This document shows positions 1 to 57,450 of a stretch of DNA of 57,450 nt, one piece after another; position 1 is the stretch's first letter; each line of letters opens with the position of its first letter. Origin of the DNA: Gracilariopsis chorda (Eukaryota > Rhodophyta > Florideophyceae > Gracilariales > Gracilariaceae); NCBI GenBank assembly GCA_003194525.1, contig NBIV01000339.1:1-57450 (forward strand). The letters run 5' to 3'. Below the pieces are notes generated by a model that worked only from the letters and a program-made list of their open reading frames with translations, was not told the DNA's origin and ran no database searches. The translations under genes were made by a program, and so were the position numbers.

Positions 1-83
1 AGTAATCATAAACACGCGAAAGCGGCAAAAGCACCAAGTCCACAGGGCATCGCTGAGTCTTCCTCCTTGAGGATTGCACTTCA
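1..83 (-). repeat. 3' LTR of element B, partial
   Basis: These bases match, with a few substitutions, the inner end of the complete element B LTR at 22261-22343: the same run ends in GGATTGCACTTCA at 83 and at 22343. In B's own minus orientation this is the start (TGAAGTGCAA) of its 3' LTR; the rest lies left of the window. The LTR edge was split from B's polypurine tract by the insertion of element A. Confidence 0.88.
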
Positions 84-87
84 TATC
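83..87. repeat. Target site duplication of element A, left copy (ATATC)
   Basis: ATATC directly precedes the TG that opens element A's 5' LTR, and the same five bases directly follow the CA that closes its 3' LTR. The first A is also the last base of B's LTR, so the target straddled B's LTR/PPT junction. Confidence 0.9.
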
Positions 88-868
88 TGAAGTGCAACGC
101 TCCTAGCGGTATCAGCACGTCGTGCGCTCATATCCCGCTCTGGCGATGCTCACCACTTTGCCGTGAAGTATGAGTGTTACACCGGTAATCTGTTTCCGTT
201 GGAAGGGCCCCAATTTGGTTGACAAGTGTAGTGCACAGCATTGCTGGCTTGTGCCACACGTGTGTAGTGTTTTGCACCCCCGTAGGGACATTATTAGTTA
301 TTATTAGTTAATTACTACTGTACTGTCAGGGCGCGGACCACCACTACTTATGTGTGTGAGCTCCGGCTGCCCGGGTCAAAGTAAACGCAACAAGCGAGTG
401 TCTGGCTCTAACTCAGGTTCCCTGGTGAGTGTCCACCTCCGTTCTGGAGAGACGCCATCCTGTGAAGGCCTAGTTACCCACCTCGTGGAGCTCAGCACAT
501 TCTTACCACTATTGTGTTTGTTTTTGTGCACGCTTTTACAGCGATTGTTATTCTTTGCCCCGTATACAGGTGTTGCTTCACTAGCAACTACCGGTGATTA
601 CCGTTGCTGTTTTCGCCACCGCCCCACTCGTGTGGACACCGTGCCGCTCTTGCGCGTCGCCCACCACTCGTGTGTCGCTGCATTTTCCGCTTTCCCACTC
701 CGTGGTCTGTCTTTGTCTCTACACCTGTACGCCAGTCGTGACGGTGAGTCCCGGTCTTACACCCGGCTCCGTGTACTCACCACAGGTGGTTCTGTCGCTG
801 CGCTACCCTGCTGAGGAGGACGTCGAACACCCTCGTGTGTCTGTCCCATCTTGGGGTATTGCACCACA
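88..868 (+). repeat. 5' LTR of element A
   Basis: 781 bp, opening TGAAGTGCAACG and closing GCACCACA. It is nearly identical to 10792-11571. An AT-rich stretch (about 289-318, repeats of ATTATTAGTTA) followed by CTACTGTACTGTCAGGG is the likeliest core promoter, since the B, C and D LTRs have similar AT-rich runs in about the same place. Open frames inside the LTR are shadows. The start ATG of a longer version of the antisense ORF lies in the matching part of the 3' copy. Confidence 0.95.
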
Positions 869-871
869 AAC

Positions 872-889
872 TGGTCTCCCGACCTAGAA
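872..889 (+). other. Primer binding site of element A
   Basis: TGGTCTCCCGACCTAGAA, starting TGG as expected for pairing with a tRNA 3' CCA end, three bases after the LTR. The same 18 bases occur in element B (complement at 21420-21437), also three bases from its LTR. The donor tRNA would end GGTCGGGAGACCA; I cannot name it from sequence alone, and it is not the usual initiator-Met type site. Confidence 0.88.
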
Positions 890-1148
890 GACCAGCGAAG
901 TGTGTTTTGTGATCTCGGTTTACCGGATTAGCTACCTGGTTTCCGAATTATTCGTTGAAGTTGAATTTGTGTTGTGACCAACCGTGTTGTTGAGGATCGC
1001 CGATTGCTCGGGTGTGTCTCCCACAAGTGGTTGCGTGGTACCTCTTAGGAGTGGATGTTCGCTCATTGGAGGTTTGCTTCTTTTTGTTGCTTGTTTGTGT
1101 GTTGTTTGGATTGTTTCCTGTTTTGTTTCAGTTTCAGTGTCTGCCACA

Positions 1149-3244
1149 ATGGGTTCTGGAAATGGATCCCGTGGTTCGGGCCAGCCCAAGTCGCGACAAG
1201 TCGGTGCTGACTTGCCCCCGCGCTCGCGGTCGGTCCCAGAACGTTCGGATGTTGATAACCGGAAATCCGGAAGCAGGAAGCTATCGACCAAGTCGTCGCA
1301 ACCGCCAGTTGCTGGTTCATCGGATGCCCCGCTTAGGAGATTCGTACCCGCCGCTGCGGAGAAGGACGCACTCTTTGTCGAGTTGGAGGCTCAGGTGCAG
1401 AACCTTCAAGCCCAGACCTCGGTGCTTGAAAGCTCTCACGCCGCCCTCGTCAATGAGGTTGATGCACTCCGTATGAGGATTGATGCCGATCTCGTCGGAG
1501 GTGTATCTGAAGATCTACGTACTTTACGGACTGATGTTAATTCCCTTTTGGAGGTTTTGAGGGGTTACCCAGATATGGTGAAGGATGTTGACTCGAAGTT
1601 TCATCGGGTTCTGTCCCGTCTTGAGACGTTGGAAAATACCATCAGAGGTGATGACAATGTCGCAGACACACCAGCGGTGGTTTCTCATCGATATGGTGAC
1701 CGTGCTCGCACGAAGAACCGCCCCCGAAAACGGAATGACAACGACTATGACTCGGATTCGTCCCGGTCATCGGTGAATTCCAACCGCTCTGCGGAATCCG
1801 CTTCGTCAGACTCGTCTGCTGACGGTGATCGTCGCGCTCGTTCATCGCACTCGCGTCGTTCAGCAGCCACCCATGGTGAGATTCGAGCCCGACAGAAGGG
1901 AAGAAAGCACTCCGGTTTGAAGGAACTGAAGCCTACTAACCCTTTGTACAGGAAGCTTTTATCATATCGGTATTACCGTTTGGAAGATTCCTCTTTGGAT
2001 CGTACACCCCGTGGAACTGGGAAAGTAAAAGACGGCATCAAGAGGATGGCTTTGTCGTTTCGTAACCAGAATTTCACTGGAGAGGATCCGATTCTCGTTC
2101 TGGATTTTCTTTCACGCTTTGTAGCGGAGGCAGATATCCTCGGAATGAGTGAAGGACAGGCTTACGTCGCCTTACCGTATTTCCTACGTGGAATCGCTGA
2201 AGATCAATTCAACTCTGTAAGAGGTTCGTCTCGCGCCTCTGAAGGAGGGGTCACCTGTTGGCCCGAAGCCGTTCAGTATTTACTCCGCTCGTACGCGACA
2301 GGAACCGCAATACAGGAAGCTATCCTGGCCCTACGCGATACTAAGCAACGCCCAAAGGAAACGGAGACCGAATACTCAGTCAGACTGAACAAGGCCTTCC
2401 ACCGATGTGGCAATGTTTATTCCGCTAGCGAGCGTTGTACAATGTTTGATCGACGGATTGGATCCGGCTATTCGCACCCTTGTTGCCCAACGTCGGGAAG
2501 ACAGGAGGAAAGTTACCTACTTAGAATTGGTACAGTACGCGAAGGCGGAAGGAGATGCCCTACGTGCCCGCTCCGGAAGCCGAGTCAGATCTCAGGCCCT
2601 ACACATGGAGGCCGCCCCGTCATCAGTTTCACTGTTGCCCCAGGAATACTCTCGACGTGAGGTTGACAATGTTTACTTTACTCAGCATGATCTGGTTTCC
2701 ATACCCACAACGGAGCTCCCGTCCACCACGGAACCTTCGGTGGAACTGGATAGTCAAGTGCTGTATGCAGATCGCCAACGCGTTCGCGGCCCACAAGTTC
2801 CGTATGCTAACGGTAATCGTTACCAGAGACCTGGTTGGGTGGATACGCGCGCGTCAGCGGTGAAGTTTCAGGACAACCGAAATATCGGGAGACATCAGAC
2901 GTTGATCTGCTACCTTTGTTACGACCATGGACACACGGCCCCACAGTGTATCATGACTCTGAGGGACATGCCCAAAGTGGTTGTTAACTTTGAAGCCCTG
3001 ACCCCGGAAGAACAGGCATCAGTGCCTGTCACCGCATACTTGCGTGCGAAAGACCGAGTTTCCTCGTAAGTTTACACCAGTTCAATCTGAAGCGGTACCC
3101 AGCACTGGTTCTTCCTTGGCCACCGCTTCTGCGAATCAAGCCGCTTCGGCGGATGTTTCTGTTTCTCGGCAACCGGCTCCGCAAACCGCTTCATTGCCGC
3201 GGAATACTGTTCCCGTGAAAACGGATGCCGCTCAGGAAAACTGA
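1149..3244 (+). pseudogene. gag: gag of element A, with two +1 insertions
   Basis: Structural polyprotein expected to assemble the cytoplasmic virus-like particle and package RNA. ATG at 1149 follows a non-coding leader. In order: a basic, Ser-rich N-terminus; a coiled-coil stretch matching B's; an SR/DSS-rich low-complexity segment; the conserved capsid block (YRYYRLEDSSLDRTPRGTGK, then the GEDPILVLDFLSRFV and CWPEAVQYLLRSYA motifs); and a CCHC zinc knuckle, CYLCYDHGHTAPQC (CX2CX4HX4C), near 2908-2949. Compared with element B's open gag, there is one extra G near 2448 and another near 3052. Each shifts the frame, so the reading frame passes through all three phases before ending QEN-stop at 3244. 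Both breaks could also be assembly errors, because pol is perfect. Confidence 0.9.
3235..3241 (+). promoter_or_regulatory. Putative -1 ribosomal frameshift site, element A
   Basis: GGAAAAC sits in gag phase as G GAA AAC immediately before the gag stop TGA (3242-3244), and the pol frame is -1 relative to gag and open across it. The arrangement is kept in elements B and D. A small stem (TCTC TTTTA GAGA, about 3254-3266) follows at a typical spacer distance. The heptamer is of the X-XXY-YYZ kind with GGA as a tolerated first triplet. This is an inference from layout, not a demonstrated signal. Confidence 0.6.
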
Positions 3245-6200
3245 GTGGGGGAGTCTCTTTTAGAGAGGCGCCTGAGTCGAGGTCATCGGCGCCCGAGGCG
3301 TCAAAGCCTCGCTCCCCGGTCAAGATCCTTTCAAGGCAGTTGTTGACCACCACAGACGTGGACTCGGCCCACCTCGGTGAGTTACGTCGCCCGTGGATAC
3401 GGTGTAAGAATCATCGGTCACCGGATAGAGTCATGGTTATGGCCAAGCGAAACTACAAAGTTTTCGCTGACTTTGGCCTTTCCGCCCAGTATATGGTGCG
3501 TCATCTGTCTATTCTGGATACAGGTGCCGGCCCCAATTTCATTGTCGAATCTCTCTTACCGCCTGAAGTGCGTTCTCGTGTTAGACAAGGACCCGTCATG
3601 GACGTTGCTGATGCCAATAACAACCCGTTGAAGACGGCTGGTACGGTTTCTCTGAAGATCAGGATTGGTAAATGTTCGATGCAGCTCGAATTCATCGTCT
3701 GTAAGACGCTAGCGGCCCCCGTTATCTTGGGATGTGACTTCTGCGATCGTTTCGTAGAGTCAATTCGTCCGCGTGCGCGAGAAGTTGAACTAGAAGATGG
3801 TTCCATCATTCCGATAGTTCGTCGTTCATTACGGCGTGCCTCATCCAAGTTGGTTCCTCTTCCGGCCCCCTTGCAGGATTCGTCACCTCCAAAGGAGTCG
3901 CCCAAGCTACGTGTCGCACGGCCAATCTCCATACCGCCCGAATCACAGGCGTGGGTATCGGTTACTGCCGCTCCAAGAGGATTGCGTGTTGTTCAACCGC
4001 TCACCTCGCTGTACGAGAAGTATCAATTGGCCCTGGCTAACGGTGTCGTTCAGGTTTCAAATGAACACCCCTTTCAGGTCTTGATAGCCAACTTTGGCAA
4101 GAAGCCGCAGTATCTGGCGAAGAACCAAGTAGTTGGTACTGTACTTCCGCATCCAACGGCTTTAATCCCTACAAAGGTGTGCGCAGCCGATGTACTCGGA
4201 TTAGTTCAAGAACCAGATGATACGCCTCATGCTAAGGAGGGGGAGGGTTCCCACTCTTCTGTGGAGTCGCTCAGCACGAAAGATTCGGAAAAGAAGGCCG
4301 TTCCTACGAGTTACGATAAGTTGGACCCTGTGAAGGAGTTAGAAGATCTGGATCTCGGACATGTACCGGATTCACACCGCGAGAAGTTGCGAAAAATGTT
4401 GCGAGAGTTCACCTCAATGTGGGATGGATCCCTCGGGGAGGTGTCAGCCACGGAACACCGGATTGACTTGTTACCGGACACCACGCCGATTACTCAACAC
4501 CCCTATAGGGCAGGCCCCAAAGCAAGGGAGGAAGAACAGTTCCATGTGGATAAAGTGCTCCGCGAAGGCGTGATAGAACCGGCTCAATCACCGTGGGCAT
4601 CCCCAGTGGTACTGGCTCCGAAACCCGATGGGACTTGGCGTTTTTGCATCGACTACCGTCGCCTTAATGCCGCCACTGTGAAAGACGTGTACCCCATACC
4701 GCGAATGGACGAGTATATTGACTCTCTCGGTGAGGCGACTGTCTTCTCCACATTGGATGCGAACTGGGGATACTGGCAAGTACCAGTAAGACCGGAAGAC
4801 CGTGATAAGACCGCTTTCGTCTTTCATTCAGGTTTGTACCGCTTTAAGCGTATGCCGTTTGGGTTAGCAAACGCTCCCGCTACTTTCCAGCGTGCGTTAG
4901 ATATCCTCTTGGCCCGCTTCAAATGGCGATCGTGCCTCGTCTACCTTGACGATATCATAGTCTTCTCCAACAACTTGGATGATCATTTAGAACACGTTCG
5001 TCAAATCATGACCACGTTACGTGATGCTGGAGTAACCCTCAAGCTGAGGAAGTGCGAATTCTTTACCAAATCGGTTAAGTACCTGGGCCACGTTATTCGC
5101 CCTGGGCGCTTGCTGATACAGGAAGCTCGGGTCAAATCTCTCAAAGAGGCCATGCACCCGAGAACTCAAACAGAACTCCGCTCCTTTCTAGGGTTATGTA
5201 ACGTGTATAGACGGTTCATCCCAAGCTTCGCAAAGATTGCGGGACCCCTTAATGATCTTCTTCGAAAAGGACAACCGCCAAAACTGGGCCCCCTTAACCC
5301 TGCACAGGTGGAAGCTTTCAACTCTCTGAAGGAGGCTGTCACCTCTGCACCGATATTATCGTTGCCTAAGGACGGGTTACCTTATACCGTGGATACGGAT
5401 GCGAGTGATTACCAAATTGGTTGTGCGTTATTCCAAACGACTCCCGATGGGGAACGGAAACCAATCGGTTTTTGGTCCAGAACACTCAACGTCCACGAAC
5501 GGAACTACTCAGTCCCTGAAAAGGAATGCCTCGCCATGGTATGGGCTCTGCAAACACTCAGACCATATCTGATGGGCACACGCTTCACCGTTAATACGGA
5601 CCACTCCGCTTTGCGTTGGTTAATGTCCGTCACGGAACCATCGGGCCGCTTGATGCGTTGGAGACTGCGCCTAGCTGAGTTCGATTATGAAGTCGCCTAT
5701 AAAAAGGGTTCCCTTAATACACAGGCTGATGCTTTGTCTCGTTTGGGAACGGAAGCGGAAACCCTTTCCGTCGATGACGATGATATCCCTTGTTTCCTTC
5801 TTGAAGAGAAGTTACGTTATGATCTGGTTTCAGATGATATTGCTGATGATCTGCTCGTCGCTGACGGTGACGAACCGGATACCGGATCCTTCGCACCGAT
5901 CACTCCCGAAGAGATGATCCGCGAACAGTATGGAGACCCGTTTTGTACGAAGATACGCGCCCAACTCAATGGAGGTGCTAACATTCCTTTCGGAGTCGAC
6001 TCACAAGGTTACTTGGTAAGGACTGTGTGTTCTTCGTCACAAATAGTGGTTCCCCATTCCCTCCAGTCGAGAGTATTACATCTCTCGCACTTCTCGAGGT
6101 TAGCTGCACACCCTGGTGGAAGGAGGCTATACACGACGTTACGTCGGCATTTCTACTGGCCTGCACTTGCGTTGGATTGCTATGCGATTGTTCGGTCTTG

Positions 6201-8565
6201 TACCCATTGTGCTCGTGAGCAAGTCAAGCTACGCCGCTATGCGAAGAAATTGACCCTGTTCCCGGCACGGGCTCCGCTAGAATTTGTCGCCATCGATATA
6301 CTCGGTGAGGTCCTTCACACTGCACGTGGTAACAAGTTTCTACTTGTAATAACGGATAGGTTCTCGAAGCTCGTCCGGACTGTACCGTTGAAGAAGATTA
6401 CCGCACGATCCGTGGCAGAAGCATTTGTCCGTCACTGGGTTCTCGTCTACGGTCCACCGGTTAATCTCTTATCCGATAACGGACCGCAGTTCGCCGCGCG
6501 TTTCTTCCAAGATGTTTGTAGAATACTTGACATCAGAAATCTGTTTACAACGACATACCATCCCCAAGCAAATGGGCAGGTGGAACGGTTTAACCGAACG
6601 TTGTTGTCCGCTTTACGTGCGTATGCAGTTGAGCACCCCCGTACATGGGATTTGTACACAGACACCGTGACGTACGCGTACAATACGCAGGTACACAGAG
6701 TAACTGGCTTATCACCCTTCGAGCTGGTGCTCTCACGTCCCCCACCGCCTGTGGCGATTGAGTCGCAGCCAACGCAGGACAAGTACCCGTCAACGGTTGA
6801 TCATTACCTTCGATGGAAGAGTTGGCTCACACGGATGGTCCCGGTCGCGAAATCGTCAATGACGCGAGCGCAACGAGCGTATCAACGAAATTTCGATGCC
6901 CGAGTCCGTCGGCCCCTTCCCTCACTGGAAGCAGGACAGTTCGTCTTCGTCAGGAAGGAATACTACAACCCTGAGAAGGAGAAACGCCACAAACTCTCGC
7001 CCATTGCGGATGGCCCCTACAAGGTCATTTCAGTGAGCCGAGACACAGTTGTACTGGAAGTTGGCGATTCTCATGAACGGTTCAGCCGCGATCGCGTCGT
7101 ACAAGCCCCTAACCCGCATTCGGAAGTTGTACTGGCTCCCGGAATCCCGGACGCTCGACTGATGCCCACTGCAGAAGCAGGTTCCTCGCACCGCGCAATT
7201 AGCGTTGCGCGCCCGTCGAGAGGTCTCTCGGACAGACCGATTCTGTCGCAGCAATCTTCGGAATCTCCGGTACACGTTCGCTCGCGCTTTACGCCGCGTG
7301 TCGAACCACCGTCAGACGTTGTTTCAGCCCCCGTCGCCGCCCCGGCTAAGGAGGGGGAGGAGGCCAGTCAATCCCGCTTTTCAGCGAAGTCTACACCGCC
7401 GTCGCGAGCTCCTGTAAACTCTCGTGAGGCACGGCAACCTGAAGTAGCGACACCGCACGCTACCGCCGCACGCGTGGAACTACCTCAGCAGACTGGAAGG
7501 ACCGGCCCCGCCGATGGAAAGCCTCGTGAGCACGCTACGCAGTCACCTCCGTTAAGGGAGCACACTGCCAACCGCACTCGCGAGACGCTGCAAAGAAAAC
7601 CGGACACAGACACTGTGCTGTCATCTCCCGTTGGAGGAATGAACACAGGAAGCCTGGCTCGGAACCCGGACGCTCCGTTGGCCCCCTACTCACCGGCTCC
7701 CGTCGAGAAAGTTGTAAGGACCCCCGCCGCTGCAGCGCAGACTAAGCAAGTCACGGTAGATCCCGGTGTATGGAACCCTGATGTACAGGACGCTTCGACA
7801 CCCTCGCAAGTGGATGCGCAAGGTCCCACAAATGGGTTATCTGAAATTGAATCGTCTCTCATTAGAGGAAGTCTCTCTGGTACTGTACCAAGCAGCTCAG
7901 ATCATCTGAATTCAGCTCACAGTATTGAAAGACTGGTTGCGTCAACCCCAGCAGGGATGGCCCACACCGCATATGCAGGAGAGCCTGATCGCCACGTGTT
8001 GCGAGATGTGCACCACACACCCATTCACGGTGACACAGCTCTCCAGTACAGGACGACGACAGCCAACCATTTGGATACGCCTCGCCAACCGGCACCCGCC
8101 GTGGCACATGAACCGCCTCCCCGTCACCAACCGTTGGAAATGGGACGAGGAAGCCTTCGCAGACTAGCGGTACGATCTCCCGAATCCGATGGGGTAGTGT
8201 CAACCTCAACGAGGAATTCAGTCGACCCTCATCAGGAAATCACATGGTCAACGCCGCAAGCGAACGCCACGAACCGTTGGACGGACTCATCACCGGCTTT
8301 GCCGTCGGAAACAGCCGTTGTACGGACTGCAACCGGAACCGCGAAGCGTGACGTTTACTCGAAGGAGTTCATTATCGACCGTATCGTCGGGCACAGTTAC
8401 AACCCAGAGGTATATATTGAGTACCAGGTGCGCTGGTATGGGTACCCGCCGTCCCATAACACGGACGAACCGGTAGAGAACTTGCCCCGATCGAAAATCG
8501 TGCAGTATCACCACCGTACCAGAACGGGAATACCAGGCACGATTGACCGAGCGCTCGTTGAATAA
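3241..8565 (+). CDS. pol: pol of element A: protease, RT, RNase H, integrase, chromodomain (intact)
   Basis: Replication polyprotein, probably made as a gag-pol fusion by -1 frameshifting; residue numbers count from 3241. Protease active site LDTGAG at about 93-95. RT with FCIDYRRLN, the FGLANAPATFQRA motif and catalytic YLDD at 568-571. RNase H opens VDTDASDY, first Asp at 718. Integrase zinc-binding H950/H957/C987/C990, catalytic D1019, D1079 and E1115 (the D-D-35-E spacing), and a GPY module at about 1257. A low-complexity Pro/Ser/Thr-rich linker of about 400 residues follows. The C-terminal chromodomain (about 1708-1758) starts EFIIDRIVGH and has VRWYGY; the usual TWEP is TDEP here. All 1,774 codons are open. 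Chromodomains in this family guide integration to histone-marked chromatin. It converges on the antisense ORF 294 bases downstream. Confidence 0.96.
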   Translation: MSGGVSFREAPESRSSAPEASKPRSPVKILSRQLLTTTDVDSAHLGELRRPWIRCKNHRSPDRVMVMAKRNYKVFADFGLSAQYMVRHLSILDTGAGPNFIVESLLPPEVRSRVRQGPVMDVADANNNPLKTAGTVSLKIRIGKCSMQLEFIVCKTLAAPVILGCDFCDRFVESIRPRAREVELEDGSIIPIVRRSLRRASSKLVPLPAPLQDSSPPKESPKLRVARPISIPPESQAWVSVTAAPRGLRVVQPLTSLYEKYQLALANGVVQVSNEHPFQVLIANFGKKPQYLAKNQVVGTVLPHPTALIPTKVCAADVLGLVQEPDDTPHAKEGEGSHSSVESLSTKDSEKKAVPTSYDKLDPVKELEDLDLGHVPDSHREKLRKMLREFTSMWDGSLGEVSATEHRIDLLPDTTPITQHPYRAGPKAREEEQFHVDKVLREGVIEPAQSPWASPVVLAPKPDGTWRFCIDYRRLNAATVKDVYPIPRMDEYIDSLGEATVFSTLDANWGYWQVPVRPEDRDKTAFVFHSGLYRFKRMPFGLANAPATFQRALDILLARFKWRSCLVYLDDIIVFSNNLDDHLEHVRQIMTTLRDAGVTLKLRKCEFFTKSVKYLGHVIRPGRLLIQEARVKSLKEAMHPRTQTELRSFLGLCNVYRRFIPSFAKIAGPLNDLLRKGQPPKLGPLNPAQVEAFNSLKEAVTSAPILSLPKDGLPYTVDTDASDYQIGCALFQTTPDGERKPIGFWSRTLNVHERNYSVPEKECLAMVWALQTLRPYLMGTRFTVNTDHSALRWLMSVTEPSGRLMRWRLRLAEFDYEVAYKKGSLNTQADALSRLGTEAETLSVDDDDIPCFLLEEKLRYDLVSDDIADDLLVADGDEPDTGSFAPITPEEMIREQYGDPFCTKIRAQLNGGANIPFGVDSQGYLVRTVCSSSQIVVPHSLQSRVLHLSHFSRLAAHPGGRRLYTTLRRHFYWPALALDCYAIVRSCTHCAREQVKLRRYAKKLTLFPARAPLEFVAIDILGEVLHTARGNKFLLVITDRFSKLVRTVPLKKITARSVAEAFVRHWVLVYGPPVNLLSDNGPQFAARFFQDVCRILDIRNLFTTTYHPQANGQVERFNRTLLSALRAYAVEHPRTWDLYTDTVTYAYNTQVHRVTGLSPFELVLSRPPPPVAIESQPTQDKYPSTVDHYLRWKSWLTRMVPVAKSSMTRAQRAYQRNFDARVRRPLPSLEAGQFVFVRKEYYNPEKEKRHKLSPIADGPYKVISVSRDTVVLEVGDSHERFSRDRVVQAPNPHSEVVLAPGIPDARLMPTAEAGSSHRAISVARPSRGLSDRPILSQQSSESPVHVRSRFTPRVEPPSDVVSAPVAAPAKEGEEASQSRFSAKSTPPSRAPVNSREARQPEVATPHATAARVELPQQTGRTGPADGKPREHATQSPPLREHTANRTRETLQRKPDTDTVLSSPVGGMNTGSLARNPDAPLAPYSPAPVEKVVRTPAAAAQTKQVTVDPGVWNPDVQDASTPSQVDAQGPTNGLSEIESSLIRGSLSGTVPSSSDHLNSAHSIERLVASTPAGMAHTAYAGEPDRHVLRDVHHTPIHGDTALQYRTTTANHLDTPRQPAPAVAHEPPPRHQPLEMGRGSLRRLAVRSPESDGVVSTSTRNSVDPHQEITWSTPQANATNRWTDSSPALPSETAVVRTATGTAKRDVYSKEFIIDRIVGHSYNPEVYIEYQVRWYGYPPSHNTDEPVENLPRSKIVQYHHRTRTGIPGTIDRALVE
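4232..4246 (+). promoter_or_regulatory. Internal polypurine tract 1 of element A
   Basis: CTAAGGAGGGGGAGG lies between protease and RT, encoding (A)KEGEG. It resembles the true 3' PPT (CTTAAGGAGGGGGAGA, 10776-10791), and the same 15 bases recur at the same pol position in B (18227-18241) and D (54472-54486), inside otherwise variable sequence. It is probably a second plus-strand primer, as central PPTs are in lentiviruses and Ty1. Confidence 0.6.
7346..7360 (+). promoter_or_regulatory. Internal polypurine tract 2 of element A
   Basis: A second exact CTAAGGAGGGGGAGG, in the linker between integrase and chromodomain (AKEGEEA). Counterparts are exact in C (22521-22535) and D (51284-51298), and altered by one base in B (15105-15119). 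Confidence 0.58.
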
Positions 8566-8761
8566 TCCACTGACTTGGTCAGGTGAGCCGTGAGCCCGGT
8601 TTTCCGGTGTGAAGATGGATGCCTTGAGAATGCGAGAAGATGGAAACCTCATGGAAGAGAAGATGAAGCTGGCTCATGAAGAGAAGAAGAAGACCCTGGA
8701 TAGGAAGAAGCAAGGAAGACAAAGAAGAAAAAGACACAAGCCCCACGAGGGAAGTTAAGCG

Positions 8762-8767
8762 TTTATT
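8762..8767 (-). terminator. AATAAA poly(A) signal for the element A antisense gene
   Basis: The plus strand reads TTTATT, giving AATAAA on the minus strand about 92 bases beyond the antisense stop at 8859. B and D have AATAAA at matching distances (109 and 88 bases), which argues for a separate antisense mRNA. Confidence 0.6.
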
Positions 8768-8858
8768 CGTTAACACGTAATTTTCCTCGCCTACCACTAC
8801 CACGACCCCAACTATCAGGGATGGTGGACGCCAACCGTGGGAACATCACTTCGCTCCC

Positions 8859-10721
8859 TCAAGAGGATGGACCACCACTCTGATGAGGATGGCCTGGCTG
8901 CGCCAGCAGCGCTAGCATGGCCGCCCGCATTTGCGCGATGTCACCGGAAGCTCCCGAGGTATCCATTCCTAGTTCGCCAAGGAATTGGGCAATGATGGCC
9001 GCACGGTCCTGACCGGTCACACTCGCCGATGGCGTGCCACTTCCAACCGGAGCGGTATGGAAGGGACCACCACCGACGTGAGGAATGTTCCAAGACGGAA
9101 CCTGACTCGGCCCAGCCGGAGGAGCCACGGATGGACCCGGAGTAGAGTACGCCGGCACCCTGAAGCCCTCAGCTGAGGGAAGGCCACCGCCACCGTTTGC
9201 GCCCACCCCAGTCGCGGGAGGATCATTGTCCATCATTGGATCGGCCTCCTCATAGGGTTGGAAGTATCCGTCAGTGACGATGTAGCCCGTCGGATGACCC
9301 GGTGGAACATCTGGCTCGCGATCGCGGAGTGCCAATGCCTCCGGCTCGGAGATGAAGCAACGCTCTACGGGATCGTAGTAGACGTAATCACCCGCCAACG
9401 GAGTTCGGCGCCCCGGAGACCGGTCGGCTGGATTGGTACCTTGATGACGGCGACTCCATTGGATGGGCACACTGTTCCAGTCAACCTGGTCCATCGCGTC
9501 CAACAGGGAGATAGCCTCATTATAGTTGCCGGCACCGCCGAGGACGAGGGAGAGATCCAATGAACGGATGCCACTACGCACTCGCGGAGGGAGATACCAC
9601 AGTCTGAACTGGTCGTAAACCTCGAAGACGAGATACGCCGCTGCGCGGGCGACCCACTCAGTGAGGACAACGGACCACCACCCGGAGAACGGATTGCTGC
9701 ATAGTCGACTACCGATGTAGGTGATGCATGGCGGAAGCTCGATGTAGCAACCCCTGCAAGCCTCGTGGGCAGCCCACATCCTCGGTAGGGGAGCGTAACG
9801 GCCTCGCATGTACTGCGGTCGGATGCGCTCAGCTTCAACGTTCTGATACGGTATCATGTACCCGAAACGGGATCGGGAACGAAGTTCAAAACGGATCATC
9901 TGGAGGAAGTTAGACCGCGGATTATGGCGAAGATAACGGAACTCAGCACGAAGTATCGGCCTTGCCCAACACAGGTAGTTCTGGTGAACAGATGCCGCTG
10001 GACCCCGCTCTGGGATGGACGGAGCCAACGCTGCTAAGCGGTCCCCATACCCCATTTCACCCTGGGTGCGGTAGAAGGCAATATCAAACTGATATTCTTC
10101 TGGGACCGGGAATTCCGATGGAGTCCGATACAACCGCTGATACGCGAGCTGAATCATCGCGATACGCGCTTGCGCCCCACTCTCACCACGACGGTGGACC
10201 AAGACGTGCGTCGGCACGGCGACCCGGTTACGCCAGTCGAAGCTGAGAGTCATCCATACGTGGAGATCGCCCGGAAGGAGTCCGCTACCATCAGCATACT
10301 GCTCAATGAGATCTTCATTTTGCACCAACGTTGGGTGGAACCAAGGCGCACCGCTGTAGCGAGAAGGCTGCTCGGCCGGATCAACGGATACCAGCTCGTC
10401 GTACGACGGTAGTGCGCTCGCCGCAGGCGACGGAACCGACATACTCGGAGTGGCAGGTGTACCGCCCGAGGCGTTGCTTGGATGACCCGTAGAGGACAGA
10501 AGCGGTGCAGTCGGAAGACCGGAAAAGAAACCCGATGACGGAAGATTGTTCCCGCCATGCGGATCGTTGTTGCTGGGATTCATCGCTGAAGGCGCGGAAG
10601 GTAAAGCAGGTCGTCGCGGGATAGGCGGAGAGTTGCTGACGTCGAGTTGTTCTCGGTGGATATCCACTTGAGTGAAGACAAAACCCGAGCCGGATACGGT
10701 ACCATCACTTGACGCGGACAT
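8859..10721 (-). CDS. Antisense accessory ORF of element A (unknown family, intact)
   Basis: A 620-residue protein encoded opposite to gag-pol, between the pol stop and the 3' LTR. I recognise no domain, signal peptide or obvious membrane span. Conserved blocks shared with the B and D copies, in order: APWFHP; YADGSG..LPGDL; DWRNRVAVP; YRTQGEMGYGDRL; RPILRAEFRYL; RSRFGYMIPYQNVEAERI; HEACRGCYIELPP (a CxxC pair); SGWWSVVLTEW; YDQFRLWYLPPRVRSGIR; TPLAGDYVYYDP; and a C-terminal SGDIAQMRAAM. The N-terminal 100 residues and the region before the C-terminus are Pro/Gly/Ser-rich and variable. ATG 10721 is chosen because it lies 71 bases inside the LTR edge, like the starts in B and D. An in-frame ATG at 10835, inside the LTR, would give 658 residues. 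It could be an accessory, regulatory or envelope-like protein; the sequence does not decide. Confidence 0.85.
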   Translation of the reverse strand: MSASSDGTVSGSGFVFTQVDIHREQLDVSNSPPIPRRPALPSAPSAMNPSNNDPHGGNNLPSSGFFSGLPTAPLLSSTGHPSNASGGTPATPSMSVPSPAASALPSYDELVSVDPAEQPSRYSGAPWFHPTLVQNEDLIEQYADGSGLLPGDLHVWMTLSFDWRNRVAVPTHVLVHRRGESGAQARIAMIQLAYQRLYRTPSEFPVPEEYQFDIAFYRTQGEMGYGDRLAALAPSIPERGPAASVHQNYLCWARPILRAEFRYLRHNPRSNFLQMIRFELRSRSRFGYMIPYQNVEAERIRPQYMRGRYAPLPRMWAAHEACRGCYIELPPCITYIGSRLCSNPFSGWWSVVLTEWVARAAAYLVFEVYDQFRLWYLPPRVRSGIRSLDLSLVLGGAGNYNEAISLLDAMDQVDWNSVPIQWSRRHQGTNPADRSPGRRTPLAGDYVYYDPVERCFISEPEALALRDREPDVPPGHPTGYIVTDGYFQPYEEADPMMDNDPPATGVGANGGGGLPSAEGFRVPAYSTPGPSVAPPAGPSQVPSWNIPHVGGGPFHTAPVGSGTPSASVTGQDRAAIIAQFLGELGMDTSGASGDIAQMRAAMLALLAQPGHPHQSGGPSS

Positions 10722-10775
10722 ACTTACGCACAACGCGCTGTCGCGGCGAACGCTCACCGAATGTGGTTCTTGCTC

Positions 10776-10791
10776 CTTAAGGAGGGGGAGA
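10776..10791 (+). other. 3' polypurine tract of element A
   Basis: CTTAAGGAGGGGGAGA abuts the TG of the 3' LTR. It is the expected primer for plus-strand synthesis, and B, C and D have equivalent tracts at the same place. Confidence 0.93.
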
Positions 10792-11571
10792 TGAAGTGCA
10801 ACGCTCCTAGCGGTATCAGCACGTCGTGCGCTCATATCCCGCTCTGGCGATGCTCACCACTTTGCCGTGAAGTATGAGTGTTACACCGGTAATCTGTTTC
10901 CGTTGGAAGGGCCCCAATTTGGTTGACAAGTGTAGTGCACAGCATTGCTGGCTTGTGCCACACGTTTGTAGTGTTTTGCACCCCCGTAGGGACATTATTA
11001 GTTATTATTAGTTAATTACTACTGTACTGTCAGGGCGCGGACCACCACTACTTATGTGTGTGAGCTCCGGCTGCCCGGGTCAAAGTAAACGCAACAAGCG
11101 AGTGTCTGGCTCTAACTCAGGTTCCCTGGTGAGTGTCCACCTCCGTTTGGAGAGACGCCATCCTGTGAAGGCCTAGTTACCCACCTCGTGGAGCTCAGCA
11201 CATTCTTACCACTATTGTGTTTGTTTTTGTGCACGCTTGTACAGCGATTATTATTCCTTGCCCCGTATACAGGTGTTGCTTCACTAGCAACTACCGGTGA
11301 TTACCGTTGCTGTTTTCGCCACCGCCCCCCTCGTGTGGACACCGTGCCGCTCTTGCGCGTCGCCCACCACTCGTGTGTCGCTGCATTTTCCGCTTTCCCA
11401 CTCCGTGGTCTGTCTTTGTCTCTACACCTGTACGCCAGTCGTGACGGTGAGTCCCGGTCTTACACCCGGCTCCGTGTACTCACCACAGGTGGTTCTGTCG
11501 CTGCGCTACCCTGCTGAGGAGGACGTCGAACACCCTCGTGTGTCTGTCCCATCTTGGGGTATTGCACCACA
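10792..11571 (+). repeat. 3' LTR of element A
   Basis: 780 bp, near-identical to 88-868. I count five substitutions and one single-base gap. Because A landed at B's PPT edge, this LTR now lies 36 bases upstream of B's antisense ORF and in the same transcriptional direction, so its promoter could read into that ORF. Confidence 0.95.
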
Positions 11572-11576
11572 ATATC
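11572..11576. repeat. Target site duplication of element A, right copy (ATATC)
   Basis: Matches 83-87 exactly. Removing element A and one ATATC rejoins B's LTR end to its PPT in the same form as seen in element D at 47871-47894. Confidence 0.9.
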
Positions 11577-11587
11577 CCCCTCCTAAG
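11573..11587 (-). other. 3' polypurine tract of element B
   Basis: On the minus strand this reads as a purine run, CTTAGGAGGGGGATA, that directly abutted B's 3' LTR before A was inserted. Confidence 0.88.
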
Positions 11588-11607
11588 GTGCGAATACGAC
11601 ATCCACG

Positions 11608-13452
11608 ATGGCGACGAAAGCACCGGGCAAGGTCCTTAAATGTAAGTCCGGTTCGCCGGTTCTCCATCCCACTCTGGGTAACGAGCACCTAGCTGCGAAC
11701 AGCGAATCTGCGACCAACTCTTCCGAAGTTCTTCCAACAACACGTACGCTTTCGCGGCCTTCTTCTCCGATTACTCGGCTTCCTTCATCTACGATGAACA
11801 GCAACAACAAAAACGGCAACAAAAACGGCAACGCCGGCAGCAACAACGGCAACGCCAACAGCAACACACCGTTACAGTACTTCTCCAGATTTCATTCCGT
11901 GCCTCTACCGCAGAGCGGTCTCTCGACTCCTTCGTAACAAACAGGCGCAAATGCGAGTGCGGCTCCTACGGGAGGGTATCTAATGGCAGCGTGGCCGTCG
12001 TACGACATGCTGGTCGGGCTGCAGCCTTCGCAACATGCGATGACTCTCCGGCTGGCGCCGTGGTTCCACCCGACTGCGGGGTTCAATGATGCGCTTCTGG
12101 CGATGTATACCGATGGAAACGGAATGCTCCCGGGTGAAGTTCCGGCAATCGTGACCACTTCGTGGGATTGGCGCAATCGCGTAGCGATACCCGTACACAC
12201 GGTAATCCGACGGGGTCGGGAATCAGCAGCTTCCGCGCACGTGGCGTTGGTCTTACTCGCTCATCAACGGCTTCGCCGGGCTCCCTTTGAGTATCCCATC
12301 CCCGATGGTATGGGCTCCGACATCGGATTGTATCGCACCCAAGGTGAAATGGGGTACCTCGACCGCCTCGCGGGTTTGGAACCACTCTTGTGGAGAAGCA
12401 TTCCCGCGGCGCGCCAAGACGCGGTGTGCTAGACACGACCGATCATTCGGGCTGAATTCCGCCATATGCGTCGCTTAGCGAGGGCCAACTTCTTGTCGAT
12501 GATACGCTTTGAGTGGCGAGCACGGTCCCGATTCGGGTATTTGATTCCGTATCAGAACTTAGAAGTCGAACGCATCCGCGTGGTCAACCGACGGGGCCGG
12601 TACGTTCCGATTCCACCGTGGTGGTGGCATCTCGAAGCGTGCCGAGGTTGCTACATCGAGTTGCCTCCCGTGATCACGTATTATGGCTCATATCTCATCG
12701 AAGATCCTCAGTCCGGGCTCTGGTCCGTGGTGGTCACCGAATGGGCGGTCCGCACAGCGGCTTTCATCTTCTGGGAGGTTTATGACCAGTACAGACTGTG
12801 TTTCATCCCGTTGCGGGTCCGTGCCGCCATCCGAGCGCTGGACTTACGAATCCCACTAGGTGGTGAGGCAAATGCTGACGAAGTAGCGGGGCTCCTCGAT
12901 TTCATCGGCCAGGTTGACTGGGCTTCAGTTCCTCTAGAGCAGAGTGGGCGTACTGCCGGTAGCCGGATACAGGACCTAACGCCAGGGCGTCGAACTCCGC
13001 TCGCGGGTGACTTCATCTACTTCAACCCTTGGGAGGGGCATGAGATCTCCACGGAGGAAGCGAACGAGCTCCGGTTTGCATCGAGATATATCCCCGAGGG
13101 GCACCCGACCGGTTTTGTTGACGCCGATGAGTACTACGACGTCTACGACGGTGAGGATAAGATGTTCGACAACGAGCCCAACGAAGGTGCCGGTCACGCC
13201 GAGGCAGAGGGAGAACCATATGGTATGGATGCTCCTGGAGTCGCCCCTGCGAGTCAGCCGTCCAATCCGTCGGTCGGTCTTCCCACTGGTGGGTCCTCTA
13301 CGCCAGGTGAGGCGAACGTGGCCTCTGCGGGTCAGGCTGCCGTGATCCCTCAGTTCCTCCGCCAAGTGGGGCTGGGAGGTAACGAAGCCAGTGGCGATGT
13401 CACCGCGATGCGGGATGCTCTGATAGCCCGACTCCAGGGAAATAACCACTAA
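11608..13452 (+). pseudogene. Antisense accessory ORF of element B (two in-frame stops)
   Basis: Homologue of the antisense proteins of A and D, running opposite to B's gag-pol. From ATG 11608 one frame runs to 13452 (614 codons), broken only by TAA at 11935-11937 and TAG at 12430-12432; the second replaces the Trp of the CWxRPI block kept in A and D. The N-terminus is basic and then Asn/Gly-rich (about residues 68-90). After that come APWFHP, SWDWRNRVAIP, YRTQGEMGYLDRL, RSRFGYLIPYQNLEVERI, EACRGCYIELPP, SGLWSVVVTEW, TPLAGDFIYFNPWE and a C-terminal SGDVTAMRDAL. There are no frameshifts in 1.8 kb, so loss was recent or only by point changes. Confidence 0.85.
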
Positions 13453-13560
13453 GGTGGGGGCGGTTCCAACCCGTAAGGGGGCGTGTTCCCTCACCATGGG
13501 GGTGCAACCTTGTGACGTAGTGTAGTCCTTCGACTAGTCAGTGTTCCATCGATCGTATCG

Positions 13561-13566
13561 AATAAA
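13561..13566 (+). terminator. AATAAA poly(A) signal for the element B antisense ORF
   Basis: AATAAA 109 bases after the antisense stop (13452), in the short spacer between the two convergent genes, matching A and D. Confidence 0.58.
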
Positions 13567-15104
13567 ATCCAAGTTGACTTGTGTTCCTTCTTCTTTCCTT
13601 TCCTTTCTTTCTTTCCACACCACAACTCGATCCTTCATTTCCTTTCTTCCACCGCAGTGGCTTGCTTATCCCACTTGGGCGTTTATCACCGATGCTGGGA
13701 TTCCCGTTCGCGTTCTGCGATGATATGAAACCACTTTCGAACGCGGGAGGTGCTCTATCGGCTCATCCGAATCATATTCGGGCCCGAAACCGTACCAGCG
13801 TACGCGGTACTGGATGTAACCATCTGGATGGTAAGAATGTTCCACAATGTGGTCAACAACAAACTCCTGTTTGTAGACTTCCTGGCCTCGCCATATTCGC
13901 ATTATCGTGTCCTGCACGGCAGGCTCTACCACCACTGGTGGGTGTTGGACAGTCTTCCCCGGAAGGGGCATGGCTTGGTACTGCCTGTCTATGCCCTTTG
14001 AGGGGTCATTAACCGGTTTCCGGGTAGGTTCATCCGCTTCGCGGGCCTGGAGGTCCTCGGCATGGCCGGTTGCGTCAACCACTTGATAGTGCTTATCGGG
14101 ACCCTGGATGTGGGTTAAAGTATCCCGCTTAGCGGTTTCTTCACTCCTTGAGGGGGTTTCTATTAACGATACCCTCTGAGGGGCTTCTAACGCTTCTGAA
14201 AGATGAGCATCTGGGTCGCGAACCACAGGTTTGTGTGTAGATATCCGTCTCGGCGGGGGTGCTTCAGACGACGAAGTTGATTGCACCACGGTGCGTCGTA
14301 CAGTACGCGTTGACTCGCCTCGGGCGGTAATTAGTGCCTTTGCCGTCCGTACGGTGTCGGGGTCACGTGCCGTTTGCAACGGATGGCCGAGGGTTGTCCG
14401 CGCCGTGTTGCGTTCCGCCTCCTCACGTGAGGGCGGTTGCAACGGTGCTGCCGGTGTGTTGTCTCGCTTCGGCGACGAAGTAGTTCCGTCTTTGACGTTC
14501 TTTCCTTCCAGAGTCACCGGTGCAACTTCGGCGACACTGTCGGGATCAACCGAGACATTCGGAGTGAGTTCGCGACTGCGCGATGGTCCTAAACCAGAAT
14601 CCAGCTTGCTGGTCGTTTTCCTTCCGTCCTGTACGGTGTGCTTGCCCGGCCTGGCCGGTGTGTTTTGCCGTGCAGTAGGAGTTACCACGTCCGGTGTAGT
14701 CGGCTCAGAGGATCCCGCGGGGGCCTGCTCTGCATTATCCAGCGTAGCTTTTGTTGACGAACCGTGACCCACGGAATGCGGATCAACGCTGGACGGCACA
14801 GCCGGTTCAGTATCGCGAACACGAATAGTTTCCTGCAACGATTTCACTTTGGCGAGAGACTTCCCACTGCGTGGTGCATTTTGGCGACTAGAATCCCGGT
14901 GGGGAGTGCGATCTGGCGCAGATGCGGTAGAAATTCCTCGAGAGGGTTCAGCGGGAGCTGTAGCGCGCAAATGCGAAGATGGCACGTCAGTAGACGGAAA
15001 TCTCGGTCCATTATTGTCCTTTTCGATGTTTCCGGAGTTCCGTGCACCACGGTTGTCATGACGCGACGAAGCGGTTTCAGTCTCTCGACGAGAGGTAGGG
15101 TTCT

Positions 15105-15119
15105 CCTCCCCATCCTTAG
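15105..15119 (-). promoter_or_regulatory. Internal polypurine tract 2 of element B (degraded)
   Basis: The minus strand reads CTAAGGATGGGGAGG, one change from the conserved 15-mer, which turns KEGEE into KDGEE. It lies in the integrase-chromodomain linker, as in A, C and D. Confidence 0.45.
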
Positions 15120-18100
15120 ATGGAGCGGCATGGGGAGTTGTAGAAGCGCCCAAACTGCGGGGATAGACTCCGCGCGGTGGCGTTAGAGAAGAAAGGCCAT
15201 TCGGGCCTGCGTCCGATAAGGACGGTATATCTGAGAGTCCCCTTGAAGGGTGTGGCAACACAGAAGGCCTGTTAACCACAGATGTGGGTTGTTCCACTGG
15301 GGTGTGTTGGTTCTCATCTTGGTAAGCAACCTCTACGGAGGGTGGCGGTGCCATAACAACGCGATCGCGGGAAATCCGCTCATGAGCGTCGTTCATTTCC
15401 ACCACTAAGGTGTCGTTATCCACTGGTATGACCTTGTAGGGACCATCTGCGACGGGTGAGAGCTTATGCCGTTTCTCCTCATCAGGGTTCCAGTGCTCCT
15501 TACGGACGAAGACGTAGTCACCCTCCTTAATTGGCGGTGCTGTACCTCGTACACGAGAGTCAAAATCAGGCTTGTACGCGGCCTGTGCTCGTGCCATGGA
15601 GCTCCGGGCGACCGGGATTAACTTCGTAAGCCACGCTTTCCATCGTTAGCGATAATCCTTCACGGAAGGGAAGTTTGCCAGCGTAGGCTGGGGTTCCAAC
15701 GCTACAGCGGGCGGATGACGCAAAAGTACCAATTCAAATGGAGTCAAACCCGTTGTACGGTGTATCTGTGTGTTATACGCAAACGTCAAGGCGTCAGGTC
15801 CCATGTTTTGGGGTGATCAGCAACGTAAGAACGGAGAGAGGCTAACAGCGTTCGGTTAAACCGCTCGACTTGCCCATTGCACTGGGGGTGGTAGGTCGTT
15901 GTGAACAGATTCTTGATATCGAGAATCCGACACACGTCCTCAAAGAATCGCGATGCGAATTGCTTTCCGTTATCGGATAGAATGTTAACCGGTGGTCCGT
16001 AGACAAATACCCAATGGGTGACGAAGGCTTGCGCCACCGCGAAAGCGGATATCTTCCATAAAGGTACGGTGCGAACCAACTTGGAGAAACGATCCGTGAT
16101 AACGAGTAAGAACTTATGTCCACGCTTTGTGGTGAGCAGCGGTCCCAAGAGGTCAATTGCGAAAAACTCGAGAGGGGCCCGTGCTGGAAATAACTTCAAC
16201 TTCGTTGAGTGCTTCCGGAGTTTGACCCTGTTTTTTGCACACTCCGTGCATGACCGCACAGTCGCGTAGCAGTCCACAGCCATGGCTGGCCAATAGTAAC
16301 TCCGTCGCAACGTGAGGTAAAGTTTCCGTCCACCAGCGTGTCCACCAAGTTTCGCATAGTGCGACAAGTGCAACACTATAGCTTGTAGAGTATGCGGTAC
16401 CACTACCTGTGGGTTTGTTTGAACCGTCCTGACGAGGTATCCAACATCACTCACCTCGAAAGGGAGTTGCGCACCGCCATTAAGTCGGGCGCAAATCTGA
16501 GTACAGAAGGGATCACCTTGTTGTTTTCTGACCATCCCCTCCGGGGGTATTGGCACGAAATTACCCGGTGGGGGTTTCTGAGCATCGTCCGAGACGAGTA
16601 GTGCGTCCAGTTCATCATCCGATTCCGGTTCTTCATCCGAGTTATCGGGTTCACGGTGCGGGGCCTCCGGTTCTCGACCGTTGACGACGAAGCAAGGAAT
16701 GTCCTCGTCCCCAGCGGGTAGAATTTCACCATCCGTGGGTAAACGCGACAGCGCGTCCGCCTGAGCGTTCTTTGTGCCCTTCTTGTAGATCATCTCGAAG
16801 TCGAATTCCGCAAGGCGGAGCCTCCAACGCATTAAGCGGCCTGACGGTTCAGAGACTGTCATGAGCCATCGTAATGACGAGTGATCCGTGTAAACGGTGA
16901 AGTGCACACCCATAAGATAGGGGCGGAGAGTGGAGAGTGCCCACACAACTGCAAGACACTCTTTCTCCGAGACGGAGTAATTCCGCTCGTGAACATTCAG
17001 TGAGCGTGACCAGTACCCAATAGAGGTTCGTTCTCCTTCGGGAGTTGTCTGAAAGAGAGCGCAACCTACTTGGTAGTCACTAGCATCCGTGTCTACGGTA
17101 AACGGTAGTCCGGGTTTCGGTGACGATAAGATCGGTGCTGATGTTACAGCCTCCTTGAGGGAGTTAAACGCCTTCGTCTCGACGGACGTAAAGGGTTCCA
17201 ATTTCGGTGGTTGGCCTTTCCGCAAGAGCGCGTTCAAGGGTGCTGAGATATCCGCGCAATTCGGGATAAACCGTCGATAGACGTTGACTAATCCTAGAAA
17301 GGAGCGTAGTTCCGTTTGAGTGGCGGGTTCCTTCGCTTGACGGAGCGACTTAACTCGGGCTTCCTCGATCATCACACGCCCAGGGCGGATTATGTGGCCC
17401 AGATACTTCACTGTATCTGTAAAGAACTCACATTTCCTCAACTTGAGAGTAACTCCAGCTTCACTTAGCGTGGTCATGATATCTCTCACGTGTGTGAGGT
17501 GGTCATCCAGATTATCTGAGAATACTATGATATCGTCCAGGTAGACGAGGCATGTACGCAATTTGAAGCGAGCCAGTAGTATGTCGATAGCACGCTGGAA
17601 AGTAGCGGGGGCATTTTTCAAACCAAAAGGCATCCGTTTTAAACGGTAGAGTCCGGAGTGACAGACAAAAGCAGTCTTGTCACGGTCCTGTTCCCTGACG
17701 GGCACCTGCCAGTATCCCCAATTGGCGTCTAGAGCCGTGAAAACGGTAGCATTTCCGATTGAATCGATGTACTCATCCATTCGTGGGATCGGGTACACAT
17801 CCTTGATGGTTACGGCGTTCAGTCGACAGTAGTCGATGCAAAAGCGCCAGGATCCATCCGGTTTCGGAGCCAGTACCACTGGGGATGCCCACGGCGACTG
17901 AGCCGGTTCTATTACTCCAGCTCGGAGCATCTTTTCCACTTGGAATTCTTCCTCTTCTCGAGCTTTAGGGCCTGCCCTATAGGGGTGCTGAGCGATCGGC
18001 CTGGTATCAGGTAGTAAGTCAATCCGGTGCTCCGTTGTAGTAATCTCCCCTAGGGAGCCATCCCACATCGTGGTGAAATTCCGTAGCATCTCACGGAGAC

Positions 18101-18226
18101 GTTCACGGTGCGATTCCGGCACATGACCGAGGTCAAGTTCCTCGAGTTCTTTCACGGGATCAATCCGGTCGTAACTCGTTGGAACCGGCTTAGCATCCGA
18201 GCATTTCGGCATTTGGACGGCAGTGT

Positions 18227-18241
18227 CCTCCCCCTCCTTAG
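18227..18241 (-). promoter_or_regulatory. Internal polypurine tract 1 of element B
   Basis: Exact CTAAGGAGGGGGAGG on the minus strand, between protease and RT (SKEGEDT). Confidence 0.58.
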
Positions 18242-19210
18242 AGTGAACGAGATCGAGGACATTGGCAGCGGTCATTCTCGTGGGAACCATTGCGGTGGGG
18301 TGGGGCATTACCGAACCAATGACTTGGTTTTTCACCAGTGACTGAGGCGTAGAGCCTAGATTGGCGACCAGCATGTTGAACGGTTTATCGGGCTCAATTT
18401 GAGCTACTCCATTCGCCACGGCGAGTTGATACCTATCATATAAGGATGAAAGGGGTTGAATTACTCGTAAACCGTTTTGACGGGAAGTGACTCGTACCCA
18501 AACTTGGGATTCCGGTGGAAGTTGGACAGACGCGGCAACGCGGAGCTTTGTAGAGTCCCGGGAAGCCGGTGTGAGTTCCTGCGCAGCAGGTAATGGAACG
18601 TGCTTCTTCGAGGCACGTCGTAGAGGACGACGTACGATCGGAACGGAGGAGCCGTCTTCCATTTCCACACGTCTTAGACGGGGCCTGATGGCATCGACGA
18701 ATCTGTCACAGAAGTCGCATCCCAAGATCAAAGGGGCGGCAAGTTTCCGACAAACAATAAAGTTGAGTTTCACAAGAAAGGAGCCAAGGCGCATGACCAG
18801 GTCCATTGTCCCAACCGTTGATAAAGGGTTATCATTCGCATCCGCGAAATCCGGTATCCCGCCTTGGCGGATCTGAGACTGCAATGACGGTGGCAGGAGC
18901 GACTCAACGATGAAGTTCGGGCCTGCACCTGTGTCCGAAACAGTGAGAACTCGCACCATAAACTGGGTGGAAAGGCCAAGGTCAGCATATACCTTGTAGT
19001 TTCTCTTGGCCATTACCAAAACTCTGTCCGGGAACCGGTTGTTTCGAACACGTTTCCACGGTCGACGCAGAACACTAAAGTGTTCAGAGTTCACGTCTGA
19101 GAAGGCCTGTTTCCTAGTAAGGATTTTGACCGGGGAGCGAGGCAGTGACGCCTCGGGCGCCTTCAACCTCAACTCTGAGGGCGCCTCGCCCGTAGGGGAG
19201 ACTCCCGAAA

Positions 19211-21325
19211 TCAGTTTTGCTGAACCCGTTCCGCCTGAGGCGGGGTCTCAGAATCCTGAACCACTAGCAGTGGAGCGCTAGCGGGGGTGTCTTGTCGAAC
19301 AAGACGGGGGTTAGTGACCTGCTCAGCAGGGGAAAGCAACGCGTGTCGCGGGTTCGTATCCGGGATATTCCGGGGGAAGTCCGTCTTTGCCCGTAAGTAC
19401 GATGCAATCGGAACGGTCTGCTTCTCCGCTGGAGTAAGGGCTTCATAGTTACTGATCACTCGGGTTACTTCTCTCAAAGTGAGGATGCAGTCCGGTGAAA
19501 TGTGACCGTGTTCGTAACATATGTGGCATATGACTCCAGAGCGTGGGGGCGGCTGACCGGAAGGAGCATCCGTGTGTCTCACCGCTGGGCGGGAATCCTT
19601 CCATCCGCGACGACTCTGCCGGAGGGCACCATTCGAATAGGGGATGCGAGGTCCGTGAACACGGGGTCCGTCAACATAAAGCAGGGAATTCTCCTGAGCT
19701 GTGTCGTAGGACGCATCCGTCGTGGACGGCAGTTCCGTGGTCGGAATAGACTGAGCACCGGCCTGAGCGAGGTAAACGTTATCGTAGTCCCTTGAAGGGC
19801 GTCCAATCGCTGCTAGCGATAAAGATGGTGAACTGGCTTCCATCATCAACGCCTTGGCGGAACGAGACTTCGATGCAGGGATACGAGCTCGAAGTGCATC
19901 ACCTTCCGCTTGCGCGTGTTGAATCAACTCCAGGTAGGTGGTGTTACGACGATCCTCCCGATATCGGGCCACCAGCGTACGGATTGCCGGATCCAATCCA
20001 TCGATGTAAATGGTGCAGCGCTCTCCAGACGAGTAAACATTGGCACACCTGTGGAAAGCCTTATTAAGGCGTACCGAGAATTCGGTTTCCGTCTCTCCAG
20101 ATTTCTGGCGGGTATCGCGTAAAGCGAGAATAGCCGCCTGAATAGCGTTGTTCGTCGCGTAGGATCGCAAGAGGTACTGAACCGCTTCCGGCCAGCACGT
20201 TACACCTCCTTCGGAGGCTCGGGAAGAACCTCTTACAGAGTTGTATTGATCCTCGGCGAGGCCACGTAGAAAATACGGTAGGGCAATAAACGCCTGTCCT
20301 TCGTTCATACCAAGTATGTCCGCTTCGGAAACGAACCTTCCGAGGAAGTCTAACACCAATATGGGATCCTCTCCAGAAAAGGACTGGTTACGAAGGGAAA
20401 GCTGCATACGCTTTATGCAGTCCTTCACCTTACCCGTACCACGGGGTGTACGATCCAATGAGGAGTCCTCAAGCCGATAATATCGGTACGATACCAACCC
20501 CTTGTAGAAGAGATTAGTACATTTGAGTTCCCTCAATCCTAAGTGTTTCCTTCCCTTCCTCCGGGGGCGAATCACACCTTGGGTGGAAGAAGACCGTTTA
20601 GAATGGGACGGGCGTCGGCGACGATCATCGTCCGACGAAGAATCCGACGACACCGAACCATCTGAATGGTGAGAATACTGGGAAGACAGGTAGGAATCCG
20701 ACGAGTCGGGATCGTGCTTGGGCTGCTTCTTACGAGTGCGGCGGGTAGAATCTTTCTTCTCGCGCTTTGCTTTTTGCGAGACAGCAGCGGCCTCCCCCGT
20801 GACGTTGTCATCCATCAAGATAGTTTGCTCCAACGTCCTCAGACGGGCACTGACACGATCAAATCGGGTTTCCACATTCTCAACACAGTTGGCAGGACCA
20901 CCGAAACATTCCAGCACAGTGTTGACATCCGCCCTTAAAAGGCGAATGTCCTGAGCCAAATCCTTCATAGAAGAGGTATCAAACCTGACACGCAGGACTT
21001 CAAACTCCTCCACGAGGGTATTGTGTGCTTCACGCATCTCCTCAAGCTGCGCTTGGACACTAGGGGGGGCGTCGGTATCGGGGTCTCCCCTCCTGGGTGC
21101 AGCTACATCGGCAGAAGTCGGGTCGACACCAGAGTTGGGAGCGTCCTTCAATGCCTTAGGCGGGGGTTTCTGGGCTCTCGACGAGTCTTGGCCCTTCGAC
21201 TTGCCTTTCAAAGTGGCACGTCGCGGGCGGCCAGCGGGGACCTTCGAGATCTCTACCTGTTCCACGTCACTGACGGAACGACTCCGCGTGACAACCGGTT
21301 CGGCGGAGGATAGTCGCCGAGACAT
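19211..21325 (-). CDS. gag: gag of element B (intact)
   Basis: 704-residue capsid/nucleocapsid precursor, the only unbroken gag in the window. ATG 21325 is the first in frame; the frame continues upstream only with a non-ATG codon. In order: a basic N-terminus; a coiled coil (about residues 90-190); a Ser/Asp-rich segment; a capsid core with YRYYRLEDSSLDRTPRGTGK, EDPILVLDFLGRFVSEADIL, CWPEAVQYLLRSYAT and YIDGLDPAIRTLVARYREDR; a zinc knuckle CHICYEHGHISPDC (CX2CX4HX4C); and a variable tail ending QQN. The stop lies directly after the proposed slippery site, and pol continues in the -1 frame. Confidence 0.94.
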   Translation of the reverse strand: MSRRLSSAEPVVTRSRSVSDVEQVEISKVPAGRPRRATLKGKSKGQDSSRAQKPPPKALKDAPNSGVDPTSADVAAPRRGDPDTDAPPSVQAQLEEMREAHNTLVEEFEVLRVRFDTSSMKDLAQDIRLLRADVNTVLECFGGPANCVENVETRFDRVSARLRTLEQTILMDDNVTGEAAAVSQKAKREKKDSTRRTRKKQPKHDPDSSDSYLSSQYSHHSDGSVSSDSSSDDDRRRRPSHSKRSSSTQGVIRPRRKGRKHLGLRELKCTNLFYKGLVSYRYYRLEDSSLDRTPRGTGKVKDCIKRMQLSLRNQSFSGEDPILVLDFLGRFVSEADILGMNEGQAFIALPYFLRGLAEDQYNSVRGSSRASEGGVTCWPEAVQYLLRSYATNNAIQAAILALRDTRQKSGETETEFSVRLNKAFHRCANVYSSGERCTIYIDGLDPAIRTLVARYREDRRNTTYLELIQHAQAEGDALRARIPASKSRSAKALMMEASSPSLSLAAIGRPSRDYDNVYLAQAGAQSIPTTELPSTTDASYDTAQENSLLYVDGPRVHGPRIPYSNGALRQSRRGWKDSRPAVRHTDAPSGQPPPRSGVICHICYEHGHISPDCILTLREVTRVISNYEALTPAEKQTVPIASYLRAKTDFPRNIPDTNPRHALLSPAEQVTNPRLVRQDTPASAPLLVVQDSETPPQAERVQQN
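19214..19220 (-). promoter_or_regulatory. Putative -1 frameshift site, element B
   Basis: GCAAAAC on the minus strand, directly before the gag TGA. It differs from the GGAAAAC of A and D by one base, so it may be weaker. A stem around CTCCCC TAC GGGCGAG follows within a few bases of the stop. Confidence 0.45.
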
Positions 21326-21419
21326 GTGTAGACCAAAAACTCCCACGAAGTGGTAAGAAACCAAAAGTTTGGACAGTGAATCTCCGAGGAGAGGTAATAC
21401 AAAACCTAACCGTTTCCGA

Positions 21420-21437
21420 TTCTAGGTCGGGAGACCA
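21420..21437 (-). other. Primer binding site of element B
   Basis: On the minus strand TGGTCTCCCGACCTAGAA, identical to element A's PBS and three bases from the 5' LTR end. Confidence 0.88.
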
Positions 21438-21440
21438 CTT

Positions 21441-22343
21441 TGTAGTGCAATACCTGCAAGCGGGACAACACACGAAGACGTTCGGAATCTTCCCCTCTGG
21501 AGAGTAACACAGCGAACGGAGCCTCTCCGGATGAGCACGACGAAGTCAGGTTGTAAAGCCGAGGCTCACCCTCACGCCAAGCGGGGAGAGTTGAAACGGT
21601 AGGATTAGGACCACCACGAATGGGAAAACAGCCCTTCCAAGGAGTACGAGTCCACGTAAGTGGGGGAAGACGTCACGGGATACCGGCACGAGAGACACGC
21701 GTCAGCGGTGACGAGCAACCACACAAAGGGGTAGAAACCACGAGAGTGGGGTAAGGGAAAAACGGGGGATGCCCGATTGGGGGCGACGGGGGTGTGGGCC
21801 AATGGGACCACGGAAAAAGGTACAAAAGAAACCCTATACAGGGGCGAGAACACGGCGGTGGTGAATTAAGTGACAAGTGCCCAAGGCGGTGATACTCCTA
21901 GTGACGCAGGGTGGATAGGTCTACCGTTAGTAACGCGGCTTTACCTCCGAGGAGTGTAGAAGACTCGCGAAAGCGGAAAAGACTTAGAGCCAAGAACCCT
22001 GGTTGGGGAAGTTTACTCAGTGTCAGGGCGAGGTCGCCGAGCCACTATATAGTGTAGTAATCTCCCTACTGTAGCGTAGATAAATAATAAATAATAAATA
22101 TAAGTTAACTAAATGTCCACACCGTGGTGCCAACCTCCTCTTGACTATCCGTGTCACACGTGGTCCACTCACGCCTTGGGCGGCACACGGCGCATGCACA
22201 GGTGTGCACCTGGCGCACAGTGCGGATCCGCTGAGGGCTGAGACACCCGCTAATAGCGGTAGTAATCATAAACAAGCGAAAGCGGCAAAAACACCAAGTC
22301 CACAGGGCATCGCTGAGTCTTCCTCCTTGAGGATTGCACTTCA
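21441..22343 (-). repeat. 5' LTR of element B
   Basis: 903 bp, reading TGAAGTGCAATCC...GCACTACA on the minus strand. Its start matches 1-83. An AT-rich run of ATTTATTATTTATTATTTAT (about 22080-22101) is the probable core promoter zone. Beyond 22343 the sequence changes abruptly to element C pol. Confidence 0.92.
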
Positions 22344-23713
22344 GGCCTACGGTACTACCACACCCCAGCCGGGGACTCTCAGACCTACCGACCCTGTCGG
22401 ACTCACCGGCTCAGCCGGGTAATTCGGGCCTCTCAGCGCCCGCCTCTACCACGCCCGCCCCCTTGGCGCGAATTTATACCCGACAGGCGGGGAATGTTAT
22501 CCCTTATCCCGCCGCTCCGTCTAAGGAGGGGGAGGAGAACACTCGTTTTTGAGGAACGCTATCGCTGTCGCAACGGGAAACACGGAACACTAATCCCGTG
22601 TTCTCGGGCAGTGCTGCGCAACAACAACCAGACGCGCAGGCCCCGCAAAAGCGGCAATTATACCGTGCAACACGGGAGGTTGAAGCGCAACTACTGCACA
22701 CCCCTGTCAGGGAAAAAGGCAGCCAAGCCGCAGTCGAAGCTACAGTCCCTGGCGCGCAAACGCCGGAAACGCCTCCCGTCGTCGACGGAATGGAAGCCCC
22801 CGCTCCGGGGAATATTTTGCGCCAACTTCCGCAACGCTGCGGCGAAGAACCGAGGAACTCGGGAAGAACGCGCGCCATCGCACGCTCGAAACTGGTCGTA
22901 CCGGACGCTGCCCCTCCTCATGGAGACGGTGCACCACGCTTAGCGGCAATTCCCCTGAAAAGGGTGTCATCGGCACCTGCCCGGCACCGCCCAAAGGGGA
23001 ATTTTGACCAAAATACCGGTGTACCGGAGTTAGCCCCAGGCAACCTGTCAGTAGCTGGGGACACCACGGCGTCGCCGGAACGTATGGTGCAGAGCGCTCG
23101 TGCACCTCGCAGGGAGGCGGAACGCCTACCAATCACCGTGTCGCACGGGACCCCGCAGGGGATGTCGCAAACGCCGTTCCCGCATACGCAGCAGAGACCC
23201 CGCAAGCTCGCGGTTCGCGAAGAAGACCGCACTCGCGGAGTTCAAGTCCCCCGCCGACTGCAGGTTCGCCCGGCCTACCGTGATAACGGGGACAACGACG
23301 CCCCTCTGGGGAATGACTTGCCGGTGGAAACCGTGACGCCACACACCCTCTTGAGGAATATTTTCCCGCACGAGCAGCGGCCGCTACCACAGCGCACGGC
23401 AACGCCGGAGTTATCGCCGAACACCCTGCTAAGGGACATTAAACCGCACCGCGGGCAACCCTCACAAGGGAATACAACCACCACCCGGCACGGCCAGCAG
23501 GTCTGCGAACGAGAGTTCGTAGTAGACCGACTTGTCGGACACACCTGGGACCAGGATGGTATTCTACAATACCGCGTCCGCTGGTACGGGTATGACCCCA
23601 GCGGGGATACGTGGGAGCCCATCGAACACCTCCCACGGTCGCAGGTCGTGCGATACCACCGTCAAACGGGAACTGCAGCCCCAGCTACGCTGGTTAATGC
23701 CCAAGTCGGGTAA
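22344..23713 (+). pseudogene. pol: pol tail of element C: linker and chromodomain
   Basis: In frame with D's pol C-terminus from PHPSRGLSDLPTLSDS onward. One TGA at 22550-22552 replaces the Arg (CGA) found in D, a CpG-to-TpG change; the same frame is then open to 23713. It contains a tandem motif NTLLRDI..PH / HTLLRNIFPH and the chromodomain: EFVVDRLVGHTWDQDG, YRVRWYGYDP and TWEPIEHLP with the Trp intact. It ends LVNAQVG as D does. Confidence 0.88.
22521..22535 (+). promoter_or_regulatory. Internal polypurine tract 2 of element C
   Basis: Exact CTAAGGAGGGGGAGG encoding SKEGEE, in the linker as in A and D. Confidence 0.58.
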
Positions 23714-23954
23714 CGTTTCCGCGCGAGCGGAGGGCGATAGGAAAGGATAACAAGGCAAGGTCCGTCGAAGACGGGGAACTCATACGAGAATCACTGTTAT
23801 AAACGGGAAGGTTTATTCAAGGGAGCAGCTAGCTCTCCACAACACTATACTACAATAGCTGGCTATGCCAGGAAAGAAGAACCGGAGACGGCGCGCGCGC
23901 TTTTATCACCCATTTTCGTCTGGGAACCCTTCGCGTCCGCGGTCGTTTTCCCGT
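23714..23954 (-). pseudogene. Element C spacer with remnant of a deleted antisense ORF
   Basis: On the minus strand the ATG at 23913 and about the first dozen codons match the start of D's antisense ORF (ATGGGTGATAAAAGCGCG). At GGTTCT (complement 23878-23883) the sequence jumps to what lies just beyond D's antisense stop. In D, GGTTCT occurs at both 47966-47971 and 49744-49749, so C has lost 1,778 bp between 6-bp direct repeats. The downstream AATAAA (complement 23812-23817) remains. Confidence 0.85.
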
Positions 23955-23969
23955 CTTAGGGGGGAGATA
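23955..23969 (+). other. 3' polypurine tract of element C
   Basis: CTTAGGGGGGAGATA, ending at the TG of the LTR. Confidence 0.9.
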
Positions 23970-24793
23970 TGTAGTGCAACGCCCTCAGGGAGGGATTCTT
24001 GGTACTTGAACGCTTTCCCGATATTATCGGTTGTGTAGTGTGTATATGAACTACGCCCCATTACGGTGGATATGGACACGTCGGACACGGTTTTGGGTCA
24101 ATTGGCGGTTGGCCACAGTAGTGGATGTTGCCACGAAATGTGGAGTATTTTAGTTGATTTTATTTATTATTTTCACACCCATTTCTGGGAAGCTAGTACT
24201 TAGTGCGACGGCGCGCTGCCGTCGCACCAGTAAACCTTCCCCAACAAGGGACCCCAACCTGGGGAATTGGCTCTAGTTGTTGCCGCTTGCGCGCGTACTC
24301 TACTCCGCCTTGGAGGGAAACGCCGTAAACCACGGGACATCTAACCCCTTGCACATCTAAAGGGACCCATCACTGGGAGTATAATTGTTCCAATTGCATT
24401 GGTGTTTCGCCTTGTATAGGGATATTGTTACCGGCATCGCCGTTTGTCCCCGTCGCTCTCGCGACTCACTTCGCCCTCTTTTTCTCCTCTTCGCCCTTCC
24501 CTTTTCCCCTTTTTAGGGTAGCACCTCCCGCTATCTGCGGCCCTCGTGTGCGCATCCGCTCACACACCCCCACTTACGTGGAAACATACCTCTACTGAGG
24601 ATCACAACCCGCTCACGCGGATACCGATTCTTCGCCTTCAACTCCCTGCGCGAGTCGCGACAGGTGTCCCTGGTCTTACAAACCGGCTTCGCCGTGACAC
24701 CTCTGGGAGGGCTCTACCCAACTGGGTTCACCTCGTGAGAGGAAGATCCCGAACGTCTTTCGGTGTTTTTCCCCTTTGGGGCATTGCACCACA
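23970..24793 (+). repeat. 3' LTR of element C
   Basis: 824 bp, TGTAGTGCAACG...GCACCACA, near-identical to the element D LTR (47072-47878, reverse). It contains an AT-rich run (about 24151-24173, TGATTTTATTTATTATTTTC) and, 30 bases later, a 10-bp perfect stem-loop. Its last 220 bases are almost a continuous string of short hairpins (see findings). The sequence beyond 24793 is unrelated host DNA. Confidence 0.93.
24203..24227 (+). promoter_or_regulatory. 10-bp perfect stem-loop in the C LTR
   Basis: GTGCGACGGC, a 5-base loop, then GCCGTCGCAC. The same stem with a changed loop is in D's LTR at 47621-47645. Its place just after the AT-rich promoter-like run suggests a role near the transcript 5' end or in poly(A) control; this is inferred. 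Confidence 0.6.
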
Positions 24794-27700
24794 CCAATCA
24801 CGGCACACCACGTTTTTTTGAACATTTTATTTACCGTCTAATCAGTAGTGGTGCGTATGAAATAGTTATCTCCAAATGGGATATGTATCATATTTAGCCT
24901 CTAGATTTAACTAAACCAGTAGGGGTGCTCTAAGTGAGCCTTTCACCTGGGATTTGAAGTACTTGCCTCTCCGAGCTGGATTCTAGTGCTAACTTTTTGG
25001 CTACATCTCTTTATTCTTTAGATTTACAAGCGTATGAGGGCCTACATCTTGATTGAACGGAGGCGTTGCGCTAATAAACATGCCCGCACGCCCTCTTCAG
25101 CACATGTATAAACCTCTTTTGGCGCACTGCCTCCCTGCCATTCAAAAACTTCACCAGCAGCAGCAGCAGCAGCAGCAGCACTACCAGCAGCAGCAACAGC
25201 AAAGCTCCAAGCTTATTGGCTGCTGCTGCATGTTGACTGCCGCTGCTGCTCATTGGCTGGCACTACAACACTGCTACCCATCCCACTGCACACTGTGCAG
25301 TGGGATGGGTAGCAGTGCACAGTGCTTGGCATTGCAGTTATTTTGGAAGTGCCGGTCAATTACAGTTCACTGTACTCTCCATGCACAACTGCAGTGCCCG
25401 CCAATCACAATCGCGTGGGTGCTCAGTTGCTACTCTATTCTATGTTCACTCTCGACGCCGCGGCACTCATGGGTCTGCAGGTCGTTTGCGAGCATTAGCG
25501 AACATAAGTGGCTTGCACATCCCCAAAATTCACCCCTATTCAGCGGTGCACAGCGCCGCCCACGGCCGAAGGCCGTTTCTACTTGTTACTTACTATAATA
25601 GTTAGTTTTACTGAGGTTTTGAATTGCGTGGAGCTCCCGCCAAACGGTAGTTTGGCTGACACGCAAAATGGGCTTGAAGCTGCGATGACGCTGTGCCGAC
25701 AGCGAGCTTCACCCCTTCAAATAGCCCCCAGAGGCATCCTCTTGGTCGAGAAGAAAAGGAGGCATCGAAAGAACACAGTCAGGTGCACCATCATTGTTTC
25801 ACAAGACGCCAAAGGGGCCGCACTTGTATCCATATAGTTTCAATCGTCAACGAAGATATGTAAGTGTCATCCTTGTGGCATCCATTTCTTATTAGCTTGT
25901 GGTGACCATGTAAAAGCTTCATAAAAAGACATCGCTATACCCGAATATAGTTTCTTTGACAAACACGAACCTTTCTGTCTTACAGAATGAACACTTTTCA
26001 ACAAATTGAAACGGGCCTCATGTTCAAAAGAAGATCGAAAGCGAGTGCATTTTGTAATAAAGAGAACGGCGAGCCAAAGCTGTACGCAGAGCACATTCGT
26101 ACACATCACCTTTGAGGCATGTGAAACATTCAGATTAGAAGATTTGGTGAATGTTCAACATGTTCTTATGTTAAGTGCCCTGCCCAGCAGTTCGTGCTCC
26201 TGACACGGTTGTCCGTATCACTCTGCGACATTCGATTTGAGAATATGGGACTAAACAGAAGTTAGCTCAAAAGCAGGGACGTGATACGCATCAGCACAAC
26301 AAGCCGCAAACATGTACCTTGCTCACGCAAGATAATAGCGGCGATAGGGCTGAACGAGCTCAGGAACCTCATGTACGTCCCTTGACGCGTGAAAACGTCA
26401 TTCGTTCCCCTCAACTGTCAGCCCTCAAAGTCCAGGACATGCTTCGCGGTTTCAACCATTTGTACGACCCCTCACTTTGTTGTAAACTATAGCCAACATG
26501 TGGGTCAGCAACACCATATGATTCTGTTTGAACCTTGCTGATATGCTGACGGAGAAAAGCACTCAAAGGCTGATAGCAAGGACCGCGTCTTCATTCCCAG
26601 CCCCTTCTATAACCCTCAAAAAGTAGACTCATGCTATGATGAACATCGCGGCCAAGAGTGATGACAGTTTGGCTCGTATACTTGTTCTTCATCCCGATTT
26701 TAGGGAACGGGAAAGCAAAACAAAGCCCTCCTTATAGTCTCGCAATCGCGGGAAACACAACCCAAGGTGCGAGTACGAGAGAGAACTCTTTTTGGTGAAA
26801 CACTGGGCCATCATCTGTAAGGTCAAAAGTTGTTGACCCATTTTCACCACAAAATTGAGGATGTGCTTGTTAACAGTGCTTAGACAGGAGAGAAGCTGGA
26901 CAGGCATACCCATTTGACGTATGCTTCACGTGATAAGAGTGGGGAGTCTGTCCTGGTTGGACTATATTTTTGTCTCGCTTTAAAGGTACTGCTGCATGGC
27001 CTTGTAATCGATCGCTTTGTTATGGGCTAGCATGCCCCACACAAGGTGATGAATTCGAGTCGACCGAAAGTTATACTCCTTGAGGTCAACCCTGAATGGC
27101 CCATTTCATTCGTTCTTAGCAAGCCGATCCGTTTCTGGCAGAACACCGTGGTTTAAGCGTGGAACATTAAACCTGTTGTACTATGAGTTTTGGTCTAGAC
27201 CCAGTAAATGTTGTCTGCAATCGTCCTGTCAGATTCAGAACTAGTTGCCATGTGCGTCACGTGCAAACTCGTAAACACGTTCCTGCTCTCTCAGCGGCTT
27301 ATGAACAGGCCTTTCTTCATTGTCAAACGACTTATGCAGTAAGTTCCTAATAGGGCCCAACATGGCCGTAGCATGTAGCAAACGACTTCTAGCGATGGTC
27401 ATAATAGCCTTGTGCCCAGCAGATTCCGTTGTATGAATTATTCCGTGGTATTCGTTTGACTGTTTCTCCATTGCCTACCACCGAATTGTATACCATCAGA
27501 ATTACGCGATGAAGTCGGCCTTATGGCGGAAATCCCCATGGAGCTCGTATTTGGGCCAGGGTGTCAGATATGGGCCGCATTACTTAAGCTTGGCTTCTGT
27601 TCGTCATTATCCTGCTTTCTATAATGCCAGGGTATGAGATGTACTCTATTGGGGCTGCGCCAAGCTACAGGAGTACAACTGGGCCGTGCGACGTTCTTCC

Positions 27701-27978
27701 TCTTCGCTTGCGCGTTCAGCGGGACATAACCTTCCGGTCAGAGGTCAACATTATCATACGCTCCGTCTGGTCAACAACGTTTGAACAATACGAATTGAGT
27801 GTCGGCACTTCCCTTGTTTTGCGTCATGGTAAGCAGGTTTTGAATGGCATATTTACACCGTTAAACGCGGTTCGTCTGTCTCAAGTCGGTCTCCATCTTC
27901 CAACGTTTGAGAGAAAGTGGTTTCGCAGCTGAGGCTGTTCACCGTTCCAGGATTCCCACTCCATCAGTACCTTCCGGA
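24794..27978. other. Intergenic, no supported gene
   Basis: About 3.2 kb between the C LTR and the zinc-finger gene. I see no convincing coding frame. It holds (CAG)8 at 25155-25178 plus further CAG units to about 25202, CTG-rich sequence at 25220-25252, a 49-bp palindrome at 25269-25317, and otherwise unremarkable AT-richer DNA. An ORF at 25053-25598 exists only because it reads the CAG tract as poly-Gln. Confidence 0.5.
25269..25317. repeat. 49-bp perfect palindrome
   Basis: 24-base arms around a single C at 25293; the left arm begins CACTGCTACCCATCCCACTG. Not part of any recognised mobile element, and downstream of a CAG tract. Confidence 0.9.
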
Positions 27979-29514
27979 ATGGCACAGCAAGTTGCGACAA
28001 CGACGACTAGCATGCCCGTACCAAGAACGGAAAATCGACAAGCCAGACTTGACGCCGCAATAGCTCTGTTTCGGTCGGAAGCCTCGGCTTCGGGCTATGT
28101 CGTGGAAGAGGTGCGTTTGCGCCTTCCTGTTCCGGATGTTGATGTTATGCCAAGAGTCATCATCGCACAAAACAATGCCGGAGCAGCCACACCTCCCCCC
28201 TTTCCGAGGTCGAAGCAGCATCGCGCTATGCCTGCCTATCCGTACGGACACGGACCAGATCACATGCAAATTCCAGCTACCGAGACATACTCTACATCGA
28301 CCGGTATTGCTTTTGCGATACCTCCAAAAACCGTTACGTCGAGTGTAAGTCCATACAGAAATGGGAAGGGAGAATCAAATGGTGGAGTCAAGAGAACAGT
28401 ATCGGGTTCGGTTGTCTTTCATCCAATTCAGCCGAAGACAGTGGCACCACGTCAAGGAACTACCCCACCGCCAACAAGCTCAGTCCATACAGAAAACAAA
28501 GAAGGGGAATCGGTTTCGGCACAGAAAGCTGTTGGAGAAAAGATGAATGGTCAACACGCTACTGGAGTCGGAAGTGGAGGAAGTGCAAACGGAAAGTTCT
28601 GGAAGACCGTCATTGGAGGTGATAAAGGGAGAGCGATTCTCAAAGCAGCCGAGAGTATGCAACGAATGAGACATGGGATGGTTGGAAGCCGGGCTATGGA
28701 CGATAGTGGAAAGACAATGAAAGGTGTAACTCAAACACAACCTCCGACAACATCCGTTAAAGGAGAGGCTGGGGTGGACACCAAAAGACACCTGTCACCC
28801 GCTAAGAAAAGAAAGAGTGATAACTCGAAAGACAATGAAGAAGAAGCAGGCGAGACGACATTGCACATAAACGGTCACAGTATCCCGGAAAGCCATGTCC
28901 AGCTACTTCTTAGCAGTGCTGCTGATATTTCAGCCCGAGAAGAAGAGAGAAAGAGGTCGTCGGGATCAAGCACCGAGCATACTGGCATCCACATGGAGGA
29001 AAAGAGGTCAAAAAGTCCACCCTCTCGGGCTATAGCTCCAAAGCTTAAACCGGCCGTCACGCACACAAAACAAGTATCGTCAAGAAATAGGAAAGATGGA
29101 TCCGAGAGGTCTACGTCTCGATCTTCTGCTGCTCGACCATTCAAGTGCACTAGATGCCCGTCGTCGTTCGACCGCGACGGGCATCTCAGGGTTCACATCT
29201 TAGCGGTACATGAGAAGAAACGACCATTTGTGTGCCAGGTGTGTGACGCTTCGTTTGGACATAGCTCTTCACTATTGAGACATGTGAGAACCGTTCATCA
29301 AGCATCTCCAGCTATCGGGTCAGGGAAGTCGGGATCCCGTAACGGAAACAGAAATTCGGATTCCCGAGTACATTCCGATGACAACGATGAGGATGAAATA
29401 GATGACAGTAAGAAACACTTCCGGTGTAGCGTTTGTGCGCAGGCGTTCGACAGGGTAGCGTTACTGAATCGTCACGTGGCAAATAAGCACCCTTTGAAGT
29501 CCGAGAGATTGTAG
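27979..29514 (+). CDS. C2H2 zinc-finger protein
   Basis: 511 residues from the first in-frame ATG (27979); the frame is open further upstream but only with non-ATG codons. The N-terminal 385 residues are Ser/Thr/Lys-rich and largely disordered, with KKRKS-type basic clusters that could be nuclear localisation signals. Three C2H2 fingers sit at the C-terminus: FKCTRCPSSFDRDGHLRVH (about 389), FVCQVCDASFGHSSSLLRH (about 416) and FRCSVCAQAFDRVALLNRH (about 481), with an acidic spacer before the third. Probably a nuclear DNA-binding regulator; target unknown. It converges on the syntaxin gene with about 200 bases between stops. A 5' UTR intron cannot be excluded (GTAAGC near 27829, TTCCAG near 27951). 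Confidence 0.85.
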   Translation: MAQQVATTTTSMPVPRTENRQARLDAAIALFRSEASASGYVVEEVRLRLPVPDVDVMPRVIIAQNNAGAATPPPFPRSKQHRAMPAYPYGHGPDHMQIPATETYSTSTGIAFAIPPKTVTSSVSPYRNGKGESNGGVKRTVSGSVVFHPIQPKTVAPRQGTTPPPTSSVHTENKEGESVSAQKAVGEKMNGQHATGVGSGGSANGKFWKTVIGGDKGRAILKAAESMQRMRHGMVGSRAMDDSGKTMKGVTQTQPPTTSVKGEAGVDTKRHLSPAKKRKSDNSKDNEEEAGETTLHINGHSIPESHVQLLLSSAADISAREEERKRSSGSSTEHTGIHMEEKRSKSPPSRAIAPKLKPAVTHTKQVSSRNRKDGSERSTSRSSAARPFKCTRCPSSFDRDGHLRVHILAVHEKKRPFVCQVCDASFGHSSSLLRHVRTVHQASPAIGSGKSGSRNGNRNSDSRVHSDDNDEDEIDDSKKHFRCSVCAQAFDRVALLNRHVANKHPLKSERL

Positions 29515-29717
29515 TTCAAGCGCCACGAACAAAAACTTGACACTAACTTAGATAGCATAAATGTCTCTATAAAACGCTAATTGATAACATTCAAACAGAT
29601 CTCCCAAAGCCTCGAATCTGAGGGGTGAGTGATAACCCCTAATTAATCCAGGCTGCTCTTGATAAAGATAATGTAGAATAGACTAAGATTAATATTTAGT
29701 GAACAGGGTCAAGTTAG

Positions 29718-30704
29718 TTATAAGATAACGGTCCATACGACGAGGAAGACCAACAAGACAGCAAAGACTTTGAGTATCAACGCTCTGTTGCCTGCTATGC
29801 TGTTGTAGTAAATCATGAGTTGATTCTGGCCAGCATTCATGTGGGTGACTGTATCGTCAACATTGGCGTCGATTCTTTCAACAAGCTCGCCTTGTTCGGA
29901 AACCATGGTCGCAAGTTGATTGAAGATTTGACCTAACTCTACTATAGTGCTTTCGACCTGCCTAACGGCATCTGCTCGCGCTTGGTGGTAGGTAGATTCG
30001 CGTGGCGCGGTGACTAGCGCGGTATGGCGACCGCCAGGTGCTGGGGGCTGTACTGGCTGAAATGACGTAGCAGTAGATCCCAAACTGCCCTGACCAAGGT
30101 CAAGAGCGACGCTTGTAGCAGGGGTAGAGAACATGGAAGTGTTTGTCTGGGTTGACATGAAATGAGATCGACGATCTTGTTGAGCCGCTAGACTGTCGGT
30201 GCGCATCTTGAGCACCTTTTTAAAGCCTTCGGCAGTAGCTCCCAGTCTACCTTTTAGGGAGTGAACAACGTTTTCCGAATGGTCGCCAGCTTGCTTGTTC
30301 GCAGAGCGCCTGGTAGCATCACGCAGGCGCTGCAGATCTGTTAGCTTTGAGTTGAGAGCTTGGATGTCTTGTTTGATGATATAAGTAAGCTCCTGAATCT
30401 CTGCGGTGGGGTCGTCAAAAAGGGAGCGTCGTTGAGCGAGCTTTGTGAGCTTTGCCAACTTGACAGAAGTCTGTTGAATATCTTTGCCAACCTGTGCGGC
30501 GAGTCGCGTGAAATCGGAGCGAGGCGGAACATGCGCGGTGCCAAGAGGGGCAGGCGGCTTGTTGTGCGAGGCGCGGGCAGACTGCAAGATGGCGGAGAAC
30601 TCCTGGGTGCGGTCGCGGATGGAGGAAGGGGCAGCGAGTGTCATATCGTAGACCGACTGCGTTCGCGACGGGGACGACGGCAGCGGGGCGCGTCGCCTGC
30701 GCAT
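29718..30704 (-). CDS. Syntaxin-5-like Qa-SNARE
   Basis: 328 residues, ATG at 30704. It would act in ER-Golgi vesicle fusion as the t-SNARE of the early Golgi. Visible features: an N-terminal DRTQEFSAIL motif typical of the Sed5/syntaxin-5/SYP3 group; a helical N-terminal domain (about 60-160, with FTRLAAQVGKDIQQTSVKL and EIQELTYIIKQDIQALNSKL); a SNARE helix (about 250-300) with the central Gln in VSEQGELVERID; and a C-terminal hydrophobic anchor, ALILKVFAVLLVFLVVW, ending the chain at the membrane. Length is normal for the family. It is divergent from the TAP42-like gene; their start codons are 322 bases apart. Confidence 0.9.
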   Translation of the reverse strand: MRRRRAPLPSSPSRTQSVYDMTLAAPSSIRDRTQEFSAILQSARASHNKPPAPLGTAHVPPRSDFTRLAAQVGKDIQQTSVKLAKLTKLAQRRSLFDDPTAEIQELTYIIKQDIQALNSKLTDLQRLRDATRRSANKQAGDHSENVVHSLKGRLGATAEGFKKVLKMRTDSLAAQQDRRSHFMSTQTNTSMFSTPATSVALDLGQGSLGSTATSFQPVQPPAPGGRHTALVTAPRESTYHQARADAVRQVESTIVELGQIFNQLATMVSEQGELVERIDANVDDTVTHMNAGQNQLMIYYNSIAGNRALILKVFAVLLVFLVVWTVIL

Positions 30705-31026
30705 TGACGGGGGCTGTTGGGGTGGGGGATTGGGGGAATTGTCGAGAAGCGCGCGATTGGTAGCAGTCTAGTGGCGGTGGCCGGACACGACGCGGTGGCA
30801 CGACGGTTCGGCGCAGCGGCGTTGGAGCGTTGGTCTGACACTCCTCTGCGCCACACATGCTGCATTTTTTCTGCACTTTTCGGCCGTGTATAGTTACTGC
30901 TCAGCGCTGCTGACGTCATTTCAACGTGGCCACCAATACTACCGCTTCCACCTTTGTGAGTTGATCTTCTTCATCACGGCTTCCAGTCCGGGCGCTTTCC
31001 TTACCAGCGAAGCTTCCACGAAGAAG
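30705..31026. promoter_or_regulatory. Shared divergent promoter region (syntaxin / TAP42-like)
   Basis: 322 bases between two head-to-head ATGs, GC-rich on the syntaxin side. No clear TATA box was seen. Both promoters must fit here. Confidence 0.55.
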
Positions 31027-32088
31027 ATGGCCGGCGCGGCCGAGGACAAATCGTTAGGCGCTCTTTTTAGCGACGCTGTATTTGCAGTCACCTCCGCGGC
31101 GGGACCGTGGCCTGCGCTTACTTACCTCGCGAACGCTCCACAACCAGTCTTCGCACCATCAACGAGACCGGAACCCGGCAAGTCTCAACCGGCGGATGCC
31201 GCCATCGACAAACTCCAAATACTTGCAGAAACTTTGCGGCTTGCGAGTCTGTTTTCTCGAAATGAGCAACTCGACGAGATTCCAACACCTCATATCAAGT
31301 TTATGATAGTGCCGTACCTCAGCGCGCTGGCCTTTCAAGCGTGGCAGGGCGAAGCTGCAGAACGCCTTAACAAACTCGTGAGATGTGATGCTGAACTGCA
31401 GACATTCTTCTCCGATGTGGACGCGTATGCATTACTCACAGAGTCTCAAAGAGACTATGTTTTGCAAAACACCCCAGAGTTTGTGCAAACGCCCATGCAG
31501 AAAAGAGAAGAAAAGATAGCGCGATTGAAAATGGAGAAAGCAGCGGAGAAACAGCTACAGAATCTCATGGAAAAGCTTGAAAAACGTAGTGCCACAGACG
31601 ACGATGATACTGACTTGCGACACGCATCGATCATTGTACTTCAGTCCGCTGTGAGACGAGCTCTTGATATGTTCTCCTCACTACAAGAGGAAATCGAAAT
31701 CCTTCGCTTCGCCGAACGCCAACGTTCGAAGGGCGTCGATCCGAGAGTGAAAGCGGAACAAGCCCGTCCAAAAAGGCCGCCTCCTGGCATTGGTGACATG
31801 CCCCCTACGTTCAGAATTGTCAATGAAAGAGAGCAAGAAAGGGCCGCTGTCTTTAGACCGAGCCATTCACTTCCTACCTACACGATTGAGGAATGGGGCG
31901 AAATTGAAGCTCGGCGATTGGCTCGAGTTGAACGGGAGAAGAAGGAGAAGGAGATCGCTGCCAAGCGTCGAAAAGAAGATGAAGATAGTGACGATGATGA
32001 AGCCGTGGAACGAGCCACAATGGAAGCGCGGAGATGGGATGACTGGAAGGATGAACACAACAGGGGTTCCGGTAACACTATTCGGTAG
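31027..32088 (+). CDS. TAP42/IGBP1 (alpha4)-like PP2A regulatory protein
   Basis: 353 residues from ATG 31027, preceded by AAGAAG; the longer open frame upstream lacks an ATG. Members of this family bind the catalytic subunits of PP2A, PP4 and PP6 and act downstream of TOR in cytosol and nucleus. The N-terminal helical-repeat part includes LRLASLFSRNEQLDEIPTPH and IKFMIVPYLSAL. A charged RDYVLQNTPEFVQTPMQKRE segment follows, then a helical KIARLKMEKAAEKQL region. The C-terminal signature RRALDMFSSLQEEIEIL...PPTFRIVNERE...TYTIEEWGEIEARRL and the final RRWDDWKDEHNRGSGNTIR are strongly diagnostic. No introns. Confidence 0.93.
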   Translation: MAGAAEDKSLGALFSDAVFAVTSAAGPWPALTYLANAPQPVFAPSTRPEPGKSQPADAAIDKLQILAETLRLASLFSRNEQLDEIPTPHIKFMIVPYLSALAFQAWQGEAAERLNKLVRCDAELQTFFSDVDAYALLTESQRDYVLQNTPEFVQTPMQKREEKIARLKMEKAAEKQLQNLMEKLEKRSATDDDDTDLRHASIIVLQSAVRRALDMFSSLQEEIEILRFAERQRSKGVDPRVKAEQARPKRPPPGIGDMPPTFRIVNEREQERAAVFRPSHSLPTYTIEEWGEIEARRLARVEREKKEKEIAAKRRKEDEDSDDDEAVERATMEARRWDDWKDEHNRGSGNTIR

Positions 32089-34207
32089 CTCCCTGTACCC
32101 ATTCTTCGGAGTGAAGTCGACGTGCATGTGGTCGGCATTCAATACATGAAAACGCACCCTGCCCTAACCGAGGTATAGCGTTATGAGTAACAGTAGCACC
32201 AGACTGGCCATTCCAAAATTGGTTGTCTTTGCTTTGCTTGTCATTGCTATTGCATTACCTGAACACTGATTTAGGGCAGTAGCACAGCTCTCGTTGGAAC
32301 TTTTCGATGGTATCTCAAAGATGAGCGACGTTGGCAATCGTTTTCCGATTAACCAGCCCAGATTTCATGCCATCTTCGCATACAGAGACCGTCGTTTAGC
32401 ACTACGACCATATAGTCTGCTGTTCTGAGTCAGCGGGATTTTTTGATGACGATACAAAGCAGCTGGGAAGTGGAGGAACTGGAGATTTTAGTAGTATAAC
32501 GCATGATTAACACAGACAAAAAGAGAAGGCTATAGACTTTTGCGGTAATCAATAGTTTTCAGATAACGGAATGGTCTTATCCTTTTCTTTTGGGCGTAGG
32601 GAGGAGGTTCACATCTATGAAGGAAATGCAACAGACGCTTGAACAAACAGGGTACAGTCCGGCTGCATTGGGTATATATAGAATATCTCTCCTGTCTAAA
32701 CACGATATGAACAGCCCGGAGCTATCAACCGGTCCGATGCGAAGCCGAGATTTGGCTATCGTTCGCGTACTTGTGCATGACATCTGAGTATATAGAAGTC
32801 CAGTTCTCTACCCAAACTTGAATGTTAATATATGTTGTCGTTAACGAACTACCTATATTGACTAGTTAGCATTGTCACTGTTACGTTGTGTCGCAAGGGA
32901 ATCTGGTAGGTAATACAAGTGATACCTCTGTCACCTAGTGCATTGGCAATGCTTCATCTGAAAGGATTAGTAAGGCTTTTTTTTGGCAATTGAAGCCGTT
33001 GCAGTTGATTCTGTTGCGTTATGTTCTTATCTCTCAGCTTGAGCCCCTGATAAACAATGGTGAGAATACTAGATACTACAAGGACATGCTATTATCCTTT
33101 CTTGATCGAAGCATAACTGTCTTGCTTAGTTTCCTTTTTTTTTCGGCTCACGTCACTCATTCTACAAAGATGGTACGCTTGTATCAACTTGCAGAGCCAA
33201 GCCAATCCCTTCAAAGGGATTGGCTTGGCAACCCTTCGATAATTTCCATAGTTGCCATAATCGCTTATTCATTTGACTTTTCTCCGTAACTCTTGTCCAG
33301 CGATTCCTGCTGGTCAAAGAGACTGAGTCCTGGAAAATCCTCCAAGTATCGGCAGTGATGCTCGCGCCTGCCATAGTTGAGTGATCGGATGGTTTGATCA
33401 AAGAGCATAGGCTCTTGTTGGCGCACTCCAGCGTATTATATTGTCAAGCTCGTGGTGCCGATTAGAAGTCCGCGTCGCACAATACAACTTCTGAAAACTT
33501 CCATAGCGCGCTGAACTGACCGGTTAAAATGCGATTCTCCGAACGCATTGGGTCGAGAAGATCAAGAGAACATGCGCAGAACAAGTTCATCATTTGCGTG
33601 ATTAAGAATGGCGCGGAATGAACATTTCGTTCAAGACGAGCTTCGACTAAGTGGCGTTTTATGTCGTACTTTTTGCTGATTTCTTTGCATCCTTGTACAT
33701 GAGAGCAGTGTGAAGGTCTTGCGCAATGTCCTTCGCAGTGCCAACCTCTCTCTTGAAGTAACACTTTGCCGGTTCAACCCACAGAATTCGACGATACAAA
33801 CCTTAACGCCACAATAGTAAGGGTTACGAGCTACGTCACAAAATAATCGGAACCAAAAGACAGTTGTGCTTGAATTTTCATTTGTCCCTAGTAAGGCAAC
33901 ATGTTGCCCCCCAGAGTAAACATTAGCACGAAGTGACGAATTCCATCGACAGTAAACGGGTCGAGTACTATCCTTTCGAGCACGCTCAACTCGACAAACC
34001 GTACGGAGCGACACGCGAAATCTGAAACTCTGGCTTTGCTACATCCAGGCGTTTCTCAAGCGAAATTATTAGAGCTCAAATCCTTTCAATCCTTTTGAAG
34101 CAATACGTTTCTCTGTGAGGGCCTACACCGTGTCGGTAACTCTAGGATTTCTTGAAGTGTCCTTGACATTACGCCGGTTTCTGGGCACTCTTCGGGTACA
34201 GAAAAGG
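32089..34207. other. Intergenic, no supported gene
   Basis: About 2.1 kb. It contains a 34-bp palindrome (33196-33229) and, on the minus strand around 33460-34010, two overlapping frames with Cys/His-rich stretches that may be an eroded coding remnant but cannot be assigned. Confidence 0.45.
33196..33229. repeat. 34-bp palindrome
   Basis: GCCAAGCCAATCCCTT, two bases, then its exact reverse complement. An isolated hairpin-forming sequence in a gene desert. Confidence 0.9.
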
Positions 34208-35392
34208 ATGAACCAAAGACCTTTCTATTCGACGGGAGTTGCGGGCGATACTGGACGTCCTGACAGATGGGTAAGAGGGGGAGGAGGACGAAGAACGGGG
34301 AGAGGAGGAAGAGGAAGGAGAGGAAATCGGGGACGTCATCATACATTCCAGAGACATGGGCACCATGAATCACGTCAAACGACTTCGGTGTTGGGAAACA
34401 CAGGAGGGGCCGCCGCAGTCGATGAGAGTATAGAAGAGTTGAAAGCTCGTAACCGCAGCAGGTTTTCCACTGCCCAGGATGCCGGAACACTGATATCATC
34501 TCCCAAACGAACTACTTTTGTTGAGAGTTTAGTGAACAAAAGGCAAGGTGAACAGCAAATTGGAGTCGGACGCGCAACAGGACTTTCCAGAGTCCCTGAT
34601 TCAAAGCTTTCGAGTTCAGCGCCTTTGGTAAAGGAGCATCTGAAAGACCTTACCGATCGCATGGAAATGCTGTTGCGAGACAAGCTCACAGTTCTTGGGC
34701 AACACGAAACAGAGAAATGTATGCCGCTGAGTGAAGAAACTCATGAAGAATGGGAAACCATTCAAGGCAGATTTCGGAAGTTAACCATGTCTATCACTGC
34801 ATCATCTAACTCCGAAGTAAAGGAGTTGGCCATTCCAGTGTACGAGAAAGCAGCCGATGCTTCTTTGTACAGTGGAAACCTCAGTTTTTACCTTTCTTGC
34901 CAAACACGATTGCTGAGGGAATTGTATGCAGAGCTCAAGCTGGAGGTGAGACGTGAGAGCTCGCGTTATTCCGAGTTCATTGGGTACGCTTTATTATATT
35001 TCGGAGTTTTTCATGCTGATAACCTTGAGCTGGCTCAGGTTATGCGAGGCGTGGATCGTAACACAACAAAAAAGCCTTCAGTACGACTGGCTTTGTCGAT
35101 CATTTCTGCATTTCGGAATCGTAATGCTTGGCGTGTTCTTGAAATGTACAAGCAGTGTGACGAGCGACAACGGGTGCTCTTGATACCATTATTGGAAGAG
35201 TTTCGAAGAGAAGCGCTCAATGTACTTATTCACTCGTACATATCGCTTTCAAAGAGCATGACAACTTCGATTCTCGGGATGAAAGACGAATCCGAATTTC
35301 TTCCGCTTCTTGCCAAAGAAAGACCAGGACTGGCTGCGCAGGTAGACGACAAGAGTGATGAGTTCTCATTCCGTATTGTCGCTCGCAAATAA
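34208..35392 (+). CDS. SAC3/GANP-domain protein (LENG8/THP3-like)
   Basis: 394 residues from ATG 34208 (upstream in-frame codons are non-ATG at the ORF start). The N-terminus is Arg/Gly-rich (RGGGGRRTGRGGRGRRG, about 22-40), encoded by a long purine run. The C-terminal half fits the SAC3/GANP/PCI fold of THP3/LENG8-type proteins: AADASLYSGNLSFYLSCQTR, LLRELYAEL, YSEFIGYALLYFGVFHADN, then helices through VRLALSIISAFRNRNAWRVL and the SYISLSKS segment. Such proteins work with mRNA export or transcription-coupled RNA processing complexes. The family is assigned by pattern, and the exact member is uncertain. Its stop is about 90 bases from the converging WDR48-like gene. Confidence 0.72.
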   Translation: MNQRPFYSTGVAGDTGRPDRWVRGGGGRRTGRGGRGRRGNRGRHHTFQRHGHHESRQTTSVLGNTGGAAAVDESIEELKARNRSRFSTAQDAGTLISSPKRTTFVESLVNKRQGEQQIGVGRATGLSRVPDSKLSSSAPLVKEHLKDLTDRMEMLLRDKLTVLGQHETEKCMPLSEETHEEWETIQGRFRKLTMSITASSNSEVKELAIPVYEKAADASLYSGNLSFYLSCQTRLLRELYAELKLEVRRESSRYSEFIGYALLYFGVFHADNLELAQVMRGVDRNTTKKPSVRLALSIISAFRNRNAWRVLEMYKQCDERQRVLLIPLLEEFRREALNVLIHSYISLSKSMTTSILGMKDESEFLPLLAKERPGLAAQVDDKSDEFSFRIVARK

Positions 35393-35484
35393 ACCTACCT
35401 AGGAAAACGTGTAGTGACCCTTATTGTTACATTCACTGGACTTGAGATTTGAAAATGCCTTTGTTTCATGGTCTTGGGTTTTGT

Positions 35485-37554
35485 TCACGACTCTTTTAGT
35501 CTAAAGTGAAGCTGAAGATCTTCTGGCGATCGCCATCTGAATTGTCTCACAGCTGCAAGACTCATGGTGGGCGGAAGTACTTGACCGTTGCAAAGAACCT
35601 CGAGGTCCTGTGCGTCAACTTCGAAGTCTTGGTCTGTCTTAATTTCTTTTAGCTCCTTCGCGATGTAGGTTATCACTTTTCTCACGCGAAGGACTCTCGC
35701 TGCATGAAGAGACGTTGGTGACAACTGTGGAAGCGTGCTTCCATCAGCAGGTTCCAGCGTGAAGCTGAGTTTCACTGCTTCCTTGATCTGGCCCTTACCA
35801 TCTCTGACCAGATCGACTACCCACGTCGGTAGGTATTCATCTTCAGTCCCATTAAAGCTAGAAACGGTTCCTCGCCAGACAGGAACGGGTGATAAATCCT
35901 CCGTGATCACAATTGGAATGTGGTCTGGAAGTACGTATCCAGGTAGCTCTGCCAATCTTTGCGCTGCCGCTCGCTGAGCTTGAGTTGGAGGACTCCTTCC
36001 ATGCAAGTAGCCGCCATCTTCACCAACGGGGTTTATTCGCTTATATTCAGCAAGCCATTTCCGGAAAAGGCCACGCAGCACGTGTTCTCCAATGTTGACT
36101 TTAATGTCTTCCGAGCTAGCTTCTAAACCAGCGTCAACAGCATAGATTTCTGCGTTAGCTGCAGTGTTCTTATCAAGTCTCACAGAAAGCGAACCGAGTC
36201 GAGTATCGACCTGGAACCAACTGGGCACTGTTACCTCTTCATCCTGTTGCTTCACAACCTCGTCAATATCTTCATCTGTAGCGCCGAATGCTTTGACCAT
36301 TATTCCTCGTGTGATGTCCCATATGCAATACTCTCCATCGGTGTTTAGTGTCATTACGTGTCGCTTGTCGTTCATAATACGGTGCGCAATAATACCAGGC
36401 AGTCCAGGGATTGTGTACAATGGCGTATACGCAGAATCAGCTCGTTGACGTTGCGCAGTGGTTTCGCTCCGAGTAGTTGGTCTTCGTTCATTGATAAAGT
36501 TGGTGAGACTCCCGCGAGAGCGATTAGGTTCCGAGGGCAAGGCCCATAGTCGCACTGAAGATCCTGTTGTACTGACCCATACAGAAGAGAGACAAGGGGT
36601 GAGCTTGAGATCCAGAACCATGTTGTTCCGGATATCAGACGTAGCTCGTGGCACAATAGTAGACCCCATTTCGGCGTTAGTATGGGCATTTACATCAGTA
36701 TACGAAACCGAGCCATCGCGAAAGCCCCAGACAAATCTGTCAAAGTTGGGAGTGGGTGCAATTGCCCAGACGCTGCTACCAGTAGGCGAGTCGTACGATC
36801 GAATACAGCGTTGCATGCGCATGTCCCAAAGGCGGACAGTGGAGTCTGTTGCACCAGAAAGCATCTGACTGGCATCGCGCTTAATGGCAAGACATCTGAC
36901 AGAATCGCTATGTCCTCGCAAACTAACAATGCGATCGCCAGTGCGAACGTCCCACACGGATATGGTACGGTCTGTGGAACCCGAGATAAGAATGTTTTCG
37001 TCATGGGCAGCAGCCATACAGTAGACGGAGCCATTGCGACCATTATCCTCGTTGTGACTGGAACATTCGATTCGCACTCGGCCGGTAAGGAGCTCCCAGA
37101 CGAGAACTCTTGCGTCTAGAGCGCCGCTCGCAACGCCGTTAGGGACGTGGGCCAGGGCCTTTACGTAATCGGTGTGATTGGATAGGGTTCTAAGACTACG
37201 CACGGGATTGGAGGCACACCAGACTTTGAGAGTTGTATCAGAGGAACAGGAGACGATTCGATCGTGATTGGACAAAAGCAAGACATCGTTAACCCAGTCT
37301 GTGTGCTCGTCAAAAGTGAGATTTGCTTTGATGTTAGATTTGGGGGCGGATAAAGACTTGTTTAGGAGTCGATTGGTGGGCGGAAGCGACCATGAGCGCA
37401 CGGTGCCGTCACGACCAGCAGTGAAGAGTTCGTGATTACCGAGAGCTAGGGCGGATATCCCGAAGCGATGTCGCTTCTCTGGTGCGCGTAGAATGTATGT
37501 GACGCGGTCATTGCGTCTGGGGGGATAGCGGTCGACGGCGGCGCTACCGACCAT
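35485..37554 (-). CDS. WDR48/UAF1-like WD40 protein
   Basis: 689 residues, ATG at 37554, close to the usual length of WDR48 proteins (about 680). In other organisms WDR48 is the activating partner of USP1/USP12/USP46 deubiquitinases in DNA repair and endosomal traffic. The first about 350 residues form a beta-propeller with clear repeats: LFTAGRDGTVRSWSL, HTDWVNDVLLLSNHDRIVSC, SSDTTLKVW, HTDYVKALAHVPNGVASGAL, ISGSTDRTISVWDVRTGDRI and HSDSVRCLAIKRDASQMLSG. The C-terminal region matches the family's own domain, from YVLPDHIPIVITEDLSPVPVWRG to LCNGQVLPPTMSLAAVRQF and LQLHFRL, ending with the SUMO-like part. Intronless. Confidence 0.92.
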   Translation of the reverse strand: MVGSAAVDRYPPRRNDRVTYILRAPEKRHRFGISALALGNHELFTAGRDGTVRSWSLPPTNRLLNKSLSAPKSNIKANLTFDEHTDWVNDVLLLSNHDRIVSCSSDTTLKVWCASNPVRSLRTLSNHTDYVKALAHVPNGVASGALDARVLVWELLTGRVRIECSSHNEDNGRNGSVYCMAAAHDENILISGSTDRTISVWDVRTGDRIVSLRGHSDSVRCLAIKRDASQMLSGATDSTVRLWDMRMQRCIRSYDSPTGSSVWAIAPTPNFDRFVWGFRDGSVSYTDVNAHTNAEMGSTIVPRATSDIRNNMVLDLKLTPCLSSVWVSTTGSSVRLWALPSEPNRSRGSLTNFINERRPTTRSETTAQRQRADSAYTPLYTIPGLPGIIAHRIMNDKRHVMTLNTDGEYCIWDITRGIMVKAFGATDEDIDEVVKQQDEEVTVPSWFQVDTRLGSLSVRLDKNTAANAEIYAVDAGLEASSEDIKVNIGEHVLRGLFRKWLAEYKRINPVGEDGGYLHGRSPPTQAQRAAAQRLAELPGYVLPDHIPIVITEDLSPVPVWRGTVSSFNGTEDEYLPTWVVDLVRDGKGQIKEAVKLSFTLEPADGSTLPQLSPTSLHAARVLRVRKVITYIAKELKEIKTDQDFEVDAQDLEVLCNGQVLPPTMSLAAVRQFRWRSPEDLQLHFRLKES

Positions 37555-38271
37555 AAAGCGGAATGCGAAAGTGAGAGCGAATTATGGGGGATGAAGGCTG
37601 AATAGTTGGGAGGGTAGGCAGCTGATGTTTTGGGAGTGAGTGGATCAGAAGGATCAGGGAAGAGTAGAAAGAAGGCTGAGTTGTTTGGGAGGCGGGAGGA
37701 GAAGGGTTGAGGGGACGGGGGGAGCGAAGAAGATGGAAAGCAAGATGGGGCTCTCTTTAGTTGGAACGACTGCGCAACATTGATGGTGGTGTGGGCGAGT
37801 GCACGGGTCTAAATAAAGCTGTTTAAGAAGAGACCCAGTGACCCTTTACCCCTGGCATCTATCTACTAACGGTACCGTTGGTAGATAGGAGGTTTGCACA
37901 CGCCCGAAGCGGCACGCGATCGAGCGTTGTTTTCAGCCACGTGTGCCTGTGCCGCATCTTCGCTACGCGACTGCTGTATCTAGGCTACGTCCACTGCCAT
38001 TCCCGCCTCCTCCGTTGCAGCCGCGTCCGCGCTGCCAGGCGCGCGAAGACGTCCTCCCTCTCCCTCCCTCCACCCCCCCGACCCCACTTTACCGAGCTGT
38101 CGTAACTGTCGTTCGTCCGTTATGCTGCTTTCGCTCCGCAGTGCACCACCTCCATAAGTGCTCACCGCTCCTAGTTCATTTCCACTCTGTTCTTGGCGTG
38201 CCATGCTTCATTCCGCCTCGTGTGGGGATCCTCCGCCTGCGCTAAGTGTCAAGTTATCTTTCTCTCGTACA
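37555..38271. promoter_or_regulatory. Divergent promoter region with a 30-bp palindrome
   Basis: About 700 bases between the WDR48-like and coiled-coil genes. A near-perfect palindrome at 37859-37888, with one T/G mismatch pair, is centred on AACGGTACCGTT (37868-37879). The same 12-mer is at 44384-44395, and a spread version at 44286-44314. AACGG is a Myb-type half site, so a palindromic regulator site is possible. Confidence 0.5.
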
Positions 38272-39378
38272 ATGAACGATGACCCGTCCCCACCGTCCAG
38301 CTCGGACTCCTTGTCTACACCAGAGGAGCAGCATAATCTTCGTCTCCAGATAGACGCCCTTCAAATCCGTTTACACTCCTTTGAGGAAGCTTTACAATCC
38401 GCCATCGACGCCGAACTCCAATTCCGCCACGAAATGACCGATGCACTAACTTCACTGCATTCATCAATAGCAGCTCAGCGTTCTGAAGATGCCCGCCTCA
38501 CCGACCTCGTCCAACAGGATACGCAACGATCACGAGAGGTAATGGCCGATTATGACAATCTGGCCTCCTCATTTCGCGAAAATGTGCAGCCTCCAGACCC
38601 GACGCGACTGCGAGACGCGTGTCGCACCATTGGTATTGTTCTGTCCTTTATCTTCATGGCTCCAATTCAAGCCGTTTTATGGCTTCTCTCTCAATTTTTC
38701 ACTCGACTGAGTTTTGGTGCTTCATTAACTTCACTGACAGCTAGGTTTACTACCCAATCCAACTCCTCTGCCAACTCCACTTTTCCTTCTGCTGCTGCGC
38801 GCAGAAATGCTTCTACGCGCTCTTCCGGGCGACAACGACGTCGAGCGTCCATTGCAAGTGACAATAATGTGCGCGCTAATACCGATCTGCCTCCATCATC
38901 CAGACTGGGTGTTCCTCCGAGTGCGTCACATTCTCCTGGCACACGTACGCTCCCGAGTAGCATCGTGAATGACTTTACTGACTTGCAAGCGAACAAGTCC
39001 GCCGGCACGAACGCAGCCACCTCGGTAGACTCCGATGGCCAAGTCACCAGTGACACCCTGCAAAAGGTGTTAGGGAAAGAAGCACAGCCGTTGAGCAGTT
39101 CCTCTGACGTGTTTGTCGACGCACGGACTGGAGATGCTGGCTGGGACTCGGAACATGCAGAGCAACGTCCTCATGCAGAAGAGGAGGACTTTGACACGGA
39201 AAGTTCTGTGGATGTTGATGGGCGTCCAGCTTGGGCTCTGCCTCTAAGTAGTGATAATACACTTCCGGATTTGGGTAACTTTCCTTCTGCGGAATTTTGG
39301 CATATCTCGCATGATGACATGAAACTGGACTTTGATACAGTATCCGGTACTCGTGATGAGGGCAAGGTATCGAAGTAG
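38272..39378 (+). CDS. Unknown protein with coiled coil and hydrophobic segment
   Basis: 368 residues from ATG 38272 (A at -3); an in-frame ATG at 38203 would add 23 residues. I do not recognise the family. Visible parts: a Ser/Pro-rich start; a predicted coiled coil (about 18-105, HNLRLQIDALQIRLHSFEEA onward); a hydrophobic stretch (about 118-145, GIVLSFIFMAPIQAVLWLL) that could be one membrane span or a hairpin; a Ser/Arg-rich part (ARRNASTRSSGRQRRRAS); and an acidic tail ending in WHISHDDMKLDFDTV. The layout would suit a membrane-anchored tether or trafficking factor, which is only a guess. Divergent from the WDR48-like gene. Confidence 0.65.
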   Translation: MNDDPSPPSSSDSLSTPEEQHNLRLQIDALQIRLHSFEEALQSAIDAELQFRHEMTDALTSLHSSIAAQRSEDARLTDLVQQDTQRSREVMADYDNLASSFRENVQPPDPTRLRDACRTIGIVLSFIFMAPIQAVLWLLSQFFTRLSFGASLTSLTARFTTQSNSSANSTFPSAAARRNASTRSSGRQRRRASIASDNNVRANTDLPPSSRLGVPPSASHSPGTRTLPSSIVNDFTDLQANKSAGTNAATSVDSDGQVTSDTLQKVLGKEAQPLSSSSDVFVDARTGDAGWDSEHAEQRPHAEEEDFDTESSVDVDGRPAWALPLSSDNTLPDLGNFPSAEFWHISHDDMKLDFDTVSGTRDEGKVSK

Positions 39379-40120
39379 CTTCTTTCTTTTTTTTTTGATG
39401 TAGGTGTACTTGAGTTAGCAGCTGTAGTTATTGTTCCAGACATCGAGTCTTGTGAAGGCGTTCTGATTTAAATTGTTACTGTTGACACGCACACGTTTGG
39501 TGCGCGTGTGTCAATTATTGTAAATGAACAGGCGTCGGACTCGAGCGCGGCGACAAGGTAATGAGCAAGCATTGGGACGCTAGCCGCACCGTTGCTCTGC
39601 GAGAGAAAGTTCTTCTTGCGCAAAGATATCCAATTTCCCAAGAAGGAAACGCAGGATACCCTTGTAGCTTAACCCTTGAGGTTATAGTAGACATAAGCAA
39701 CGCCTTTTATTGGATAAGGCCTTCAACAACACCAATATTTGGTCGTCAGCCTGACACTTGTTCGGTTCGCTTATGTCTAATTTTTAAACTTTTAGGGTCA
39801 AAAGGGTTAGCCTCATTTCATTGGGAGCATGACATGACACATAATGCACGTCATACCTGTACCCGACATCCGAACTGTTCCAAACAGATTGTAATTGCTT
39901 TTCTGCGGCCCTGTGCAATGAAAGGAAAGCCAACATGTTATCCACCCACAGTAGATATCTGGCACACGATAACGAAGCAAACTGCGATTCGCGTCAAGGC
40001 CGTCCGTCGTCGTCACCACGGGCTGGTTAATTCCGTCACCGAGTTCCGCTCTGTCGTAGTCGACCCCCGTCGCTGACCGCCAGTCGCAGCCGTCCTCCTC
40101 CTGCTCCACATTCGTCTAAA
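39379..40120. other. Intergenic, probable promoter of the U2AF-like gene
   Basis: 740 bases. A CACACGCACACGTTTGGTGC / GCGCGTGTGTC inverted pair lies near 39485-39511. A 171-codon frame (39561-40076) shows no recognisable motif and is most likely chance. Confidence 0.45.
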
Positions 40121-41437
40121 ATGCACGCCGCCTCTCCACCCCGCTCATCCGCACGCGCACGTCGACCTTCCTCGCCCTACGAATCCGACCGCAAGCGCGC
40201 CCGAACCGACCGCTTGTCCCCCGAAGCCATCCCACGTACCAGGCCGTCCGACCGCAATTGGGAACGGGACCCCTATGATCCCCATCGCAGCCCGTACGGC
40301 AAGCACTCATACTCTCACCGCCCCAAGTATGAGAACGGCCTTCAAAACGGCTCGCCTTACGCCTCAAGACCAACCCCGATGATGCACGTACCGTTGCCCA
40401 ATACCAGCAAAAGCCGTCGTCTCTACATTGGAAACGTGCCTTATCAGGTCGGCTTGACCGACATCGCGTTCACACAGTTCTTCTCCGCATTATACATCGC
40501 TGCGTTCGGTCCAAACAAGCCCGGTGAACCTCTGCCGGTCTTATCGTTCTGGCTGCACGCGGACGGAAAGTTCGGCTTCATGGAGCTTCGAGGCGAGCAG
40601 GAAGCAGTCAATATGATGCAATTCAACGGAGTTTTTCTGCATGGCAGACCATTGCGAGTCAACCGACCTTCTGACTACCGCCCAGAAGTGCATAATCCGT
40701 CCGGATTAAACCTCGTTCCTGAAAGCGTCAACGTTAGTGCCGTCATGGAGTTGTGTGAAAAGCTTGGAGGAATTGTTGCTGCGCCGGCGCAACTTGCCGC
40801 TATCGCCGCTTGTCAACCAGCTAGAACTAGTTCCCGCACAGCTTCCCCGCCATCAAAAGCAGAACAAAATCTCAGCACAAATAAGAGTGAGGATGTTGCT
40901 GTACCAAGGAGCGAAGACAACTTCAAACCGGCCACTGATCGCAATACAATTGATCCACGAGCAAGGCCTCTTCGGGAGGCCCGGGACATGAGGTCAGAGG
41001 ACATGACTCACCGACCGTCTCACAAATCGCCCACAGATCGAGGAGATTCTAATGCGCGGGATAGGCCTGGTGGGAATGTGAGCAAGGCCAAGGACGAGGC
41101 TGATGTGGCTTATACGGTTATATCTCTCCAAAACCTTGTCACCGACGAAGATCTTAAAGGGAACGAGGAGGATTACGAGGACCTTGTTGCAGACGTTCAG
41201 GCTGAATGTGAAAATTATGGGTCTGTGGTGGAAGTGAACATCCCTAAACGCGGGCAATGGAAGCGGACTGCATTTATTCAATTCAGCATTAGCTCTGACG
41301 CGAAAAAGGCTGTCGAAGCGCTGAAGAAACGAGTGTTTGACAAGCGCAAGATCGTTGCTTTGGGTCTCGCAGATTACCAGACGGCCTCAGAGGCGGCCGC
41401 TCGACCAGGTACAGGAAGTGGTGAAATGCAAGACTGA
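40121..41437 (+). CDS. U2AF large-subunit-like splicing factor lacking RRM2
   Basis: 438 residues from ATG 40121. U2AF65 recognises the polypyrimidine tract and recruits U2 snRNP at the 3' splice site. The N-terminus is Arg/Ser-rich (about 1-60) with a lone Trp in DRNWERDPYD that may be a degenerate U2AF35-binding motif. RRM1 (about 98-185) has RNP2 LYIGNVPY, RNP1-like KFGFMELR, and FNGVFLHGRPLRVNRPSDYRP, very typical of U2AF. The C-terminal UHM (about 332-420) has the acidic helix DLVADVQAECENYGSV and an R-x-F motif in KKRVFDKRK. Where RRM2 should be (about 190-330) there is only Ser/Ala/charged low-complexity sequence. No intron or frameshift is visible that could hide it. Confidence 0.87.
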   Translation: MHAASPPRSSARARRPSSPYESDRKRARTDRLSPEAIPRTRPSDRNWERDPYDPHRSPYGKHSYSHRPKYENGLQNGSPYASRPTPMMHVPLPNTSKSRRLYIGNVPYQVGLTDIAFTQFFSALYIAAFGPNKPGEPLPVLSFWLHADGKFGFMELRGEQEAVNMMQFNGVFLHGRPLRVNRPSDYRPEVHNPSGLNLVPESVNVSAVMELCEKLGGIVAAPAQLAAIAACQPARTSSRTASPPSKAEQNLSTNKSEDVAVPRSEDNFKPATDRNTIDPRARPLREARDMRSEDMTHRPSHKSPTDRGDSNARDRPGGNVSKAKDEADVAYTVISLQNLVTDEDLKGNEEDYEDLVADVQAECENYGSVVEVNIPKRGQWKRTAFIQFSISSDAKKAVEALKKRVFDKRKIVALGLADYQTASEAAARPGTGSGEMQD

Positions 41438-41764
41438 GCTTGCCCTCGCCATTACAGAAGGCACGAAGACCACAAGCACCATGAAGAGTAGTATTTGCAT
41501 GCTCGAATTGCGCTGCGCTTGAAGGTGTGTGAGAAAGATAGGCTCAAGGCTGACATATTGCTCGTATGCTTGATTGCTTTTACATTTGGTGTGAAACGTG
41601 TGATTGAAAGTGTCTAAGGTAACGATACATAGCCGTAAGTGTGTGTTTGAAGGTGAGCGCTCGATTATTTGTTTCTCTTTGTTTTTGTTGTTTACAGGGG
41701 ATGAATGGAACGTGCGCTTGGTGAGATATACGATACAGGGGCAGGTGTGTGGAATGACGGATGA

Positions 41765-43165
41765 TCACAGCTTTGTGGCCGAATAGGTAAGGCCAGTGGA
41801 GGTCCTTCTGAATCGGTAAGATTTTCTGGACGCGGAAAGACATTTCGTTATTCGGCGTCGCGCCTCTTTCGGGTCATTTACGAGGTCGGGCAGCGTTTGA
41901 ACAAACGTACTGACAATCTGGTCGACAGAAGCGTGATTGCCGTGTTTCCAAATGATGTGAGCAATATGAGGAGCCAGAATGTCGGATTGATCGGTGTGGG
42001 AGGCGGAGTTGTTCTCACGTTGATTGTTCGCAGGGTGATCGGAAGAGGGGGCTTTTCTTTTGCGCTTCTTGGAGATGGCCTTGTCTGCAACGGAGGAGTT
42101 GTGGGTTGTTTTGGTTGGCTGGTGAATGGGGTCGCCCGGTCGGAGATGTCGGTTAGGATGCATTTGGTTGAGAAGTTTGTTGAAACGGCGTTTCGCACAC
42201 TTTTCTGCCATGGTTTCGATGTAGCTGATTTCTATGAGGTTATCTTGCATCTTTTGTTTGCGATAATTGGCCTGAGACTTAAGACAGGGAGTGACTTTGA
42301 CGATTGCTTGACTTTTTTTTTGTTTGTTTGTTTTGTTTTTGTTGTTCAGGTCAGGAACGTGATGAGAAGAGAGACGAGAAAGGTCATGAAAAATCGATTT
42401 AGAAGAACTTACTCTTTCGCGTCGGTGTTGGCGGCGTTCAAGTTTTGCAATTTCCAGTGATCCTGTTTTGACGGTGCGTAAGTTAAGGGAATATATGTAA
42501 AGTTAGTTGTTGTTATTGTTGTCACGTATGGTGACGGTGGTTTGCGGTAACGTACAAGTCGTAGTTGAGTAAGTAGCGGATCGTTTTGTTGAGTTTCTAG
42601 TAAACCGAGTTGCAAAAGTTGTATTCGCAGACGCTGTTCCATAATTTGGGTAAACTGGTTGAGCAACTGCGGGGATGGGCCTAACCAGGTGTCCTCCGCG
42701 TGCAGAGAGGAGCGAACTGGTTTTGCAGCGACTGTATGACCCTTGCCCTCATCCAGAAGCGCAGCCGTGAGCCGGTGACAGAGCGGGAAGGCAGCAATGG
42801 AATTAATAGTTGATTGGTGTTGTTGCTGCGGTTTATGCTCTGAAGAATCGGTCTGTTGAGAATTGCTCCTCGGCAGTTGTAAGCGCGGCGTTGAGATTGT
42901 CTGGTGTCGGAGCACAGCGAGGTCCTCCACGCATATCGGATGAAAATACTGGTTTTGTGACCGACGCGGTTCAGGTCAGCAACGTGTTGTCAGTTTTGAA
43001 GAAAGCGCTACTTGGGGACTGGCTAGAGAGTCGGAGAGAGTGTTCCTGTTTTTTGGCAACGTACAGGTTCAATGTGATACCAGAAGTAATCTTGTGCTGA
43101 ATGACGCAACGGGTCGTACGTACCGCGCGGTAAAAAGGTTTGAGGGGGTAGTTGAGAAATGTCAT
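41765..43165 (-). CDS. ADA3-like SAGA coactivator subunit, intron-containing
   Basis: ADA3 bridges the acetyltransferase module of SAGA. My model on the minus strand: exons 42930-42556, 42462-42413 and 42311-41765, with introns starting GTACGT (42555) and GTAAGT (42412). Removing the first joins DPLLTQLRL to DHWKLQNLNAANTDAK, restoring the DDEI-aEL--lQ-eL pattern of the family; removing the second is needed to stay in frame. Other family features: LCHRLTAALLDEG, the helix LNQFTQIMEQRLRIQLLQLGLL, and RKQKMQDNLIEISYIETMAEKCAKR. The first exon has no ATG. A small exon 43165-43124 starting ATGACATTT and ending at GTACGT (43123), joined at 42948 after AACCAG, would supply one, but this is less sure. 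Exon 3 has a KKRKRK basic patch and a winged-helix-like tail. Confidence 0.72.
42312..42412 (-). other. Intron of the ADA3-like gene (101 bases)
   Basis: GTAAGT donor at 42412. The only acceptor that keeps the frame ends AAAAAAAAAG at 42312. A branch-like CTGAC/CTGAAC lies 35-40 bases before the end. The stretch before the AG is almost pure A/C, not a pyrimidine tract. Confidence 0.62.
42463..42555 (-). other. Intron of the ADA3-like gene (93 bases)
   Basis: GTACGT donor at 42555 and AAAACAG acceptor at 42463, with a branch-like CTTAAC. It is a multiple of three and open, so retention would insert 31 residues; the ADA3 alignment pattern supports removal. No polypyrimidine tract. Confidence 0.62.
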
Positions 43166-43640
43166 CCAACGCACGGTGCGTTGAAGAAGGGGGCTTCATC
43201 TCGCATACAGGCGGAGTGCTCTTTTTTTGTGTGCGCGCTGGTTGTGCGCTGGTGTTGGTTTTCTGCGCCGTTCAGAACGCGCGGCGGCCAGAAAGGAGGC
43301 GTGCGCCTTTGTCTCCTTTTCCGGTGACAGTGGTGGTGGAAGCGATGGTCGAGAGAAGCCAACGGGCGGTAAGGGTTAGCGTGGCAACACGCATGAGGTG
43401 TTGCTTGTTGCGGACTGGCGCTGGGAAAGAGTGGTAGGGAGAGTGTTGCAGCCGTTGGATTGAATGCAAGCGTGATTTTTGGCGGTTTTTGGCGGTTTTT
43501 CAGGGCGACAATTCGAACGGCATGCGTTCGCGCCCAATTCCAGCCTCGGCGCGGCGCAGAGATGGTCAAAGCGCGGTGCCGACGCGGCTGCTGTCGCGCA
43601 TATCGCGGGGAGATGCTTTGTTCGCGGGAGAGCATGCGGA

Positions 43641-44207
43641 ATGGGTGACGCCATGTTCTGCGGACATGATGGTCAGTGCGGCTGTTTCGTCAACCAATAT
43701 GTGATGCCGCCACTGACGGCGCAGCCGCAGCCGCAGCCGGAAATGCACGACAACTTGCTCGACACAGCGTTCCAAACGCCGTTGTTAGACGAAGCGTGTC
43801 TGCTGCCAACAACAGCGACAGCAGCGGCACCACTTCCAGCACCATTTGCAACGGCGCCACAACAGCCAGCAGACGCGGCCGCATGCGATGTGAGGCGCAA
43901 CCGCGCTCCGAAACGTACGGCGTCTCAATTGGCATATGACAAGCGTCAAGCGCGCATTCTGCGCAATCGAGAAAGTGCGAGACGATCGAGACTGCGATCG
44001 AAACTGCGCGTGCAAGGGTTGGAAAGCGCGTTTGCAAGTATGAGCTCGGAGAATGATGCGCTTCGAAATTGCGTGCGTCAATTGCTTCCGGTTTGTTTAC
44101 AGCGCTGTCCGCGTTTAAGCGGGCGGTTGATGCACTTGTTGCGCGATGCGCAGCTGGTTGATGCGCTGGATGGAGCGGGTGCTGCATTCGTACCGGGCTC
44201 GTGCTGA
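43641..44207 (+). CDS. bZIP transcription factor
   Basis: 188 residues from ATG 43641, the first ATG in this frame; an ATG at 43656 follows. The basic region is at about 90-118: KRTASQLAYDKRQARILRN followed by RESARRSRLRSK, with the N-x7-R DNA-contact spacing. A short zipper follows (LRVQGLESAF, SSENDALRNCV, LLPV), only three to four heptads and with non-Leu residues, so dimerisation may be weak or need a partner. The N-terminus is Pro/Gln/Ala-rich (PQPQPQ, about 30) and could activate transcription. Divergent from the ADA3-like gene across about 0.5 kb. Target genes unknown. Confidence 0.85.
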   Translation: MGDAMFCGHDGQCGCFVNQYVMPPLTAQPQPQPEMHDNLLDTAFQTPLLDEACLLPTTATAAAPLPAPFATAPQQPADAAACDVRRNRAPKRTASQLAYDKRQARILRNRESARRSRLRSKLRVQGLESAFASMSSENDALRNCVRQLLPVCLQRCPRLSGRLMHLLRDAQLVDALDGAGAAFVPGSC

Positions 44208-44723
44208 AGTGGATGCGTCACTGTTTTTGTTTTGAGCTTGCCATAAGGTATACCTCGTGGTTTGAGTGGTAGGAATTAGGATTACTACCAACGGTACGTT
44301 CGGTACCGTTGGTATTTTGTTTGGACGATGTTCGCTTGTAATGATGAGTGTGTTGTGTTTCGCTCAACGACGTGAGACGTACCAACGGTACCGTTCGTAT
44401 CAGCTACAGGCAACAACTGCCATGACTTGTGTGCAGATTTGGTAAACTGAACGAAATTAAGTTTGGCGTTGGCGACAACAGCCTATAATACAAGCGCACA
44501 AAATTTATAGACAAAACAATCAGATATCTCTACAAATAATAGACGAGGACGATCCGAAAAACCAAGAACGAAAAACCTGAATGCACAAGCACAAGAGATG
44601 AGCAGAAATGCACGGTCCGGAAACGCACTCCCTCTTTCGTTCCACACTCACCAACTCCAGCGGACAGTACACAAGGCGACATACAAACGCAGTTAAACGA
44701 AATGCAGAAAGCACAGTCGAGAA
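44208..44723. other. Intergenic with paired AACGG palindromes
   Basis: No gene seen. Contains TACCAACGGTAC (44286-44297), its reverse complement at 44303-44314, and AACGGTACCGTT at 44384-44395. Confidence 0.5.
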
Positions 44724-45068
44724 TCAAAAGTCAAACGGGTCATCCTTATCATCTCTGGACGCGGCAATATCTCTCTTGTCCTGCTCCAAACTAGGCACAC
44801 AAGTTTCCTGCCACACGGTGGACAACTGAGAAAGATGGGCGTGCGCCAGATCGGACAAGGAGGTCAACACGGGAGTGGGTGATCGTCTCAACTTGTATCC
44901 AACCAATGACGAGGGCGGCGCGACCGGCTGCACACATGATGGAGAGGAGTGAGCAGAGTTACATGCCACATCTGGAATAACCTCCACTCGACCGAACTCG
45001 AGCGACTTGTTCCTTTGCGCGCGTCTGGCCGGGTGGCGGGACGACTGCAAGGAGTTTCCACGCGCCAT
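44724..45068 (-). CDS. Small hypothetical protein
   Basis: 114 residues from ATG 45068. The same frame is open much further upstream, but that part is Pro/Arg-rich, reads through G-rich DNA and looks non-coding. The tail has organised-looking segments: SLEFGRVEVIPDVACNSAH, LVGYKLRRSPTPVLTSLSDL and LSTVWQETCVPSLEQDKRD, ending in an acidic DDKDDPFDF. No family recognised. It could be a real small gene or chance. Confidence 0.4.
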   Translation of the reverse strand: MARGNSLQSSRHPARRAQRNKSLEFGRVEVIPDVACNSAHSSPSCVQPVAPPSSLVGYKLRRSPTPVLTSLSDLAHAHLSQLSTVWQETCVPSLEQDKRDIAASRDDKDDPFDF

Positions 45069-47071
45069 ATCTGCGGAGAAGCTAGTACTTGATGCGCGGG
45101 GGGAAATGGGGTAGATAGAGGACGAGAATGGAGACGGAGGTGATGATGGCGGGGGTGGGGGCGGGGGGGGGCACGGCGGGGAAATAGTGGGCGGACGACG
45201 GGGCGGTATTTGAGGGGCGCGAAGGTGGGCGCGAAGCGGCGACAGACGGAATGACTGGCAGAGCGAGCGCAGCGGAACGTGTGACGGTGTCACTTTGAAC
45301 ACATCAAGTCGCGGACACGTAACGCGCGCAGCGCGTGGTCGCGTTCTCCGGGAGCTGTAAAGCGGTTTTGACAGCCGAGCTGAGGGACACGTCATGGGAG
45401 ATGGGCGGCGCTGTGCAGCCGCAAGGCTCGTACAGTGGTACCGTTTACAGAGAGCCCTTCGTGGTGTGACATTTGCCACGCCGCTGCCGGCCGGTGCATT
45501 GAAGGCTTCAATTTGAAGCATGCCATGAGAAAGCATGAGCTTTGTGGCGCCGACAGCTGGCTCTCTCTCATGCCAACCAGTGCGATAAGCGCTTTATATC
45601 GAACTACGAGTGCAAGCGCGCGTCGCCCGATGCGAAAATTGCTATAAAACGCAAGTGACACTGGTGCCAATCACACAGCGACAGTACAGTTGTGAGAACA
45701 CGTACAAGTCCGTCACGAAGAACGGACGATTGACGAACTGCTTTGCGCTGACAATACCTCCACTGACAGAATTTAGTATCCCGAAAAGTCGCGTAGTATC
45801 CCTATTTAAGTAAACCCAAATCCCCCTGGAGCCCAAGACAGGCTCCCGGCAGATATGTGTGCCGACTGTGTTTGCTCGTGATAGAGGTCCCCCTACACTG
45901 CGCTACCATGAACTTGTGACATTTAATAGAAGCCCATGCGACTAAGGCAAAGGCATTGCGAACGAAGCGTCAGCAAACGTAAGGAAGAGGTTAGGTTCAC
46001 GGACACCCAGTCCAAGGAGCGGGAAAAAAGTCCCTCTCAAGCGGTTTCTTCCTTCTTTCGGTGAGTGAGGACCAGTTGGGCAGTAGTTTTTAGTTTTATG
46101 GCCGGCGAGGTGCCCGGGCTCTCAATAGCTGGGTTTGTTTGGCGCCCAAGTGCCTAGCTCCGCGTAGCCGGAGATTCAAGAAAAATCTTGGCCAGCAGTG
46201 CGTTGACACCAGCGGCATATTTGCACAGACCCACCTGGGGTGGCAACACCAGTTTATGCCAGGCAACACATCCAATGCGACTCAACTGCATCTTCCTGAG
46301 TATACAGTAGACGAAGAACAATGTAGCTAGTATATATAAACCAAAATTGGTTCAAGTACTTCAGTGGTAACATTGGCAATTCTGAACAAAGAAAATCCGA
46401 GTTTGATGCTTGGCAACAGCAGCTCGACGAAATGGAACCGTTAACCTATCACGGCGCATGCAACAAAACTAGTTCCCGTTTCAAAAACTCCATAGCAGAA
46501 ACTGCCCACCGACAAGGGCATTGAGGACCTACATCATTGTAAACGCAGGTATGTCCGGTTTGGCTGTAATAACCCGCCTTTTCGATTATGAGGAAATGCG
46601 ATGTGGTAGCAGGAACCGTGCAGCGGGGGGCGACTTCTTGTTTTAAGCGATGCCTTTTTCTTGACCAAAAACATTAGTGAGTAGAACTTTTTGGAGGGGC
46701 AACCACTAAGCGGCATAGAGCGTCCGAGAACCAAGCTTATTTACGATAGACCGCAATAGTTTTGCATCAATGATGCCAACGTAAAGGGTTTTTGAAAGAA
46801 CATGAAACGCTTTTGCGTTGGATTTTGTCAGAGAGTTCGAAAGATTAGATAATCCAATTACCCATAATTATGCTTCAATGTCTCTGCAATCGAATGAGTC
46901 ACGTAGTCGCGATACGGTTGGACTTAAAAGATAGTCCCGACATTCGTGCAGTGTCTTCATGGTAGAGTAGAATCCAAAACTACCAATAAGCATTACAAGA
47001 GAGCCACATGATGGTGGTAATGCAAGAAGGCATTCTCTGAGAAGGCACGAACGATCTGCAAACTTCACGGC
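45069..47071. other. Intergenic, nothing recognised
   Basis: About 2 kb from the small ORF to element D. G-rich runs near 45100-45190, then unremarkable sequence. No convincing coding frame, tRNA or repeat was seen. Confidence 0.45.
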
Positions 47072-47878
47072 TGTGGTGCAATGCCCCAAAGGGGAAAAAC
47101 ACCGAAAGACGTCCGGGATCTTCCTCTCACGAGGTGAACCCAGTTGGGTAGAGCCCTCCCAGAGGTGTCACGGCGAAGCCGGTTTGTAAGACCAGGGACA
47201 CCTGTCGCGACTCGCGCAGGGAGGTGAAGGCGAAGAATCGGTATCCGCGTGAGCGGGGCGTGATCCTCAGTAGAGGTATGTTTCCACGTAAGTGGGGGTG
47301 TGTGAGCGGATGCGCACACGAGGGCCGCGGATAGCGGGAGGTGCTACCCTAAAAAGGGGAAAGAGGAAGGACGAGTGGGTCGCGAGAGCGACGAGTAGAT
47401 ACGGCAATGCCGGTGGACAGGACTCCCTATACAGGGCGAAACACCAATATGATTGGAACAATTAGTACTCCCAATGATGGGTCTCCTTTAGATGTGCAAG
47501 GGGGGTGAACTTCCGTACACTACGGTGCTTCCCTCCAAGGAGGAGTTGAGAACACGCGGAGGCGGTAAAGCTCAGAGCCAATTCCCCAGGTTGGGGTCCC
47601 TTGTTGGGGAAGGTTTACTGGTGCGACGGCAGTGCGCCGTCGCACTAAGTACTAGCTTCCCAGAAATGGGTGTGAAAATAATAAATAAAATTAACTAAAA
47701 TACTCCACATTCCGTGGCAACATCCACTACTGTGGCCAACCGCCAATTGACCCAAAACCGTGTCCCACGTGTCCATACCCACCATTGTGGGGCGTAGTTC
47801 ATATACACACTACACAACCGATAATATCGGGAAAGCGTTCAAGTACCCAGAATCCCTCCCTGAGGGCGTTGCACTTCA
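47072..47878 (-). repeat. 3' LTR of element D
   Basis: 807 bp, TGAAGTGCAACG...GCACCACA on the minus strand. Nearly identical to the C LTR, including the AT-rich run, the 10-bp stem-loop (47621-47645) and the terminal string of micro-hairpins. Confidence 0.93.
47621..47645 (-). promoter_or_regulatory. 10-bp perfect stem-loop in the D LTR
   Basis: Same stem as 24203-24227, with one base different in the loop only. Confidence 0.6.
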
Positions 47879-47893
47879 TATCCCCCCCCTTAA
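47879..47893 (-). other. 3' polypurine tract of element D
   Basis: On the minus strand, a run of G with AAGG at its start and ATA next to the LTR's TG. Confidence 0.9.
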
Positions 47894-47935
47894 GACGGGA
47901 AAACGACCGCGGGCGCGGAGGATTCCCAGACGAAA

Positions 47936-49723
47936 ATGGGTGATAAAAGCGCGTGCTTTGTCTCCGGTTCTCCGGTAAATCCCTCTGCACCAGAGTCATC
48001 AAGCACACAAACGACAACAACAGCCACCCTCCAAAAGGGACAAATGAACGACGACAACCATATCAACAGCCACAGCCAACCGCCGAGACTTCTCGGGCGG
48101 TACACCACCGGTTTCCGGTCAGTTCCCCTGCCTCAGGGCGATCGAAATCCGGTACAACCGGGGAATATGGCTGCTGCAGCCGACCATCCCTTCGCACTAC
48201 CACCTTCGGTGGTGTCCTCCGGAACCACTCCGGTGTCCAACTGGCCAACCTACAACACCCTGGTGGGGCTCAACCCGATGAATCGGAATCACGCGTCGCG
48301 CCTGCGCCTTGCCCCGTGGTTTCACCCGGTCGCTGTCCTCAATGAGGGGTTGGTCACCGCTTATGCGGATGGTTCAGACACCCTTCCGGGGGATCTGCCC
48401 AGAGCAGTCACCACATCGTGGGATTGGCGTCACCGGATTGCGATTCCGCGTCACCACCTCCGAAGAAACTCGGGCGAGACCGTCGCTGCGGCGCAGACCG
48501 CGTTGACGCGGATGGCGTACCAACGGCAGAGCCGGGCTCCATTCGATGTACCGGTCCCACCGGAGTTTGGCTTCGACGTTAGCTACTTCCGCACTCGCGG
48601 GGAGATTGGGTACGGCGAGAACCTGTTCCGCCTCGAGACCCTCGCTTGGAGGAATTTCCCCGCAGCGCGGCAAGAGGCCCTTTGCTGGGAGCGACCGATT
48701 ATTCGGGCGGAGTTCAGGTACCTTCCCCGGCAATACCGGTCCAACTTTCTCCAAAACTTCATCCGCTACGAGCGGCGTTGGCGATCCCGATTCGGGTACT
48801 TTATCCCGTATCAGAACGTGGAGATAGAGCGGATTGCGCCGCCTCACCGACTAGGTCGGTATGTAGCACTCCCCGAGTGGTGGCGCTTCCATGAAGCCTG
48901 CCGGGGGTGCTACATAGAACTCCCGCCGGTACTTACGTACCTCGGTTCGCTGCTCATGCAGGATCCCCGGTCGGGGTTGTGGTCCGTAGTGGTTACGGAG
49001 TGGGCGGCCCGCAGTGCGGCTTATATCCTCAACGAGGCGTACGACCAGTATCGTCTCTGGTTCCTTCAACCGCGTGTGCGGGCAGCGATCCGAAACCTGG
49101 ATCTTCGCATCCCCCTTGGGGGCCAGGCCAACAACGAAGAGGTCCTCCAATTACTTGGGTACATCGACAGCGTTAGCTGGAGTGAGGTCCCGCTGGAGCA
49201 AAGCGGTCGTCTGGATGGCGGCAGCGGTAACACCGGTGGTCCGGGACTCGGTAGAAACACCGCCCTTGCGGGGGATTTTATCTACTTCCACCCCTGGGAG
49301 TTCCGGGAAATTTCCTCCGAGGAGGCGCGCGAGCTTCGCGATACGCCCCGGCATGTGCCGGAAGACCACCCGGTGGGGTACGTCGATTCTGACGACTACT
49401 ACCGCGCATACGGCGGGGATGACCCAATGGTCGATAACGAACCGGAAGAACCCGGGGAGATGGACGTAGAGGAAACCGGCGCTAGCGCGGAAGCTTTCCC
49501 AGAGGGGGTATCTCCGGCCGAGCCGGCTGCTGACCCTTCAACGGCAAGTGCCGGACCTTCTATCCCCAGCGGGGTGACGGCGAATGAAAACGAAATCATC
49601 GCACGTTTCCTCCGGGGTGCCGGTCTTAGCGCTGCCGAGGTATCGGGGGATGTCACCACCATGGCGGACGCGTTGGCCTACCGCCTTGCTGGGGGTTACG
49701 CCCCGGACGATGGGGGTGAGTGA
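47936..49723 (+). CDS. Antisense accessory ORF of element D (unknown family, intact)
   Basis: 595 residues from ATG 47936, 57 bases inside the LTR edge, running opposite to D's pol. It aligns with the A and B proteins along most of its length: LRLAPWFHP, YADGSDTLPGDL, SWDWRHRIAIP, YFRTRGEIGYGENL, CWERPIIRAEFRYLPRQYRS, RSRFGYFIPYQNVEIERI, HEACRGCYIELPP, SGLWSVVVTEWAARSAAYI, YDQYRLWFLQPRVRAAIR, LDLRIPLGG, TALAGDFIYFHPWE, DDPMVDNEP and SGDVTTMADAL. The central 350 residues are rich in Trp, Tyr and Arg, suggesting a folded, possibly nucleic-acid-binding core between disordered ends. No signal peptide or membrane helix. It stays fully open although gag and pol of this copy have at least six frame breaks. 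Function unknown. Confidence 0.85.
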   Translation: MGDKSACFVSGSPVNPSAPESSSTQTTTTATLQKGQMNDDNHINSHSQPPRLLGRYTTGFRSVPLPQGDRNPVQPGNMAAAADHPFALPPSVVSSGTTPVSNWPTYNTLVGLNPMNRNHASRLRLAPWFHPVAVLNEGLVTAYADGSDTLPGDLPRAVTTSWDWRHRIAIPRHHLRRNSGETVAAAQTALTRMAYQRQSRAPFDVPVPPEFGFDVSYFRTRGEIGYGENLFRLETLAWRNFPAARQEALCWERPIIRAEFRYLPRQYRSNFLQNFIRYERRWRSRFGYFIPYQNVEIERIAPPHRLGRYVALPEWWRFHEACRGCYIELPPVLTYLGSLLMQDPRSGLWSVVVTEWAARSAAYILNEAYDQYRLWFLQPRVRAAIRNLDLRIPLGGQANNEEVLQLLGYIDSVSWSEVPLEQSGRLDGGSGNTGGPGLGRNTALAGDFIYFHPWEFREISSEEARELRDTPRHVPEDHPVGYVDSDDYYRAYGGDDPMVDNEPEEPGEMDVEETGASAEAFPEGVSPAEPAADPSTASAGPSIPSGVTANENEIIARFLRGAGLSAAEVSGDVTTMADALAYRLAGGYAPDDGGE

Positions 49724-49810
49724 AACCTCTAGTCCAGTTTCCTGGTTCTTCTTTCCCTGGCTATGCCAGTTAGTGTAGTGTAGTATTGTGGGGAGCTAGC
49801 TGCTCCCTTG

Positions 49811-49816
49811 AATAAA
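49811..49816 (+). terminator. AATAAA poly(A) signal for the element D antisense gene
   Basis: AATAAA 88 bases past the antisense stop and before the converging pol stop at 49915. Confidence 0.6.
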
Positions 49817-51283
49817 CTTTCCCGTTTAGAACGGTGCTTCTCGGTTGAGTTCCCCGTCTTCGACGGACCTTGTCTTGTTATCCTTTCCTTTCGCTCTCCG
49901 CTCGCGCGGCAACGTTACCCAACTTGGGCATTTACCAGCGTGGCTGGAGCTGCAGTTCCCGTTTGACGGTGGTATCGCACGACCTGCGACCGTGGGAGGT
50001 GTTCCATTGGCTCCCACGTATCCCCACTGGGGTCGTACCCGTACCAGCGGACGCGGTATTGTAGAATACCATCCTGGTCCCAGGTGTGTCCGACAAGTCG
50101 GTCTACTACGAACTCTCGTTCGTAGACCTGCCGGCCGTGCCGGGTGGTGGTTGTAATCCCTGGCGAGGGTTGCCCGCGGTGCGGTATAATGTCCCTTAGC
50201 AGGGTGTTCGGCGATAACTCCGACGTTGCCGTGCGCTGTCCTAGTGGCCGCTGCTCATGCGGGAAAATATCCCTCAAGAGGGTGTGTGGTGCCACGGTTT
50301 TCACCGGCAAGTCGTTCCCCAGAGGGGTGTCGTTGTTTCCGTCTTCACGGTAGGCCGGGCGAACCGCCAGTCGGCGGGGGACTTGGGTTCCGCCTTCGCG
50401 GTTGAGCGCACGAACCGCGAGTTTGCGGGAAGATGACCGCTCCTGCGGGATCGGCATTTCCACAATCCCCTGGGGGGTCCCGTGCGACACGGTGATTGGG
50501 TGGCAAACCGCCTCCCTGCCAGGCGCACGAGCGCTCTGCACCATACGTTCCGGCGATGCCGTGGTGTCCCCGGCTACTGACGGGTTGCCTGGGGCTAACT
50601 CCGGTACACCGGTATTTTGGTCAAAATTCCCCTCTTGGGGGTTCCGGGCAGGTGCCGATGACACCCTTTTCAGGGGAATTGCCGCTGAGCGCAGTGCACC
50701 ATCTCCGTGAGGAGGAGCAGCGTCCGGTACGACCGGTTTCGAGCGTGCGATGGCGCGCGTTATTCCCGAGTTCCTCGGTTCTTCGCCGCAGCGATGCGGG
50801 GGTTGGCGCAAATTATTCCCCGTAGCGGGGCTTTGATTCCGTCAACGACGGGAGGCGTTTCCGGTGCTTGCGAGCCAGGGCTTAAAGCTTCGACTGCAGC
50901 TTGGCCGCCTTTTTCCCCAAGAGGGGTGTGGGTATTCCCCTGTGAGGCCGGCGTATCTGGGCGCCCCTTCTCCACAGGGCGCGGGTCTGATCGACCTGAT
51001 TGAACCGCTTCCGCGGGGACTTCCGCCAACGGCGGCTTCGAGGCATCGGGCGATTGCCTTTCCGCTGCTGCGGTATTGGAGTGAGGCTTCTCGTTTTCCC
51101 GTGACAAACGGTGTATTTGCCGCTTTTGCGGGGCCTGCGCGTCTGGTTCCTGTTGCACAGCACTGCTCGGGAACGGGGGATTAGTGTCGCGTGACATACT
51201 CCGTGCTCCACGGTCAGTGTTCCGTATGTTACGGTGTGTTTCCCGTTGCGACGGTGATATCGTTCCTCGAAAACGAGTGTTCT

Positions 51284-51298
51284 CCTCCCCCTCCTTAG
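51284..51298 (-). promoter_or_regulatory. Internal polypurine tract 2 of element D
   Basis: Exact CTAAGGAGGGGGAGG on the minus strand (SKEGEE), in the integrase-chromodomain linker. Confidence 0.58.
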
Positions 51299-54200
51299 AC
51301 GGAGCGGCGGGATAAGGGATAACATTCCCCGCCTGGCGGGTATAGATGCGCGCCAGTGGGGCAGACGTGGTAGGGGCGGGCGCTGAGGGGCCCGAATTAC
51401 CCGGCTGAGCCGGTGAGTCCGACAGAGTCGGTAGGTCTGAGAGTCCCCGGCTGGGGTGTGGTAGTACCGTAGGTCTAATACTCCCGGATTGTTCCGGTGT
51501 AGCGGAGTCCGTGGAAACGGGGTTGCCTGGATCCAGGACTACCTCTGACGAGGGAGGAGGGGCGAGGACAACACGATCACGGGAAATCCGTTCGTGCGTG
51601 TCCCCCATCTCTACCACGACAGTGTCGGTGTTAACAGAGATCACCTTGAAGGGTCCATCCGCCACAGGCGAGAGTTTGTGACGCTTCTCCCGTTCCGGGT
51701 TGTAGTATTCCTTCCTGATGAAGACGTAGTTATTTGCCCGAATCGGGGATGGTTTTCCTCGCACGCGAGCGTCAAAATCCCGCTTGTAAGCGGCTTGGGC
51801 CCGTGCCATAGACTTCCGCGCAGCGGGGACCAGCTTGGAAAGCCATCGCTTCCATTGCTGCCGGTAGATACCCACAGATGGGAAATTGTCCAAGGTAGCT
51901 TGGGGTTCCAGCGCCACAGGCGGGGGTGTTCTAGATAGAACTAACTCGAATGGCGAAACTCCGGTAGTCCGGTGTACCTGCGTATTGTACGCGTAGGTTA
52001 CCGCATCAGCGTAGAGATCCCAATTCGTTGGGTGGTCAGCGACGTAGGAACGTAACGCCGCGAGTAACGTCCGGTTAAACCGTTCAACTTGCCCATTACA
52101 CTGGGGGTGGTAGGTAGTCGTGAACAAGTTCTTGACATCCAGGATGCGACAAACATCCTGGAAGAACTTGCTCACGAACTGCTTCCCGTTGTCAGAGAGC
52201 ACCTCTACAGGGGGACCGTAGACAAAAATCCAGTGCGTCACCAGAGCCTGGGCCACCGTGAGAGCGGTTATCCTCCGAAGAGGGACAGTCCGTACCAGCT
52301 TAGAAAAGCGGTCGGTAATGACAAGTAGAAACTTGTTTCCACGTTTCGTGGTGAGTAATGGTCCGAGAATATCGATCGCGATAAACTCGAGCGGCGCCCT
52401 TGCGGGGAATAGTTTCATCTTCTTCGCATTTTTGCGGAGTTTGACGCGATTCTTCGCGCATTCGCTACAAAACCGCACAGTTGCGTAGCAATCCACCGCC
52501 ATTGCGGGCCAATAGAAATCCCTTCGCAGGGTTAGGTAGAGTTTCCTCCCACCTGGGTGACCTCCAATGGGGGCGTAGTGTGATAGATGTAACACCCGCG
52601 ATTGCAGGGAATGTGGTACCACAATCTGTGGGCGGGCTTCGACCTTTCTTACGAGGTAGCCTTTGTCGTTTACCCCGAAAGGGAGATCTTCACCACCGTT
52701 GATACGGGCACGAATTCTCGTACAGAATGGGTCGCCGAATTGTTCTCGGATCATTTCTTCCGGTGATACCGGTACAAAGTTTCCCGGTAACGGGCTCTCA
52801 GATTTATCTCGCGATGCGAGTAGTTCGTCAAAATCAGCATCCTCGTCCCAGGTTTCTGGCCTAGCCTCGACGGCATGTTCCGGATCATCCGGGTCTATAG
52901 CCATGAAGCATGGGACTTCATCATCCTCCGTTGGGAGTGCTTCCCCACTTGTGGGTAACCGCGATAAAGCGTCGGCCTGAGTGTTCTGCGCACCCTTTTT
53001 ATAAATGACTTGAAAGTCATATTCCGCGAGGCGGAGTCTCCAGCGCATGAGGCGTCCCGACGGGTCGGAGATATTCATCAACCACCTCAATGAGGAATGA
53101 TCCGTGTACACGGTGAAGTGAATTCCCATAAGGTAGGGGCGCAGAGTGGTCATCGCCCATACGACGGCGAGGCACTCTTTCTCCGATACGGAGTAGTTCC
53201 GCTCATGAACATTGAGCGAACGTGACCAATAACCAATTGGATGTCGTTCCCCCTCGGGGTGGTTTGAAAAAGAGCACACCCGACTTGGTAGTCGCTCGAG
53301 TCCGTATCTACGGAGTATGGCAACCCAAGTTTTGGGAGATGTAGGATTGGTGCTGATGTGACAGCCTCCTTTAAGGAGTTAAAAGCTTCCGATTGCTCGG
53401 GCGTAAATGTTCCCAGTTTTGGGGGGTTCCCCTTTCGCAACAACGCGTTCAGGGGCGCTGCAGTATCCGAAAAGTTCGGGATAAACCGTCGATAGACGTT
53501 GACCAGCCCCAGAAAGGAGCGCAGTTCCGTTTGAGTACGGGGTTCTTTCGCCTCAACGAGGGATTTGACTCGAGCTTTCTCGATCGCTAACCGTCCAGGA
53601 CGGATAATGTGACCCAGATACTTCACAGTATCTGTGAAAAACTCGCATTTCCTCAACTTGAGGAAAATTCCCGCATCGCGGAGTACGGTCAGCACGTCTC
53701 GGACGTGAGTGAGATGGTCGTCCAACGAGTTGGAGAAGATGATAATATCATCAAGGTAGACCAGACAACTCCGCCACTTAAAGCGGTTGAGTAGAATATC
53801 TACTGCACGCTGAAAGGTGGCGGGGGCGTTGGTTAACCCAAATGGCATCCGCTTGAAGCGGTACGTTCCTGCATGGCAGGTGAATGCGGTTTTGTCGCGA
53901 TCCTCCTGTCTGACAGGTACTTGCCAATATCCCCAATTGGCATCAAGGGCCGTGAACACGGTGGCGTCTCCAAGGGAGTCAATGCACTCGTCCATACGAG
54001 GGATGGGGTACGTGTCCCTAACAGTCACGGCATTGAGCCGGCGGTAGTCGACACAGAACCTCCAGGTTCCGTCAGCCTTTAAAGCCAGTACAACTGGGGA
54101 TGCCCAGGGCGATTGAGCGGGCTCAATCACACCTGCGCGGAGCATCTTGTCCACCTGGGACTGCTCCTCTTCCCGAGCTTTCGGACCTGCCCTGTAAGGG

Positions 54201-54471
54201 GGTTGTGCAACCGGTCGCGCACCGGGGATTAAATCGATCCGGTGTTCCGTTGCATCAATCTCGCCAAGCGAGCCATCCCACATTGTGGTGAATTCCCGTA
54301 ACATAGTACGGAGTTTGTTGCGGTGCGACTCTGGCACGTGGCTGAAGTCCAGCGCTTCAAGTGCTTTTTCCGGATCAATCCGGTCATTGCTCGATGGAGC
54401 ATTGTCCTGTGGAACAGGTGTGGTTCGCAATTCCGAGTTACTCGGTATGTTCGACGCTGAAGTAGCGGTTT

Positions 54472-54486
54472 CCTCCCCCTCCTTAG
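54472..54486 (-). promoter_or_regulatory. Internal polypurine tract 1 of element D
   Basis: Exact CTAAGGAGGGGGAGG on the minus strand (SKEGEET), between protease and RT. Confidence 0.58.
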
Positions 54487-55489
54487 ACTTGACGTCTTCG
54501 GACGGCGGGGTGAACTCCTCAGAAGAGGTGGTAACTCCGAGTACATCGGCGGCTGTCATCTTCGTTGGCAGCATTCCCATAGGATGGGGGGTTACACTCC
54601 AATTACTTGGTGTTTGACCAGATACTGGGGGTGTTTGCCAAGGTTGGCAACCAATATCCGGAAAGGAACATCCGGGGAAATGGAGACAATTCCATTAGCC
54701 AGCGCCAGCTGGGATTTCTCGTACAACGAGGCGAGGGGTTGTATAACCCGAAGACCGTGTTGACGGGAATTTACCTGTACCCAGACTTGGGACTCAGCCG
54801 GTATAGAAACCGAGGCAGCGACGCGGAGCTTGGTGGACTCGCGGGACGCGGGCGGTGGTTCCTGCGCAGCAGGGAGCGGAACTTGTTTCCGAGAGGACCG
54901 CTTTAGCGGGCGGCGAACAATCGGAACCGACGATCCGTCGTCAAGTTCTACACGCCTGAGGCGGGGCCTGATTGCGTCGACAAATCTGTCGCAGTAATCA
55001 CATCCCAGTATGACTGGTGCTGCCAGTGAACGGCAAACGATGAAGTCCAACTTCACCACAGATGTACCAAGTCTCACGACGAGGTCCACTGTGCCCACCG
55101 TTTGTAACGCATTGTTGTTCGCATCCGAAATGTCGGGGACCGCGTCAGAGCGGATACGCGACCGCACAAGCGGGGTAACAATGATTCCACGACAAAGTTG
55201 GGGCCTGCACCTGTATCCAGGACGGTGAGAAACCTCACCATAAACTGGGGGTCAAGGCCAAGGTCTGCATAGACCTTATAATTGCGCTTGGCCAAGACCA
55301 AGACTCTACCGGGAATCCGGGGATTTTTACTCCGTATCCACGGGCGACGCAACACACCGAGGTGCGCAGAGTCCGCGTCAGCGGTGTCTTTCCTCGAGAG
55401 GACTTTCACCGGGGAGCAAAGCGAGGACGCCTCGGGCGCCAACAGCCTCGTTTTTGAGGACGCCTCTCCCAAAGGGGAGACTCCCTCAG

Positions 55490-57450
55490 TTAGTTTTCCG
55501 CCTTCGGCGGTGGGTTGGTTTCCTCGACAACGAGTGCTTCATCCCGTTGACGGGGGTTTCTATCCGCATAAGCGGGGGTTGCAACGGATGGTTGCGTGAT
55601 CTCCCGAATCGGGGTGTATGAAGCTTGCCGCGCACGCGGGGTCTGTGGTAGGGCGTGAGAAAAGTCCGTTTTAGCACGGAGGTAGGAAGCCGTCGGGACG
55701 GAACGTTTCTCCTCTGGAGTGAGGGCCTCATAATTTGCCACCACCTTGGCCATATCCTTCAGTGAACAAATACACTGAGGAGAGGTATGGCCATGGGCGT
55801 AGCACAGGTGGCAAATGAGAGCCAGCACCGCGACACGCGGATTATTATTCCGAGTATCGGAGAAGCGAACCGCAGGGCGGGTGTCAGTCCATCCAGGCCG
55901 TTGATAACGGGATTGACCGTTTGAAAACGGGAGTCGTTGGGGTTGAACCCGACTGTTACCACCGTATAGAACGGGATCTTCTGTTCCCGTATCATGGGTC
56001 ATCTCCGTCGTTGACGGTAACTCACTGGTGGGTATCGACACACCATCCCCCTGCGCTAAATGCACGGTATCAAATCCCTGTCCAGGGTTCCCATCCGCGG
56101 TGAGCGGGAGAGAGGAAGCTTCGCTTTCCAGCAACAACGCCTTGGCGGATTTAGACCGATTGTTCGGAGTTCTTGCACGAAGTGCATCCCCTTCCGCTCG
56201 AGCGTGTTGGACCAGCTCGAGGTAGGTGATCCTTCGCTTGTCCTCCCGATAACGGGTAACTAAACTCCGGATTGCCGGGTCAAGACCATCAATGAACATG
56301 GTACTGCGCTCCCCAGCGGGGTATACGTTACCACATCTGTGGAAAGCCTTGTTAAGGCGCACCGAGTAATCGGTCTCGGTCTCTCCAGCACGCTGGCGTG
56401 TATCTCGCAAAGCGAGGATAGCCTGCTGAATAGCGGTGTTGGTGGCGTAGGAGCGCAGAAGATACTGCACAGCCTCCGGCCAGCAAGTAACTCCTCCCTC
56501 GGAGGCGCGAGAAGATCCTCGGACAGAGGTGTATTGGTCCTCGGCCACTCCCCGTAAGAAATACGGTAAAGCCAAATAGGCTTGTCCCTCATTCATACCG
56601 AGGATATCGGCCTCCGCTACAAAGCGGGATAGGAAATCCAGTACTAGGACTGGGTCCTCTCCAGTAAAATACTGGTTGCGGAGCGAGAGCTGCATTCGCT
56701 TAATGCATTCTCGCACCTTTCCCGTACCACGGGCGTACGTCCAAGTGACGAATCTTCAAGCCGGTAGTACCGGTATGATAAAAGCTTCCGGTAATCCGGG
56801 TTTGTCGGTTTCAATTCCCGGAGACCGGGGTGTCTTCTCCCCTTCTGGCGGGTTCGGACCACACCTTCAGTGGCCGATGACCGCTTCGAGCGGGAGGAGT
56901 AGCCTCGCTTCTCGTCCTCCGAGTCGGAGTCCGAGGAGCTCGAGCTAACCGAATGGTTTCAGGGTGAGTCCGACGATGTCGAAGAATCGGAGTCCGAATA
57001 TTTTCGGTGATGTTTCCGTCGGTGACGGCGTTTCTTCTTCCCAGCAAGCTGGTCGTTGTGCGATGCCTCGTTTACCGGATCACCCGGGGATGGTTTGTCC
57101 ATGAGGACGAACTGCTCCAGCGTCTCCAGGCGGCACCAATCCGATCAAATCGGGCTTCAACTCCTTCGATGAAGGCGGCGGGTTGTCCCAAACTCTCCAA
57201 CACAGAGTTGACGTCAGACCGTAAAATACGGAGCTCCTCGGCGACCTCCTTTACGGGGGTTGCCGAGACCACCTCTTGGAGGGATTTTAGTTCCCCTACA
57301 AGGGTGTCATGGGCGGTCCACAGAGCGCGGACCTGGGATTCCAGGGAAGTTCCCTGGGGGGTGTTATCACCCGTTCCACGGGGGCTTGAAGCCGCGACAG
57401 CGGGAGCAGCCGGGGTGCCTGGGGCACTGCGGCAACAGCCGGAGTCGATG
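55490..57450 (-). pseudogene. gag: gag of element D, partial, with frameshifts
   Basis: From the window edge to the stop at 55490. The capsid core (EDPVLVLDFLSRFVAEADIL, CWPEAVQYLLRSYAT, MFIDGLDPAIRSLVTRYRED) and zinc knuckle CHLCYAHGHTSPQC are in one frame from 56716 to 55490. Upstream, the block corresponding to RTPRGTGK near 56740 has lost a base, and at least one more shift separates the coiled-coil part (57272-57072). The start codon is outside the window. Confidence 0.9.
55493..55499 (-). promoter_or_regulatory. Putative -1 frameshift site, element D
   Basis: GGAAAAC directly before the gag TAA, followed after about 10 bases by a CTCCC CTTT GGGAG hairpin. Same arrangement as in element A. 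Confidence 0.6.

What the first reader, a model, noticed from the sequence alone, without database searches (positions are those of the whole stretch)
8859..10721. An undescribed antisense gene carried by a family of chromodomain retrotransposons
Seen: three separate elements (A 10721-8859, B 11608-13452, D 47936-49723) each carry a homologous ORF of about 600 codons between pol and the 3' LTR, opposite in direction to gag-pol. Known: antisense ORFs in this position exist in some plant Tat-lineage Ty3/gypsy elements (Grande, Retand, RIRE2), but I know of none in chromoviruses, and this protein resembles no family I recognise. Inference: an accessory gene (regulator, silencing suppressor, particle or nuclear-import factor) maintained with the element.
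Basis: partly seen in the sequence, partly recalled or inferred. Interest (0 to 1): 0.92.

Follow-up and report, generated by a model that had tools for sequence, protein, structure and literature searches.

The report
Antisense gene in red-algal retrotransposons
An abundant family of jumping genes in what looks like a red seaweed carries, on its opposite strand, an evolutionarily protected gene for a protein that matches no known family, probably a helper or regulator of the jumping gene.

Summary
The antisense ORF is real and is a gene. It lies between pol and the 3' LTR, facing pol, and occurs in at least dozens of stop-free copies in this 91.3 Mb genome, probably a red alga. All 40 top-scoring loci read have the matching pol end facing it. 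Representatives of four subfamilies share 39-54% identity and 143 invariant positions. dN/dS is 0.23 at dS 0.31, versus 0.60-0.72 for the adjoining pol end; the other five frames carry 12-31 stops. AATAAA lies 84-92 nt after the stop in most full-length copies of three subfamilies. Pfam, NCBIfam, PHROGs, PDB sequences, IMG/VR and GTDB gave no relative. Corrections: B is broken by two stops; the frame of A is open from an ATG inside the LTR. New: element C, L069 and 39 further scored places lack the gene through the same deletion, so it is dispensable in cis or supplied in trans. Best reading: an antisense mRNA from the 3' LTR encodes a trans-acting accessory regulator, as suggested for plant antisense ORFs and known for HTLV HBZ. 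Function is inferred. Novelty: new protein family in a known kind of position.

The parts
8859..10835 (-). Antisense ORF of element A, 658 codons from ATG 10835 (inside the 3' LTR); alternative ATG at 10721 (codon 39); true start not known
   Evidence: family and selection
11608..13452 (+). Antisense ORF of element B, broken by two in-frame stops (codons 110 and 275)
   Evidence: alignment of its pieces
47936..49723 (+). Antisense ORF of element D, 595 codons, no stop
8762..8767 (-). AATAAA 91 nt after the stop of the A antisense ORF (possible polyadenylation signal)
49811..49816 (+). AATAAA 87 nt after the stop of the D antisense ORF
88..868 (+). 5' LTR of element A; target-site duplication ATATC at 83-87 and 11572-11576
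   Evidence: boundary read from sequence
10792..11571 (+). 3' LTR of element A; the antisense frame begins inside it
   Evidence: 5 mismatches between the two LTRs
984..3069 (+). gag region of element A
   Evidence: similarity to gag of D
3340..8565 (+). pol of element A: RT, RNase H, integrase (H2C2, rve), C-terminal chromodomain; only a weak protease match below cut-off
13666..21364 (-). gag-pol region of element B (ORFs 13666-15597, 15786-19172, 19211-21364)
49915..56716 (-). gag-pol region of element D; no second LTR copy found before the contig end
47072..47878 (-). 3' LTR of element D; antisense ATG 57 nt outside it
22344..24793 (+). Element C: D-type pol end and 3' LTR (23970-24793) with the antisense ORF deleted; junction near 23876-23886

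Best explanation
It is a protein-coding accessory gene of a chromodomain Ty3/gypsy lineage in a probably red-algal genome. Shown: a frame of about 600 codons facing pol, under purifying selection between subfamilies, starting within about 80 nt of the 3' LTR edge (inside it in A types) and, in three of four subfamilies, followed by an AATAAA. Inferred: an antisense promoter in or across the 3' LTR makes a separate mRNA for this protein, as for HTLV HBZ. The protein (low-complexity S/T/P/N-rich N terminus, conserved core of about 370 residues, acidic tail, short C-terminal motif) acts in trans on the element's expression or replication and is neither particle protein nor envelope. Elements that lost the gene still spread, using protein supplied by full copies. 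Protein-coding accessory gene: about 0.97. Trans-acting regulator as the function: about 0.4.
For: 40/40 loci with the pol end facing the ORF; 76 of 77 coordinate pairs convergent. dN/dS 0.23 at dS 0.31 (A vs L010) against 0.60-0.72 for the last 400 codons of pol in three such pairs; 0.18-0.29 between subfamilies, dS saturated; 0.40 as ratio of means over 28 D-type copies. Only this frame is open; the other five have 12-31 stops. 143 invariant positions in representatives of four subfamilies. AATAAA 84-92 nt after the stop in most full-length A-, B- and D-type copies. The ATG lies about 35-58 nt outside the LTR edge motif in the B and D copies where it was found, and inside the LTR in A types (counted from the end of the motif). 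Gene-less copies: 40 of 40 scored places, C included, match across the deletion junction. Core pI 5.9-7.9, tail pI 4.05-5.0.
Against: No transcript, peptide or localisation data. Only one short basic run, in one of five sequences, and no other sign of nuclear import. No TATA pattern in the 313-1020 nt read upstream, except one TATATA at the far end of the B stretch. AATAAA is not in the 400 nt after the stop of the E type, is at 137 nt in L072 and at 32 nt in three D copies with a longer frame, and is missing after the early stops of L009 and L024. Seven very close A copies give dN/dS 0.98, one close D pair 1.04 and the B pair 0.56; I read the high values as decay after insertion. Gene-less copies have spread, so the gene is not needed in cis and may be needed little. 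The gene-less C44 copy has an interrupted gag frame, so it does not itself show an otherwise complete element. Both AlphaFold models are unusable (mean pLDDT 33.5 and 31.4), so no fold supports any function.
Confidence: 0.5

Rival explanations
1. A silencing suppressor: the protein blocks host small-RNA or chromatin silencing triggered by the sense/antisense RNA overlap, so elements that carry it protect themselves and their gene-less relatives.
For: Would explain spread of the gene-less subfamily and a protein that diverges fast yet is constrained: 39-54% identity between subfamilies, while the RTs scoring below the A group are 80-84% identical to that of A. Structural likeness to a dsRNA-binding protein was reported for 5' extra ORFs of maize and sorghum Tekay elements (PMC11728184, passages).
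Against: No dsRNA-binding family matches in Pfam; no usable fold; acidic tail.
Confidence: 0.2
2. A structural or particle gene (envelope-like, capsid accessory or nucleocapsid chaperone) made from a separate antisense mRNA.
For: Length and conservation suit a structural protein; other plant LTR elements carry sense envelope-like ORFs between pol and the 3' LTR (PMC7264820, passages).
Against: No clear membrane segment: maximum 19-residue hydropathy 0.95-1.62, only the B copy reaching the usual borderline of 1.6 (borderline recalled). No similarity to gag (hhalign probability 0.2%) or pol (0.0%); no gag family in Pfam.
Confidence: 0.12
3. A captured host or viral gene, kept because the element copies it, with no role for the element.
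For: No relative was found, so an unknown donor cannot be excluded; the source of plant antisense ORFs is unknown too (PMC11963269, Discussion).
Against: Purifying selection between subfamilies; same place facing pol in all loci read and beside ten chromodomains of distant subfamilies.
Confidence: 0.05
4. The antisense RNA, not the protein, is what matters (copy-number control as in yeast Ty1), with the ORF a by-product.
For: Antisense RNA control is reported for Ty1 (PMC12786077, passages) and discussed for plant antisense ORFs (PMC7264820, section 8).
Against: Constraint follows the reading frame: changes at codon positions 1, 2, 3 are 54, 41, 132, and the frame is open in many copies. RNA control alone would not do this.
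Confidence: 0.08

Closest known systems
Antisense extra ORFs of plant Tat-lineage elements (Retand ORF4 with Transposase_28 PF04195, maize Grande gene23, rice RIRE2) and PvRetro13
   Same: Between pol and 3' LTR, antisense to gag-pol, kept in many copies, function unknown
   Different: Retand is a non-chromovirus lineage of flowering plants (PMC11963269, abstract, two sections and passages). Here the host looks like a red alga, pol ends in a chromodomain, and none of five members matches PF04195 or any Pfam family above cut-off. In Grande the antisense promoter lies upstream of gene23 (PMC7264820, section 8); here it is unknown
HTLV-1 HBZ and other retroviral antisense genes
   Same: Antisense gene at the 3' LTR; HTLV has an antisense promoter inside the 3' LTR (PMC7264820, section 8)
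   Different: HBZ is a bZIP protein (recalled); this protein matches no such family and its transcription is untested
5' extra ORFs of plant Tekay chromoviruses
   Same: Extra gene in a chromodomain-bearing Ty3/gypsy element, conserved over many copies; related groups lack it
   Different: At the 5' end, marked ORF(+) for sunflower Tekay 13-2 (PMC11728184, passages)
Chromodomain Gypsy elements of brown algae (Ectocarpus) and oomycetes (Chronos)
   Same: Ty3/gypsy with C-terminal chromodomain outside land plants
   Different: The passages that hold 'antisense' in the Ectocarpus paper concern small RNAs, none an antisense gene (PMC12477816, passages)

Membership tests
Antisense 3' extra ORF (aORF-3R / eORF-3'R) of LTR retrotransposons | ORF of at least 250 codons between pol and 3' LTR, reverse to gag-pol (definition of PMC6317226) | tested here: met
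   A and D in the window; 40/40 loci facing pol
Antisense 3' extra ORF (aORF-3R / eORF-3'R) of LTR retrotransposons | Carried by many copies of the family, not one transduced copy | tested here: met
   67, 74 and 150 scored hits from three queries, out of 1658, 1932 and 887 first-look candidates; what share of all copies carry it is not known, and a gene-less subfamily exists
Retand-type antisense gene | Transposase_28 domain, PF04195 | tested here: not met
   not among matches at E up to 1 in any of 5 members
Retand / Tat lineage | pol without chromodomain | tested here: not met
   Chromo PF00385, 4.4e-08 and above cut-off, at the end of pol of A
Ty3/gypsy (Metaviridae) | RT-RNase H-integrase order and Ty3-like RT | tested here: met
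   (best PDB matches are Ty3 RT, 1.1e-78, and Ty3 Gag-Pol)
Chromovirus clade | chromodomain at the integrase C terminus | tested here: met
   pol ends of the same type in 40/40 loci (in L039 the match stops before the chromodomain, which one search lists beside it)
Chromovirus clade | RT/integrase phylogeny inside the chromovirus clade | not tested
   no reference set (REXdb/GyDB) at hand; chromodomain Gypsy elements outside chromoviruses exist (PMC12477816)
Retroviral antisense regulators (HBZ-like) | antisense transcript from the 3' LTR | not testable with these tools
   only the positions of ATG and AATAAA were seen; no RNA data
Envelope-like 3' ORF | sense orientation with a membrane-spanning segment | tested here: not met
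   antisense in all loci read; maximum 19-residue hydropathy 0.95-1.62, borderline only in the B copy

The most novel reading that the evidence does not exclude
A lineage of red-algal chromodomain retrotransposons has evolved or captured, independently of plants and retroviruses, a trans-acting antisense regulator of unknown fold, and the genome holds a two-tier system: full elements that make the protein, and a derived subfamily that lost the gene in one deletion and spreads on the protein made by the others.
Probability: 0.35. Interest if true: 0.75.

Novelty: new variant of a known kind. Interest (0 to 1): 0.58.

Why it matters
Antisense accessory genes are described for retroviruses and plant Tat elements. 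One under measurable selection in an apparently red-algal chromodomain lineage, with a protein of no known family, suggests that LTR elements arrived at this arrangement more than once. The natural contrast between copies with and without the gene in one genome makes the open question of what such genes do for the element testable by transcript, protein and population data.

Tried and rejected
Homology: Pfam, NCBIfam, PHROGs, PDB sequences, IMG/VR (43, 77) and GTDB prokaryotes (78) gave no relative; Pfam matches were all below cut-off and the best PDB profile hit had E = 3.9. The collection scans go by short patterns and would miss distant relatives. Structure: two AlphaFold jobs from the window's own sequences gave mean pLDDT 33.5 and 31.4, so no fold search was made. 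Derivation from gag or pol: not supported. Splicing as cause of element C: considered because C lacks just the ORF; rejected on reading the junction by eye, where no GT donor is seen and a short shared motif (GAACCGGA-like) lies at both ends. Ancestral absence of the gene in C: rejected, because the first codons of the ORF remain and the A, B, D and E types have the gene. Host gene in disguise: no copy outside an element was seen, but only best-scored copies were examined. Promoter motifs: nothing worth reporting. Tandem 6 kb array on contig C15: could not be read. Dropped rows: of 43 copies, L007, L009, L024 and L039 were left out of the dN/dS set because no ATG-to-stop frame longer than 580 codons was found; only tblastn hits below E = 0.5 were printed.

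Full report
What was checked. The window is contig C339 of a 91.3 Mb, 1081-contig genome. Several host-like genes in it are long uninterrupted frames, and the genome holds seven phycobilisome-linker matches over the cut-off; of 14 control genomes searched alike only a cyanobacterium had any. I take the host as a red alga; the record is unnamed and the species was not established.

Anatomy. Element A has LTRs at 88-868 and 10792-11571 and the target-site duplication ATATC; the LTRs differ by 5 mismatches and one gap column, so it is young. A sits at the 3' LTR edge of element B, which runs on the minus strand up to 22343. D runs on the minus strand from 47072 towards the contig end. C is a D-type element on the plus strand without its left end. 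The pol of A carries RT, RNase H, integrase and a C-terminal chromodomain, and its RT is closest in the PDB to Ty3. The antisense ORF lies between pol and the 3' LTR and faces pol. In A it is open from 10835, inside the LTR; in D it is 595 codons; in B it is broken by two stops.

Genome-wide. The A protein found 67 scored copies of 1658 first-look candidates, the D protein 74 of 1932, and a 105-residue piece of a distant copy 150 of 887; the tool calls such counts lower bounds. Stop-free over the match are 61 of 74 and 19 of 67; 16 of the 38 B-type rows show a single TAA, which comparison of L071 with window element B suggests is the normal stop of that type. The 40 loci read are the 10 and 30 best hits, not a random sample; in all 40 the C-terminal part of pol lies on the other strand facing the ORF (in L039 the match ends before the chromodomain, which one search lists next to it). 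From coordinates alone 77 ORF/chromodomain or ORF/RT pairs were close enough to test and 76 were convergent; the exception pairs the ORF of A with the RT of its neighbour B. Ten of the pairs are chromodomains beside hits of the distant-piece search. Both lists are capped, so this does not say what share of copies has the gene.

Where it is absent. Of the 30 best chromodomain loci, 27 belong to a second chromodomain lineage with no relative of the ORF in the roughly 1.4-1.6 kb read downstream, L049 resembles a host CHD helicase (my reading, no database result), L053 holds a decayed distant copy, and L069 is a D-type element without the ORF. L069 and element C share one deletion junction. A search with 321 bases around that junction scored 40 of 1859 candidates; all 40, C itself included, match across it at 95-100%, and none has a listed ORF hit within 3 kb. 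One of them, on C44, is 97% identical to D over 3.8 kb of gag-pol, with an interrupted gag frame and a 1385-codon frame around its chromodomain. The first codons of the ORF remain in C, so this is a loss. The gene is lineage-bound and not needed in cis.

Is it a gene? From codon alignments of 39 of 43 copies, A versus L010 gives dN/dS 0.23 at dS 0.31, with changes at codon positions 54, 41 and 132; the adjoining 400 codons of pol give 0.60-0.72 in three such pairs. Between subfamilies the values are 0.18-0.29 with saturated dS; 28 D copies give 0.40. Against: seven very close A copies give 0.98, one close D pair 1.04 and the B pair L071/L072 0.56; I take the high values as decay of inserted copies. 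The other five frames carry 12-31 stops. AATAAA lies 91-92, 84 and 87-88 nt after the stop in full-length A, B (L071) and most D copies; it is at 32 nt in three D copies with a longer frame and at 137 nt in L072, and is not found in the E type or after the early stops of L009 and L024. With 143 invariant positions among representatives of four subfamilies I consider a protein-coding gene as good as shown.

What the protein is. No family, no PDB relative, nothing in the prokaryotic and viral collections, and no relation to gag or pol. It has a low-complexity N terminus, a conserved core of about 370 residues, an acidic tail and a short C-terminal motif shared by A, B and D and weak in E. No clear membrane segment and no clear nuclear signal. 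AlphaFold failed, so the fold is open.

How it may work. The ATG is so near the LTR (about 35-58 nt outside in B and D, inside in A) that its promoter should lie in or beyond the LTR: inference from position. I propose a trans-acting regulator; spread of the gene-less subfamily fits a product shared in trans, but equally fits a dispensable gene. A silencing suppressor is the main rival.

Known or new. Antisense ORFs in this position are established for plant elements (PMC11963269, abstract, two sections and passages; PMC7264820, passages and two sections; PMC6317226, passages), and extra 5' ORFs for plant chromoviruses (PMC11728184, passages). One survey found no retrotransposon chromodomains in three red algae (PMC3350952, passage), while an abstract says that chromoviruses occur in red algae (PMC3605345, search listing). 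I saw no description of such a gene in red algae, nor of an antisense 3' gene in chromodomain elements; the searches were made, in open-licence papers only and mostly seen as listings, so this is weak evidence of absence. I class it as a new variant of a known kind.

Noticed in passing
window 22344-24793; L069; 40 places: A D-type subfamily lacking just the antisense gene: element C, L069 and 39 further scored places share one microhomology-like deletion junction.
   Followed up: yes
G000 contig C15, 287112, 293129, 299152, 305166 (minus strand): Four antisense-ORF hits spaced 6014-6023 bases apart suggest a tandem array of a short element that keeps this ORF; it could not be read.
   Followed up: partly
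window 255-264 (5' LTR of A) and 47766-47771 (D); LTR part of L071 and L073: CACGTG near an AT-rich block lies in the LTRs of four subfamilies and could serve transcription both ways; by eye only. The 3' LTR of A has it mutated.
   Followed up: no
window 49790-49816: Hairpin-like GGGAGCTAGCTGCTCCC just before the AATAAA of the D antisense ORF (by eye).
   Followed up: no
window 871-896: After the 5' LTR of A, CTGGTCT and AGACCAG form an inverted repeat in the expected primer-binding region (by eye); primer type not determined.
   Followed up: no
loci L041-L070: A second, mostly decayed chromodomain lineage (27 of 30 loci) in the same genome shows no such ORF.
   Followed up: partly
window 3340-8565: The chromodomain of A is separated from the integrase by a low-complexity stretch of several hundred residues, which seems unusual.
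   Followed up: no
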